Assembly: GCA_944989445.1 (NCBI GenBank)
Contig: CALYLW010000500.1
Coordinates: 248,001-312,000 of the forward strand
Length of the DNA stretch: 64,000 bases
DNA from: Ampullaceana balthica
Lineage: Eukaryota > Mollusca > Gastropoda > Lymnaeidae
Reading direction: 5' to 3'
Made by a program: the position numbers and the translations under genes. Shown in pieces: positions 1-64,000 of this stretch. Position 1 is the first letter of the stretch; each line of letters begins with the position of its first letter. The notes beneath the pieces are model-generated. The model saw only the letters and a program-made list of their open reading frames with translations. It did not search any database and was not told the origin of the DNA.

Positions 1-3000
1 CTTAAAAGTACTGGTTGAAAGTTAACACGTCCATTTGATGGGTCATTTGATGGGTCATTGATGGGTCATATGATGGGTCACACAAGTACAGGTTGAAAGT
101 TAACAAGTCCATTTGATAGGTCAATTGATGGGTCACACAAGTACAGGATGAAAGCTAACACGTCCATTTGATGGGTCATACAAGTACATGTGGAAAGTTA
201 ACACGTCCTTTTGATAGGTCAAATGATGGGTCACACAAGTACAGGTTGAAGTTAACACGTCCATTTGATGGGTCACATATGTATAGGTTGAAAGTTAACA
301 CGTCCATTTCATGGGTCACGCAAGTACAGGTTGAAAGTTAACACGTCCATTTGATGGGTCACATATGTATAGGTTGAAAGTTAACACGTCCATTAGATGG
401 GTCAATTGATGGGTCACACAAGTACAGGTTGAAAATTAACACTTCCATTTCATGGGTCACACAAGTACATGTGGAAAGTTAACACTTCCATTTCATGGGT
501 CACGCAAGTACAGGTTGAAAGTTAACACGTCCATTTGATGGGTCACACATGTACAGGTTGAAAGTTAACACGTCCATTTGATGGGTCATTTGATGGGTCA
601 CGCAAGTACAGGTTGAAAGTTAACACGCCCTTTTGATGGGTCAATTGATGGGTCACACAAGTACAGATTGAAAGTTTACACGTCATTTTGATGGGTCACG
701 CAAGTACACGTTGAAAGTTAACATGTCCAATTGATGGCTCACACAAATACAGATAGAAAGTTAACACGTCCATGTGATGGGTCACACAAGTACAGGTTGA
801 AAGTTAACACGTCCATTTGATGGGTCACTCAAGAACAGGTTGAAAGTTAACTTGTCAATTTGATGGGTCACTTAAGTACAGGTTGAAAGTTAACACGTCC
901 ATTTGATGGGTCACACAAATACAGGTTGATAGTTAACACGTCCATTTGATGGGTCACTCAAGTACATGATGAAAGTTAACACGTCCTTTTGATGGGTCAA
1001 TTGATGTGTCACACAATTACAGGTTGAAAGTTAACACGTCCATTTGATGGGTCACACAAATACAGGTTGCAAGTTAACTCGTCCATTTGATGGGTCAATT
1101 GATGGGTCATACAAAGTACAGATTGAAAGTTTACAATCCATTTGATGGGTCAATACAAGTACAGGTTGAAAGGTAAAACGTCCATTTGATGGGTTAATTG
1201 ATGGGACATTTGATGGGTCAAATGATGGGTCACGTAAGTACAGATTGAAAGTTATCATGCGTCCATTTGATGGCTCACACAAGTTCAGGTTGAAAGTTAA
1301 CACGTCCATTTGATGGGTCACACATGTACAGGTTGAAAGTGAACACGTCCTTTTGAGGGGTCAATTGATGGGTCACACAAGTAGAGTTTTAAAGTTTACA
1401 AGTCCATTTGATGGGTCACGCAAGTACAGGTTGAAAGTTAACACGTCCAATTGATGGCTCACTCAAATACAGATAGAAAGTTAACACGTCCATTTGATGG
1501 GTCACACAAGTACAGGTTGAAAGTTAACACGTCCATTTGATGGGTCACTCAAGTACAGGTTGAAAGTTAACACGTCCATTTGATGGGTCACACAAGTACA
1601 GGTTGAAAGTTAGCTCGTCCATTTGATGGGTCACACAATTACATGTTGAAATTTAACACGTCCTTTTGATGGGTCACACAAGTACAGGTTGTACGTTAAC
1701 ACGTCCAATTGATGGGTCACGCAAGTACAGATTGAAAGTTAACATGTCCATTTGATGGGTCACACAAGCATAGGTTGAAAGTTAACACGTCCATTGGATG
1801 GGTCACACAAGTACCGGTTGAAAGTTACACGTCCATTTGATGGGTCACACAAGTACAGGTTGTAAGCTAACATGTCCATTTGATGGGTCACAGAAGTAAT
1901 AATTGAAAATTAACACGTCCATTTGATTGGAGCATTGGATGGGTCATTTGATGGGTCATTTGATGGGTCACACAAGTACAGGTTGAAAGTTAACACGTCC
2001 ATTTGATGGATCACACAAGTACAGGTTGAAACTTAACACGTCCATTTGATGGGTCACACAAATACAGGTTGAAAGTTAACACGTCCATTTGATGGGTCAA
2101 TTGATGGGTGACACAAGTACAAGTTGAAAGTCAACAGGTCCATTTGATGGGTCAATTGATAGGACATTCGATGGATCAATTGATGGGTCATTTGATGGGT
2201 CACACAAGTACAGGTTGAAAGTTATCACTTCCATTTGATGGGTCACACAAGTAAAGGTTGAAAGTTAACACGTCCATTTGATGGCTCAATTGATGGGATA
2301 TTTGATGGGTCAAATGATGGGTCACACAAGTACAAGTTGAAAGTCAACAGGTCCATTTGATGGGTCAATTGATAGGACATTCGATGGGTCAATTGATGGT
2401 TCATTTGATGGGTCACACAAGTACAGGTTGAAAGTTATCACGTCCATTTGATGGGTCACACAAGTACAGGTTGAAAATTAACACGTCCATTTGATGGGTC
2501 ACGCAAGTACAGGTGGAAAGTAAACACGTCCATTTGATGGGTCACACAAGTACAGGTTGAAAGTTAACACGTCCATTTGATGGGTAACGCAAGTACAGGT
2601 GGAAAGTTAACACGTCCATTTGATGGGTCACACAAGTACAGGTTGAAAGTTAACACGTCCATTTGATGGGTCACACAAGTACAGGTTGAAAGTTAACACG
2701 TCCATTTATGGGTCATTTGATAGGTCATTTGATGGGTCTACAAGTACAGGTTGAAAGTTAACACGTCCATTTTGATGATGGTCATTTGATAGTCATTTAT
2801 GGGTCAAAAGTACGGTTGAAAGTTAACACGTCCATTTGATGGGTCATTTGATGGGTCATTGATGGGTCATTTGATGGGTCACACAAGTACAGGTTGAAAG
2901 TTAACAAGTCCATTTGATGTCATTGATGGGTCACACAAGTACAGGATGAAAGCTAACACGTCCATTTGATGGGTCATACAAGTACATGTGGAAAGTTAAC

Positions 3001-6000
3001 ACGTCCTTTTGATAGGTCAAATGATGGGTCACACAAGTACAGGTTGAAAGTTAACACGTCCATTTGATGGGTCACAATGTATAGGTTGAAAGTTAACACG
3101 TCCATTTCATGGGTCACGCAAGTACAGGTTGAAAGTTAACACGTCCATTTGATGGGTCACACAAGTACAGGTTGAAAGTTAACACGTCCATTTGATGGGT
3201 CACACAAGTACAGGTTGAAAGTTAACACGTCCATTTGATGGGTCACACAAGTACAGGTTGAAAGTTAACACGTCCATTTGATGGGTCACTCAAGTACAGG
3301 TTGAAAGTTAACACGTCCATTTGATGGGTCACACAAGTACAGGTTGAAAGTTAACACGTCCATTTGATGGGTCACCAAGTACAGGTTGAAAGTTAACACG
3401 TCCCTTTTGATGGGTCAATTGATGGGTCACACAAGTACAGATTGAAAGTTTACACGTCATTTGATGGGTCACCAAGTACAGTTGAAAGTTAACATGTCCA
3501 TTGATGGGCTCACACAATACAGATGAAAGTTAACACGTCCATGTGATGGGTCACACAAGTACAGGTTGAAAGTTAACACGTCCATTTGATGGGTCACACA
3601 AGTACAGGTTGAAAGTTAACACGTCCATTTGATGGGTCACACAAGTACAGGTTGAAGTTAACACGTCCATTTGATGGGTCACCAAGTACATGTGAAAGTT
3701 AACACGTCCTTGGATTGGGTCACACAATACAGGTTGAAAGTTACACGTCCATTTGATGGGTCACACAAGTACAGGTTGAAGTTAACTCGTCCATTTGATG
3801 GGTCACACGTACAGTTGAAAGTACATCCATTTTGGGTCACAATATTGAAAGTACACGTCCATTTGATGGGCATTGATGGGTCATTTGATGGGTCATTTGA
3901 TGGGTCACGCAAGTACAGGTGGAAAGTTAACACGTCCATTTGATGGGTCACACAAGTACAGGTTGAACGTTAACACGTCCATTTGATGGGTCACACATGT
4001 ACAGGTTGAAAGTGAACACGTCCTTTTGAGGGGTCAATTGATGGGTCACACAAGTAGAGTTTTAAAGTTTACAAGTCCATTTGATGGGTCACGCAAGTAC
4101 AGGTTGAAAGTTAACACGTCCAATTGATGGCTCACACAAATACAGATAGAAAGTTAACACGTCCATTTGATGGGTCACACAAGTACAGGTTGAAAGTTAA
4201 CACGTCCATTTGATGGGTCACTCAAGTACAGGTTGAAAGTTAACACGTCCATTTAATGGGTCACACAAGTACAGGTTGAAAGTTAACACGTCCATTTGAT
4301 GGGTCACACAATTACATGTTGAAATTTAACACGTCCTTTTGATGGGTCACACAAGTACAGGTTGAACGTTAACATGTCCATTTGATGGGTCACACAAGTA
4401 CAGGTTGAAAGTTAACACGTCCATTGGATGGGTCACACAAGTACCGGTTGAAAGTTACACGTCCATTTGATGGGTCACACAAGTACAGGTTGTAAGCTAA
4501 CATGTCCATTTGATGGGTCACACAAGTAATAATTGAAAATTAACACTTCCATTTGATTGGAGCATTTGATGGGTCATTTGATGGGTCATTTGATGGGTCA
4601 CACAAGTACAGGTTGAAAGTTAACACGTCCATTTGATGGATCACACAAGTACAGGTTGAAACTTAACACGTCCATTTGATGGGTCACACAAATACAGGTT
4701 GAAAGTTAACACGTCCATTTGATGGGTCAATTGATGGGTGACACAAGTACAAGTTGAAAGTCAACAGGTCCATTTGATGGGTCAATTGATAGGACATTCG
4801 ATGGGTCAATTGATGGGTCATTTGATGGGTCACACAAGTACAGGTTGAAAGTTATCACGTCCATTTGATGGGTCACACAAGTAAAGGTTGAAAGTTAACA
4901 CGTCCATTTGATGGCTCAATTGATGGGATATTTGATGGGTCAAATGATGGGTCACACAAGTACAAGTTGAAAGTCAACAGGTCCATTTGATGGGTCAATT
5001 GATAGGACATTCGATGGGTCAATTGATGGTTCATTTGATGGGTCACACAAGTACAGGTTGAAAGTTATCACGTCCATTTGATGGGTCACACAAGTACAGG
5101 TTGAAAATTAACACGTCCATTTGATGGGTCATGCAAGTACAGGTGGAAAGTAAACACGTCCATTTGATGGGTCACACAAGTACAGGTTGAAAGTTAACAC
5201 GTCCATTTGATGGGTCACGCAAGTACAGGTGGAAAGTTAACACGTCCATTTGATGGGTCACACAAGTACAGGTTGAAAGTTAACACGTCCTTTTGATGGG
5301 TCACACAAATACAGGTGGAAAGTTAACACGTCCATTTGATGGGTCACACAATTACATGTTGAAATTTAACACGTCCTTTTGATGGGTCACACAAGTACAG
5401 GTTGTACGTTAACACGTCCAATTGATGGGTCACGCAAGTACAGACTGAAAGTTAACATGTCCATTTGATGGGTCACACAAGTACAGGTTGAAAGTTAACA
5501 CGTCCATTGGATGGGTCACACAAGTACAGGTTGAAAGTTAACACGTCCATTTGATGGGTCACACAATTACATGTTGAAATTTAACACGTCCTTTTGATGG
5601 GTCACACAAGTACATGTTGTACGTTAACACGTCCAATTGATGGGTCACGCAAGTACAGATTGAAAGTTAACATGTCCATTTGATGGGTCACACAAGTACA
5701 GGTTGAAAGTTAACACGTCCATTGGATGGGTCACACAAGTACCGGTTGAAAGTTACACGTCCATTTGATGGGTCACACAAGTACAGGTTGTAAGCTAACA
5801 TGTCCATTTGATGGGTCACACAAGTAATAATTGAAAGTTAACACGTCCATTTGATTGGAGCATTTGATGGGTCATTTGATGGGTCATTTGATGGGTCACA
5901 CAAGTACAGGTTGAAAGTTAACACGTCCATTTGATGGATCACACAAGTACAGGTTGAAACTTAACACGTCCATTTGATGGGTCACACAAATACAGGTTGA

Positions 6001-9000
6001 AATTTAACACGTCCATTTGATGGGTCAATTGATGGGTCACACAAGTACAAGTTGAAAGTCAACAGGTCCATTTGATGGGTCAATTGATAGGACATTCGAT
6101 GGGTCGATTGATGGGTCATTTGATGGGTCACACAAGTACAGGTTGAAAGTTATCACGTCCAATTTATGGGTCACACAAGTAAAGGTTGAAAGTTAACACG
6201 TCCATTTGATGGCTCAATTGATGGGATATTTGATGGGTCAAATGATGGGTCACACAAGTACAAGTTGAAAGTCAACAGGTCCATTTGATGGGTCAATTGA
6301 TAGGACATTTAATGGGTCAATTGATGGTTCATTTGATGGGTCACACAAGTACAGGTTGAAAGTTATCACGTCCATTTGATGGGTCACACAAGTACAGGTT
6401 GAAAGTTAACACGTCCATTTGATGGGTCACGCAAGTACAGGTGGAAAGTAAACACGTCCATTTGATGGGTCACACAAGTACAGGTTGAAAGTTAACACGT
6501 CCATTTGATGGGTCACGCAAGTACAGGTGGAAAGTTAACACGTCCATTTGATGGGTCACACAAGTACAGGTTGAAAGTTAACACGTCTTTTTGATGGGTC
6601 ACACAAATACAGGTGGAAAGTTAACACGTCCATTTGATGGGTCACACAATTACATGTTGAAATTTAACACGTCCTTTTGATGGGTCACACAAGTACAGGT
6701 TGTACGTTAACACGTCCAATTGATGGGTCACGCAAGTACAGATTGAAAATTAACATGTCCATTTGATGGGTCACACAAGTACAGGTTGAAAGTTAACACG
6801 TCCATTGGATGGGTCACACAAGTACAGGTTGTAAGTTAACATGTCCATTTGATGGGTCACACAAGTAATAATTGAAAGTTAACACGTCCATTTGATTGGA
6901 GCATTTTATGGGTCTTTTGATGGGTCATTTGATGGGTCACACAAGTACAGGTTGAAATTTAACATGTCTATTTGATGGGTCACACAAGTTAGCTTGAAAG
7001 TTAACACGTCCATTTGATGGGTCAATTCATGGGTCACACAAGTACAAATTGAAAGTTAACACGTCCATTTGATGGGTCACACAAGTACAGGTTGAAAGCT
7101 AACATGTACATTTGATGGATCAATTGAGGGGTCACACAAGTACAGGTTGAAAGTTAACACATCCTTTTTAATTGGTCACACAAGCACAGGTTGAAAGTTA
7201 GCACGTCCATTTGATTTGTCACACAAGTACAGGTTGAAAGTAAACACGACTATTTGATGGGTCACACAAGTGCAGGTTGAAAGTTAACACGTCCATTTGA
7301 TGGGTCAATTGATGGGACATTTGATGGGTCATTTGATGGGTCACACAAGTACATGTTGAAAGTTAACACGTCCATTTGATGGGTTCACGCAAGTACAGTT
7401 TGAAAGTTAACACGTTCATTTGATAAATTAATTGATGGGTCACACAAGTACAGGTTGAAAGTTAACACGTCCTTTGATGGGTCACACAAGTACAGGTTGA
7501 AAGTTAACACGTCCATTTGATGGGTCATGGGTCACACAAGTACAGGTTGAAAGTTAACACGTCCATTTGATGGGTCAGTCATTGAGGTCATTTGATGGGT
7601 CACACAAGTACAGGTTGAAAGTTAACACGTCCATTTGATGGGTCCACAAGTACAGGTTGAAAGTTAACACGTCCATTTTAGGTCAATTGATGGGTCACAC
7701 AAGTACAGGTTGAAAGTTAACACGTCCATTTGATGGGTCACACAAGTACATGTTGAAAGTTAACACGTCCATTTGATGGGTCACACAAGTACAGGTTGAA
7801 AGTTAACACGTCCATTTGATGGGTCAATTGATGGGTCACACAAGTACAGGTTGAAAGTTAACACGTCCATTTGATGGGTCACACAAGTACATGTTGAAAG
7901 TTAACACGTCCATTTGATGGGTCACACAAGTACAGGTTGAAAGTTAACACGTCCATTTGATGGGTCACACAAGTACAGGTTGAAAGTTAACACGTCCATT
8001 TGATGGGTCACACAAGTACAGGTTGAAAGTTAACACGTCCATTTGATGGGTCACACAAGTACAGGTTGAAAGTTAACACGTCCATTTGATGGGTCACACA
8101 AGTACAGGTTGAAAGTTAACACGTCCATTTGATGGGTCACTCAAGTACAGGTTGAAAGTTAACACGTCCATTTGATGGGTCAATTGATGGGTCACACAAG
8201 TACAGGTTGAAAGTTAACACGTCCATTTGATGGGTCACACAAGTACAGGTTGAAAGTTAACACGTCCATTTGATGGGTCACACAAGTACAGGTTGAAAGT
8301 TAACACGTCCATTTGATGGGTCACACAAGTACAGGTTGAAAGTTAACACGTCCATTTGATGGGTCAATTAAGGACATGTTGATGTTCAGGGTCATTTGAT
8401 GGGTCACACAAGTACAGGTTGAAAGTTAACACGTCCATTTGATGGGTCACACAAGTACAGGTTGAAAGTTAACACGTCATTTATGTCATTGATGGGTCAC
8501 ACAAGTACAGGTTTGAAAGTTAACACGTCCATTTGATGGGTCAATGATGGGTACAGTTTGAAAGTTAACAGTCCATTTGATGGGTCACACAAGTACAGTT
8601 GAAAGTTAACACGTCCATTTGATGGGTCAATTGATGGGTACATTTGATGTGGTCATTTGATGGGTCACACAAGTACAGGTTGAAAGTTAACACGTCCATT
8701 TGATGGGTCATTGATGGGCACAAGTACAGGTTGAAAGTTAACACGTCATTTGATGGGTCACAATACGTTGAAAGTTACAGTCATTGATGGGTCATTGATG
8801 GGTCACACAAGTACAGGTTGAAAGTTAACACGTCCTATTTGATGGGTCACACAAGTACAGGTTGAAAGTTAACACGTCCATTTGATGGGTCACACAAGTA
8901 CAGGTTGAAAGTTAACACGTCCATTTGATGGGTCACACAAGTACAGGTTGAAAGTTAACACGTCCATTTGATGGGTCACACAAGTACAGGTTGTAAGTAA

Positions 9001-9182
9001 CACGTCCATTTGATGGGTCACACAAGTACAGTTGAAAGTTAACACGTCCATTTGATGGGTCACGCAAGTACATGTTGAAAGTTAACACGTCCATTTGATG
9101 GGTCACACGAGTACAGGTTGAAAGTTAACACGTCCATTTGATGAGTCACACAAGTACAGGTTGAAAGTTAACACGTTCATTT
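1..9182. repeat. 43-bp satellite array, about 200 copies
   Basis: A 43-bp unit is tandemly repeated from the left edge to about 9182, where it stops abruptly in unique AT-rich DNA. The unit contains the blocks AGTTAACACGTCCATTTGAT, GGGTCACACAAGTACAGG and TTGAA. A 13-bp sub-block (TTTGATGGGTCAA type) is often duplicated inside units, giving 56- or 69-bp variants. Variant units recur in blocks: a GATTGGAGCAT variant appears near 1925, 4556, 5852 and 6894, and paired GATAGGACATT variants about 214 bp apart near 2158/2371, 4786/5001 and 6086/6299. The first bases of the window match again at about 2812. The array therefore has higher-order structure. Open frames within it (for example 1052-1321 and 3671-3951) are repeat artefacts. 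Confidence 0.97.
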
Positions 9183-9427
9183 CTGTACTGTATTTTAGCT
9201 CTGGTGTCACAAGTCTCCGTCATTTATAGACATTTGTTTGATCTCTATAACAATCTACGTAATTTTGGTCGAGCAGAAACATTTGATATTTAAATGTGAT
9301 AAGGCATGTAACAATTTATATACTTATATCGGTATGTGTAAGTATAAGCCAGATCTTTCAATTTTCTCCTTTAGTTAGACTTCCTTTTTTTCGTAATTAT
9401 TACCATCAAGGCGTTATTTTATATATA
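9183..9427. other. AT-rich spacer, no feature seen
   Basis: Unique AT-rich sequence between the satellite and a LINE fragment. The short plus-strand open frame at 9296-9487 runs into the LINE tail and has no recognisable domain. Confidence 0.6.
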
Positions 9428-9862
9428 GTACAGACGCTACTTATATACAGAAGATTATTGCGTCCTATTATTGCTTACCCATTGTAATTATCTAGTCTTG
9501 CTTTTTTATTTGAGCTTTAAATGTTGATAGAGTTATTTTTCCTGGTTTGATCAGGCTACCCATTCCAAATCAAAATTCTATACGGGAAAACGAGACTTTT
9601 TATTATTTTGTTCGTGTATACAGAATAAGAAAAGTATGTTGATCCCTATGTCTATCTGAGGGCTGTATTTGATTATCTTTATGTTGCATTTCCAAGTTAT
9701 AATTATTTGCGTTATGGATTATTTCTCCTTCGCTCTTTGTTTTTCTATCCTGTAGTGATTCTAGATTTAATGAATTAACTAATGGTGTTACTCTGGTCAA
9801 TTTTGAATATTCTCCAGAAATGAATCTAGCAGCTCTTTTTTGTAATTTGGTCTAGTTTAAAA
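9428..9862 (-). mobile_element. 5'-truncated Jockey/CR1-like LINE, 3' end
   Basis: On the minus strand the region encodes the extreme C-terminus of a non-LTR retrotransposon polyprotein (9603-9800, with S-K-L-T-R-V-T-P-L and P-S-D-R-H-R-D). It aligns residue for residue with the longer copy at 56041-56640 (K-L-T-R-I-T-P-L, P-S-D-R-H-K-D). Downstream at 9428-9470 is the reverse complement of the family's 3' tail (GAAGATTATTGCGTCC). An A-run near 9836 shifts the frame. This is an inactive, 5'-truncated copy. Confidence 0.8.
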
Positions 9863-10017
9863 GATGTTTTGTATCACCAAGTATGAATGTGGTCTAGTTT
9901 AAAAGATGTTTTGTATCACCAAGTAAGAATGTCATCTAGTTTAAAAGACGTGTTACATCACCAAGAATGAATGTGGTCTAGTTTAAAAGACGTGTTACAT
10001 CACCCAGTATGAATGTG
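9848..10017. repeat. About 42-bp minisatellite, 4 copies
   Basis: Four tandem units containing TCTAGTTTAAAAGA and ATCACCAAGTATGAATG directly abut the LINE fragment. The first unit shares its edge with the LINE sequence, so the array may have been seeded at the insertion junction. Confidence 0.8.
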
Positions 10018-10278
10018 GGGGATCGGGGACCCGGGGCAGAAGGGGGCACCCATGTGGGTTTGTACCTATGGCATCAATTTGGCTTAATCTGTCCTTGAAT
10101 ACCCGTGCTAGATCCAAACAAATTGTATTTTGTTTTCGGATCTCATCTTCCCTTTAAGATTTAGTGACAGTGAATAATACAAAGCAGAAACGATTCTTAA
10201 TTTTTTTTAAAAAAGCTGTCGGATTAATATCCCGTAAGAGGGATGGCGAAAGTAATACTTTTCATTCTTCGAAATTGT
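10018..10278. other. Intergenic, no gene seen
   Basis: A G-rich stretch (10018-10050) followed by ordinary AT-rich sequence. No coding or RNA feature recognised. Confidence 0.5.
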
Positions 10279-10371
10279 GTGAATGTGTATGTGTGTGTAT
10301 GTGCATGTGTGTGGGAGTGTGTGTGTGTGTGTGCGCGCATGTGTGTGTATGTGAATGTGTGTGTGTGTGTT
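10279..10371. repeat. GT-rich microsatellite
   Basis: Imperfect (TG)n with interspersed TATG and CATG. The open frame across it (10164-10424), rich in Cys and Val, is a simple-repeat artefact. Confidence 0.85.
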
Positions 10372-10595
10372 TTATAAAGTGGATGTTTGGAAGTACGGGT
10401 GACAACTTTTATATATTAAATTAGTCGGGCATCATGCAAAACAAAGTTAACATAACAATGTGCACAGGAAGACTTGTACACAACTGAAACTTACAATGAG
10501 CTATTGTGAACAATTTGGCCACAGAATAATCATGAAGAAATATTTACCGTAGTTAATTTAGAAAAGAATATGAACTTTATATTATAGTCAAAGTG

Positions 10596-12762
10596 CTATG
10601 GGAAATGAACTGATCGCAAGTTTAGTCTTGAACTTGAACTATCCCTTAACCCGTCGTTGGGGCTCACTATCTCACGCCATTTGTCCCGGTCCTGTGCTGC
10701 CTTTTGAGAGTCGCTGAATGACAGGCCGGTCCACTCTTTGATATCGTCTTCCCATCTCTTCTTTTGTCTGCCTCTTTTCCTTCCTCCCTGGACTGTGCCT
10801 TGCAATATAGTCTTTGCAAGACCTCCAGTTCTTGTCACGTGTCCGTACCATCTTAGTTTCCTCTTCTTAATTGAGGTGAGAAGGTCCTCTTAAGGGCCAA
10901 TGACAGTACTTATTGTGTTGCGGACCGCTTCGTTTGTGATGTGCGCTGTGTAGGAGATGTTCAATATCTTTCTGAAACATCTCATCTCTAGCGCATTGAT
11001 TCTTCTTTGAGGTCTGCAGTGAGCGTCCAAGCCTCACAACCATACAAGAAGACCGACATCGCCAGAGAGCGCATTAGTCGGATCTTTGATCTCAGTGAGA
11101 GTTTCTTGCTTTGCCAGATGTGCTTTAGTTTACTCAATGCTGCCATTGTTTGGGCCACTCTGGCAAGAATTTCTGGCTCTGAGCCTTCGTCGGATATTAT
11201 GGCCCCTAGATATTTGAAGGTGGAGACCTCTTCGAGTTTTTGCCCGTTTATCCGAATCTCAATTGTGAATTTTCTATTTGCCATGACCTTGGTCTTTTCT
11301 GAATTGATTTCAATGCCGTACGCCTTTGCTGTTTTCTCTAGCTTTGCAAGGAATTCTTTTAGTTCGTCCTCGCTACCAGCTAGGGCGTCTATGTCATCGG
11401 CGAAGCGTAGGTTGGTTATACTTCTCCCTCCGATGCTGACTGTTCCAACATGGTCTTCTAGCACATCTGTCATAATTCTTTCAAGGAAGAGGTTGAAGAG
11501 GCTGGGAAAAGTAAGCATCCTTGTCTGACACCAACAGTGGTCTTGAACCAATCTCCCAGCTTGCTATTGAAGAGTACTGCGCTAGTTGCTCTGTTGTATA
11601 AATTCTTGATCACTTCAATGAGGTTTGCATTAATGTTGAATTTGTGCATAGTTGCCCACAGTGCCACATGCCACACTGTCGAACGCTTTTTTAAAGTCTA
11701 TAAAGACATGATAGAGGTCACTCTGGTGTTGGAGATGTTTTTTACATAGCACTCGCAGGTTAAAGATTTGCTCCGTAGTGCTTCTTCCTGCTCTGAAGCC
11801 CGCCTGCTCTTCTGAAATTATTTGCTCTGCTTGTGGTTTCAGTCTGTTTAATATGATCATAAGCATGACTTTTCTGGGGTGACTAATCAGGCTGATTGTA
11901 CTGTAGTTCTGACACATCTGTAAATTACCCTTTTTTGGGAGCGTGATGACCAGCGATTGCGTCCAGGGGGTTGGCCATTTTCCTGTCTGCCAGATCTTGT
12001 TGCACATGTTAGTTATGATGTTTATTACGGGGTCACCTCCTGCCTGAATCAGTTCGCCTGGAATGTTGTCCGCTCCAGCTGATTTCTCCCTTTTTCAATT
12101 TTCGTACAGCCAGCTCCACCTCGTCGCGGAGAATAGAATGCAAGTCTGTGTTAGTTGACTTCGGGCAGTTGAGCACTGATGCATCACCTTTGGAGTCTTC
12201 ATTGTACAGCTCATAACAGTATTCCGTCCATCTTTTGAGAATTTCTTGTTCTTCTGTGATACATTTTGCAGATTTATCTTGTATGGTTGAGATACGACCT
12301 TGTTTGGTGGATGTCAAGTCTTTAACAATTTTGTAAGCCTTTCTTGAATTGTTCCTTAGTAAATTTTCATCGATGTCTGAGCATTGTTGTTCTATCCATT
12401 CTTTTTTTTGCTTTTACCATATCTTTCCTGATCTTTTTATTGATTTGCTCTGTATCTGGGTGCTCCTTCTGCAGTATTCTTTCTGCTCTAAAGTTTTCGT
12501 CTTTCATCGCATAGTTCCAGAATATTAGAGGAGACCCATGGTCTTTTTATTGCTCGCTTCTTACCAAGTACTTCTTTTGCTGCTTCAATTATTGTGGTAT
12601 TGAAGGTATCAGTGACTAGGTCTATGTCCATGTCCGTCTCTGACTCATATAGTGCGGTTAGTGGAGCAAATTTTCCTCCAATGTTTGCCCTGAAGACTTC
12701 TGCGATTTCTGGGTCTTTCAGTTTGTCAAGGTCAAAGCGTAATCGTGTATTGCCTTGTTTTG
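10596..12762 (-). pseudogene. RTE-like LINE reverse transcriptase, frame-broken
   Basis: The minus strand reads, in several frames, through the reverse transcriptase and C-terminal region of a non-LTR element. Recognisable parts, 5' to 3': an upstream linker near 12760-12530, E-E-Q-A-G-F-R-A-G-R-S-T near 11800, F-I-D-F-K-K-A-F-D-S-V near 11700, G-V-R-Q-G-C-L near 11540, the catalytic F-A-D-D-I-D near 11400, F-K-Y-L-G-A-I-I near 11215, Y-G-C-E-A-W-T near 11020, and a C-terminal R-G-R-Q-K-K-R-W-E-D-D-I-K-E-W-T-G block ending at 10596. At least three frameshifts and a missing stretch between 10990 and 10840 make it nonfunctional. The Y-G-C-E-x-W-T plus R-G-R-x-x-x-x-W ending resembles RTE/BovB-type elements. 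The clade call is inference. The endonuclease half is absent. Confidence 0.85.
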
Positions 12763-12792
12763 CCTAGTTTAGTCTAGTTCTATAAATAAGAA

Positions 12793-13042
12793 GGGCAGCT
12801 GGATAGCGAAGTCAAAAGTGCGCTCGCCTCACAAGCTGATTGCGTGGGATCTAGCCCACGTTAAAACCACATTTAAATTTTGATGAATAACTATCGCTGG
12901 AAAAAAGTCATCCGCTGATCTGGAGAGGAGATGGGCGCCGCCAAGGTTTACCAAGCCTCGAGAAAGTCCTAATGGGAACATTAGAAACCTCTACGATTAT
13001 GAAGTTAGGGGACACACAAATTAATAAATAAATAAATAAGAG
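12793..13042 (+). mobile_element. tRNA-derived SINE, family 2
   Basis: Begins with a tRNA-like head (GCTGGATAGCGAAGTCAAAA as A-box region, GTGGGATCTAGCCCACG as B-box region). The body contains CTGGAGAGGAGATGGGCGCC and it ends in an (AATA)n tail. A second copy at 50481-50712 aligns over the whole length, which defines the family. Confidence 0.8.
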
Positions 13043-13045
13043 AAG

Positions 13046-13689
13046 TTTAAAAAAAAACATATTAAAATAAATTTCATGATTCATTAACTCTTAAGTTGAT
13101 AGCTGTCAGCAGACTAGCAACCATACAAAAACACATTTAAACGCTTATTATTATTGTCTTTAGGTTAAAAGTTGAACTGCATGTTGTAAGTCACTACCTA
13201 CGAATTACGGAATCCGTCATCTTGAGCTGAGCTCGAACAATAGGGGGCTCACACAAGAGGACTAGGGGCTATTGATTCGACTAGGATATTTCATTGAAAC
13301 AGCGATCGATCGTCTCGCTTCGTGGAATCTGAGACATGGATGAAAGTACAACGGCGTTGGTTGCAGTAGCAGAAACATTTAGTGCAGGGAAACAGTGTGT
13401 TTGCTCGCGCTTTTGTGTGTGAGGGGGACAGAGAGGGAGACAGTGAGTGAATGAGGGATAGAAATAAATAGAGTGATCCTTTAATATGCTCTTCTCCTTG
13501 TCACCTCTTTTCAGAAAAGGAGATTCGGTTCAGGGTTGCGTTTTTCCCATTTACATCAACGTTTAATCCACATCAAAGATGATAAAATAACTAGCAGTGA
13601 AATAATTTCAAATGATCTATTTTTCTCTATATGTGTGTAAGCGTCAAGTACTTGGTTAACATTTATCAGTCAGATAAATTTTTTATTTT
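13046..13689. other. Intergenic, nothing recognised
   Basis: Unique sequence with a moderately GC-richer patch at about 13195-13450. No open frame or RNA recognised. Confidence 0.4.
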
Positions 13690-13921
13690 GATTTCGAGAA
13701 GTAAAGTTTTGAAGAGCTGTGTTTTAGTTCAGTCTGAAGGCCTTAGTAGTGGGAATAGGCCTACTATAAATGTGTAATGGTAGATAATTCCACTGCTTTT
13801 GGGGCACAAAAAGAGAAATACCTTTTGCCAAATGTTTTAGTGCGTGTCTTGGAAACAGAGAATACGTGTGTTTGCAAAAGAGCATACTTAGACCAAGCAA
13901 TTTGCTGTAGTCATTACACAT
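13690..13921 (-). pseudogene. LINE C-terminal remnant
   Basis: The minus-strand frame 13724-13921 contains L-F-V-P-Q-K-Q-W-N-Y-L-P-L-H-I followed by T-T-K-A-F-R. This resembles the conserved C-terminal box of many non-LTR reverse transcriptases (A-P-x-x-W-N-S-L-P-L-x-I, then A-F-K). No RT catalytic region lies upstream. It is probably the dead 3' end of a CR1/L2-like element. Assignment rests on this one box. Confidence 0.45.
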
Positions 13922-14836
13922 AGTATCTATTGACTAATACGTTTATTGGCTATGTGACATAAGGCTCTAACCTATACAATTTGATGTGTCTGTTTTTTCT
14001 CGCTATATCAAAAATGTGTGTCATAAATGACTGAAAGAGGTATACAATAATATATAATTCGTAAGCCAGTTGTATAAAGAGTTACATTTTATTTACTCTA
14101 GCATTGGTAACATCACGAGTATGACATGGTATTTTTTAGATTGCATGGCCATGACGTTGTGGGGTTGGTAGTTAAAAATATGTTTTACCCGGTCACTATT
14201 GTCTCGATTACATGGTGTGAAGCCGTCGGCATTCTTTGAAACGCTGATGTAAATATTGGTACCGTGTAGAAGTATATGGAACGGAAAAAGTCAATCAATT
14301 TTATGACCTTACCCCAAAGTCTTCATCAGACTGACAAAGTCAACGAAGGACAAGTAGTTCCTCCCTATTCATTGTCTTGCAGGGAAACAACTGAGCATCA
14401 CCACATATTTATGGGTTTTTATTTCCTGTATTTTTGTTTCAGAGTCGTGCTTATTTAAAATCGTATGCAAAGTAGGTTCAGTGTTGCGGATTCCTTATTT
14501 AAGTGTTTTGACACTCTTGGGGGGACTGTACCAACCGTCGAGACGTGAACATTGGATACAAAGAAATGAGCGACCCTGGTACAAGGGGTTGGGCTACTGT
14601 TCTCTCTTGGATTGTCACAAAACACTGGTTTTGGCAGCTATGTCGGACAGAGAATGAATCGGAAGAACTTTTTACAACATAGTAAGCAAAGAAATTGTAC
14701 AAAAGAAGCAAGATAATTTTTAAAAAAAAATAAGTACAAAGATTCTAGAGGAAAAACATATCTATAGATAAAACAACAAGATAAACATATCTATAGATAA
14801 AACAACACGAAATGAGTAAAATTTATGAAAGTATAA
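13922..14836. other. Intergenic, nothing recognised
   Basis: AT-rich DNA downstream of the claudin-like gene. Short open frames at 14276-14458 and 14499-14711 show no domain. A 28-bp direct repeat (CATATCTATAGATAAAACAA type) sits at 14757-14810. Confidence 0.4.
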
Positions 14837-14842
14837 TTTATT
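14837..14842 (-). promoter_or_regulatory. Candidate polyadenylation signal AATAAA
   Basis: AATAAA on the minus strand, about 166 nt downstream of the stop codon of the four-transmembrane gene. Position fits a short 3' UTR. No transcript evidence. Confidence 0.4.
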
Positions 14843-15007
14843 AATACCTAAAAACAATACATTAAAAAAACTACATTGGCAGAATTCAAAAAACGTCTCC
14901 TACATGCGTCCATCTGTTTTTGAAACACATCTTTACATTAAATACATAAGAATACATACGGAAGACGCAATGCACTACAGAACAGTGTCCTTTCTAGCTG
15001 TATAAAG

Positions 15008-16714
15008 CTAAGAGGAATTTGATCTCTGGCTTACGATATACAGGACGCCACCCAGGAAATACAAGCAGGCACTGATGGTGGTGAGGACGAATGAGTAGCC
15101 AAGCTCAAAGTTTCGGTTGACCATGCGAAAGTCTCTGTGGATTTGCCCGACCCAGATTATGACTCCAATCACTATGAAGACACCTTAGACAGAAGGGAGA
15201 AAAAAACACAATTAAAATAAATCTTTCCATTCATTCGTTTTTTAAAATATAATCACATTTTACAAGCGTTCACATTATGACTTCAGTTCATATGAAAACA
15301 CTTTGGGCAGAGATAAACATTTTGTGTAAGTTCTTGTAAAAAAATTATGTCGAAATTGTTTTAATTCATGTTTTTTAAATTTAATTTTTTTTTATAGTTT
15401 ATCCAAAAATCGTTTCAAATATTCTTGTTTTTTAAATATTTTGATTAATCTTTTAAAAAGTAAATGTTACTATTTTCATAATTTTGTCAATAAAGAAAGA
15501 TTTGAGCAAGTCCTGTTTCAATACTTTTTCATCGACATGACTCGCCCAGATTCAACGACAATCAACTCACATGCCAGGATACTGAGAGCTCCGCTGAGAT
15601 ATGCAGTGACCTTGGTCGGACTTTGGAAGGTGTATCCTTTGTAAATATGATACAAGGCTAGGACCATGGCGCCAATGCCCCAAGTATTGGCCGTCACAAC
15701 CATGGACAATACTGCTATCTGGTAGGCTAAATAAAGACAGTTGTAGTTTTGGGGGAGATGGTAGAAAATAATACAATCACTTAGTGGTTATCTTAATTTC
15801 ATCACTAAATTCAGGCTAAAGATGGCAGTATAAATAAACAAAGTGAGAATTCAAGCGGCTGTAGCTGTTAGGGCCCCGAGAGCAGCAAACATAGTGATGG
15901 CGCTGCTGTTAGGGCCCCGAGAGCAGCAAACATAGTGATGGCGCAGCTGTTAGGGCCCCGAGCGCAGCAAACATAGTGATGGCGCAGCTGTTAGGGCCCC
16001 GAGAGCAGCAAACATAGTGATGGCGCAGCTGTTAGGGCCCCGAGAGCAGCAAACATATTGATGGCGCAGCTGTTAGGGACCCGAGAGCAGCAAACATAGT
16101 GATTCATGGCTATACAACAGAGCGGTTTAGGCCTGGGAACAGCAAGCAAAGGGATGAATAGCTCTACACTAGAGCAGTTAGGGCCCCGAGAACAACAAAC
16201 AAAGATGCATAGCTATACAGCAGAGCATGTAGGCCCCCGAGAACAACAAACATATGTCCGCATAGCGTCACATATTGTCCATATATATTTTAGGAGTTTA
16301 CCATCCTTCAGGACTAAACTAAGATATTTGAAAGTAAAAGTAGAATTTTAGTCATAACTTAAAAAGCAAATATATTTTTGAACAGTTCCTTCTTGTTACA
16401 TGCCTACATTATTTGATCGTTATGCCTAACAACCCCCCCCCCACACACACAAACACTCACTGTCATCTCGTCTCCCATTTGTAACCAGCATGTAACTCCC
16501 ACTTACCCCCCCTCCCCCCAGACTTACATGACAAGTCAGACGGACTGCGGTGGGTACACAGACTGTCATAGCAGTACTGCACGACGCCCTGGGCTTGTGG
16601 ACCTAAGACTGACCAGTGGGTTGTCCCCAGACCCACGTTGTGTATGATCAAACCAATGAAATCAAACGTCAGGCCCGTCGTGACTGTAAAGTCCACTCCA
16701 GTTGGATACGACAT
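15008..16714 (-). CDS. Claudin/PMP22-like four-transmembrane protein, 3 coding exons
   Basis: Coding exons on the minus strand are 16714-16528 (187 nt), 15726-15571 (156 nt) and 15183-15008 (176 nt). Together they give 519 nt, 172 residues plus stop. Junctions are GT-AG with matching phase 1: donor CAT|GTAAGT, acceptor TTTAG|CC, donor CAT|GTGAGT, acceptor CTAAG|GT. Four hydrophobic segments lie at about residues 11-30, 63-90, 100-125 and 137-163. The first extracellular loop carries W34, C48 and C53, and the tail after TM4 is short (S-Q-R-S-N-S-S). Topology and length fit the claudin/PMP22/EMP superfamily of membrane junction or tetraspan proteins, but the Cys spacing is not the classical claudin W-GLW-C-C pattern, so function is unassigned. 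An acceptor CTCACAG lies six bases before the ATG, so a noncoding 5' exon probably exists further upstream. Intron 1 carries a minisatellite. Confidence 0.82.
15855..16110. repeat. 40-bp minisatellite in intron 1
   Basis: About six close copies of a roughly 40-bp unit containing GTTAGGGCCCCGAGAGCAGC and AAACATAGTGATGGCGC, then degenerate copies to about 16250. It lies in intron 1 of the four-transmembrane gene. Confidence 0.9.
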
Positions 16715-16918
16715 GGGTATCTGTGAGATAGAAGGTGAAGGTCAAGTTATTTACAGGGTTTACAAAACTTTACAAGGTTGATTTTTTTAAATCCATGAGA
16801 AACAAGTTTAGAGAAATGGTGAATTTAAGGCTCGCTTGGTATACCAGTGTTTTTGGAATTCAACAAAATGAGATTTTCTAATGAGCATGTGATTGTGAGT
16901 GTGTGAGTTATGGCAACT

Positions 16919-17012
16919 TGTCATAAAAAATGATAAGCGTAGGACTGGATAAGAGTAGGACGCAATAGTATTCTGTATATAAGGAGCGTCTGTAATAGAT
17001 AAGATTGACACC
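16919..17012 (+). mobile_element. Solo 3' tail of the LINE/SINE family
   Basis: Contains GATAAGCGTAGGAC, GGACGCAATAGTATTCTGTA and AAGGAGCGTCTGTAATAGAT. This is the conserved 3' tail seen after the LINE at 56041-56640 and in the family 1 SINEs. No coding part remains. Confidence 0.65.
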
Positions 17013-18059
17013 AGGTGTCCTCTTAAAACGATCCAAGCTTTTTATTTTCAGTGGCTACCAAAATAATTTATCCCCTTTTAGGTTATGTTTGAAAAGTGTT
17101 AAAACGCTGCTATCATTAAATCCCATTCCATGATATTCCCAGAATTCCGTGAAATCTTCGAACTACCAATAATAAGGAAAGAAAATTATAAATTCAAATC
17201 TTTTAACATTCTCAAAATAATGTTAGGAGGCAGCAATGTAGGTTATTTGTGGCAGAAATTGTTAAGGTAACGATTGTTTGAAATGTAAGGACTTTATCTT
17301 TAAAATTAAAAGAGGTATCAGACTGTTATATTTGAACTATGCTTAATGCCATACTCTTATCGTAAAACAGTTATTGATTACATGAAAGCTTATTGGTTTT
17401 CTTGCGAAAAAAGTTTTAACTAGCCACTAAAAATTCATATTTATATGAAAGAGGTAGCACTATTGAGCCTCAGCCAAAACCATTACAAATATTTACATTT
17501 CTATTTCTATGTTTGCTTTACTCTTGCGATCCCAACGAAGCCTCTTCAAATGGATTCAATTTTAACTACAAATTGTCTACAAATATCGATTTTATTTCGA
17601 TGTTTCAAATGAATTAATAAATTAATGTATTAACTTTAACACAAAGTTTAAATGTAAATATATCACTTACTCTGTGAGTCTTTTTCTTCTCAAATCACTC
17701 AAAAAATAGGTTCTCCCAAGGGAATAAATGAATGTCATCGATCTCAATCAGTTATATTATTGGGAATCAATCAGTCGATTCGTGGAGATATGGGTCACAA
17801 AAGACACTGCACCGAGGTTGGATTGATCGATCACAGAGTTCGTTACTGGTGCACGGAAAAGTTCACGATTGAGAAAGATAGAGAGGTGACTAATTTCACG
17901 TTTGGTCCTCGTAAAACGTGCGGTAAACAAGACTAGAGATATACTGTTAGAACATACTACTCCTTAGAAACGATTTAAATTGCAAAATAATTTTTCATTC
18001 TTCGTATAGAATGGGTAAAAATTATTTTTTTTTACAAAAGGTTTATGGTTCCTTTCCGT
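17013..18059. other. Region 5' of the four-transmembrane gene
   Basis: AT-rich, with a more GC-balanced patch at 17740-17930 that could hold the promoter and noncoding first exon of the gene at 15008-16714. Nothing in it is decisive. Confidence 0.3.
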
Positions 18060-18074
18060 TGCCTAGGAACCAGG

Positions 18075-18112
18075 GGAGACTTCAGGCGCGAGACGTCATT
18101 TATGGATGGCCC
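18075..18112. mobile_element. Terminal fragment of the GGGGCCRTCCATAAA MITE family
   Basis: Contains GACGTCATTTATGGATGGCC then CC, the right terminal sequence of the elements at 49599-50360 and 50949-51189. No matching left end is visible. Confidence 0.5.
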
Positions 18113-18545
18113 CTTGCAACTGCTGCCCGGTGTTGGGTAGATAGCTGCACGGCCACGCAGCCTTAGAGTCTAGTGCTAGAACTAAATTAAACACATATTC
18201 TGAAGACCAGAGACTATCTCTTAAGGCCTTGGCTAATACCTGGGCAACCTGCTCCCCTTGTGTCGTCCTGATCCCCGTCACCGACACACAGGGAGGGGGG
18301 GTCCGTAGTCCTCCCGTTTAGACGATCATTAGGTATTTCAACCATATTGAAAGAATGAAATGGGCGCTTTTTATTACATTTTCTCGGTGAGTGTATGCAA
18401 ACCATACACTTGCCTTTGCCCTGGGAACTAGACTGATGAGTCGAATCCAGTCGAATCCTTTTCATTACGCCACTCATACGTGGTTTTGTGTGTCTGTTGC
18501 TTTAAGCAAGGATTCCTTACAGACATGGTCTATGACGTTGTTGGC

Positions 18546-18838
18546 CAGGGTTGTCAGTTCCACGCCTTACTTGTGTCCCGGGCCACGTAGAGGTCAACCC
18601 TTTCAGGAGACAGTTCCACGCCTTACTTGTATCCCGGGCCACGTAGAGGTCAACCCTTTCAGGAGACAGTTCCACGCCTTACTTGTGTCCCGGGCCACGT
18701 AGAGGTCAACCCTTTCAGGAGACAGTTCCACGCCTTACTTGTGTCCCGGGCCACGTAGAGGCCAACCCTTTCAGGAGACAGTTCCACGCCTTACTTGTGT
18801 CCCGGGCCGCGTAGAGGCCAACACTTTTAGGAGAACCC
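18546..18838. repeat. About 59-bp minisatellite, 5 copies
   Basis: Tandem units containing CACGCCTTACTTGTGTCCCG, GGCCACGTAGAGGTCAACCC and TTTCAGGAGACAG. GC-rich relative to its surroundings. Confidence 0.92.
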
Positions 18839-19333
18839 TGTCCCTTTACAGTGCTAGAACTAGAACTGTATATTGGTATTGAACTATATAATCAACGTTT
18901 TATTTGTTGAAATAGGTTAAAGTTAAAGATAATGGTTTCCAGAAAAAGAAGTGGAAACAACTCTGTTTTGAAATTTACATTAGGCTGCATACATTTAAAA
19001 AAAAACGTGTGCAAAGAGTTCATTTAATTGAAGAGGTTTCCCACTCATTATTTTCCCACTCACTACTTTCCCAGTCTACCAATAATCCTCATATGAAAAC
19101 AGACGTATAAGATCGAATTGTCTCTCCTTAGCTAGTAGTCGGGGGATGAGTGTTGGTGTGGCATCGTTTGCTGCTGAGTGAGGCAAACAGACATTAACAT
19201 TTGCATCTTTAGTTGGAAATTTTTAAAGATTGGGAGCTTTACATTAAATTATTTATAATAATACAGAAATATAGGTGAACTTCACACGCAGGACATCTTA
19301 AACCTCATTTCCACAAACAGGATCATTCAATTT

Positions 19334-20056
19334 ACATTCATTTGTACATCACTATGTGATGCTATAGCTAACATATAATTTAGATCCATTTTCCCCTCTC
19401 TGTGTAATGCTATAGCTAACATATAATTAATCCATCTCTGTGTGATTCTATAGCTAACATATAATTTAGATCTATTTAACCATCTCTATGTGATGCTATA
19501 GCTAACATATAATTTAGATCCATTTATCCTCCTCTGTGTGATGCTATAGCTAACATATAATTTAGATCCATTATCCATCTCTGTTTGATGCTGTAGCTAA
19601 CATATAATTTAGATCTATTTAACTATCTCTGTATTATGCAAAAGCTAACATATAATTTAGATCCATTTAACTATCTCTGTATTATGCAAAAGCTAACATA
19701 TAATTTAGATCCATTTAACTATCTCTGTATTATGCAAAAGCTAACATATAATTTAGATCCATTTAACTATCTCTGTATTATGCAAAAGCTAACATATAAT
19801 TTAGATCCATTTAACTATCTCTGTATTATGCAAAAGCTAACATATAATTTAGATCTATTTAACCATCTCTATGTGATGATATAGCTAACATATAATTTAG
19901 ATCCATTTATCCCTCTCTGTGTGATACTATAGTTTACTTATAACTTAGATCCATCAGTGTGTGATGCTATAGCTAACATATAATATAGATCCATTTCATT
20001 TATCCATCACTTTGTGATGCTATAGCTATCATATAATTTAGATCCATTTATCTCTC
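19334..20056. repeat. About 48-bp minisatellite, about 15 copies
   Basis: Units contain GCTATAGCTAACATATAATT, TAGATCCATTT and CATCTCTGTGTGAT. A homogeneous sub-block (TATTATGCAAAAGC variant) at 19630-19850 gives a repetitive open frame at 19636-19884 with no biological meaning. Confidence 0.93.
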
Positions 20057-20699
20057 GATGTGTCACACTACTATAACAGTGCAACAGCAATCAATATGCA
20101 GAAACCCAATAGTTTCATTGACTCTGAGAGACATTAAAGGTACTAGGGGTTTGATAATTAATAGGAATATGATATGTGGAGGCAAACTGCAAGCTACGGT
20201 ATTGGGTCAATTATCTTTAAATGAATGTGCTAAAAGTCTAGTAAAGTTAAAATTATGATTAGATTACAAAATAAAGATGTAGTTTTCCTTATAACTGAGA
20301 CAGTAATAGTAATAATTACAAGGCATACAGACTTAAGGACATGTTTTTTTTCTTCTTCTATATTGTAAGGACCTTTGAACATAAGTTTGATCATTCTAGT
20401 AAACCTATGTATGTTATGGGTTGGGTTTTTTCTGTGTAATTGAAGAGGATGCTCCACTGGTTGCATGCAAGGACAACTCAGCAAGATTATTAGGAACTGG
20501 AGGTTAGAAGGAAGGAGGCAATAGACACAGACTTGTCACGTATTTAGACTCAACTGGTCCTTTGAACATTTAACTTTATAAATATGATTGTCTTTGCTGT
20601 AAACAAATTATGAATACAAGTACTTTTATTTTTGAAAAATGTCTTCCAAGCTTAATTAAAAATGTATTACCCTGAGCTTCTTATATCTTAAAGAATATT

Positions 20700-20856
20700 A
20701 GCTGCAAAATGTGTATACCTTAGCTTTGCATTTTAATAATGTAGTTATGACAAAATATGTATACCTTAGCTTTGCATTGTAATAATGTAGTTATGACAAA
20801 ATGTGTATACCTTAGCTTTGCACAGTAATAATGTAGTTATGACAATATTTGTATAA
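20700..20856. repeat. About 56-bp repeat, 3 copies
   Basis: Three tandem units containing TGTATACCTTAGCTTTGCA and TAATAATGTAGTTATGACAA. Confidence 0.8.
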
Positions 20857-21132
20857 ATAAGCTAAGAAACAGATGTCAACTCCTTTCTTTTAAAATAACA
20901 AATTTTATTTGACCGTTAAAGCAATGAGAAAAATAACTTTCGATGTTTCAATATTAACACCAAGGTAAAAACATGGAAATTTTAAACAAGAATTTATAGT
21001 CCATTTCCATGTGTTCTTATAAATAATGGTCTGGAGTGCCTGAGCTTATCTTATGGTATAAGGTACCATCCATGCTCAACGTCACCCATCTAGGCCAAGG
21101 GAGGGGGGGATAGACATGTGTGTTGCTGTGTT

Positions 21133-21668
21133 TTGGGGAAGTGAAGTACAAGGTTTAGACAGATAGGGAAAAGAAAGAGCTGGTGGTGGTGGGATGTTAA
21201 AGTGAAGTACAAGGTTTAGACAGATAGGGAAAGGAAAGAGTTGGTGGTGGTGGGATGTTAAAGTGAAGTACAAGGTTTAGACAGATAGGGAAAGGAAAGA
21301 GTTGGTGGTGGTGGGATGTTAAAGTGAAGTACAACGTTTAGACAGATAAGGAAAGGAAAGAGCTGGTGGTGGTGGGATGTTAAAGTGAAGTACAACGTTT
21401 AGACAGATAAGGAAAGGAAAGAGCTGGTGGTGGTGGGATGTTAAAGTGAAGTACAACGTTTAGACAGATAAGGAAAGGAAAGAGTTGGTGGTGGTGGGAT
21501 GTTAAAGTGAAGTACAACGTTTAGACAGATAAGGAAAGGAAAGAGCTGGTGGTGGTGGGATGTTAAAGTGAAGTACAACGTTTAGACAGATAAGGAAAGG
21601 AAAGAGCTGGTGGTGGTGGGATGTTAAAGTGAAGTACAACGTTTAGACAGGTAGAGAAAGGAAAGAGT
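21133..21668. repeat. About 60-bp minisatellite, 9 copies
   Basis: Units contain GTGAAGTACAAGGTTTAGAC, AGATAGGGAAAGGAAAGAG and TGGTGGTGGTGGGATGTTAA. Two subtypes (AAGGTTTAG and AACGTTTAG) are segregated left and right. Open frame 21082-21273 is an artefact. Confidence 0.94.
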
Positions 21669-22035
21669 TGGTGTGGCTGGGTTGGGGGTCAAATTGTAGC
21701 CAAATTAACTTGCATCATTCAAAGATGACCCATAACACGGTTCAAAAGTTACAGTACTGTTCATATGACTAAATGCAAACCAGTAACATCTTTGGGAGTA
21801 AAAATATCAATATGTTGGGCTTAATTCCAGTGGCTGTAAGTGAAATGATAGTTCTTCTTGACTACAAGCAAACTAGCATTGACTTTATTAGACTTTATCA
21901 ATTGATTTGTAAAATATTTAATGCATTTTCAATTGTATTTAATTATTTTTAAAAAAAAATTGACATGGGCATATTTGTTAGAAACATCTTGACAGATTGG
22001 GACAATCAGTGTATCCTAAATAAAATCAATATCAA

Positions 22036-22284
22036 ATAAATTCACCCTTACACAGCATGAGACAGCTGCATGCTAATAGAATGGTGTGCCACAAATAACA
22101 TTCACCGTTACACAGCATGAGACAGCTGCATGCTAATAGAATGGTGTGCCACAATTAACATTCAGCCTTACACAGCATGAGACAGCTGCATGCTAATAGA
22201 ATGGTGTGCCACAATTAACATTCAGCCTTACACAGCATGAGACAGCTGCATGCTAATAGAATGATGTGCCACAAATAACATTCA
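22036..22284. repeat. 60-bp minisatellite, 4 copies
   Basis: Exact 60-bp period, with ACACAGCATGAGACAGCTGC and ATGCTAATAGAATGGTGTGC. It lies within about 500 bp downstream of the ADAM17-like stop codon, so it may be in the 3' UTR or just beyond. Confidence 0.93.
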
Positions 22285-22379
22285 CAGGCTTAAGATCACA
22301 TTCTTTAGTTACTAGTGTTAATAGTGTTTCATGGTAAACATTGTGATGATGAATGAGACAAGAAAACTAAACAGTTGAG

Positions 22380-22517
22380 GGAAGTCATTTATAGGATTGT
22401 TTCTTGGCTGTAACAAACATTTAAAGTCATTTATAGGATTTTTTAAAGCTATAATTTACATTTAAAGTCCTTCCAGAAGTCATTTATAGTATTGTTTCTT
22501 GGCTATAACAAACACTT
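22380..22517. repeat. Short imperfect repeats next to the ADAM17-like stop
   Basis: Three imperfect copies of GTCATTTATAGGATTGTTTC followed by TTGGCTGTAACAAAC, immediately 3' of the stop codon and thus probably in the 3' UTR. Confidence 0.65.
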
Positions 22518-22533
22518 CCAGAAGGCCAGCAAG

Positions 22534-22696
22534 TCAGTAGGATGAACGAGCTTTTGTTTGAGCCAGGTAAGCAGCCTCGGAGCTCAGAGTCCAGGCTTGT
22601 GAATCATCAAACTTATGTATATCAGGGAATGGCATGAATGAGTTGCGTTCTCTGAAATCAACGTTTGTGCTGTGGGAGGCAGTATTGCTTAGGTGG
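22534..22696 (-). CDS. Final coding exon of the minus-strand ADAM17-like gene
   Basis: Acceptor TTTCCCAACCCACAG, then S-H-L-S-N-T-A-S and 45 more residues ending A-R-S-S-Y and TGA at 22534. Acidic/aromatic, polar tail end with no recognised motif. A candidate AATAAA is on the minus strand at 21884-21889, 645 nt downstream, so the 3' UTR may span the 60-bp repeats. Confidence 0.8.
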
Positions 22697-25600
22697 CTGT
22701 GGGTTGGGAAAATAAAAATAACATGGAGGCTTGAATAAATTAATGGTGCAGATAGCCACATGGCAGAGAGATTGTATAGCAATTTTACGACCTTTAGACA
22801 GTTGTGTATGTGTGTCCTCTCAGACATTAAGTGTTGATTTATTGATACAGATTAAGATGATTCAGATATTACCTTGTTGGATAAATTTGTTCAAATCATT
22901 GAATGAAAGTGGGTGGGAATAGTTGTTAAAATTATTTGTAGAAAATGGGATAGGCATCCTAAGAAAACTTTATCAAAAGACATAGATCAAATATTTGAAA
23001 TAATCTTTGGCTGATGTAAATGAACTCAATCTTTTATTGTTAAGTTTTTTTCTCTCCACATAAGGAGTAGCTATTTTGTTGATGTTGTAATGCTGTGGGG
23101 CAGAACTTGGTTCTTAGCATTATTATCTGAGCCATAAGAAACTATGTTTTTTTTTAAAGCTACTAACAAGAAAATAATCTACATAAATTTCATGTTTTTT
23201 TTTGCTCTTAATTTTCTCAAAAAGAAAGTTTAACTATGAGAGTTTAAAACGCCATCTGATATTTATTAAAACATCTTTTCATATGCACATTTTATAAGCT
23301 GAACATTTTGAACATGATCAGTTCTTTGTTATTTTATTTTCATGAAATGAACAAATTTATTGGAACAAAACTTAAATTACTTACATTTGACTGTGCATAC
23401 TGGCTTGAATGCGTAAGAAACTTGAAAGGAGAAAAGGTTATTCGAATTATTTGTATTTCATTTTTGTTGTTACCATAATTTCTTTGTTTATTGAGGATTA
23501 GGAGAGAATAACTCTTGGGGCCATTGTGTAAACTATTATGTCATGCAGTCAGTATTAGGAGAGAATAACTCTTGGGGCCATTGTGTAAACTATTATGTCA
23601 TGCAGTCAGTATTAGGAGAGAATAACTCTTGGGGCCATTGTGTAAACTATTATGTCATGCAGTCAGTATTAGGAGAGAATAACTCTTGGGGCCATTGTGT
23701 AAACTATTATGTCATGCAGTCAGTATTAGGAGAGAATAACTCTTGGGGCCATTGTGTAAACTATTATGTCATGCAGTCAGTATTAGGAGAGAAAAACTCT
23801 TGGGGCCATTGTGTAAACTATCATGTCATGCAGTCAGTATTAGAAAAAAATCGAAAGAGGTAAATTAATTTAAACACAAAAACAAAAGAACATAATCATC
23901 ATGTGGCACACACAAGTGTGCACAAGATTACATGGCCATAGCAGTAAGGTTAATCTAATACTGTATGGCCATAGCAGTAAGGTTAATCTAATACATTATG
24001 GCCATAGCAGTAAGGTTAATCTAATACTGTATGGCTATAGCAGTAAGGTTAATATAATACTGTATGGCCACAGTTTTGTAAGAGATTGCTAATTGTTAGC
24101 AAGGGGCCACCTTTCTGCTGTACTCACTGACATAATTCATAAGTCACCAATTTAAGAACCTTTGAGACCAGTGTGATAAATCTGACCAATAATGACAAAC
24201 AACGTTGCATCACAGCAATAAACGAAGGGTTTCCAAATAAGAAAAGAAACTATTTGTATCCAAATGTTAGACATGATTGTGTATGCCTTACCTAAGAACA
24301 TCACCAACAATAGCCTTACCTAAGAACATCACCAACAATAGCCTTACCTGAAAGAACATCAACAACAATAGCCTTTAACCTGAAAGAACATCACCAACAA
24401 TAGCCTTACCTAAGAACATCACCAACAATAGCCTTACCTAAGAACACCACCAACAATAGCCTTACCTGAGAACATCACCAACAATAGCCTTACCTAAGAA
24501 CATCACCAACAATAGCCTTACCTAAGAACATCACCAACAATAGCCTTACCTGAGAACATCACCAACAATAGCCTTACCTGAGAACATCACCAACAATAGC
24601 TTACCTGAGAACATCACCAACAATAGCCTTACCTAAGAACATCACCAACAATAGCCTTACCTAAGAACATCACAACAATAGCCTTACCTAAGAACATCAC
24701 CAACAATAGCCTTACCTGAGAACATCACCAACAATAGCTTACCTGAGAACATCACCAACAATAGCCTTACCTGAGAACATCACCAACAATAGCTTACCTG
24801 AGAAACATCACCAACAATAGCCTTACCTGAGAACATCACCAACAATAGCCTTACCTGAGAACATCACCAACAATAGCCTTACCTGAGAACATCACCAACA
24901 ATAGCCTTACCTGAAAACATCACCAACAATAGCCTTACCTGAAAACATCACCAACAATAGCTAACCTGAAAACATCACCAACAATAGCTAACCTGAAAAC
25001 ATCACCAACAATAGCTAACCTGAGAAACATCACCAACAATAGCTTACCTGAGAACATCACCAACAACAACTTACCAGAGAACATCACCCTTAGGTTACCT
25101 GATGACAGAACCTGCATGAGACTACAAGGAACATTACCAACATTAACCTACCTGGAGCATAACCAACAATAGTTTACCTGAGAACATCATCCACATTTGC
25201 TTCACTGCTATTACAGGGAGTGTCATTCGTTGTTGCAGTGCTCCTGGCTACTGGAGACTTTTTCCCTTTCATTAAACCTTCCCATCTAATACCTGCAACC
25301 AAAAAAGGTAGGTCTACAATAGCAGTGATTGAGGGCAGAAAGAGGGCAGGGATCATGATTACATGTTACCACCTAGATATGAGACACGGACTGGGTAAGT
25401 GGAAGTCCATGCAGAGAGGATTTATCATATGCAGTCTGAAGAACTGCTGTTAGGCAACCATTTTGTCCCAGCTACTTTATCGAACTAGTTACACAGTAGA
25501 TAACCTACTGTAGAAATCTCATTAGTGGACGTCCCAGTTAAACCTTGGGGTGACGAGGGGCATTATAACATTTTTAATTACTTGGAGAAAGTTCTATGGG

Positions 25601-28600
25601 ATGGTGTAGGGGCCTCTGGGGTAGCCCCCACTGGACTGGGAGTTTTGTATTGATGTCGCCCTCACCCACCTAGTCATGGGAAGGTGAAGAATGGAATAGG
25701 GTGATCCCAAGAAAATATTCCCAACATGACGATTCGCGGCCTATAAAGTGGGAAAATTGTGTCCACTCAGACAGGGGCCGTGTTTTGGAGGGGGGTGGGG
25801 TGGTCTTAACCTCAACGACTTCATAATTTTTCTTATGAGATTAAATTTGTACCTGCAACATTTGAGTTTTTGATGTTGATCTGAATAAAGACAGTATAGA
25901 GGTATTATGGGAAAATGAAAAGTTAAACGAGGAAGAAGATTTTATCTCAAAGTAAATTTGTGGTCAGCTAACTGATCTTGCATTAAACAAAACTGAAGCT
26001 ATAACTATATCATTACAAGAGTGAGTTTGACTGGCAGCACTAACATATTTTACTATGAAGCTGTATCATTAGAAGAGTGAGTTGTGGTGACAACACTTAC
26101 ATATATAACTATGAGGCTATCAATAACTACATTTGTAGTAAACAATTGAATAAACCAGTAATCCTAATGTAAATCATGTGTCTGCATGTCATGTTTGTTC
26201 CTATAATTACAACAAGCTGTAGCATATTACAACTAACACATTCACCCATATTTAAGCCCCTCTTGTCTCTCTGGCATTAAGGAGACACAATAATGAATCT
26301 GTTGATCAATGGGCTGTTCTTAAGGGCATATTGTAATACAACTTGCTTCTTCCTTTGAACTGCTTAAATTTCAATCTTATGTGAAATTAGCTAAACTCTT
26401 CAAAGCTGCGCCGCAAAAATATTTTCCAATGAAATCAATTACTGCCACCTTCCTCACAAAATCCAAATTATGCTGGATGAGATATTGCAAGGAGGTGTAA
26501 TTACTCAGTCTGCAATCCTTACAAGCAGATGCAGTTGAAACATTTTAAGTGAAGGAAAGTACAAACACAAAGTCAGTGGTGACAAGAATCTGTGAAATGG
26601 ACTTATAGAATTAAAAATAATAATATACCTGCGCCTCGCCTTCTTTTATCAACAAATCCTTTGGTTAGAAGAGTCTCCAGCTGTAACTGTGTAGCTGCTT
26701 CTATGTAATTATCCTGGAATCAAACAAATTTGGGCCAGAGGAAAGGTGAAGAAAATTTTATTAAAAAATCACAATGTTTAATTTTGTAAAAATGTTTGTA
26801 GGTATTGGTGCCCCAGTTTGAGACTTCTTGAAGTTTTTTTAAAGAGAAATTTCACCAGGAAAGATGGCACCAGGAAATATGGCACCAGGAAAGATGGCAT
26901 CAGGAAATATGGCACCAGGAAATATGGCACCAGGAAAGATGGCATCAGGAAAGATGGCACCAGCTGAACACCATGACTGACAGGCCAAGTGTCACCAGCT
27001 AACACCATGACTGACAGGCCAAGTGTCACCAGCTGAACACCATGACTGACAGGCCAAGTGTCACCAGCTGAACATCATGACTGACAGGCCAAGTGTCACC
27101 AGCTGAGCAACATGACTGACAGGCCAAGGTAAGAAACAACCCTGACAAACTCTACAGTTATAAAGTACAAATCATTGCTGTATCTGGGCATAACTATCTT
27201 GGGTCCCCAAGTCTAAAATTGTGTGTGAGTCACCAGCATCACCTTAAAGTAAAACACACTCATGGTAGATCATCATCATTAAAAACTGCAACATGATCAG
27301 AATATCAACTTTAAAATACACCACATGGTCAGCTTTAGTATGTAATTTTTGTGTCAACAAGAAATGCTTCAAAGACAATTTAAAAACCTCACTAAAAGTG
27401 TTGTAATGAACTCAAAAACTTGGGAGATCATAAATAGAGTAATTGAGCTCTTCTATCAGTTCTCAGTGCAAAAAGGCTGAATACATTCAGCAGGAACTAA
27501 AACAAAATGATGGGGCGAGAAATAGTCAGTTAGCTACCGACACTTGCATGGAGTCAGGTTAAGGAATAGCAACATCATTAAATTAATTAGTCCTCAGAGG
27601 ACAAACTTAAAACTATTCAGAAAAATAGTTTATTCCAACAACAACATTTACAACAAATATTGCATTGGTTCAGTTTCTATATTATTGGATGTTGCTGGGT
27701 CTTCACCACTGAATGTTCACACAATCTGATTATTTTTCCCTGTCTTGGCAGGGGATTTCTGAGGTGTAAAATTTCAAGTGTATTAAGGTAACTATATTTA
27801 ATTCAACGACCCCACCCCAATCACATTTCCTTTACTTACATAGTAGCTAAGAAGGATCCGGAAGGGGACACTGAGAATCAGACATATGATAATCACAATG
27901 AACACAATGTTAGCTTGAAAGAATTTTGCTGGAAAATAGAAAAAGAAAATAAAGTCACAATGTAGACGTTTGTTAAAATTATGAATCTTTGATATTATAT
28001 TTGACACACTAAATAGCTCAAAAGTCACAAGAGACAAGGTCTCACAAAGTTGACACACTAAATAGTTCAAAAGTAACTATTTGACAAGGTCTCACAAAGT
28101 TGACACGCTAAATAGCTCAAAAGTCACAAGAGACAAGGTATCACAAAATTGACACACTAAATAGCTCAAAAGTCACAAGAGACAAAGTCTCACAAATTTG
28201 ACACACTAAATAGCTCAAAAGTCATAAGAGACAAGGCATCACAAAGTTGACACACTAAATAGCTCAAAAGTCACAAGAGACAAAGTCTCACAAATTTGAC
28301 ACACTAAATACAGGGGCGGATTAAGACTGCACGGGGCCCCTGGCTGCAATTCAAACTGGGGCCCTATCCACCCAGTGTACCTTTAGATAAAATGATTGAT
28401 AGCAGCTAATATAAGACTGTAACTTGTAAATATTCATCCAAAATGATTATTCATGAAAAACCCGAATTCGAAGAAATAACTTTTTGCCGGTATCCTAAAA
28501 TTGAGTGTATAAGACAATTTATAAAATTAAAAAACACATGAAAAAAAAATTCATACCCCACCCGGGGATCGAACCCGCCACCGCTTGCACCACAAGCCTT

Positions 28601-31600
28601 AGTACTTTACATTCGGCCACGAGAGCTCATTTAGAGTTGTCAATTTAAAATATATATATATTATTTTTTAATAATTTCTGTTATTGAGCCTATCAAATCA
28701 GGTTTTTTGACTGCTAAGACTATCGTGTGGGAAAAGAGATCATTTTAAGAGATGAGATTTTATTAATTTATCATATTTTCAGCAATTCATGTATACATTT
28801 GTCCACATTTATTATAAAATATGCTAAGTTTGGGGGCCCTAAATCATCGGGGGCCCCTGGCTTTAGCCCGTTCAGCCCCCCCCCTTAATCCGCCATAGAC
28901 TAAATAGCTCAAAAGTCACAAGAGACAAAGTCTCACAAATTTGACACACTAAATAGCTCAAAAGTCACAAGAGACAAAGTCTCACAAAGTTGACACACTA
29001 AATAGCTCAAAAGTCACAAGAGACAAGGTCTCAAGCATGATATACATACCAAACAAAACCTTATGGATCAGACGTGCACAGCTTACCCATTGTGTCATGG
29101 CGCCTGACAGTAAATATGTCTTTAATTCTTCTTATTGTAGTCGTTATGTTACTCTTACACTTTCCATTCTGTGGATGTAAAGGATTGTTGAATGTTAATT
29201 GGTGGGAAAACAAATTTCCTTAAAAAGTTGACATTTTAAATACGAAGTCCTTAGTGTCAGAGAAAAAAAAACTTGGCTAATAGAATTTGAGATAAACAAA
29301 AGAGTAGGCCAATTTATAAGTTACTGAGCTCAAGTCTAATAGATTTATAGCACTGAGTATTCATTTAGGAGTTAGCTCCAATAGACTTTAACTTCAGTAA
29401 AAGATATCCAATCCTTAATTCATGACTAATATTGTAGCTGTAGAAGTTAGTTCCAAATAGCAACTGACTGAAGTCATTATAATTTCTTTAATTTTACAAT
29501 AAATAACTTGTTTGTGTATGTTAGGCTGCAGATATAGAGTCAAATCTCCTCATACATAGCCAACACCTATTGACCTAAGAGTCAAATCTCCTCATACATA
29601 GCCAACACCTATTGACCTAAGAGTCAAATCTCCTCATACATAGCCAACACCTATTGACCTAAGAGTCAAATCTCCTCATACATAGCCAACACCTATTGAC
29701 CTAAGAGTCAAATCTCCTCATACATAGCCAACACCTATTGACCTAAGAGTCAAATCTCCTCAACATAGCCAACACCTATTGACCTAAGAGTCAAATCTCC
29801 TCATACATAGCCAACACCTATTGACCTAAGAGTCAAATCTCCTCAACATAGCCAACACCTATTGACCTAAGAGTCAAATCTCCTCAACATAGCCAACACC
29901 TATTGACCTAAGAGTCAAATCTCCTCAACATAGCCAACACCTATTGACCTAAGAGTCAAATCTCCTCAACATAGCCAACACCTATTGACCTAAGAGTCAA
30001 ATCTCCTCAACATAGCCAACACCTATTGACCTAAGAGTCAAATCTCCTCAACATAGCCAACACCTATTGACCTAAGAGTCAAATCTCCTCATACATAGCC
30101 AACACCTATTGACCTAAGAGTCAAATCTCCTCATACATAGCCAACACCTATTGACCTAAGAGTCAAATCTCCTCATACATAGCCAACACCTATTGACATA
30201 AGAGTCAAATCTCCTCATACATAGCCAACACCTATTGACCTATTGACATACTCATTAAGTTTGCTTGGAAGCTGTTGTCAGTGATACAAAGGATCAAGCA
30301 ATCCTCCGGTCAGTGAGAATGTTTTACCTCACAAAATCCTATGTAGCACGGTCGCCCGTCCTGAAGCAGTTCATTGGAATGTGGGACGCATGGTCCGGGT
30401 CTCTGGGGATTTTGATTATCAAAACAGCACCATCTGCAGGCACTGTTGTCTGGTCGGAGGAAAATACAAATTGTTTAAACTAGGACTGTTATCGATTAAT
30501 TTAAATTTAATCGTTAACTTTTGAAAAATTATCGATTAATTAATCGATAATTTCTATTAAAGCCAAAAATAGAAATTTATGACGTCATTAAACTGAACAT
30601 TTCTCACGGACATTGAAAATTAAGAATATTTTGAATAAATTTTATGACAATGTGCTGATATTTGATCGGATGTTTGTGCTGAAGGTGGTACGTCAGCGAT
30701 GTATTTGATCCTTTAAAAGAGAATTGTTTATGGCAGTGAACACAGTAAAAAAATTTTCACCATCTTCGACTTTGCCATCCGCAGTTAGCTTAAAAACAAA
30801 ATTTTTGCTCAACTATCTAGTTATATGTGTAAATTTAACTGCGCTGATGCTGTCAGCCATTTTTTAGTTGACGTCTGCCGGTCCACATAAAGTAATAAAA
30901 TAAATTACAATATTACGCGGGAGAAGTTTGTACGTTAAAAAATATAGAAATTATTATTAATTATTTATTAATTTGAAAAAGATAAATATTTTCTTTAATT
31001 TTAATCGAATTTTTATCGATTAAAAATTTTTAATCGATAAAATTTTTCAATGATTAATCGAGAAATTAATCGTTAATTTCCACAGCCCTGGTTTAAACAT
31101 AATGTTTGCTATATTCCATACCTTGCATTAACTATGTGGCTATAGTTCCAAGAGGCACAAGTTAGTAACGAAAAAAATGAGATTTACATGCATTGACACT
31201 GCACTCCCACCTCAAACACTGAGCTTATGATGAGTGATTACCTGAAGACTGACATAAACATGGCTTTAGTGAGAGTCCCATCTTTAGAGACTTGATCTCA
31301 CAGTAACCCTTACAGACTCCATCATGACACTGGCTCCTGGAATGAAAAACACAATCGGTTGTTGGAACATTTACAGACGCTCCTTCTATACAGAAGATTA
31401 TTGCGTCCACAGACCATGCCGGTCTGTTTTCAAGTGATGCAGCGTTCTCAGGCCACGGCTATGAGGGTTCCACGCATTACCCAGCCGCCTTTGTTTGCCT
31501 ATCTAGTGTTAGGTGCCCATTTGGAGCTGGGTGGACTCGGGGACACCTTTGGCCATGGGAACAAATCACTACCTTCACAGGAATTTGAACCCAAGACCAT

Positions 31601-34600
31601 CGGTACGCCAGACAAGTGTGCATGCCACTTGACTACAGTGCATCATTTGACAGAACTATTGACATAATTTTTAAAGCTAATGATCAGGTAGGAGTTGTTG
31701 TTTGTTTTTTTTTAACAAAAAAAAAGGCTTTATTTTAGAAACTGTAGGTTACCTTGTAGTGCTTTCTTCTGTTGTTTTTAAGAACCCTGTATAAGATTGT
31801 CTCAGACAGAACAGTATGCAAAGAGCAAAGAAAAAAAAATTTCTACATGTTATACGAATGTTTCCTAACCTTACAACAGAATAAATCATACTTTGTCACA
31901 TGTTAGATTATTAGCGTTTTCAAATGTAAAATTATTAAGACTCCAATTATTACCTGATATTTTTGCCACTGTCAAAATTAAATTAAAGATAAAATTAGTT
32001 TCATCCACTTAACCAAATGAGATATTAATTCAAATAGATCTAGAGATCACGCTTCCAGATTACATAAAAATAAAAAGAAGATAAATCAACTTTAACACTC
32101 TGACATCTGATTGGTTCAATTCTTTTGTAAATTGTTGGTTAACCAGAATACACTGAGAATAGTGTTTTTAAAAAGAAGGTAATTAAATCATAAGAATAAT
32201 GTAGGAGAAAAGATGTTGTTTTTTTCTGAGCCCAATTGTTTGCCAAATCTGTTATCAGTTTCTCACTTGTTCAATCTGATAATCAAATTATTTCATATGC
32301 AATTTTCTCACCCTTCATGTAAGAAATGATATAATGGTGAAAGTTTCCTTTTGTTTAAACTTTAAACCAATGTAAGTGCTTTAAAAAAAAATCTATAACT
32401 GATTATTCAATGAAATCAAGTTCCTTATAAATGAGTGAAATGAAAAAAACTGTCTTATTACCCATCATGACACACTGTCCAATCTGGCAATGAGGCAGAC
32501 TTTGGGCAAAACAAGCCTCTACCACTGAGCATCAGAGTTAAGGTTTTCATTAGAGGATTAATAGTTGTCGAGACCAAACCAAAAGGACAATACAACTGAC
32601 AAATATTTCCATTAGTAAACATAATGAAAAAAAGAGGTCAATTTGTTAAGTAAAACAATTAAATTCAAGAGCAATTAAAACATTTAAAAAATGTTGTTTG
32701 TGTTTTTATTTTGCAGCCCCCCTAATCATTTTTAGTGCTTAAAGGTCAAAAACAAAAATCTTTGGGCTTTCAAAGTAAATCAAAAGTTCTGAAGGAAATC
32801 ACATTTTTGTTATTGTGCTATCCTTTTGGAAAAATGTAATATTGATAATATTAGATACTATTTATGGCAAGGATACGTGCAGTAGCTCTTTGTCTTGCAT
32901 TCAACTACCCCAGAATCATAGCAAACAGTTCCACTTTTAGCAATTCCACAGTTAGAACAACACTCATGATTCATGTCACTGTAACATGAGGGGGAAATAT
33001 ACACATTTTCATAACATATCAAGTTTTTCTCTAGCTTAAATATTGGCCAACAGAGTTTGGGGTGCTAGGACACTTCTAACTTTCTTAAAAAGAAACTTTT
33101 AAATAATTCATATGTATGACATGCACATTCTGTATTTTAAAATATCTCACATAGTGAGCCAAAGATGAAATGAATGCTTTCCTCTTTCCTCCACAATGGA
33201 AAACATGGAATTTGGTCCCTTTTTAAATCCCTTATATTAACTCACCGTCTTGTCTCTCTCTGTCTCTCTGTCGTGGTCCCGCCCGCGGAAAAACAAAAGT
33301 AAAAAATTACCCACTTCCCGTGATGCTATCCAGCTGAAATTTTGCACATAGACTCGTGTTACCTAACAATGCAATGTATAAAAATTTCAGATTGATCAAA
33401 TGTACCGTAATTAAATTAATGCATTTTTAGTTTATCTCTATGTATCTTATGTAGCCGTTTGCTATAGTTGACCTCCACGTGTGCCTGGAGTTCACTCCAG
33501 CCATCGATGACCACATCCCCATGTTTTACAGCAAGGAAAGTTCAGTCATGTTATGTCTACAAATGTTTGTCGTGCAGTGCGTATTATATTGAACATAATC
33601 CATACTTTTAGTTGTCTCATATATAAGGCATTTATAGTCAAAAACTCTGTTTTTAAGGGTTGTTTTTCTTCTCATGTCTAAAAAAGTCTCTAACAGCTAG
33701 TTATAAGTTCTGGGCTATATTTTCAATAGGCTGATGGCCTGACAATTAAACCAAGGTAATCTCTAGCCTTCTTACCTACAAGTTGCTCCTTGCACAAGTT
33801 TGCATGTTTTAGTACAGCAGACGTCAGCATCTACAATGCCAGTTGCACCTGCATCACACTCCTCACCGTAATCAACAATTCCATTGCCACAGAAGACAGA
33901 GTATTTGCTCCTGGCTGGATGTGTCAACACAAATTTGTTTTTAAAAACTGTGGCATAGTTAAATCATGTTACAAAGTAAGGGGGATGAGGTGTTGATGTG
34001 TTAATGCTGCTAAATATTTAAACAAAAATTGTTTTCTGCGTGGATAATTAAAATTAAAACGTTTATTTAGATACAAGTGCCAAAGGTTATTCCTGCTTAA
34101 GTTTCAAACATCCACAAGGAAAAGCACTGAGTTGCTAGATGCCACTCTATGTTGAAAGATACTAGATCAATAGGGAGTTGTGCTGTTTCCAGTTAGTCAA
34201 GACATCACATTAGGTGAGGACTCATAGACATTAGCCACAGAAATGAAGGTGCACCAACATAATCATTAGGGGAGCTGTAACACTTGTTTGGATTATGTAA
34301 CAATTGTTTGGATTATGTGACACTTGTTTGGATTATGTAACACTTGTTTGGATTATGTAACACTTGTTTGGATTATGTAACATTTGTTTGGATTATGTAA
34401 CACTTGTTTGGATTATGTAACACTTTTTTTGGATTATGTAACATTTGTTTGGATTATGTAACACTTTTTTTGGATTATGTAACACTTTTTTTGGATTATG
34501 TAACATTTGTTTGGATTATGTAACACTTGTTTGGATTATGTAACAATTGTTTGGATTATGTAACACTTGTTTGGATTATGCAACACTTGTTTGGATTATG

Positions 34601-37600
34601 TAACATTTGTTTGGATTATGTAACACTTGTTTGGATTATGTAACACTTGTTTGGATTATGTAACAATTGTTTGGATTATGTAACACTTGTTTGGATTATG
34701 CAACACTTGTTTGGATTATGTAACACTTGTTTGGATTATGTAACACTTGTTTGGATTTCTTTTATATAACGAGAAAAAGAAAGCTACCATACTAAGAGAA
34801 TAATTTTTTTTTAAAAATTTGAAAGCATTTAATGCAGTTTTAGCTAAACAAAACAAAATTATTGTCCAATAATTTATTTTATTTCCAATATTGTCTACTC
34901 AGACAGTAGCAATATCCCATTCTCTGGCTTGCACTTAGTTGTTAAACAAATGTTCTCTATCCTATGGAAGTATCAGAAAAAAAGACTTACGATAAAGACA
35001 CTCAGCCCTCATAAGTGCTCGGCCTATGCTTCTGAGGCTACAGGGGGAAAAAAGCTGCAGAGGAAATGAACTTTTAAATCTGTTAAATTCATGCAGTATA
35101 CAGGGTACATTTTAAAGGCAATTTGTGCTGGAAAAACTTGCCAGCTGGATACAAATTAATTTTTAAATATGAAATTAATAGTGAAAGGGCTTTAAAGCAA
35201 ATTTAGATAAGCAAGTTTGCAGGGATGAAATAGAAATCTAGGAACAGGTAATGGAACACATTGTTTGCTAGTAACAAGTAATGGAACACATTGTTTGCTA
35301 GTAACAAGTAATGGAACACATTGTTTGCTAGTAACAAGTAATGGAACACATTGTTTGCTAGTAACAAGTAATGGAACACATTGTTTGCTAGTAACAGGTA
35401 ATGGAACACATTGTTTGCTAGTAACAGGTAATGGAACACATTGTTTGCTAGTAACAGGTAATGGAACACATTGTTTGCTAGTAACAAGTAATGGAACACA
35501 TTGTTTGCTAGTAACAGGTAATGGAACACATTGTTTGCAGATCTGTGTGTACATTTGATAGGGGATGCTGGTACAATCAATATCTATTACAAATTTAAAG
35601 AAAATCATTACATTAAAACTTTATCTAAATTGCTATAAGTTTATCACCCGACCTGATAATGAATGCAACATACAAAACCAGAACTTGATTAATTTTTTTT
35701 TATAAAATCTCATTTATTTCATTTGGTTTTCCCACTCTTGAAATTGTAACATTATAATTTTGAGGCTAATGGTGAAGAGGAATACCAGAAGACATAGTGT
35801 GTTGGATGAAGGAGAGGGAGAAGAAAGAGCTGGAAAGAGCTTAGCATATTGGAGAGAATGTAAAGAGCGCAAGGCTTGGCTGTGTAAAAAGTGGAGGGCT
35901 TGGCTGTGTAAAGAGTGGAGGGCTTGGCTGTGTGAAGAGTGGAGGGCTTGGCTGTGTAAAGAGTGGAGGGCTTGGCTGTGGAACAAAGAACTTAAAGTAA
36001 AAATGATGAGGATGAATTGTTGGGAGTGTCACAAGTTACCCTGTTGTTGTGTAGGGTCCCCACAGTGGCACGTTCCCACATAATGAAGTTTCCTCCTTGG
36101 TTGTCTGGATAAGAACATTCTTTAGTAACTGGATCATGATCACTTCCAAAATTATGGCCTGGAAGTGAAAGAAAATAACTACATGGGTTGCACAACATTA
36201 TAATAAGTAAGTGATCTTTTAAATAAGAAGTATTGTCTCTAAAGTTAACAGCATTTTCAACCTTTTGAGCAAACAATTTAAACAAAAGAGAATATTTTTT
36301 TTACCACAATATTTTAAACAATTTGTTTTCAAATTAAAAACATATTGATAACAATAATATCACAATCTTCACAATGAAAAATTATACACAGTTTAAAGAT
36401 ACTTAGGATCAAATGCGTAAAAAAAAACATTGAAATTTATGTTTTTTCAACTAAATAAAAAGGAAATTTCTATTTATACAACCTTCTGTCTTTAGTCCTA
36501 CCTATTTCTGGAGTAGAAAAAAAAAGATGAGAGACAGTTTTTATAAAATAAAATCAATAACTGAATCCATTATCAGGGTGTCCACCCAAATGTGGTCCAA
36601 AAAAATCCTACCAGGCACCAAAAAATCCTACCATCCAACAGACAAGTAAAAGTTATTATTCGGACAAGTAAAAGTATATATTCGACAAGTAAAAATTTAA
36701 CTTTCGGTATTGTCTGAGCTTCGAGCACTGGAGTGGCTAGAAACTAGGTGCATTATCCACCTAACCTCTGCTTTTAGAGTATCTGCAACTTTAAGAGTTG
36801 GCTGTTTAGTTGTAGTTGAAGTTGGATTAGATGTAGTTGAAGTGGCAGTCTGATTCAGAGATGATGGAGGTGTTGATTTTGTTGCAAAACTAAGCATTGA
36901 CCTGCTACCACGATGACTTGCACTGGCCCGCATGTGCTTTTGTGAAGACATATGGGTGTTCAAGGCTTTTATGCCTGACGATCTTATAAGGTAAGCTTGA
37001 CCACAGTACTTGCACTTGAACTCTTCACGATTTTCACTTAGTTGTTCAAGCCACTCAGAGTAAGAAGTGTCTTTTAACCAGTCTGAATTAAAATAACATT
37101 TCCCCATGTTGATGGGATTGATAGTGTTTTTTGTAATAGTATACAAATTGTCAATATCTGGATAGTGAAGTAAGGAACAAAATTAAACTGACAAAAAGTA
37201 AACTAGTCTTAAGACTTTAGTCAAGAATTTGCCTACTGCAGCCTACCCTAAAAAATGTTAGTTAACACACTTTAAATTGTAACCATTTAACCAGACTGGA
37301 ATCTAGATTTCTAGATGTTTAGCACATAATTTTCAACACTGAACAGGACTGATTTTTAATCTATTTAATCATAAAAAATAAGCTTTGATTTGAAACAGAA
37401 TCTAGATCTAAACCTATTTAAATAGTTGCTTTAATAGTTGTGACTTTGGCATACCGTGACTGTTTAAATATTTTAAAAGAAATTAACTGAACTAGATCTA
37501 GATTTTAGACGTGGCTAGGCTAAGCCTAAGGTTTTTTTCGTTTTTAATTTTCACAAAATACTAGATTAGAGAGATCTATTGACTTCAAGCAGACAAAATG

Positions 37601-40600
37601 ACGACTGCTGCTAAAGCAGCTAAACAATAAGCACAAAAATCGTAGTTAACACTGCTCCCATAAATTTTTTGGAGATATAACAAAATTAAATTAATAACTG
37701 GAATGAATCTTCATACTTTTCTTGACGTTTTATGACCATTTTTAAGAAAATATGTTTATTTATAAAGATACAGGGCCTTGTCAAAGTTTTGAATCGAATG
37801 GTCATTTTTTTTCTTTCTTCCCCTTACTTAGAATCTAGACTAGCTATTTTGCTGTCAAACATAGATCTATATCTGCCTTAACTTAAAAGTATCCCCCATT
37901 AAAAACTTTTACAATACTTGAATAGTTGGGGATAGATATCTATTATTTACTCAGATCATGATATATTTTTAACCAAAATCCTAATATGAATATCTAGATC
38001 TAGTATATCACACTAATTACTATTACGCGGTTACTAGATCTATACTATGGCTAAGCGTAAGTAATTTCACAATTTCTATCTGTTTCAATCACAGTGCACT
38101 TAATGTTTACAATGCCATCTTTAACGAGAATTATTTTGTTTAATATCTGTAATTTGTTTGTATAAGTTTAGTTTTCGACTTTTGTTTTAAAACACACATT
38201 TTAAAAAAAAATAAAACTATAGATATATTCGATATGATATCGATATGGACAGGGGACTCGTCATAGGTGAACAACAGTTTTTATACTGCTGCGAACTATT
38301 GGTATTTCCAAACCAAAACAATGTGGAACGTGAGCTTCGTCATTCATTTATTTATATCTTTTATCCGACCGAGGAACGCTTATCCTACCGCGATTTTGTT
38401 TATCCGACTGAGGATCGTTTATCCGACCAAAATCCGACCACAAAATTTTTATCCGACTAAAATCCGACTTTCCGACTTCGGTGGACACCCTGATTATTAA
38501 GTGAAAAACTATTGCTGTCTGGACATATATACATAGTAAAAAAGTTAACTTGTACTTTATATTTGGATGAACCACTGATGTTTAGTGTTCAGTTTCAAAA
38601 ATGCATAACTAATTTGACAACAACAATCTGATGTTATGTTAGAAAACCTATGTTGAATAGAACCCCTGGGCTAGTATGTATTTTTAGTGTTTGAATTATT
38701 TGATGTGTAGGCAATCCATCAAAAATGACAAGTTGATAAATAACGGGATATTTTTTTTAGTGGAATGGAAATATGGAATATCATAAACTAGGTTTATCTG
38801 ATATGTTAAAATATATGGACTACGATAAAAGTGCAAGTACCATGTGTAAAAACTAGATTTATCTCATATGTTAAAATATGTGGACTATGATAAAAGTGCA
38901 AGTACCATGTGTAAAAACTAGGTTTATCTGATATGTTGAAATTGGTCCAGTCTTAGCATCTTCACAGGATGTTAAGCCAGCACTGAAAATTTTGGTTCCT
39001 TGTTTGACTTCTGAAAATAATGAGAGTATTGAATAATACATATTGTCTATGTATAATTTTTTTAGATGATATATTAACAAATTACGATTTTTAAAAATGA
39101 AGAAGAGAACAAAATACTGTACGATTTTTTAAAAGTACAAAGAGTATAAAAACACTGGATTTTCTCAAGTAATTGTTTAGATAACTGTATGAAAATAAAT
39201 TTTACAGGATTAAAAAAAACAATAGATGTATTTAAAAAATAAACATGACATGGTTTTTCACAGTCATAATTTGTCAAGCTTGTCAGGGGTATGAGAATCA
39301 CTGTGAGTGAATGCTTGTTGACTGTGTGAACACTAGTCACGGGAATAATGTTTTAGTGAACTCCTGGTTACATGGGTATGTGACCAGAGGACACGCCAGG
39401 GTCAGTTTAGACCAGTTGGCAGAGAGTTGTGCAGTCAGACCAGTCGGGGCAGACCGGGGAGTTGCAGGGAGACAAGAGTTGTAGCGTGTCGCCCAAGAGT
39501 CGGTCGGGTTTTGGACCGAGGGGACTTGCTTTGTATATATGGAGCTGTGAAGTTGATACTCGGGCATGGGCCCAGCAGCGGTCGCGTGAGACCACTCAGC
39601 ATGGGCCCAGGAGCGGTCGCGTCGGACCGAGGGCCATGCTTGTGAAGTAACTATAGCGTCGAGTTGGTGTACAGCCAGTTGATTATAAAGATATATTTTC
39701 TGTCCTGGCAGGACAGCTAATTGTGTACAGTGTAATAAACAGTTGAGGTATATATCATTGTGTCCTTTACTAGTGTCTTGTATGCAAGCGGAGAGCATGG
39801 CAACAAATCCTATAACATCGAGACCTGACAATGCTAATTGTAATCATAGTTTTTCAGGCTAATTGTAATCATAGTTTGTCATGCTAATTGTAATCATAGT
39901 TTGTCATGCTAATTATAATCATAGTTTGTCATGCTAATTGTAATCATAGTTTGTCATGCTATTTACTATTTGTAATCATAGTTTTTCATGCTAATTGTAT
40001 TCATAGTTTTTCATGCTAATTGTAATCATAGTTTGTCATGCTAATTGTAATCATAGTTTTTCATGCTAATTGTAATCATAGTTTGTCATGCTAATTGTAA
40101 TCATAATTTTTCATGCTAATTGTAATCATAGTTTGTTTTTATCTTATCTTATCAATACAGACGCTCCTTCTATGCAGAAAATAATTGCGTCCACAGACCA
40201 TGAGAGATGATCTGTTGGCAAGTGATGCAGCTTTCACAGGCCACGGCTTTGTGGGTTCCACGCATTACCCAGCCGCCTAACTAGTGTTAGGTACCCATTC
40301 GGAGCTGTCTACCTCCTCAGTTCTATTTTGTGGTAAGCCAATTATTACTGAAAGTTTTGTCCATGTAATATTTTTTGTTGTAGCTTTGTCTCTTCATGTC
40401 CTGTCTTTTCATGTCCTGTCTCTTTATGTCCCATCTCTTCATGTCCTGTCTTTTCATGTTAAGTTTTATCAAGTCACATTTTATCATGGAACTTAAAATA
40501 ATTTTGTTAGTGACATTAAATAACAAGGATACCATTACATAAGTAGAATTTCTGTTTTATAAAATCCAATACATTACACAAGTAGTATGATTAAAGAATT

Positions 40601-43600
40601 AAATTAAATGACTGCACATAATTTCTTAAGTAACAATACAATTTTATTTGCACATATCCTTCTTTATTTAGGAAGACACTTGGGACACTAGTTTGACAAT
40701 ATGAACATGTCTTTACATGTGCAACTCTCAAAAAGTAGATGATCTAGTAAAATGAAATTATGTAAACTGCAGGGACTAGTTTTAATTTGAAATTTTTTCT
40801 TCCAATTTCTGAAAATATATTCCTGTATAGAGAGATTTATTTATCACTGGAGGAAATACTTAAAATAACTTCAACATAAAATCTGACACATTTCCTTAAC
40901 CCAAACTAAACATAACATAACATGTCTAATTTATTAGTCATAGATTCCTACAATGCACAAAAATAAATAAATAATATTAAACTTACTTGCGCAAAGTCCT
41001 TCCTTTTCTGCCAAGCCCAATATACGATATGGCATTGGGTAGGTGGTAACTAAATGACTCAAACAATATTTCTTTTCTCGAAAACTCATAAAATATTCAA
41101 AAGACTGAAAAATAGAGGTTTGAATAAAACAAAGATAAATAATTTTAAGCAAAATCAATATAAAAAAAAATAGATAGATTTATTAAAAACACCCAATGAA
41201 TTCAAAACACTAAACAATGAAACCCATATTGGAGTGAGCCGACACTATTATGTGAAAAAACTGTTCATTTGTAGAGTTATGATAATAACATGTTTCATTG
41301 AGTACTAATACATGTAGTTGTAAATTAAATTTAAAAATTAACAGCATCCTCATAAAATTTCTTTTGATATATATTTTTATAACTTTTGAAAATCTATTAC
41401 ACTAAAATTAAATAGGCCATTTTTTACCAATTAAATCAAAATTAATTTTATACTATATTTTTTAAACATAATTTTCAAAAAAGAGGTAGAGAGTTCATTT
41501 TATTTTTTAAAACATTAATGAGCAACAGACTTCTGTCTATCAGCAATAAACATGCAAACTGATGTACCACTTAACTGTATGAAAAAAATCTGGTCTTAAA
41601 CTCCACATGTCCATTTTTTGTCCATATTAATATTACATTATCTTTGAAAAAAAAGATTTCATAATATATTCTCTTTACACAGTAGGCTAAACAAATGTGA
41701 TGATAGTTGTAACCACTTATATTACTGTACTTACATCCAACTTACTAAAAGAATCCCATTCAACATCCTTTGCATTGAAATGTTTAAATGTTGTATCTGA
41801 TGAATAGGTGGGTGTTGTGTATAAGACCAGCTGAAATGATCAGCAACTAAAATAAATTAAACAGCAGAATGACAGAAGGGAGGCAACCAACAACAAGGGA
41901 AACAACTAGAAGCAAGGAAAAACAAAAAACTTTAAATTGCAAGAAATCTCCTACATGTTGACAACAAACCCTCAACTTATCTGGAGCACAGTACATGTGT
42001 ATCTTTCTAAATCATTAGAGGAAAAGAAAGACTACCAAAATAATGCAACTTTGGGACTTGTAGGGAATATCAAATATTGTTTGCAATCCTCAAATAAAAA
42101 GTTATCAGCCTAAATCTGCCACAAAACAAGGCCATTTCAAAAAAGTTTTAGCTGAGATTAGTAATAACAACCGTCATTATTTTGAACAAGATATTGGGTC
42201 CAAATCAGTCTAGCTATATACTAATACTGCATTTTTGTTTCTTTAATCACAAAGGTATTTATACAATAATTATACACACATACATCCTCAAACACAGTGT
42301 ACCTTGACGATCTGAATTCCAACATCGTTATGAATATGGAAGCGTGAATCCTGAAAACGGGAGTTTCTGAATATAGTGTCTGCATTCTGAACAAGACTTA
42401 TCTGCAGATAAAAAATATTTGCAAATGTTTTTAAAAATTTAAAAAAAAACAATAATAAAATTTCATTTGTATCTTTTTCAATCTCAAATGCTACTGAAAC
42501 ATTGCACATTTTTCTGCAGGAGTGGCACATCTTTAACGGCTAGGACAGCTTTACTTAAATTGCAAAAATATTGCTTTATACACAGCTTCTTTAATTGATC
42601 CATATTTTTTTAAATGTAATTTTGTGACTAAAACAAGTGGCCAGCAACCCTTTTTACTGGCTGAATCTCTATTATGAATAAAATTTGTATGGAAAAAAAT
42701 TAGGTTTACAATTTAGGGTTTACACAATAATGTTTAAAATTCATGTTTTATATTTCTAGGGAGGAGCAGCTATTCAAGATAAGAAATGAAGGCTTAAAAT
42801 GGTAGCAGCTTCAAGGCTAGTTGACTATAAATTTTTCAAGTGACCATAAAACAATAGTTACCAATAATGCTGAACAAACCAAATGATTCTTTTTACATCT
42901 TTTAGAGAACAGGTCAAAGTCGCCAACCAGATAAAGCACACAGGTATTTTCTTTTTCATCTCTTTTCTCTCGACTTTTATAACCTGCTTTTTGTTTTAAA
43001 AAAGAATAAAAATTTTACTAATAAAATGGGAAAAAAATACTTAAAATGAAAATAGTAATAGAAAAATATGGGGTAAAATGAAACACAAGCATGATAAATT
43101 TTGAGAGGATTCTTTTTATTATCTCATGTTCAAAACTATTATTGCCTTACATTTGGTATACCATTCCAACATTTATATTGTCAAACTTGTTTATATTTTA
43201 GTACCATTAACCTTAATTATAACAAACTGACACTAACTTGTTTATATTTTAGTACCATTAACCCTAATTATAACAAACTGACACTAACGTTGCCATCTCC
43301 TTATCTACAAAGATTTGCAACATTAAATAAGACCTTAATTATAATTAAAGGTGTGCAAATTGCTCAAAATACAGTTTTTATTGCAGATGGAAAAAAATCA
43401 TTTCACTCATTTAGTGCTCCCAGGAAAAACTTTGTCATCTCTATAAACTATCATTCTTTATTTTTTACTGTTTTTTTTTAAAAATTAGTAAATAAATGTT
43501 TTATAATTTTATATTTAGAGCCAGGCAAATAATCTGTACATACTGTTATTAGATGTGTTGTATTCAGAATACGGTAAACTACTCTCTAATTGGTCTATTC

Positions 43601-46600
43601 TTTTTCTGTATCTTGCACCACTGAAAAAAGGATAGGTTTGTTGTCTTTATTTTATCTCAAGTTTTGTTAAACATAGTTAGTCAAAAAGAATTTGTAAGGA
43701 AAGAATTTTCAAGGAAGACAAAATGACATTTGAAGGAATATAAGCTCATAATTTTGTTGTATATTTTTTAATTATTAATTATAACACTAAACTTTAATTA
43801 TTTATAACAATTAGTTATTCATTATTGCAAATTAATTTTACCGTTTAATTTGAGAATTTCTTTGCTCAGTCACACTAAAAAATAGGTATTTAAGTGTGCA
43901 ATAATGCCACTGCTTAATAGTATTAATGACAAACAATGCAAATGTTACTGTAAGTTTTTCACTAGTGTTGATATATTTCGGGTGGTCTAGTAACCTAACA
44001 ATTGTACAAATTTATTAGTTTATTACAAAGTCGTAAATGGCACAGCCTGCAAGAGCAGCACCCATTGGGGTTTCATCCAAAAATTTAAAGAGGGTAACAT
44101 GGGCAGCACAGTCTGAAAAGCCGTAGCAGGGGATACCCAAAACACTTTTTTAATATAAAAAAAATGTAGCAGAGAGTTACTGATAATATCAAATTCTTTA
44201 TGTGTTCATGATCATCAAAAACCACATTGTTTTAATACAAGCTATAATCAACCATATCACATTGCTTCATCAATGCTTAATAGATAATGAACTGTGATCA
44301 ACTGTACCACATTCCTCCATCATCTTTTATGTCTGAGCTCCTGTAAGCAATCATTGAATCATTCTGTGGGTTCTCTGAAGACTTTAATAAATTTGATGCA
44401 GGCTGTTAAAAAAAGTTTTATAAGATGGAAATGCATTATATAAATTCTAAGACATTAATCATTTCTTGTAAACATTTGTAATTTACTTTTCTTTATACTA
44501 TCATCTTTATTTAACACACAGTTATGAAAAAGTATTATTTTTGGAAATTCTTGATATTGTTCAATAATTTTATCAAGTTTAATGTAGTCCGATAAGATTT
44601 TTTAAAAAAGTTCAATCTTCAATTATAGATAAATGGATCAACATCAAACGAGATCATGAATATTTAAAAAAAAATGTTAAAAGTCAGTGCCACTTGTAGA
44701 AAATTGAAATTGGATTATTCAGCCCGAAATGACTATGATAGAAATTGTTTTCCTTTTTTTAAAATCTCACTGTGAACTTGTTTTTTTGGGCTGCATTTAT
44801 TCCATACAGTAAATAGATAAAATAACTAGAGGAGGAGCAATCAGGAGCATAGATAGAGAAATATATTAAAAACAAAAAAATCTTGAATTTTTATCATTAT
44901 CGTTAATTTCCACAGCCCTAATTTAAATGAATTATGACTTATACTATTAAGTTAATTAATTACCTCAATGGTAAAAGTGTTGTTCACATCATATATCAAT
45001 ATTGACCATAATGTGTCTTCCATATGAGCATTTACAGTCACATTGGGATTATCTTTAAAAGAAAATACACATCTTTACTTTTCAAAGTAATGAAAAATAT
45101 TAAGTCTTATATCATTAAGTATATAAAAAAAAACATCTTAATTAATCAACACCATAAATTGAGCAAGCTCAATGACTTTTAATAGATTTATAACACACTT
45201 AAACTTATTGTTCAAAAGAAATCTTATTGTAATTTTAAAAGCTAGACCTGTTAGGTGTCCACTGAAGAATATATTTTGATCAACAGAAAACTGGGTCATT
45301 CTGTCATCTTCTTCAACTAAATGGGCAGTAAATTTCTTTGCTAAGACTTGAGTACCAGCTTTAAGTGTTAAGTGAAAGTTTCTAGAAAAAAATCAAAGAG
45401 CAACATTTAAAAAAAATATTTTTAGTAAGAAGGGAGTATCAGAGAAAAACTCAAACTTTGATCATTGATGTCCGCAGCAGTCTCTTTCTTGGACATAGCA
45501 TTTCTTTTTAGGGGGTGGCCGTATATTCAGCATGCCGGATATCTGGATTTCCAGCCCTATCCAGATTTGCCAAATACTTATGGCAGATCCGGGTCGGATC
45601 CGGACTTTTTAAGGTTGTTAATGGTTAACCAGTCTTGAGATTGGGGCCGGTCCTGTTTCATCAGGACCGGTTAACCTTAATCTCAATTAGTTGGTACAAG
45701 CTTATTAGCTGGAGTTCAATTTTTGTTGTGTTACGGCAGCATACGACAGAAAACACACAAGCGACATTAAAGCGCCTTCTGATTATTCTAGTATATAAAT
45801 AGTATACACGTCATCACTATTAGAGGAGTTCAGCTGATAAAGGATTTTGTTAAAATTCGCTTAGTTGCCGAGGCTTAGTGCATTGTAAAATGTTCATCGT
45901 TGACATTGACAGTGTCACAGGCTGTCATTGTAGATAGAAGATACTCTCCATATGTTGGATAATAAATACTTTAATAAATTGTATTAAATACTAAATAGAA
46001 AGTAGCAAAGTACAGCCCCTTAGCTCTTACACATCTGGAGAGATCCGGATCTGGGAAATATTTGGGGCCTACTATCCGGATCTGGAAAATAGTAAAAAAA
46101 CATATCTGGCCACCCCTATTTATTTTTTAACAATTTATATTTCATTTTGGCAGAAAGCCTTACATTTCAATTATACTCCCGTAGGAGAATTTACACAAAA
46201 TAATCTTTGAATAATCTTCTGTATAGAAGGAGCGTCTATAAACAGAAAAGATTTTAAAAAATATTTGTAAACAAAAATCAAAGAGCAACAATTGATTTTT
46301 AAAAATTAAAAAATATTTCTTTTAAATGTCTACAATTACAAATTGAAAATTTAAAAAAATAACAAAAGAAGGAAGATAGCAGCTAAATAAGAATGGGAAT
46401 TTAAAATTAAAATGTATTAATCATGGGTGATAATTAAGTAAATTACATGAGCATGAGCATAAACCAATTCATGAAATGTTTAGAATAGTTTTAGAAGCTG
46501 GAATGTGTAATGTTTTTGTTACCTATTAAATGTTTTGAAATTCAATTCTTTAATCAGTTCCTGACCTTCCTTTGATCGCTTCAGTCGTGATGTTACACCG

Positions 46601-48640
46601 ATGTAACTAAATGTTTCAAAATATTTCAAATTGGCCACACCAACAACTATTAAGAGTAAGGAAAAAAATTGTGTAACTTAGGAAGCATTGTCATATTCAT
46701 TGCTGCTTAATCTTGCGTTGTAACTAGTAATAGTAAGTATAGAGTATGGTATGTATTTTATGATTTATTAAATTGTTGTTGACTTATTATTTAAATATCA
46801 GGGGAACATACTTTAATTTGTTTTTTTTAAAGACAGTTTAATTAAGCACAAAGTTCCAATCAAAATAATAAGTTAATAAGACTGAACTTAACTCTTTTTC
46901 TCCGGAATTATTTTCCTCATTCTGACGGAATTATCTATTCTGGAAATTTGTCGCGGGCTACCATGCTAACTTAAAATGTTAATAACTTTTTTATTATTTA
47001 GCAGATAATGATATATTTTGTATTGAATTAAAGGGAAAAGAATGAAGTTTTCAGGCATCACAGACTCATAACTTTATTTTAATAAAATAATATGATTTTG
47101 TTTTAGTGAAAATAAAAAAAATAATTAAAAAACACCACATTTGTTTTACAAAACCTCTTTCAAAGTCACAAAAATTTAGATTTGTATCCAAAATGTAAAA
47201 AAAATGGTGTTTTATCTGAACTATATTCATATTTACACCAAACAGAAGTAATTTCACATTAAAAAAACAAACAAATAAAAAATTAGAGCTCAATATCCAT
47301 GGTCACCCATACAGGAAAATAATTGGAAAATTGAAATGTTTACAATGGAACTGGAAGCTATACTGTGTGTTGCAACTAGAAATTATTTAAATGCTATTTA
47401 AAATTGAACTTAATTTTAGTGAAGAAATTTAGCAGCTTTCAAATTTGACTCTACATTGTCTAAATTATTATTTGTAGTAGAAATATTATCAATTCATCCA
47501 GGCATTTGAGAGGGGGGGGGCGGGGCTTGTTGTTTATCAACAGATGACTTGTCAACTTCATTGTCAATTTCACTACAACTACTAGTACTAAGCGTATGAT
47601 CCATCGGAAATTTAAAATTACTATGTAAATCATAATTAAAAAGAATACCTTTTTCTTGTTCATCATCGTAGTATTTAAAATAATATTAGATCGATTACTA
47701 GATACATTGGTTGAATATCCACGTTTGTAAACAAACGTAAAAACGAAAATAAAAACAAGCATTTCAAACACTTCTTTTAGTGGCGAAAATACATTCAAAC
47801 AAAGAATTTCCGACTTTTTTATTCAAGGGAAATCATTCTAGATTAAATTAAAACTAATTTTCGTTTAATAGTTAAGGAAAGAAACGAAACAATTCAGTTT
47901 TAATAAATCAACGCTGGCATCGTTGCTACGTCTGAAACGTCCTTTTAAAATTAACAATGGTAGCGTTGTTCCGGAGAAAAAGAGTTAATAAGACTAAAAT
48001 TTAGCCCCATAACTATATCAAATCCAATGTGCTTAGGCTTAACCTTAAGCGGTCCTCCATAAATGACATCACGCGATTTTGGCCAATTTTTACCCCCCCC
48101 CTCCCCCTTCGTCACACAAACTTAAACCCCCTTCCAATATGATGTCACAAATTTTGGATGCGCCCCCCCCCCTAAAAACGGTATTTTCTATTTGAAAATG
48201 AGCATGTTTCAAATCACTTTATTGTCATTTTAGTGTGTATAATATTGTATGTAATATGTAAGGCTGCACTACTAATATCGTAACACGCGTGAATCCATGT
48301 AAAACGTCATAAAATAAGTTGTAAGGAATCGAATATTTAGGTTGAACTTTTATTTAAAGTAGCGTGTTTTGACGTGAACTCCCCCTCGTCACAATTGTGT
48401 GGACCCTCCTCCTCCCTATTTAATATTTAAACTTAGATTTAGATTGTTTAGTAATAGTTACATTCAATTTCAGTAATTCAGTTACAGTTTTATAACTTTA
48501 GTTATGTCATGTAGTTATAAGTTATTAATTATATTTGGAGAATAATTAATAACATTAAAAAATGACTTTCAGAAACACCGTTTTCATTTACCGATTCTCA
48601 ACAATGTGGTACATAAAGTAGCAACAATAAACATGTCCAT
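22534..48640 (-). CDS. ADAM17-like: ADAM17-like membrane metalloprotease, full gene, 24 exons
   Basis: Exons in transcript order: 48640-48592 (proposed signal exon), 46646-46523, 45381-45248, 45052-44964, 44402-44308, 43620-43583, 42983-42862, 42401-42303, 41830-41735, 41104-40987, 39010-38906, 36507-36502 (microexon), 36158-36040, 35054-34991, 33914-33776, 32978-32877, 32524-32462, 31336-31242, 30449-30328, 29168-29087, 27928-27840, 26713-26629, 25292-25178, 22696-22534. Phases match throughout, giving 2313 nt and 770 residues with no internal stop. Domains: prodomain to about 184, metalloprotease to about 420, disintegrin and Cys-rich membrane-proximal region to about 620, transmembrane helix about 627-645, cytoplasmic tail 646-770. 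Family members shed membrane-anchored cytokines, ligands and receptors at the cell surface. Order, length (human ADAM17 is 824) and motifs fit ADAM17 rather than ADAM10. Substrates cannot be read from sequence. Confidence 0.9.
23499..23843. repeat. 57-bp minisatellite, 6 copies, in last intron
   Basis: Units contain GAGAGAATAACTCTTGGGGC, CATTGTGTAAACTATTATGT and CATGCAGTCAGTATTAG. Because 57 is a multiple of three, the array reads as a repetitive protein on the plus strand (23543-23863). It is an intron artefact, antisense to the gene. Confidence 0.93.
23925..24075. repeat. 36-bp minisatellite, 4 copies
   Basis: Tandem units with GGCCATAGCAGTAAGGTTAA and TCTAATACTGTAT, in the last intron of the minus-strand ADAM17-like gene. 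Confidence 0.9.
24283..25177 (-). repeat. 28-bp splice-donor minisatellite, about 32 copies
   Basis: On the minus strand each unit reads GGTGATGTTCTCAGGTAAGG followed by CTATTGTT. Every unit carries CAG|GTAAGG or TAG|GTAAGG, a near-perfect 5' splice site preceded by the exon's own last bases. The array begins at the true donor (25178|25177) and runs about 0.9 kb into the intron. Units nearest the exon are most divergent (AAACATC, GTTAACC types), while the distal part is most homogeneous. Confidence 0.93.
25178..25292 (-). CDS. Cytoplasmic-tail exon whose donor seeds a minisatellite
   Basis: Encodes G-I-R-W-E-G-L-M-K-G-K-K-S through S-E-A-N-V-D-D-V-L, with several Ser/Thr. It ends TGATGTTCTCAG|GTAAAC. 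The last exon bases plus the donor are reiterated dozens of times downstream in the intron (24283-25177). Phase 2 joins to the final exon at 22696. Confidence 0.8.
26629..27928 (-). CDS. Transmembrane and first tail exons, minus-strand ADAM17-like gene
   Basis: Exon 27928-27840 encodes N-I-V-F-I-V-I-I-I-C-L-I-L-S-V-P-F-R-I-L, a single transmembrane helix continuing into P-F-R-I-L as ADAM17 continues into P-F-S-I-L. Donor TAT|GTAAGT, phase 0. Exon 26713-26629 (acceptor TTCCAG, donor CGCAG|GTATAT) encodes a cytoplasmic segment ending K-R-R-R-G-A. Confidence 0.85.
26865..27127. repeat. Two adjoining minisatellites (13/26 bp and 35 bp)
   Basis: 26865-26960 repeats ATGGCACCAGGAAAG/TATGGCATCAGG. 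26960-27127 repeats a 35-bp unit with CACCATGACTGACAGGCCAA and GTGTCACCAGCTGA, five copies. Intronic in the minus-strand ADAM17-like gene. The junction shares GGCACCAG. Confidence 0.9.
28311..28898. mobile_element. Nonautonomous hAT element (588 bp)
   Basis: Left end CAGGGGCGGATTAAG, right end CTTAATCCGCCATAG, forming imperfect terminal inverted repeats. The 8-bp target-site duplication ACTAAATA is at 28303-28310 and 28899-28906. No transposase. An internal tRNA-like block lies at 28556-28627. The 8-bp duplication and CAGGGG terminus are hAT hallmarks. Confidence 0.88.
28556..28627 (-). other. tRNA-like sequence inside a hAT element
   Basis: Minus strand: CTCGTGGCCGAATGT resembles an A box and GGGTTCGATCCCCGGGTGG matches a B box with T-loop, spaced as in a tRNA of about 72 nt. 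Located within a nonautonomous transposon, so it is a captured tRNA-derived sequence rather than a clear tRNA gene. Acceptor-stem pairing is poor. Confidence 0.6.
29087..30449 (-). CDS. Membrane-proximal and stalk exons, minus-strand ADAM17-like gene
   Basis: Exon 30449-30328 encodes C-R-W-C-C-F-D, G-P-C-V-P-H, and G-R-P-C-Y-I-G-F-C-E, the ADAM17-specific membrane-proximal domain (C-K-V-C-C, K-P-C-T-V-G-F-C). Exon 29168-29087 begins N-G-K-C and encodes a basic amphipathic juxtamembrane stalk (I-R-R-I-K-D-I-F) comparable to the CANDIS region. This Cys pattern is what separates ADAM17-type from other ADAMs, which carry EGF-like repeats here. Confidence 0.88.
29525..30250. repeat. About 40-42-bp minisatellite, about 17 copies
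   Basis: Units with GAGTCAAATCTCCTCATACA and TAGCCAACACCTATTGACCT. Two length variants (CTCATACATAG and CTCAACATAG) occur in blocks. It starts about 80 bp inside the intron after the donor of exon 30449-30328. Confidence 0.94.
30481..31090. mobile_element. hAT-type MITE, 610 bp, 8-bp TSD GTTTAAAC
   Basis: Ends TAGGACTG... and ...CAGCCCTG, with the 8-bp duplication GTTTAAAC at 30473-30480 and 31091-31098. Subterminal AT-rich ATCGATTAATTTAAATTTAA motifs recur at 58187-58870, 49755-50149 and (one end) 44880-44933, defining a family. No coding capacity. Confidence 0.9.
31242..33914 (-). CDS. Disintegrin and Cys-rich exons, minus-strand ADAM17-like gene
   Basis: Exons 33914-33776, 32978-32877, 32524-32462 and 31336-31242. 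The first encodes F-C-G-N-G-I-V-D-Y-G-E-E-C-D-A-G, then D-V-C-C, matching the ADAM17 disintegrin core (C-G-N-x-x-V-D-x-G-E-E-C-D-x-G and C-C). Next are H-E-C-C-S-N-C-G and S-Y-C-T-G-R, then W-T-V-C-H-D-G, then G-S-Q-C-H-D-G-V-C-K-G-Y-C. The Cys order parallels ADAM17 closely. These domains usually position substrate. Confidence 0.88.
31366..31641 (-). mobile_element. tRNA-derived SINE, family 1, near full length
   Basis: Read on the minus strand it starts with a tRNA-like head (A-box region TAGTCAAGTGGCATG near 31635, B box GGGTTCAAATTCC near 31593-31582). The body has CACCCAGCTCCAAATGGGC and ACGCAATAATCTTCTG, and it ends in GAAGGAGCGTCTGT. The 3' tail is the one carried by the Jockey/CR1-like LINE at 56041-56640. 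Other copies: 40137-40312 and 62007-62197. Confidence 0.82.
34271..34755. repeat. 20-bp minisatellite, about 24 copies
   Basis: Unit ACACTTGTTTGGATTATGTA with ACAATTG, ACATTTG and ACTTTTTTT variants. Intronic, about 240 bp after the donor of exon 35054-34991. Confidence 0.95.
34991..42401 (-). CDS. Metalloprotease-domain exons, minus-strand ADAM17-like gene
   Basis: Exons 42401-42303, 41830-41735, 41104-40987, 39010-38906, 36507-36502, 36158-36040 and 35054-34991. Motifs in order: I-F-R-N (ADAM17 has I-Y-R-N), G-I-Q-I, Y-C-L-S-H-L, R-I-L-G-L-A, then the zinc site H356-E-I-G-H360-N-F-G-S-D-H366-D-P formed only when the microexon is included. Next comes the Met-turn region G-N-F-I-M-W-E-R-A, and the domain end L-F-S-P-C-S-L-R-S-I. 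Three zinc-ligand histidines and the catalytic Glu357 are present, so the protein should be catalytically competent. Introns here hold a hAT-like element, a probable LTR, a SINE and several minisatellites. Confidence 0.9.
35242..35545. repeat. 30-bp minisatellite, 10 copies
   Basis: Exact 30-bp period, unit GTAATGGAACACATTGTTTG plus CTAGTAACAA. With a period divisible by three it is open in three frames on both strands (35192-35608 and others), giving repetitive pseudo-proteins. Intronic in the minus-strand ADAM17-like gene. Confidence 0.95.
35868..35985. repeat. 24-bp minisatellite, 5 copies
   Basis: Units of GTGGAGGGCTTGGCTGTGTA plus AAGA, starting about 55 bp downstream of the donor of the catalytic exon 36158-36040. 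The overlapping open frames on both strands are artefacts. Confidence 0.92.
36502..36507 (-). CDS. 6-nt microexon encoding the catalytic Glu
   Basis: On the minus strand, CTACTCCAG|AAATAG|GTAGGA preceded by a strong pyrimidine tract (CATCTTTTTTTTTCTACTCC). The upstream exon ends CAT G and the downstream one begins GC CAT. Including AAATAG gives CAT GAA ATA GGC CAT = H-E-I-G-H. Skipping it gives H-G-H and destroys the active site while keeping the frame. The same six bases with good splice sites occur at the homologous place in the paralogue (61414-61419). Confidence 0.88.
   Translation of the reverse strand, partial: K
36574..38492 (-). mobile_element. hAT-like transposon remnant with BED zinc-finger ORF
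   Basis: Terminal inverted repeats CAGGGTGTCCACC (36574) and GGTGGACACCCTG (ending 38492), flanked on both sides by ATTAT, consistent with a 5-bp target duplication. Subterminal repeats differ by end: TTATCCGACYNAA units at 38360-38475 and TTCGGACAAGTAAAAG units at 36640-36700. The minus-strand ORF 37146-36697 (149 residues) carries C-K-Y-C-G-Q-A-Y followed by H-M-S-S-Q-K-H, a BED/C2H2-type finger as found at the N-terminus of hAT-like transposases. The DDE catalytic part and dimerisation domain are absent, so it is internally deleted. It lies in the intron between exon 39010-38906 and the microexon. Confidence 0.8.
36697..37146 (-). pseudogene. BED-type zinc-finger fragment of hAT-like transposase
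   Basis: 149-residue ORF: S-D-W-L-K-D-T-S-Y-S-E-W-L, then C-K-Y-C (about residues 45-48), then H-M-S-S-Q-K-H, then a Ser/Thr-rich low-complexity stretch and a stop. Matches the usual N-terminal layout of transposon-encoded BED-finger proteins, without the catalytic core. It lies inside inverted repeats, so it is transposon-derived and not a host gene. Confidence 0.7.
38785..38912. repeat. 65-bp duplication of an exon end and splice donor
   Basis: Two to three copies of a 65-bp unit with AAGTGCAAGTACCATGTGTA and TATCTGATATGTTAAAATAT. On the minus strand it repeats the last bases of exon 39010-38906 and its donor (ACACATG|GTACTT). The true donor is at 38906|38905 and an identical decoy lies 65 bp into the intron at 38841|38840. 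Confidence 0.85.
39310..39815 (+). mobile_element. Probable solo LTR
   Basis: A GC-rich block in an AT-rich intron with promoter-like order: TATAAAGATATA near 39685, AATAAA near 39733, then a GT-rich stretch, ending near TATAACA. A 27-bp internal duplication (GCATGGGCCCAGCAGCGGTC type) is present at 39560-39630. This is typical of an LTR, but paired LTRs, primer-binding site and coding region are absent and exact ends and target duplication were not resolved. Its orientation would be plus, antisense to the host gene. Confidence 0.4.
39838..40136. repeat. About 25-bp minisatellite, about 12 copies
   Basis: Unit ATGCTAATTGTAATCATAGT plus TTGTC. It directly abuts the SINE at 40137. Confidence 0.94.
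40137..40312 (-). mobile_element. SINE family 1, 5'-truncated
   Basis: Minus-strand copy: CGAATGGGTACCTAACACTA, then CCACAAAGCCGTGGCC, then AGAAGGAGCGTCTGTATTGA and a (GATAA)n-like tail at 40137-40155. Closest to the copy at 62007-62197. tRNA head missing. Confidence 0.82.
40385..40500. repeat. About 16-bp repeat, 6-7 copies
   Basis: Imperfect units of TCTTCATGTCCTGTC/TTTTCATG, intronic. Confidence 0.75.
42862..46646 (-). CDS. Prodomain exons and maturation site, minus-strand ADAM17-like gene
   Basis: Exons 46646-46523, 45381-45248, 45052-44964, 44402-44308 and 43620-43583 encode the prodomain, and 42983-42862 encodes the prodomain/catalytic junction. Landmarks: L-K-Y-F-E-T-F-S-Y-I-G-V, then F-F-S-G-H-L-T (ADAM17 has F-F-T-G-H), V-N-A-H-M-E-D, and M-I-A-Y-R-S-S-D. 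A Cys-Gly (C164) sits where ADAM17 has its cysteine-switch C-G. The 38-nt exon 43620-43583 contains R-Y-R-K-R (167-171) and the next exon R-E-K-R (181-184), so two furin-type sites lie 10 residues apart. The paralogue has one. After the second site comes N-T-C-V-L-Y-L-V-G-D-F, the start of the mature protease. Confidence 0.85.
43186..43288. repeat. 51-bp tandem duplication
   Basis: Two near-identical copies of a unit containing CTTGTTTATATTTTAGTACC and TAATTATAACAAACTGACAC. It creates the repetitive plus-strand open frame 43101-43481, which is antisense and intronic. Confidence 0.85.
44038..44160 (-). other. Unexplained 41-codon coding-like stretch in an intron
   Basis: The minus strand reads V-L-G-I-P-C-Y-G-F-S-D-C-A-A-H-V then L-D-E-T-P-M-G-A-A-L-A-G-C and stops near 44035. 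It is GC-richer than surrounding intron. No flanking splice sites in a compatible phase were found, so it is probably part of an old transposon. Confidence 0.25.
44880..44933. mobile_element. Terminal fragment of the CAGGGCTG hAT MITE
   Basis: Contains ATCGTTAATTTCCACAGCCC then TA, identical to the right end of the element at 30481-31090. No left end or target duplication found. Confidence 0.6.
45509..46118. mobile_element. hAT-type MITE with TAGGGGTGGCC ends (610 bp)
   Basis: Left end TAGGGGGTGGCCGTATAT, right end CATATCTGGCCACCCCTA. Flanks TTTCTTTT (45501-45508) and TTTATTTT (46119-46126) match at 7 of 8 bases, consistent with an aged 8-bp duplication. Subterminal ATCCGGATCTGG motifs are repeated in both arms. 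No ORF. Located in the intron between exons 46646-46523 and 45381-45248. Confidence 0.8.
46199..46252 (+). mobile_element. Solo LINE/SINE 3' tail
   Basis: ATAATCTTCTGTATAGAAGG followed by AGCGTCTATAAACAG, the shared 3' tail of the LINE and family 1 SINEs, with no upstream body. Confidence 0.6.
46892..47984 (-). mobile_element. piggyBac-like element, TTAA-flanked
   Basis: Perfect 16-bp inverted ends CTCTTTTTCTCCGGAA and TTCCGGAGAAAAAGAG, each flanked by TTAA (46888-46891 and 47985-47988), the piggyBac target. A minus-strand frame near 47600 reads M-D-H-T-L-S-T-S-S-C-S-E-I-D, then P-P-P-P-L-K-C-L-D-E-L, resembling an acidic transposase N-terminus. The rest of the transposase is missing. It sits in the first intron of the minus-strand ADAM17-like gene. 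Confidence 0.7.
48052..48420. mobile_element. Degraded GGCCGTCCATAAATGA MITE
   Basis: Left end GGTCCTCCATAAATGACATC, internal poly-C tracts and GATGTCAC motifs like the elements at 49599-50360 and 50949-51189. No clean right end. Confidence 0.5.
48592..48640 (-). CDS. Candidate signal-peptide exon of the minus-strand ADAM17-like gene
   Basis: An ATG at 48640 opens M-D-M-F-I-V-A-T-L-C-T-T-L-L-R-I, a short hydrophobic signal-like segment. It ends at a donor ATCG|GTAAAT in phase 1, exactly the phase required by the next exon (46646), which starts with two codon bases. It lies 618 bp from the proposed start of the divergent paralogue. Homology at this position cannot be judged, since signal peptides vary. 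Transcript data would decide. Confidence 0.45.
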
Positions 48641-49258
48641 GCTTTGAAATAGTGACACTTCGTTTACAATAAAATATAAAAAAATTATTTTTTTAAAAAA
48701 TAAACACTGAAACAAATGATCAATACCAGGTCCTTATCAACATTTAATGATACTGATAATTAAATATTTCGAATGAATACATATTTGATATTTATAAGTT
48801 TGAGTATGGAAAATTAATTCTAAATAGTTATAAAATAAATTCTTTAGGAAAAAAATATGACTTTAAAAAAGCTGAATGAAACGCATTCAATATCAATAAT
48901 TGTTAATATCAAAAGCCAAAAAGGCAAATTTCCTAAAAATTATCTTTTCGTATTTTCAAATAAAAATGACACCTTCAAGCAAATGCCTATTAGGACATTA
49001 AAAAAAACTGCATCAGCTTGTATTTGAGAGAATAATAAATAATTCGAATAAATCGCATTATGTATACATTTTATAATTAAAATGTGTAATTTAGTATTTT
49101 AAAATAAAAAATTCAAAAACACCAGTTAGTTGTGTTTATACACTTGAATTTAAAATGAATGTAATGAAAATCCTCAGGTTTCAACCCCGTATAAATAAAG
49201 AGGCCTCATTAACCTTATTAGTTTAATTTCCTTGATGGCTTGCTATGGGAAAATAATT
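48641..49258. promoter_or_regulatory. Putative shared promoter of the divergent ADAM17-like pair
   Basis: 618 bp between the proposed start codons of the two paralogues, very AT-rich, free of recognisable transposons although both flanks are crowded with them. No unambiguous TATA or initiator can be assigned. Depends on both candidate first exons being right. Confidence 0.3.
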
Positions 49259-49337
49259 ATGGCTTTCATGAGTACCAGTTGTCAATGTAAACAGTTCTTA
49301 GTCGTAGTTTTGGTGTGTTTATTTGATAAAAGAAATG
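49259..49337 (+). CDS. Candidate signal-peptide exon of the plus-strand ADAM17-like gene
   Basis: Starts M-A-F-M-S-T-S-C-Q-C-K, then a hydrophobic F-L-V-V-V-L-V-C-L-F core, and ends at AAATG|GTGATT in phase 1, as needed by exon 50743-50866. The donor is only moderate. Divergent from the candidate first exon of the paralogue. Confidence 0.4.
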
Positions 49338-52300
49338 GTGATTATTTTCCTATTTATTGATTCGATTGATATTTTGAATTTGAAAAATCAGTTTGTATCA
49401 GGTTAATTAAATTTATTTTAAATGTAATCATGTAAATATGTCAATGATTAATATTAATAATTAAATATATTTCATTCACTTTCACTGTTCAAGTTCAAGC
49501 TACATTAATAATAAAAATTATAAATAATTCATTTTAATATTTAGTTTAGTCTACTGTATTATTTTATTGCCAATGAAGGGATTGTTTTAACTCATTTGAG
49601 GGCCGTCCATAAATGATGTCAAGCGCCCGAGGGAGGGAGGGGGTTCACGCATTTGTGATGTGCGATGAGGGGATTTTGTTAAGAAATGTGAGTCACATCA
49701 AAACATGCTACTTTAACTTTAAATAAAAGTTCCACTTAAATATTTGATTGTTTTTGGGGCTGCAGAAATTAAATTAATCATTAAACAAATTTAATCAATT
49801 TTAATAAATTTGATCGATTAAAATTTAAGAAAATATTATTTATTTTTCCAATTTATTAATAATTTATATTTTTTGTTACTTACATACTTTTCCCACGTAT
49901 TATTATTATTTATTTAGATATGCATATGTCAACAAAAAGGTTCTTCTTCCTTATTTCTTGCATAGCAGAACAAATTTGCTGTTACCTCACAAAATTTGGG
50001 AGCCAAACCGATTTCACGAAATAATGAATTGCAACTTAATGGGATCTATATACGTGTTATAAAAATATAATTAATCGCAATTAATCAATTAATTGATTAA
50101 AATTTACCCTGATTAATCGAACAAAATCTTATTATCTGTACCAGCCCTAATTGTTTTCATTTTATTTAATTACGTTTTCAATGGCTTCAAGCGTTTTTTG
50201 ATATTAGAGCGCAGCCTGACAATAAATACATATTTAAATGAAAAAAAAAGTAAATTGCAACATTTTGGAGGGGGGGGGGCTAAGTTTTTGTGACAAAGTG
50301 TGACAAGGGGGGGGGGTAAAAATCAGCAAAAATTGCTTGACATCATTTATGGACGGCCCCAAAGGTAGTTAAAAGTTATGTAGTAATACTAATTATTACT
50401 AATACAAAATTTACTCAGTTTCAATCACCCTTGAAATGTTTATTTAAAATATAATAATAATTAGAATATAAAAGCCAAATGGCGGCTGGATAGCTAAGTC
50501 AATAGTACGCTCGCCTCACAATATAGGGGCGTGGGATCTAGCCCACGTTAAAGCCACAATAAAAATGTTGATGAATGACTATTGCTAAAAAGTCCTCCAC
50601 TAACCTGGAGAGGAGATGGGCGCCGCCAGGTCTACTAAGCCCCGAGAAAGTTCTACTGGAAACATTAGAACCCCTTCGACTACAAGGTTATAGGACACAC
50701 ACACACAAAAAATGCCTAATTATTTTTTGTTTCATCACTCAGTCAGTTGTTCAAAGCATTTGAAATACTATGAAACATTGAGTGACGTTGGTGTTACAAC
50801 CCGAGTTACTCGTCAAGCTGGTGTTCAAGAACTATTAAAACATGTTAAGTTTAAAGCCTTTCAGCGGTAATCAATTTTCATAGAATTTTACTTAAGTTTT
50901 CTGTTGTTTTTTTCACACAATTTCTTAACAGCAGTGATTTTTTTGTTGGGGGCCATCCATAAAGTATGCCACACTATTTTTTCCATTTTTAACACCCCCT
51001 CCCCCTTGTCACAAATCTTGCCCCCCCCACCTAAAGTATGTCACACTTTCAAAAATTCTTTTTTTATTAACAAATAATCCAAATTTTATCTAAAACACAT
51101 GTGACATCACACATGGCCTAACCCCCCCTCTCCCAATGACAAACTGTCACACTTTCTTACGAAGCGTGACATACTTTATGGACGGCCCCTTGGTTTAAGT
51201 TTATAATTTAAAAGTTTTGTTTTCCTGCTTTGAGATTATAAAACAAAAATTGCTCTAGGTTCTTCTTAACCTACACAAGTGTAGTTTGTAATAGCGCTCA
51301 GTTCTCCACTAGGATTCTAGCATTCTCTATTTACATCAGATTCTATTAACTTGGAATATACGAAGATCTGTGCAATCACAGGAATAGCCTCACTAAAAGG
51401 TCCCAAAAAAAAATATATAGTGATAATGAGACCAAACCTAACATCCTCAACTCATATTTTGCATCAGCATTTTCAGCTTCAGGTGACAAAAAAGTTTCAA
51501 TAAACTTAGATAAAATAAAATAGATAAAATAGGTAATATAACTGTATACTAAAGAGGCATGAATAAACTGCTAACAAATTTAAAAACTAACAAAGCCCCT
51601 TGTCCAGATGAATTACCAGCTTGGATAAAAAATAACTAATAAATGAACTGACCCAATCTTTGAAGTACTTGTTCAAGCCTCTCTAAATCAGGGTAAAATG
51701 CCCCTGCTTTGGAAACTAGCTAATGTGATCCCCAATTTTTATTTGGGAGATAAAACAGACCTTCATAGTTATTGATTTGTTTCATATACTAGCATTATTT
51801 GTAAATTACTAGAACACACAACATAAAGTAGTATGTATTTTAATCACCTAAAGAAACATAATGTCCTATGTCCTCATCAACATGGCTTAAGAAAAAACAG
51901 ATCATATGAATCCCAAGTAACTGGTCTAATATGATAAAATAGATACAATATTACTTTACTTCTCAAAAGCATTTGATAATGTTCACCTTTCAATTTTCGC
52001 AAACAAAATAACTTTTTTGGCATCTCTGGTCCCTTATATTAGTGGATTTAAGATTTTCTGTTAGGCGGATAAGAAACTACATGTATAGTAATTAATTAAT
52101 GTAAATCTTCAACTTTAACAGGAAACTCAGGAGTTCCACAAGGGACTTCCTATGCCCCTTCTCTTCTTAATTTATATAAATGATTTATCAAACAGCATCT
52201 TATCAGGCACAAAATTTATATATCAGCTGATGATTGTGAAATCTATAGAATAATTAAGTTAGAAAAAGATACCAAAATCTTACAAAAAGAGCTAGATGAA

Positions 52301-55300
52301 TTACGAAAATGGAAAACTAATAAAGAGAAAGTTGTCAACTGTATCAAAGAAAAAGAAACAAATAAATTGCAAACAGTTTCATAGATAGAAAACAACTAAT
52401 CCAAGCTAAAGATGCCAAGCACTTAGAAGTATTAATACAGGAAAAATTGTCATGGAATCAGCATATAAATTAAATAATTAAAAAATCCAACCAAACTTTA
52501 GGTTTTATTACAAATGTAATAACAACATAAAACTACATTGCATTGGTCAGACCTATACTAGAGTATAGTGTATCAGATAAGATGAGAGAGAAATAATTTT
52601 TTTTATAAATTTCATTTTGCAACTTTAAGAATCATCAATCAAAATTTAATTATAATAGATGATGCAATATTCTTGCTCTAAAAGTTAAATGCAAACTATG
52701 CGACATCTTTTTTATGTTTTAACCAGAAAATTTTTACCATGAGAATATAACTACCTGGATGGCTGATTTTATCATCTGTTTTAAATATTTAAAAATTTAA
52801 ATTAACAGAGAGGAAAATGAAAATTTATACAAATTTTAGGTTGCTGTGATGCAGCTAAGATTTCATTTGCATGTCTGGCAAAGATATTATACTTATTAAA
52901 ATGCCTCTCCATATTTATAGGCTTTTCACTATAACTTTAAAGTCTGGGACAGATGTGTTAGCAAGTGGATTTCGTGCCCAACTTGTGCAAAAAGATGGAA
53001 GGATGACACATTTCTTTGTTGATCAAAGTAAAATCTTTACGGGACATATGACAGGTAACTAACTAGTTGTTCAAATATATCATCATGTATCTTCCAATAT
53101 TGATCACATTTCTGTCAACTTCTGGTTACATATTTTAAAAAACCCAATCACATCTCTTACTTAAATTTTTTGGAAAAGTATTATATTAAGAACTTCAAAA
53201 TATGATTGTTTAAAAAAAACAAAACAATCTTTACAAATTAGTTGGGATGTTACCAAACTTTTCTTATCTTTTTCTTTAGCTCACTTTTATTTTTTAAATT
53301 AGGCAAGTTTAAAAAAAATAATAAAACATATTGTTTTTCTAAAAAAAATTATATTGCTGGCTTCTCAAATTTAGTGATTTTTTCTTCTTAGACCAAACAG
53401 ATATACACGTGAATGCACACTTGGAAGACAGCTTATGGTCTATACGTATTTATGAAAGAAATGAGACCTTTGCTATTGAGGTGGGTTTAAAATATGACAC
53501 TGAAAAGACACTGAGTTATTTAAGTTTTCAAAGGTGATCTATTGACCCTTATTGATGTCATCCTGTAGTTTTTGATTTTTAAAAAATGTTTAATATTGTT
53601 GCTCATAGAATTAAGTTAGTATACTTTAGAATTTGTTACACACTGGACTAAAGGTATTTAAATACTTGAACTTGAGTGAAATAATTATCTTAATATTAAT
53701 ATTTCATCTCTGTTAATCTAAAAAGTTGTGCATTGTGCAAACATTTGTGTGCTTTTATTTTTTATCACTAGTTATTTCAAAGTTGTTGTAATTTACTGTT
53801 TTATCAAGTGACCTTTTTCTTTCTGGAGCTGTTAAAATGTGTGACTAAAAAATCAACTTCTTTTGTTTTAAATCTCTGATCTCAGCCAGCTTGGACACTT
53901 TTAAAACCATCAGAGAACCCAAGAAATGACACTCTCATTGCATACAGAAGTTCTGACTTTTCAAATGACACTGGGAATTGGTAACATTTTATAAACTTAC
54001 CTCCTGTACTGATATATATTATATCTGTGTCCCCCCCAAAAAGTATCTTTTTGTTGAGGGTGAGAAAGTAAGAGAAATATTTTATTTTATTATAAAAAAA
54101 TTCATTCAATGACATAGCTCTGTAAAATAAAATGAGAATGCATGGCAAACAAGAAATAATCTAGACATTCTAAATAAGATTCTTTCACTCTAACATTATC
54201 TGAAAAATACTTGGGAATGAATTAAATTAGAACATAAGTTTTAAATTTATTTTCATGGGCCACTAATGGATCGTTTGAAAGGACCAGTGATATCTTTGAG
54301 CTCCATTTATGTTTCAATTTTATTATGTATTAAAAAAAAAGCTCTTCAAAGCAGCTATAGGCATTTCTTTCAATGGCAAAGGGTTCTGTCTATTCAAAAG
54401 TCAAAGAGCCATGAGTTAGATACCTTAAATATTAATTTATAACTAAAATAATGTTGTTGTTTTTCTTAAAAGATAATAATTGAAAATATCTTTTTGGCAA
54501 GAGTGGAGGGATGGAAAGCATGTATAATAAATATTGTTTTCACAATTTAAGAAAATAAAATTATATAAAATTTCACTCATTAAAAAAAAGACAGCTAACT
54601 CACTGTGCCACATCCTTGGTTTTTGTATATGAAAAACACATGTGCGTAGAGTACATGCTGAAATTAATTTAAATTGCATAATGTTATCCTAATTCTTGTA
54701 AAATATTTTAGAAAGATTATAATTTATGTTGTTGCTTTTTAAGGACCTTTAATTTGAGTCAAACATTTGTTGTTTCAGTGGCTCTGACAACTTTGTGAGC
54801 CCAATGTATTTTGACAAAATTAAGCTTTCCTCATTTGAAGGTAATGGAAATGATATGTATTTTTGAAGCAAAAAAGTTTTAAAACTTTTAGCGTCTGTAA
54901 TCCTCTTTGGTATAACAGATTATACTAAGATGCCCCAAAAAAGGGACATATTTAATTCTGAAGAACAAAAAATATTGTTGATTCATTTCTGAAAGCTTGA
55001 GAAAACATAGCTTGATTGGTTTATATTAATCGTTAAGGTATATTTACTTTTGATAACTTTAATTATATAGCAAGTTTTTACATCTGAGAAGCTATAAGTT
55101 TTCAATGGTGATAAATGCTTTAGTGTTGCATTATTGATCTTCCATGATGACTTGCTCTGCTCAGCTTTGCAGAGATTGAAGCAATGCATTGATCTGATGG
55201 CAATTAAAAAGTATTACTTGGTGTCTTTTGAAATTTAAGAAATTCTTTATATGGAATTAGTCTTGATAAAATAAAATATCTTTAAAATTTAAATTTTAAC

Positions 55301-58300
55301 AAATGTACAAAGCCACCTAATGTATATGGTAAAGATTTCATTATTTTTCATATTGTCTCCCCTATTAAATGACATCACATTGTTTTAGTCAATAATTGAC
55401 CCATCTAGCCTAAATCATCACTAATTCGGTACACATTTGAGATACTCTTATAATTCTACGAAATTTTCATTATCTAATGACTAAGACAAATTTCTAGGTC
55501 TTCCAGTGAATAATTTAAATTAATTTCTTAATCCATCACTGTAATATTTCATTCTTTTCAACTAAAAAACCTATTTTTGGGGCTTTGACAAAACCCTGAA
55601 AGACGGTTATGTGTACGGATATGCGCATACATAATTATCTCCTGTGAACAAAAAAAAACAACGGTCAAATCCCTCCCATTGATCCCAGGCAATTGACTTC
55701 TCTCTATACATATAATAGTTAAGATCATGTTTTAATATCTGCTTCAATAACAGTAGCTTCTCCTTAACGTTATTGCCAATCACATTACATGGTTGCAGAG
55801 CTCATCACATTATGGGTCTAGGTGCTCCATGCCTACTCTTAAATGTTAAGTTAGCATAAGCTGCCCCAAACGTGTATATTTAATTTTTCCTCATGGTAGC
55901 AAGCTATTATTTTTATTTTCTGGAGCTTTCATTGTGTGTAAGGTGTCTATATTTTATGTGGTCTAACTTGATAAAAGCTATTTGTGAAAACTTTGTGATA
56001 GGACTTTAAGTCAAATATTTCTTATCCCATGTCAATGAAGTTATTAAAAAATCAAACAAAACCTTAGGCTTTATAAAAAAAAACTTTAACAAATGTAATA
56101 GAGATATAAAACTAAAATGCTACCTCACTTTGGTGAGACCTGTACTAGAATATGCATCTTCTGTATGGGACCCATCCACCAAAGAAAACATTGATAAACT
56201 AGAACAAATTCAAAAAAGAGATGCCAGATTCATTATTGGAGAATATTCAAAACTGACAAGAATAACACCATTAGTTAAATCATTAAACCTTGAAACACTA
56301 GAGGATAGAAGAACCAAGAGCAAAGTAGTAATCATACATAAAGCAATTAATTCTAATTTAGAAATACAACACAACGATAACTTAATACGACCCTCAGATA
56401 GACATAAGGATAAAAACACCTTTCTTATTCCGTATGCAAGAACAAACACATACAAGTTTTCCTTCTTCCCGTCCGGAATTCGGGCGTGGAATGGGTTGCC
56501 TGAAGAATCCAGGAAAACCAACACTTTATCAACATTTAAATCTCTAATAAAAATGCAGGACTAAACACAAACCATAGATAAGCGTAGGACGCAATAATCT
56601 TCTGTATAGAAGGAGCGTCTGTAAACAGATAATATCTGTTTGTTGGTAAGATTTTTTTAGCAATAGGACGATAGTTGGAATACTCAGTAGGAAATATTTA
56701 TTTGGTCATAGGACTGTAGTTCAAATTCTTAATTATTTTCTGTAAGATTTGTTTTTCTCTTCAGTTTCAAAGGACACATCTGTTATTGATTTCAGTATAA
56801 CTCTCCAGTTTTGTTTCAATTAGCCTTTAAGATGTTTCTTGTCTAGTATTCCAAACCTTCCAGCCATCTACATCTGCTGTCTCTCTTCTAAGAGGGAATA
56901 GCTCAATATTAGTGTGCATTTCACAAGCTATTTCTTTCAGTCTGGCAATAATTATAGAGATACAAATTTGATTTGAAAATAAAGTTTTCCTTCTCCTCAA
57001 CAAAGCTTGTATAGTAAATAATATTTTTCTTATTTCTTTCATTCCATTTTGTAGGTCATCATGGCCGCACCAAGAGAGAAAACACCAAGAACACTTGTGT
57101 TATTTATCTGGTTGCTGACTTCTCATTTTTCACAAACAGATGCAAACGCCATCATTTAACATGCTCTGCTCTAATGGCACGTTAACTGTGTTAAATCTGT
57201 GTTAACTGTGTTAAATCTGTGTTAACTGTGTTAAATCTGTGTTAACTGTGTTAAATCTGTGTTAACTGTGTTAAATCTGTGTTAACTGTGTTAAATCTGT
57301 GTTAACTGTGTTAAATCTGTGTTAACTGTGTTAAATCTGTGTTAACTGTGTTAAATCTGTGTTAACTGTGTTAAATCTGTGTTAACTGTGTTAAATCTGT
57401 GTTAACTGTGTTAAATCTGTGTTAACTGTGTTAGATCTGTGTTAACTGTGTTAAATCTGTGGCTTTTTACACCAAATACTGCAAGTCTGTTTAGTGATAA
57501 TTTATAAAAAAAAGGCTAATTGCATTTTTAAAATAATTCGAGTTAAAAGTTTATATGGAGGCTTTATTGTGTTTATTAATTCATACTCTTGCATTATCTG
57601 AAAACGTTATTCTGTTGCCATTGAGGTAACATACCAATCCATACTTAACTCCCTAAGCTCTAATATATAAGGTAAACTTCAATGTTTTTTCCTTAGATAA
57701 GTTTGATACATCATGTAGATGCCATATTCAGGAAGTCAGAATTTATAGACAGTCATTTTGTCATTCACAAAGGAATTGGGATTCAAATAGGAAAGGTAGG
57801 CTACTCTGGTTGGTTTGTTTACATCAGTGGTCACAAATGTATGTGTAAAAAAATATTTTTTTAAGATAACATATTGTTATGGATATATCTTTCTAATGGT
57901 TTTTGTTTATTTGTAAGATCATTCAATTATACTTGAAAAATGGTGATGGAAAGAATTCTCTTTAATGTTTATGAAAATTGTTCAGTACACCAACCAGAAG
58001 CTAGATGCTACAACAATGCTCCTGGCCGGGGTGGGGGGTGTAAATACATACCTATTACTGATTATTAATGCCCTACAATGTGTCCTCTTGGTATACTAAA
58101 TTGTTGGCCTCTTTGCTGAATACCAGGATTAGTTAAACTTAAAACACATTGAACTACAAAAATTTACAATCTGAAGATGTATGTACCAGGGCTGTTAGCA
58201 ATTAATTTAAATTTAATCGATAAATTTTGAAAAATTAACGATTAATTAATCGTTAAATTCGATTAAAGCCAAAAATTAAAATTTATGACGTCATAAGTAA

Positions 58301-61300
58301 CACTTATTAAACGTTCTTGTTGAAAATCTGAATAACACTGGAATGTCTCCTTTATATGTCTAATTGACAATATAACTAGCCGAGCTGAACAATCATTCAC
58401 ATGGAACTGAGGTAACTGGTATGCACAAAACAGTTTTGGCAAGAAAGGACCATATCATACATCGGTGTTCATTAAGTTTCCACCTTTGTAGAGGGTTAAT
58501 GGATTCAGGAACTTTCATCTCCATTTTGTAACCCAGTAATTCATCAGAAGAGCTGTCGTCATTTTTTGTCTCTGAGTTAGACTCCATTTCTGCCATTAGC
58601 TTAATACGCTTTTCATTTGGTTTGATAAGTAGGCGAAGTGTTAGAACCATGGTAGGCAAACTTTATCAACATTTTGAACATTCCCGTCAGTCAATAGTTA
58701 AAAACCAAAATGTTCCTGTAATCGTCAGGAAATGTATTATTTATCGGCCCCTATTTTTTTGAATTCCAATAATTTGTGAGTGATGGGTCGATTAATGGCT
58801 AAAAATAATTTAATCGTTAAAATTTTGTAACGATTAATCGAGAAATTAATAATTAATTTCCGCAGCCCTAGTATGTACTAAGCTTTTGTTGTTTTTGTAG
58901 TGTAGCTGTGATCAGCATTATGTATAGAGTGGATTTATTTAACACCACCTAATGAAAAATATTCACTGTGCCACATTTAAACTATCTGCCATCGTTGGTG
59001 TGATGATTTCTTAACAATGTGACTTGTGTACATTGCAGCTTGTTCTTTACACCACACACACCTACTCAGCCGACACACTCTACCCACACTTTAATGCCAA
59101 GGGCATTGATTGGACAGCTTATACAAAACTGTTTGTAAGTCGACTTTTTCTGTTGATTATCATCGCTGAAGTACAAGTAAAAAACCCAAACAGCAAAGTA
59201 CCCCAGAGGCCCCCGCATTTGCCCAAACTAGTTCTCTCCACCTGCTTATAGCCTGTAGCACCCACAATTTCTGCCAGCCAGTTTTAACTTTAAAATAAAG
59301 AACATCAATTCACTTAATTAAAAAAAAAGACAAAAAATAATCAGTTGCTTAATGTACTTAAAATAATCAGCTTCAAACTATTTTGTGTATTTATTGTTTT
59401 CAAAGCAATAAGAAAATATTTTAAATTTTATTTTCCACTAGATTTTTAGGCAGTGTTTAAATTTTAAAACACTTTTTTAAACTGACTATAAAACATCAAC
59501 CAGGCTTTTCTTAAAATCAAGTTCTCATGTCACTCATAAGTACTTTGTAATTGAATACAATCACACATGTTGAATACAGGCAGACACTTTCGGTACAAGA
59601 TAAGGCTTTCAATATTTTGATGATGACGATTTCTGCTCAGAAATATATTGTTCAGAGATCAATACTTATTTTGATATTTTACAGTCTTTTTCCTACTTCA
59701 TGAGTTATTTGAGGGAGGAGTATTGTCTATGTCACTTGCTGACCAGCCACGGAATGAGCAATCGAATTTTGGGTTTGGCCTATGGGAATTCCATCTGTAG
59801 CAGTAAGTCTTTGGCAACCTAATAATTCCATCTGTAGCAGTAAGTCCTTGGCAACCTAATAATTCCATCTGTAGCAGTATGTCCTTGGCAACCTAATAAT
59901 TTCATCTGTAGCAGTAAATCTTTGGCAACCTAATAATTCCATCTGTAGCAGTAAGTCCTTGGCAACCTAATAATTCCATCTGTAGCAGTAAGTCTTTGGC
60001 AACCTAATAATTCCATCTGTAGCAGTAAGTCCTTGGCAACCTAATAATTCCATCTGTAGCAGTAAAGTCCTTGGCAACCTAATAATTTTATTTTTATTTT
60101 TTACTTTGAATTAAATTTCTCCAATACAAAGGTAATTTTAAGCTATTATTAAGTCTACTTTGATTAGTTACCATTTATATTACCAAAATAATGTTATTAT
60201 TTTCTTTCTATTAACAGTTAATTATTTTTGTCTATCATGATCAGTTAATTATTATTTTATTTCCTTTGATTATTTGCTAACATTCTGTAGTTCCAAGGAG
60301 AGGCAACACCCTTGAAAGTTCTGGACTTTCCTCAGATATGGATGAAATTTTTGGACCTCTGTCTAGTGTACAGCTGAATCTTGTTATGGCTCATGGTATG
60401 TATTTGTTATTGAGACATATAATATGTACTATGTGTTAATGAGCCATATGTTGTGTGGTGCTATTGAGACGTATTGTTTATATTTGTTATAGAAATATAC
60501 AGTCGGACCACGCTAACTCAAACTTCCCTAAGTCGAAAACCTCCCTATATGGAATTAATTGATGGTCCTGGCCTAATTCCATACGACTAATGTATTTTAG
60601 ATCTCCTTAACTCGAAGATTTTTGGCTTCCAACTTCCCTTAGTTGAATTTTCCAAGGCATTTGCTGCATGCTGTGACTTTATTATAAAGAAAAATCTTAC
60701 TTCCCCCATCCCGTCTGTGGAGTGAGTAAAGTGGGGGAGGAGAGGGAAGGTGTCTCCTCTCACGGGCTTGTGTCGGTATGTAAAAGCAAGTTGACTTCCT
60801 TTCCTGTCAAGCCTTCTAGCCGGTATGGCTGTCCCCCAACCCTCAATATCAACATTGTCCTTGATTAATCTGCGCCTATTACGCCATTTTTCCAAACTCA
60901 AAAATTCCTTAAGTCGATTTTTTTTTCGGGTCCCTTTGAGTTCGACTTTGAGAAGGCTGACTGTATTTTGTACTTGGTATGTGAAAATGCAGTATGTTCT
61001 TGTTATATGAGTATGAAGTATATACTTTTTATGCTAACAAAGGGTATGTATTTATTTTGGGAACATAAGGTTGATATTCAGAAATAGCTTATTTAATTTT
61101 TACGGGAATAGAGCGCGAATTTGTTGAAAATTTTTTCCCCCATAATATTGTTATTGATACCTTTAATTTTTTATTGCAAGAGATTATCAATTACATCAAT
61201 TACATCAATTACATCAATTACATCAATTACATCAATTACAACAGTTTTTAATATTCCAAGTTACTATTCCTCCCAATAATTTAAACAAAAAAGCAAAACA

Positions 61301-62907
61301 ACAACTATAATATAATAATGTCAAACAATAGCACTCGGATATATTATATAGCGTTTTCTCCTTTTAATATTATAAAACTAAAAATAAACATATTTTGTTT
61401 ACTTCTCATTCAGAAATAGGTAAGTAGAAATTTCTTTGATGGTTCTGTAAGAGAAAAAAATAATGTAAAGTTGAGTTTTATGTTGTTTCTATGTATTTAG
61501 TGATTTTCATAAGATTGATTCTGTTCAAGTTGAGTATTTTGTTATTAAAAGAAACTGGAGTAAAGTACAGGTACTAAACTTAAATATTAAAAAAATTAGT
61601 ATAAAGGCAAAGTGGATATATCTGGATATATGATTCTTATCATGGCTACCAGTCATTTGTTTTGTGTCTGCCAGATGAGAGCTGGAATTAAAGTATTTTA
61701 TCATAACCACTATTCATTTTCTGAACCCATCAAAATATTACATTGTGGACATTGCTTTACTATTTGCTTATATGAAAGGCCTTCATTGCTAGATTTCAGA
61801 CATATTAATTAAGGGAATGCTACTGATGATCAGATAGTTTAGTTGACATAAATATTTTGTGTTTTCATTAAAATTATTTTCAGGCCATAATTTTGGTTCT
61901 GGTCACGACCCCCACAACAAGTTGTGCTCCAAATGTGAGAATGAAGGCGGGAATTACATCATGTGGGAGAGAGCTGTCAGCGGACATGCCCGTAACAATT
62001 TGGTACGTCCCTGAGTCACCCAGCTCTCAATGGGTACCTAACACTAGTTAGGCGGCTGGATAATGCGTGGAACCCACAAAGCCGTGGCCTGTGATCGCTG
62101 CATCATTTGCCAACAGATCATCTGTCATGGTCTGTGGACGCAATTACCTTCTGCATAGAAGGAGCGTCTGTATAGATAAGATAAGATAAGAAGATAAGCA
62201 GACAGTCCTCTAAAAATTCGGTGAGTTAGACCTTGAGTGTAAGCAGTCAGTCCCCTAACAATTGGTGAGACCTTCAGTGGCAGGGGACAGGTTTTGTTAA
62301 GATTGAAACTGCTCCGCATGTGGTTTTAAACCCAACACATGTTGGCATTGTGCTACAATTGTTACTTTTCAAATTTAATTCTTATCCTTTTATCTAACTT
62401 TGAGTTCATGATTTTAAAAAAGAGTTTAAAAACTTGAGTCAAAGCTCTTAATATTTTTTTTTATATCTGAGAGGTATAGAAACCCATAAAGACCAAGTGT
62501 TTCTTGAAGAAATTTGATCTATTGATATCTGAGAGGTATAGAAACCCATAAAGACCAAGTGTTTCTTGAAGAAATTTGATCTATTGAGATCTGAGAGGCA
62601 TAGAAACCCATAAAGACCAAGTTTTTCTTGAAGAAATTTGATCTATTGAGATCTGAGAGGTATAGAAACCCATAAAGACCAAGTGTTTTTTGAAGAAATT
62701 TGATCTATTGAGATCTGAGAGGTATAGAAACCCATAAAGACCAAGTGTTTCTTGAAGAAATTTGATCTATTGAGGCTAACGCTGAATCATGACTTATTCT
62801 GGAAATAATAGATTTACAAAATTGTTTTTCATTTCTTTCTCAGGTGTTTTCGCCATGTTCCTTGAGAAATATTGGCCGCAAACTCGAGACTTCAACCTGC
62901 CTTGTCT
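49259..62907 (+). CDS. ADAM17-like: Second ADAM17-like metalloprotease gene, 14 exons in window (3' part off edge)
   Basis: Exons: 49259-49337 (proposed signal exon), 50743-50866, 52921-53054, 53392-53480, 53886-53980, 54779-54840, 57055-57176, 57697-57795, 59039-59134, 59685-59802, 60291-60395, 61414-61419 (microexon), 61884-62002, 62844-62907. Phases match throughout, giving 437 codons so far. Twelve of the 13 non-signal exons have exactly the lengths of the minus-strand paralogue. Prodomain landmarks Y-Y-E-T-L-S-D-V-G-V, F-T-G-H-M-T, V-N-A-H-L-E-D. Single furin-type R-T-K-R at 199-202. Catalytic H374-E-I-G-H378-N-F-G-S-G-H384-D-P and Met-turn Y-I-M-W-E-R-A. Disintegrin, transmembrane and tail exons must lie beyond 64000. 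Odd points: the exon ending at 57176 has a GC donor by homology, and the exon ending at 59802 seeds a donor minisatellite. The frame is open, so it is probably a working gene. Confidence 0.88.
49599..50360. mobile_element. MITE with GGGCCGTCCATAAATGATG ends, carrying a nested hAT MITE
   Basis: Left end AGGGCCGTCCATAAATGATG, right end CATCATTTATGGACGGCCCC, inverted over more than 20 bases. Internal G-tracts are present. The element is interrupted at 49755-50149 by the CAGGGCTG family MITE, so the outer one is older. Target duplication of the outer element is not clear. Superfamily unassigned. Confidence 0.8.
49755..50149. mobile_element. Nested hAT-type MITE, 395 bp, 8-bp TSD ATTGTTTT
   Basis: Left end TGGGGCTG, right end CAGCCCTA, with direct repeat ATTGTTTT at 49747-49754 and 50150-50157. 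Internal TTAATCAATT/ATCGATTAAAA palindromic motifs like its relatives at 30481 and 58187, but shorter. Confidence 0.85.
50481..50712 (+). mobile_element. tRNA-derived SINE, family 2
   Basis: tRNA-like head GGATAGCTAAGTCAATAGTA with B-box region GGGATCTAGCCCACG, body CTGGAGAGGAGATGGGCGCC, and CA-rich tail. It ends only about 30 bases upstream of the splice acceptor of exon 50743-50866. Shares the whole body with 12793-13042. Confidence 0.85.
50743..54840 (+). CDS. Prodomain exons, plus-strand ADAM17-like gene
   Basis: Exons 50743-50866, 52921-53054, 53392-53480, 53886-53980 and 54779-54840, with junctions CATCACTCAG|, CAG CG|GTAATC, ATTTATAG|, GACAG|GTAACT, TTCTTAG|, TTGAG|GTGGGT, TCTCAG|, AATTG|GTAACA, TTTCAG|, GAAG|GTAATG. 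Residues L-K-Y-Y-E-T-L, L-F-T-I-T-L-K-S-G, F-T-G-H-M-T, F-A-I-E-P-A-W and L-I-A-Y-R-S-S-D align one to one with the paralogue. Cys174-Gly is the cysteine-switch position. The last exon here is 62 nt against 38 nt in the paralogue, an in-frame difference of eight codons with unrelated sequence. Confidence 0.85.
50949..51189. mobile_element. MITE with GGGGCCRTCCATAAAGTATG ends (241 bp)
   Basis: Left GGGGCCATCCATAAAGTATG, right CATACTTTATGGACGGCCCC. Internal CCCCCCTCCC tracts and CACACTTTC motifs repeated in inverted arrangement. Related to 49599-50360. Confidence 0.82.
51300..52570 (+). pseudogene. Degenerate Jockey/CR1-like LINE
   Basis: Interrupted plus-strand reading with pieces of a reverse transcriptase: T-N-K-A-P-C-P-D-E-L near 51590, Y-F-S-K-A-F-D near 51965, G-N-S-G-V-P-Q-G near 52125, S-A-D-D near 52220, and Q-T-L-G-F-I then L-V-R-P-I-L-E-Y near 52490-52560. 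The last block matches the beginning of the LINE fragment at 56041, so both derive from one family. Many stops and shifts. Located in the intron after exon 50743-50866. Confidence 0.75.
56041..56640 (+). mobile_element. 5'-truncated Jockey/CR1-like LINE with 3' tail
   Basis: Open frame 56130-56564 encodes L-V-R-P-V-L-E-Y-A-S-S-V-W-D-P, then L-E-x-I-Q-K-R-D-A-R-F, and F-P-S-G-I-R-A-W-N-G-L-P, the C-terminal region following the reverse transcriptase in Jockey/CR1-type LINEs. A stop is followed by the family 3' tail GCGTAGGACGCAATAATCTT, CTGTATAGAAGGAGCGTCTG at 56583-56625. The intact 144-codon frame suggests a fairly recent insertion. It lies in the intron between exons 54840 and 57055 and is not part of the host protein. 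Confidence 0.87.
57055..57176 (+). CDS. Maturation-site exon with apparent GC donor
   Basis: Encodes G-H-H-G-R-T-K-R-E-N-T-K-N-T-C-V then L-V-A-D-F-S-F-F and C-S-A-L-M. The paralogue exon (42983-42862) is also 122 nt and ends TTG|GTAACT in phase 0. Here the equivalent point is ATG|GCACGT, i.e. a GC-AG intron. The nearest GT (57181) would put the next exon out of frame. Confidence 0.8.
57181..57462. repeat. 20-bp minisatellite, 14 copies, at an exon-intron junction
   Basis: Exact 20-bp unit GTTAACTGTGTTAAATCTGT, nearly perfect, beginning four bases after the inferred end of exon 57055-57176. Confidence 0.97.
57697..59802 (+). CDS. N-terminal metalloprotease exons, plus-strand ADAM17-like gene
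   Basis: Exons 57697-57795, 59039-59134 and 59685-59802 encode I-S-L-I-H-H-V-D-A-I-F-R-K, G-I-Q-I-G-K, L-V-L-Y-T-T-H-T-Y-S, Y-C-L-C-H-L-L and R-I-L-G-L-A-Y-G-N-S-I-C-S. Splice sites CCTTAG|ATA, GAAAG|GTAGGC, TTGCAG|CTT, TTT|GTAAGT, TTACAG|TCT, AGCA|GTAAGT. All lengths equal the paralogue's (99, 96, 118). The last donor is the seed of the adjoining 37-bp array. Confidence 0.88.
58187..58870. mobile_element. hAT-type MITE, 684 bp, 8-bp TSD GTATGTAC
   Basis: Left CAGGGCTG, right CAGCCCTA, 8-bp duplication GTATGTAC at 58179-58186 and 58871-58878. Subterminal TTAATTTAAATTTAATCG and GACGTCATAA motifs shared with 30481-31090. The internal minus-strand open frame 58393-58659 has no recognised domain. 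Confidence 0.9.
59786..60090 (+). repeat. 37-bp splice-donor minisatellite, 8 copies
   Basis: Unit AATTCCATCTGTAGCAGTAA plus GTCCTTGGCAACCTAAT. The first unit is the real end of exon 59685-59802 with its donor (TGTAGCA|GTAAGT). Each following unit in the intron repeats exon end and donor nearly perfectly. Confidence 0.95.
60291..62907 (+). CDS. Catalytic-core exons, plus-strand ADAM17-like gene
   Basis: Exon 60291-60395 ends L-V-M-A-H plus one G. The 6-nt exon 61414-61419 supplies E-I. Exon 61884-62002 encodes G-H-N-F-G-S-G-H-D-P and Y-I-M-W-E-R-A-V-S-G. Exon 62844-62907 encodes V-F-S-P-C-S-L-R-N-I-G-R. Splice sites TCTGTAG|, CATG|GTATGT, CATTCAG|, |GTAAGT, TTTTCAG|, TTTG|GTACGT, TTCTCAG|, TGTCT|GTAAGT. 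The next (disintegrin) exon is not in the remaining 1.1 kb. Confidence 0.88.
60500..60963. mobile_element. Tigger/pogo-like MITE (464 bp)
   Basis: Left end CAGTCGGACCACGCTAACTC, right end (reverse complement) CAGTCAGCCTTCTCAAAGTC, flanked by TA on both sides. CAGTCGGACC with AACTCGAA-type subterminal motifs is typical of pogo/Tigger elements. The minus-strand frame 60587-60901 within it shows no transposase catalytic motif. Confidence 0.8.
61189..61242. repeat. 10-bp repeat ATTACATCAA, 5-6 copies
   Basis: Short intronic tandem repeat upstream of the microexon. Confidence 0.9.
61414..61419 (+). CDS. 6-nt microexon encoding the catalytic Glu (paralogue copy)
   Basis: TACTTCTCATTCAG|AAATAG|GTAAGT. 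A pyrimidine-rich acceptor and a perfect donor consensus bracket exactly six bases. Joined to CAT G and GC CAT it gives H-E-I-G-H. Identical in sequence and phase to 36507-36502 in the minus-strand gene. Confidence 0.88.
   Translation, partial: K
62007..62197 (+). mobile_element. SINE family 1, 5'-truncated, next to a splice donor
   Basis: GTCCCTGAGTCACCCAGCTC, AATGGGTACCTAACACTAG, CATAGAAGGAGCGTCTGTAT and a (GATAA)n tail. Homology to the copy at 31366-31641 (CCCCGAGTCCACCCAGCTCC on its strand) begins about four bases after the donor of exon 61884-62002. The tRNA head is missing. Confidence 0.82.
62448..62775. repeat. About 62-bp minisatellite, 5 copies
   Basis: Units with ATCTGAGAGGTATAGAAACC, CATAAAGACCAAGTGTTTCT and GAAATTTGATCTATTGA. 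The array ends about 70 bp before the acceptor of exon 62844-62907. Confidence 0.94.
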
Positions 62908-63547
62908 GTAAGTCATAATCATATGCCCTATCTTTTATTCAGAAAACAGCTCTTCTAAAATACCACCAAATTCACCATTTGACACTAATTATATGTCATT
63001 ATTCTTTATTTAGTATGTCTTTGCATTAAAAAGAAAGGTTGAATATGTCTGAACCCTAGATGAATTGTAGTCATGCTCACGGAGTCTAAGTCGTGCAGCT
63101 CTGGGCAGTTGAATAAGTGACGGGCTTCATTGTTCCATGTGGGCTGAGGCCATTTTAGTACTAGACCGCGGATTGTGACGTCCCATGTCAGTTTGGTCTG
63201 TATGATGAACTTCTTGATCTTGGAAAAGATGGGGTCAAATAGAACTTGCCACCACCAGTTTAAAGTATAAATCCTATAGGAGGGGTCTACAAATCAATCG
63301 CCTGTGGGCCAAAACTCAAATCAAACATGAGGTTGTTGGAGGAACAGGATTAACACTTTAAGGGTGGAAAATAAAACCTTGTTGAAACAATTCTATCAGT
63401 AAACTTATGTTCAGCTTCCCAGCACCTTTTATATCAACTTTAATCTTGGCCATTTTAAAGTCTAGCTTTGATTTTTTAAAATATTTTTTATGCACTTTAT
63501 TTATATTGCAGAGCCATGAAAATATTTTTAACTAAAGTACAGGCCAG
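62908..63547. other. Intron sequence, possible hAT fragment
   Basis: Intronic sequence following exon 62844-62907. AGGGGTCTACAAATCAATCG plus CCTGTGGGCC at about 63283 resembles a hAT terminus, but no partner end was found. A GC-richer block at 63060-63240 looks transposon-derived without a recognisable domain. Confidence 0.3.
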
Positions 63548-63905
63548 ATATAATTGTTCTGCAGTCAAGATGTCTTGGCAAGACATAATTGTGCTGCAGT
63601 CAAGATGTCTTGGCAAGACATAATTGTGCTGCAGTCAAGAGGTCTTGGCAAGACATAATTGTGCTGCATTCAAGATGTCTTGGCAAGACATAATTGTGCT
63701 GCAGTCAAGATGTCTTGGCAAGACATAATTGTGCTGCAGTCAAGATGTCTTGGCAAGACATAATTGTGCTGCAGTCAAGATGTCTTGGCAAGACATAATT
63801 GTGCTGCAGTCAAGATGTCTTGGCAAGACATAATTGTGCTGCAGTCAAGATGTCTTGGCAAGACATAATTGTGCTGCAGTCAAGATGTCTTGGCAAGACA
63901 TAATT
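63548..63905. repeat. 35-bp minisatellite, about 10 copies
   Basis: Unit GCAGTCAAGATGTCTTGGCA plus AGACATAATTGTGCT, nearly homogeneous. Within the unit, ATGTCTTGGCAAGACAT is a near-palindrome. Confidence 0.95.
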
Positions 63906-64000
63906 GTACGCCATGCCTGATGTTGCCTGTGGGTCTTGAGTTCGACGCATGTATCCCAGACAATCTGTATACTTTTTCAACCAGAGGTCTACCATTGATA

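Follow-up and report, generated by a model that had tools for sequence, protein, structure and literature searches.

The window analysed here, a 64,000-nucleotide stretch of the Ampullaceana balthica genome, carries two paralogous genes arranged head to head which, judged by their domain and structure matches, are ADAM17/TACE-like membrane proteases (Table 1). Both match the reprolysin-type M12B domain PF13574 (76.5 bits for gene 1 and 69.5 bits for gene 2, cut-off 27), and joined peptides match the ADAM17 membrane-proximal domain PF16698 (cut-off 26.2) at 27.9 bits in gene 2 and, for a segment of gene 1 with the query off by one letter, at 33.7 bits. The best solved structure for gene 2 is ADAM17 8snm (E 3.9e-31, with ADAM10 at 4.7e-20), and its CGNGIVDYGEECD segment aligns to ADAM17; the Pfam Disintegrin domain was not reported when gene 2 was searched as a joined peptide. 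By eye the genes had first looked ADAM10-like, a reading that was dropped because the structure match and the membrane-proximal domain favour ADAM17. The zinc-protease active site of the original prediction is borne out, and the family that it left unnamed is ADAM17/TACE. With ADAM17/TACE (8snm) the genes share the metalloprotease, the ADAM17-type membrane-proximal domain and the HExxHxxGxxH motif, and they differ from it as divergent gastropod copies. In gene 1, we take the RTKR site to be of furin type, and NYIMW presumably marks the region around the Met-turn. Rfam models at gathering thresholds gave no match anywhere in the 64-kb window.

Table 1. Features of the two ADAM17/TACE-like genes, in positions of the window
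Feature	Positions	Strand	Details
Gene 1 prodomain exons	52921-53054, 53392-53480, 53886-53980 (span 52921-53980)	+	
Gene 1 end of prodomain with RTKR site	57055-57176	+	donor is GC (gcacgt)
Gene 1 metalloprotease exon ISLIHHVDAIFRKSEF..	57697-57795	+	
Gene 1 metalloprotease exon LVLYTTHTYSADTLYPHFN..	59039-59134	+	
Gene 1 metalloprotease exon SFSYFMSYLREEYCLCHLL..	59685-59802	+	
Gene 1 exon 5' of microexon	60291-60395	+	ends ..QLNLVMAH G/gtatgt
Gene 1 six-base microexon AAATAG	61414-61419	+	acceptor ttctcattcag, donor gtaagt
Gene 1 exon 3' of microexon	61884-62002	+	starts GC CAT (GHNFGSGHD), then NYIMW
Gene 1 next exon VFSPCSLRNIGRKLETSTCL	62844-62907	+	
Gene 2 prodomain exons	45381-45248 and 45052-44964 (span 44964-45381)	-	
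Gene 2 end of prodomain with REKR site	42862-42983	-	
Gene 2 metalloprotease exon ISLVQNADTIFRNSRF..	42303-42401	-	
Gene 2 metalloprotease exon LVLYTTPTYSSDTTFKHFN..	41735-41830	-	
Gene 2 metalloprotease exon SFEYFMSFREKKYCLSHL..	40987-41104	-	
Gene 2 exon 5' of microexon	38906-39010	-	ends ..QINLVFTH G/gtactt
Gene 2 six-base microexon AAATAG, identical to that of gene 1	36502-36507	-	acceptor tctactccag, donor gtagga
Gene 2 exon 3' of microexon	36040-36158	-	GHNFGSDHD..
Gene 2 next exon LFSPCSLRSIGRALMRAECLY	34991-35054	-	
Gene 2 open frame with disintegrin-like exon CGNGIVDYGEECDAG..	33772-33963	-	exon ends approximate

The central feature of gene 1 is the hexamer AAATAG, which sits between TTCTCATTCAG and GTAAGT and is flanked by phase-1 introns of 1018 and 464 bases. 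The upstream exon ends CAT G/gtatgt and the downstream exon begins cag/GC CAT, so that the six bases are read G/AA ATA G/GC, or Glu-Ile-Gly. Translation gives ..LVMAHEIGHNFGSGHD.. with the hexamer and ..LVMAHGHNFGSGHD.. without it: H-G-H becomes H-E-I-G-H once the microexon is spliced in, and only then is the HExxHxxGxxH motif complete (HEIGHNFGSGHD). Adding the two residues raises the Reprolysin_2 score of gene 1 from 62.6 to 76.5 bits, and the 23-base context of the microexon occurs a single time in the 1.1-Gb genome. These translations agree with the original prediction that direct joining of the neighbouring exons yields H-G-H and that the six bases are frame-neutral; its main claim, that a six-base exon completes the active site, is supported by sequence, by phase and by conservation across the nine paralogous loci described below.

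The pattern AG/A[AG]NNNG/GT occurs only once in the gene 1 intron, as AAATAG. A loose match nevertheless arose in 114 of 1000 shuffles of that intron, and in 46 of 1000 there was one whose middle codon was hydrophobic; the gene 1 intron alone is therefore weak support for an exon. With about 5-11% of shuffles matching, AAATAG might here lie between AG and GT by coincidence, in which case the proteins would truly read HGH.

Against coincidence stand the homologous introns of this genome. All nine examined loci that share the downstream splice site have one such microexon each, encoding E-[I/L/V/F]-G; all nine introns start CAT G/gt, and each contains one AG/A[AG]-hydrophobic codon-G/GT. The hexamers are AAATAG, AAATAG, AAGTTG, AGCTGG, AATTAG, AATTGG, AACTAG, AGTTTG and AACTTG, encoding in the same order E-I, E-I, E-V, E-L, E-L, E-L, E-L, E-F and E-L. 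Each is 6 nt long (the class limit for microexons being at most 15 nt), with AG and GT borders and introns on both sides. Against a null built from other sequence, 200 kb per strand, nine were seen where 0.78 were expected by chance, with none antisense (joint P 8.5e-11), and the product of the shuffle tests over the nine introns is 5e-13, or 9e-9 if any middle codon is allowed. A stricter splice-site pattern is satisfied by seven of the nine, and a hydrophobic middle codon is also found in 47% of control matches. The genome search returned 16 places, two of them gene 1; C29 and C1 lie outside the nine-locus comparison, candidates of C1394 and C1517 that fall beyond the delimited introns were dropped before counting, and a second, poorer candidate in C366a (EGG, weak pyrimidine tract) was left out of the nine. 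Four of the 16 (C566, C77, C105 and C1299) carry HExxH within a single exon. An argument that C566 and C77 are retrocopies was set aside, since the homologous region of C566 seems to be interrupted by an intron of its own, and it is equally likely that the introns were missing ancestrally. Because all nine homologous introns examined hold a microexon, that of gene 1 is far beyond chance, and coincidence can be regarded as vanishingly improbable.

The same comparison bears on recursive splicing, in which the final AG and the adjoining GTAAGT would form a zero-length ratchet point and the product would again be HGH. The six bases of gene 1 do end in AG directly before GTAAGT, but only four of the nine paralog exons end this way (AAATAG twice, AATTAG and AACTAG), the others ending in GG or TG; it is the coding sense that they conserve. 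We reject this explanation, as we do chance, on paralog conservation, and consider it highly improbable. Gastropod-specific copies such as gene 1 might also be genuine pseudoproteases in which the microexon is an unused relic, as the GC donor at one gene 1 intron and the lineage-specific expansion could suggest. The remaining modelled gene 1 exons, however, have open frames and GT/AG borders, the zinc ligands are kept, and the microexon itself has a gtaagt donor and a pyrimidine-rich acceptor, which together make a relic very unlikely.

Protein databases extend the pattern beyond this genome. One of the protein searches listed 120 of 347 matches and scored only the 7999 candidates sharing most words. 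Over the matches listed, 30 of the 68 named lophotrochozoan proteins read HGH, 32 read HExxH and 6 are broken or unreadable there; the 68 were assigned by organism name, and one is an ADAM10 (P0077). The HGH proteins, which lack exactly two residues, span gastropods, a cephalopod, bivalves and an annelid. Among the matches listed, HGH is absent from all 85 named proteins that belong to other organisms, a set that includes ADAM10-like and fungal ones, and from all 43 proteins without an organism name. Seventeen of these 43 are encoded on contigs of 2.3-3.9 kb, are nearest to lophotrochozoan proteins (four with less than 50% identity to their nearest one) and all read HE[L/I/F]GH; their contig size suggests that they are transcripts. 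Pomacea P0143 and P0130 (same-sized contig) are distinguished at this site by exactly the residues EL and are, to judge by this comparison, one gene in both versions, which, like the absence of HGH from the 85 proteins of other organisms, speaks against coincidence. When Lymnaea P0093, P0114 and P0009 are aligned to the inclusive peptides, each shows a gap of exactly two positions, and P0009, the Lymnaea stagnalis model nearest to gene 1 (85% identity over 202 residues), reads HGH. The nearest proteins are consistent with the gastropod origin of the DNA. The HGH models lend support to the expectation that gene predictors would miss the exon and report a dead-looking protease, and the active-site microexon is probably widely misannotated among lophotrochozoan ADAM17 genes. 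From the two-residue gap in the HGH proteins, the six bases are likely to be present in the DNA of other species as well; as 32 of the 68 models already read HExxH, some species may lack the split. A protein search for transcripts of gene 1, gene 2 and the other divergent paralogs returned none; its hits were limited to the genome model of Lymnaea and a single remote protein.

Splicing in the microexon would place Glu-Ile directly after the first zinc-binding His, ahead of the Gly that follows, and this insertion would complete HExxHxxGxxH. Skipping would remove the general base and shorten by two residues the spacing between the first and second zinc ligands, so that the skipped product should be dead. 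The observed sequence, phase, paralog conservation, two-residue database gap and short-contig proteins with the residues make it very probable that the six nucleotides at 61414-61419 form a real coding exon of an ADAM17 (TACE)-like gene, one that is ancient and most likely used constitutively. We infer that the gene 1 mRNA includes it and does so constitutively, and the product containing it would be expected to have enzyme activity. An early lophotrochozoan probably already had the microexon in its ADAM17 gene, predating the molluscan duplications; it would then have been retained in all nine paralogs compared.

The original prediction went further and proposed that regulated skipping switches one protein between active and inactive forms. 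A real exon skipped in some tissues or stages could convert an active protease into a dead pseudoprotease, possibly a dominant negative or decoy, and as skipping is frame-neutral such a switch retains some probability. The 30 annotations without the residues include several isoform-numbered models (among them P0001 and P0112), so some of the skipping may be true. Neural microexons of the SRRM3/4 type have a UGC motif immediately 5' of their acceptor. No TGC lies within 35 bases upstream of the gene 1 microexon, and no common motif was seen among the nine; TGC within that distance in three of nine is, by our estimate, about chance for so short a motif. All 17 short-contig proteins nearest lophotrochozoan ADAM17 have the residues and none skips, and Glu followed by a hydrophobic residue is retained in all the paralogs; both observations point to constitutive inclusion. 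Alternative splicing is reported for 283 of the 411 exon-flanked microexons of Drosophila (PMC8042270), a figure that counts in favour of regulation. On balance the proposed switch is not supported and we consider a regulated cassette unlikely. Equally doubtful is its broader form, in which lophotrochozoans would control skipping by tissue or paralog to make dead ADAM17 with disintegrin and membrane parts intact, serving as decoys or dominant negatives; if it were true, some of the 30 HGH annotations would be real isoforms.

Several known systems resemble the microexon described here. In plants, 9-nt microexons occur in AP2 and in invertase, where the exon encodes D-P-N/D-G/A of the beta-fructosidase motif (PMC8831610). 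Like ours, these are tiny, phase-1, widely misannotated exons that supply core motif residues, but they are nine bases long and belong to a glycosidase and a transcription factor, whereas the present exon has six bases and belongs to a zinc metalloprotease of lophotrochozoan animals. The six-nucleotide exon of chicken cardiac troponin T, called constitutive (PMC4674806) and named also in PMC8042270, is likewise a six-base exon in an animal; it lies in a muscle protein and not in an enzyme active site, and the available portions of these two sources describe no cross-phylum misannotation. Mouse Dctn2 has a six-base microexon of the neuronal programme that standard annotation missed (it is absent from GENCODE; PMC7821500), but its inclusion varies in neuronal differentiation, whereas the exon described here supplies a catalytic residue that is present in all short-contig proteins seen. 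Literature searches for this exon or for ADAM17 in snails turned up no description of the microexon: passages of a study of ADAM17 expression in Achatina (PMC10418618, with no 'exon' in that text) and of one on the triton salivary gland (PMC5519703) do not mention it.

In conclusion, six bases isolated between introns appear to have encoded a catalytic residue of an important membrane sheddase since early lophotrochozoans. Snail, oyster, argonaut and worm annotations consequently list what looks like a catalytically dead ADAM17, which would be misleading for work on shedding, immunity or pseudoprotease evolution in these animals. The exon may also offer a natural test of how an exon of six bases is reliably recognised by the spliceosome, and of whether its skipping is ever deliberate.

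Joined exons of the plus-strand gene (gene 1) and of its minus-strand paralog in the window (gene 2) match reprolysin families in a profile search, and the Reprolysin_2 score of gene 1 rises from 62.6 bits without the two residues of the six-base microexon to 76.5 bits with them. The solved structure closest to the gene 2 protein is ADAM17 (E 3.9e-31; ADAM10, E 4.7e-20), and the tail segments of both genes exceed the cut-off for the ADAM17 membrane-proximal domain. The disintegrin-like segment of gene 2 aligns to ADAM17, although the Pfam hits of the joined peptide did not include Disintegrin. Exons for the prodomain, metalloprotease, disintegrin-like and membrane-proximal parts were located in both genes, with gene 1 continuing beyond the window end. 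Gene 1, whose closest named protein among the matches listed is Lymnaea stagnalis model P0009 (85% identity over 202 residues), is an ADAM17/TACE-like gene. This nearest protein makes a lymnaeid-like snail the probable source of the window.

The original prediction held that a six-base exon converts H-G-H into HExxH, and raw sequence and translation agree in confirming it. Joining the flanking exons directly yields MAHGHNFGSGHD, while joining them with AAATAG yields MAHEIGHNFGSGHD. The splice signals of this microexon are good, with an acceptor that is 81% pyrimidine over the 16 bases counted and the donor gtaagt, and a 23-mer around it occurs once in the 1.1-Gb assembly containing the window. 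By itself, the pattern is only mildly unlikely: shuffling the intron gave a match as good in 46 of 1000 cases and a looser one in 114 of 1000. Elsewhere in gene 1, the intron after ..TCSALM has a GC donor where gene 2 has gtaact; this may be a GC-AG intron or a sign of slight decay, and a 20-bp tandem array (GTTAACTGTGTTAAATCTGT) follows.

Features of the two genes and of related loci
Feature	Position	Strand	Remarks
Gene 1 open frame	56010-56564	+	similar frames near three other ADAM17-like loci; resembles terminal part of LINE-type reverse transcriptase
Gene 1 GC donor	57176-57182	+	gcacgt instead of GT
Gene 1 exon before microexon	60291-60395	+	ends CAT G, then gtatgt
Gene 1 microexon AAATAG	61414-61419	+	ttctcattcag before, gtaagt after
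Gene 1 exon after microexon	61884-62002	+	ttttcag before, opens GC CAT
Gene 2 microexon AAATAG	36507-36502	-	tctactccag before, gtagga after; homologous intron
Gene 2 intronic open frame	36697-37182	-	161 residues, upstream of microexon
Gene 2 repeated exon end	38840-38905	-	possible decoy donor
ADAM17-like copy	G000:C566:534600-534776		HExxH in one exon; fewer introns nearby
ADAM17-like copy	G000:C77:483057-483206		HExxH in one exon; fewer introns nearby

The two genes are arranged head to head, and all ten exons measured in both, the microexon among them, are equal-sized (134, 89, 122, 99, 96, 118, 105, 6, 119 and 64 bases). The AAATAG of gene 2 is the sole pattern match within the stretch searched. 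Aligned over 202 columns, the metalloprotease segments share 56% identity, and blastn of the two microexon-bearing introns found nothing at E 1e-3, so the six bases have been kept while the surrounding intron has not. A second copy of the 3' end and donor of the preceding gene 2 exon lies 65 bases downstream, within the intron (ILTYEINLVFTHG); the intronic open frame looks like a BED-type zinc finger (CKYCGQAY..HMSSQKH) and is perhaps a transposon remnant.

A genome search with the exon following the microexon returned 16 places, gene 1 accounting for two; all but C29 and C1 were examined. At nine loci, including genes 1 and 2, this exon starts at the same splice site, and the preceding exon ends ..H G/gt in all nine. 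Each intron holds exactly one AG/A[AG]-hydrophobic codon-G/GT (AAATAG, AAATAG, AAGTTG, AGCTGG, AATTAG, AATTGG, AACTAG, AGTTTG, AACTTG), always encoding Glu followed by Ile, Leu, Val or Phe and ending on the first base of a Gly codon. With this strict pattern occurring 8 times per strand in 200 kb of other sequence, 0.78 matches were expected against the nine observed (joint P 8.5e-11), and it occurs 0 times on the antisense strand of these introns. Gene 1 was the starting point of the search, which leaves eight of eight loci as independent evidence. Leaving the middle codon free gave 10 candidates, nine with a hydrophobic codon (47% in control sequence); the pyrimidine tract of the tenth, at locus C366a, is poor. 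Seven of the nine also satisfy a splice-site pattern that is stricter still. Outside the microexon the introns mostly show no blastn alignment at E 1e-3; one pair shares 89- and 138-base matches away from it, probably a repeat, and another a 19-base match. For the joined segments of loci C1394 and C1517, the nearest proteins are the canonical Lymnaea ADAM17 sequences P0114 (92% identity) and P0093 (95%), each aligned with exactly two gap positions. HExxH lies within a single exon at loci C566, C77, C105 and the ADAM10-like C1299; the C566 and C77 copies may have lost introns through an RNA-mediated route or may belong to an older, intron-poor branch.

That gene predictors would miss the microexon and report a dead-looking protease finds support far outside the window. 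The matches listed in protein searches comprise 196 distinct proteins; among them, 30 of 68 named lophotrochozoan proteins read HGH, two residues short at the active site, 32 read HExxH and six are broken or unreadable there. The HGH models come from Biomphalaria, Physella, Bulinus, Lymnaea, Aplysia, Nucella, Batillaria, Plakobranchus, Elysia, Pomacea, Haliotis and Argonauta, and further from Ostrea, Pinctada, Mercenaria and the annelid Paralvinella. HGH is found in none of the 85 listed named proteins of other organisms and none of the 43 without an organism name. A lophotrochozoan protein is nearest to 18 of these 43, and 17 of the 18 lie on 2.3-3.9 kb contigs with frames of 698-839 residues, sizes suggesting that they are probably transcript assemblies; their source label, lgn, presumably denotes assembled SRA contigs. 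All 17 read HE[L/I/F]GH, with identity to the nearest lophotrochozoan protein of at least 54% in 13 and 42-47% in four. The Pomacea canaliculata models P0143 and P0130, whose contigs are listed with equal length, are distinguished at the site by Glu-Leu and nothing else (81% identity overall, 445 columns, 71 gap positions), and the same two-residue gap separates Nucella P0088 from short-contig P0085 (75%) and Ostrea P0123 from P0129 (85%). The simplest reading of these proteins is an ancient microexon omitted by many gene models, though the 32 HExxH models may include species without a split motif. The annotations of P0061 (Littorina), P0107 (Solemya) and P0017 (Bradybaena) seem broken at this site, perhaps through a dropped exon, intron read-through or a model start just before GHNFG.

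Both flanking introns are phase 1, making the microexon frame-neutral. In ADAM17 the Glu is the general base; inclusion would restore it along with the spacing between the first two zinc-binding His, and skipping would lose both and is predicted to abolish activity. The suggestion that regulated skipping switches one protein between active and inactive forms drew no positive evidence, although such skipping may occur. Glu and a hydrophobic residue are retained in every paralog compared, which argues for selection on the included protein and thus routine inclusion. A TGC just upstream of the acceptor, which we take to be a hallmark of neural microexon control, is missing in six of nine loci. 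Together with the gene 1 splice signals, these features make constitutive inclusion appear the better-supported reading.

Tiny exons similar in kind are known: phase-1 9-nt microexons of plant invertase and AP2 genes, whose products are core motifs and whose misannotation is widespread (PMC8831610), a constitutive 6-nt exon in chicken troponin T together with an Arabidopsis exon of 1 nt (PMC4674806), a differentially included 6-nt microexon in mouse Dctn2 (PMC7821500), and the catalogued microexons of Drosophila (PMC8042270). Literature searches aimed at this six-base exon or at snail ADAM17, and passages of snail papers, yielded no description of it. What makes it notable is its position in a protease active site and its apparent breadth.
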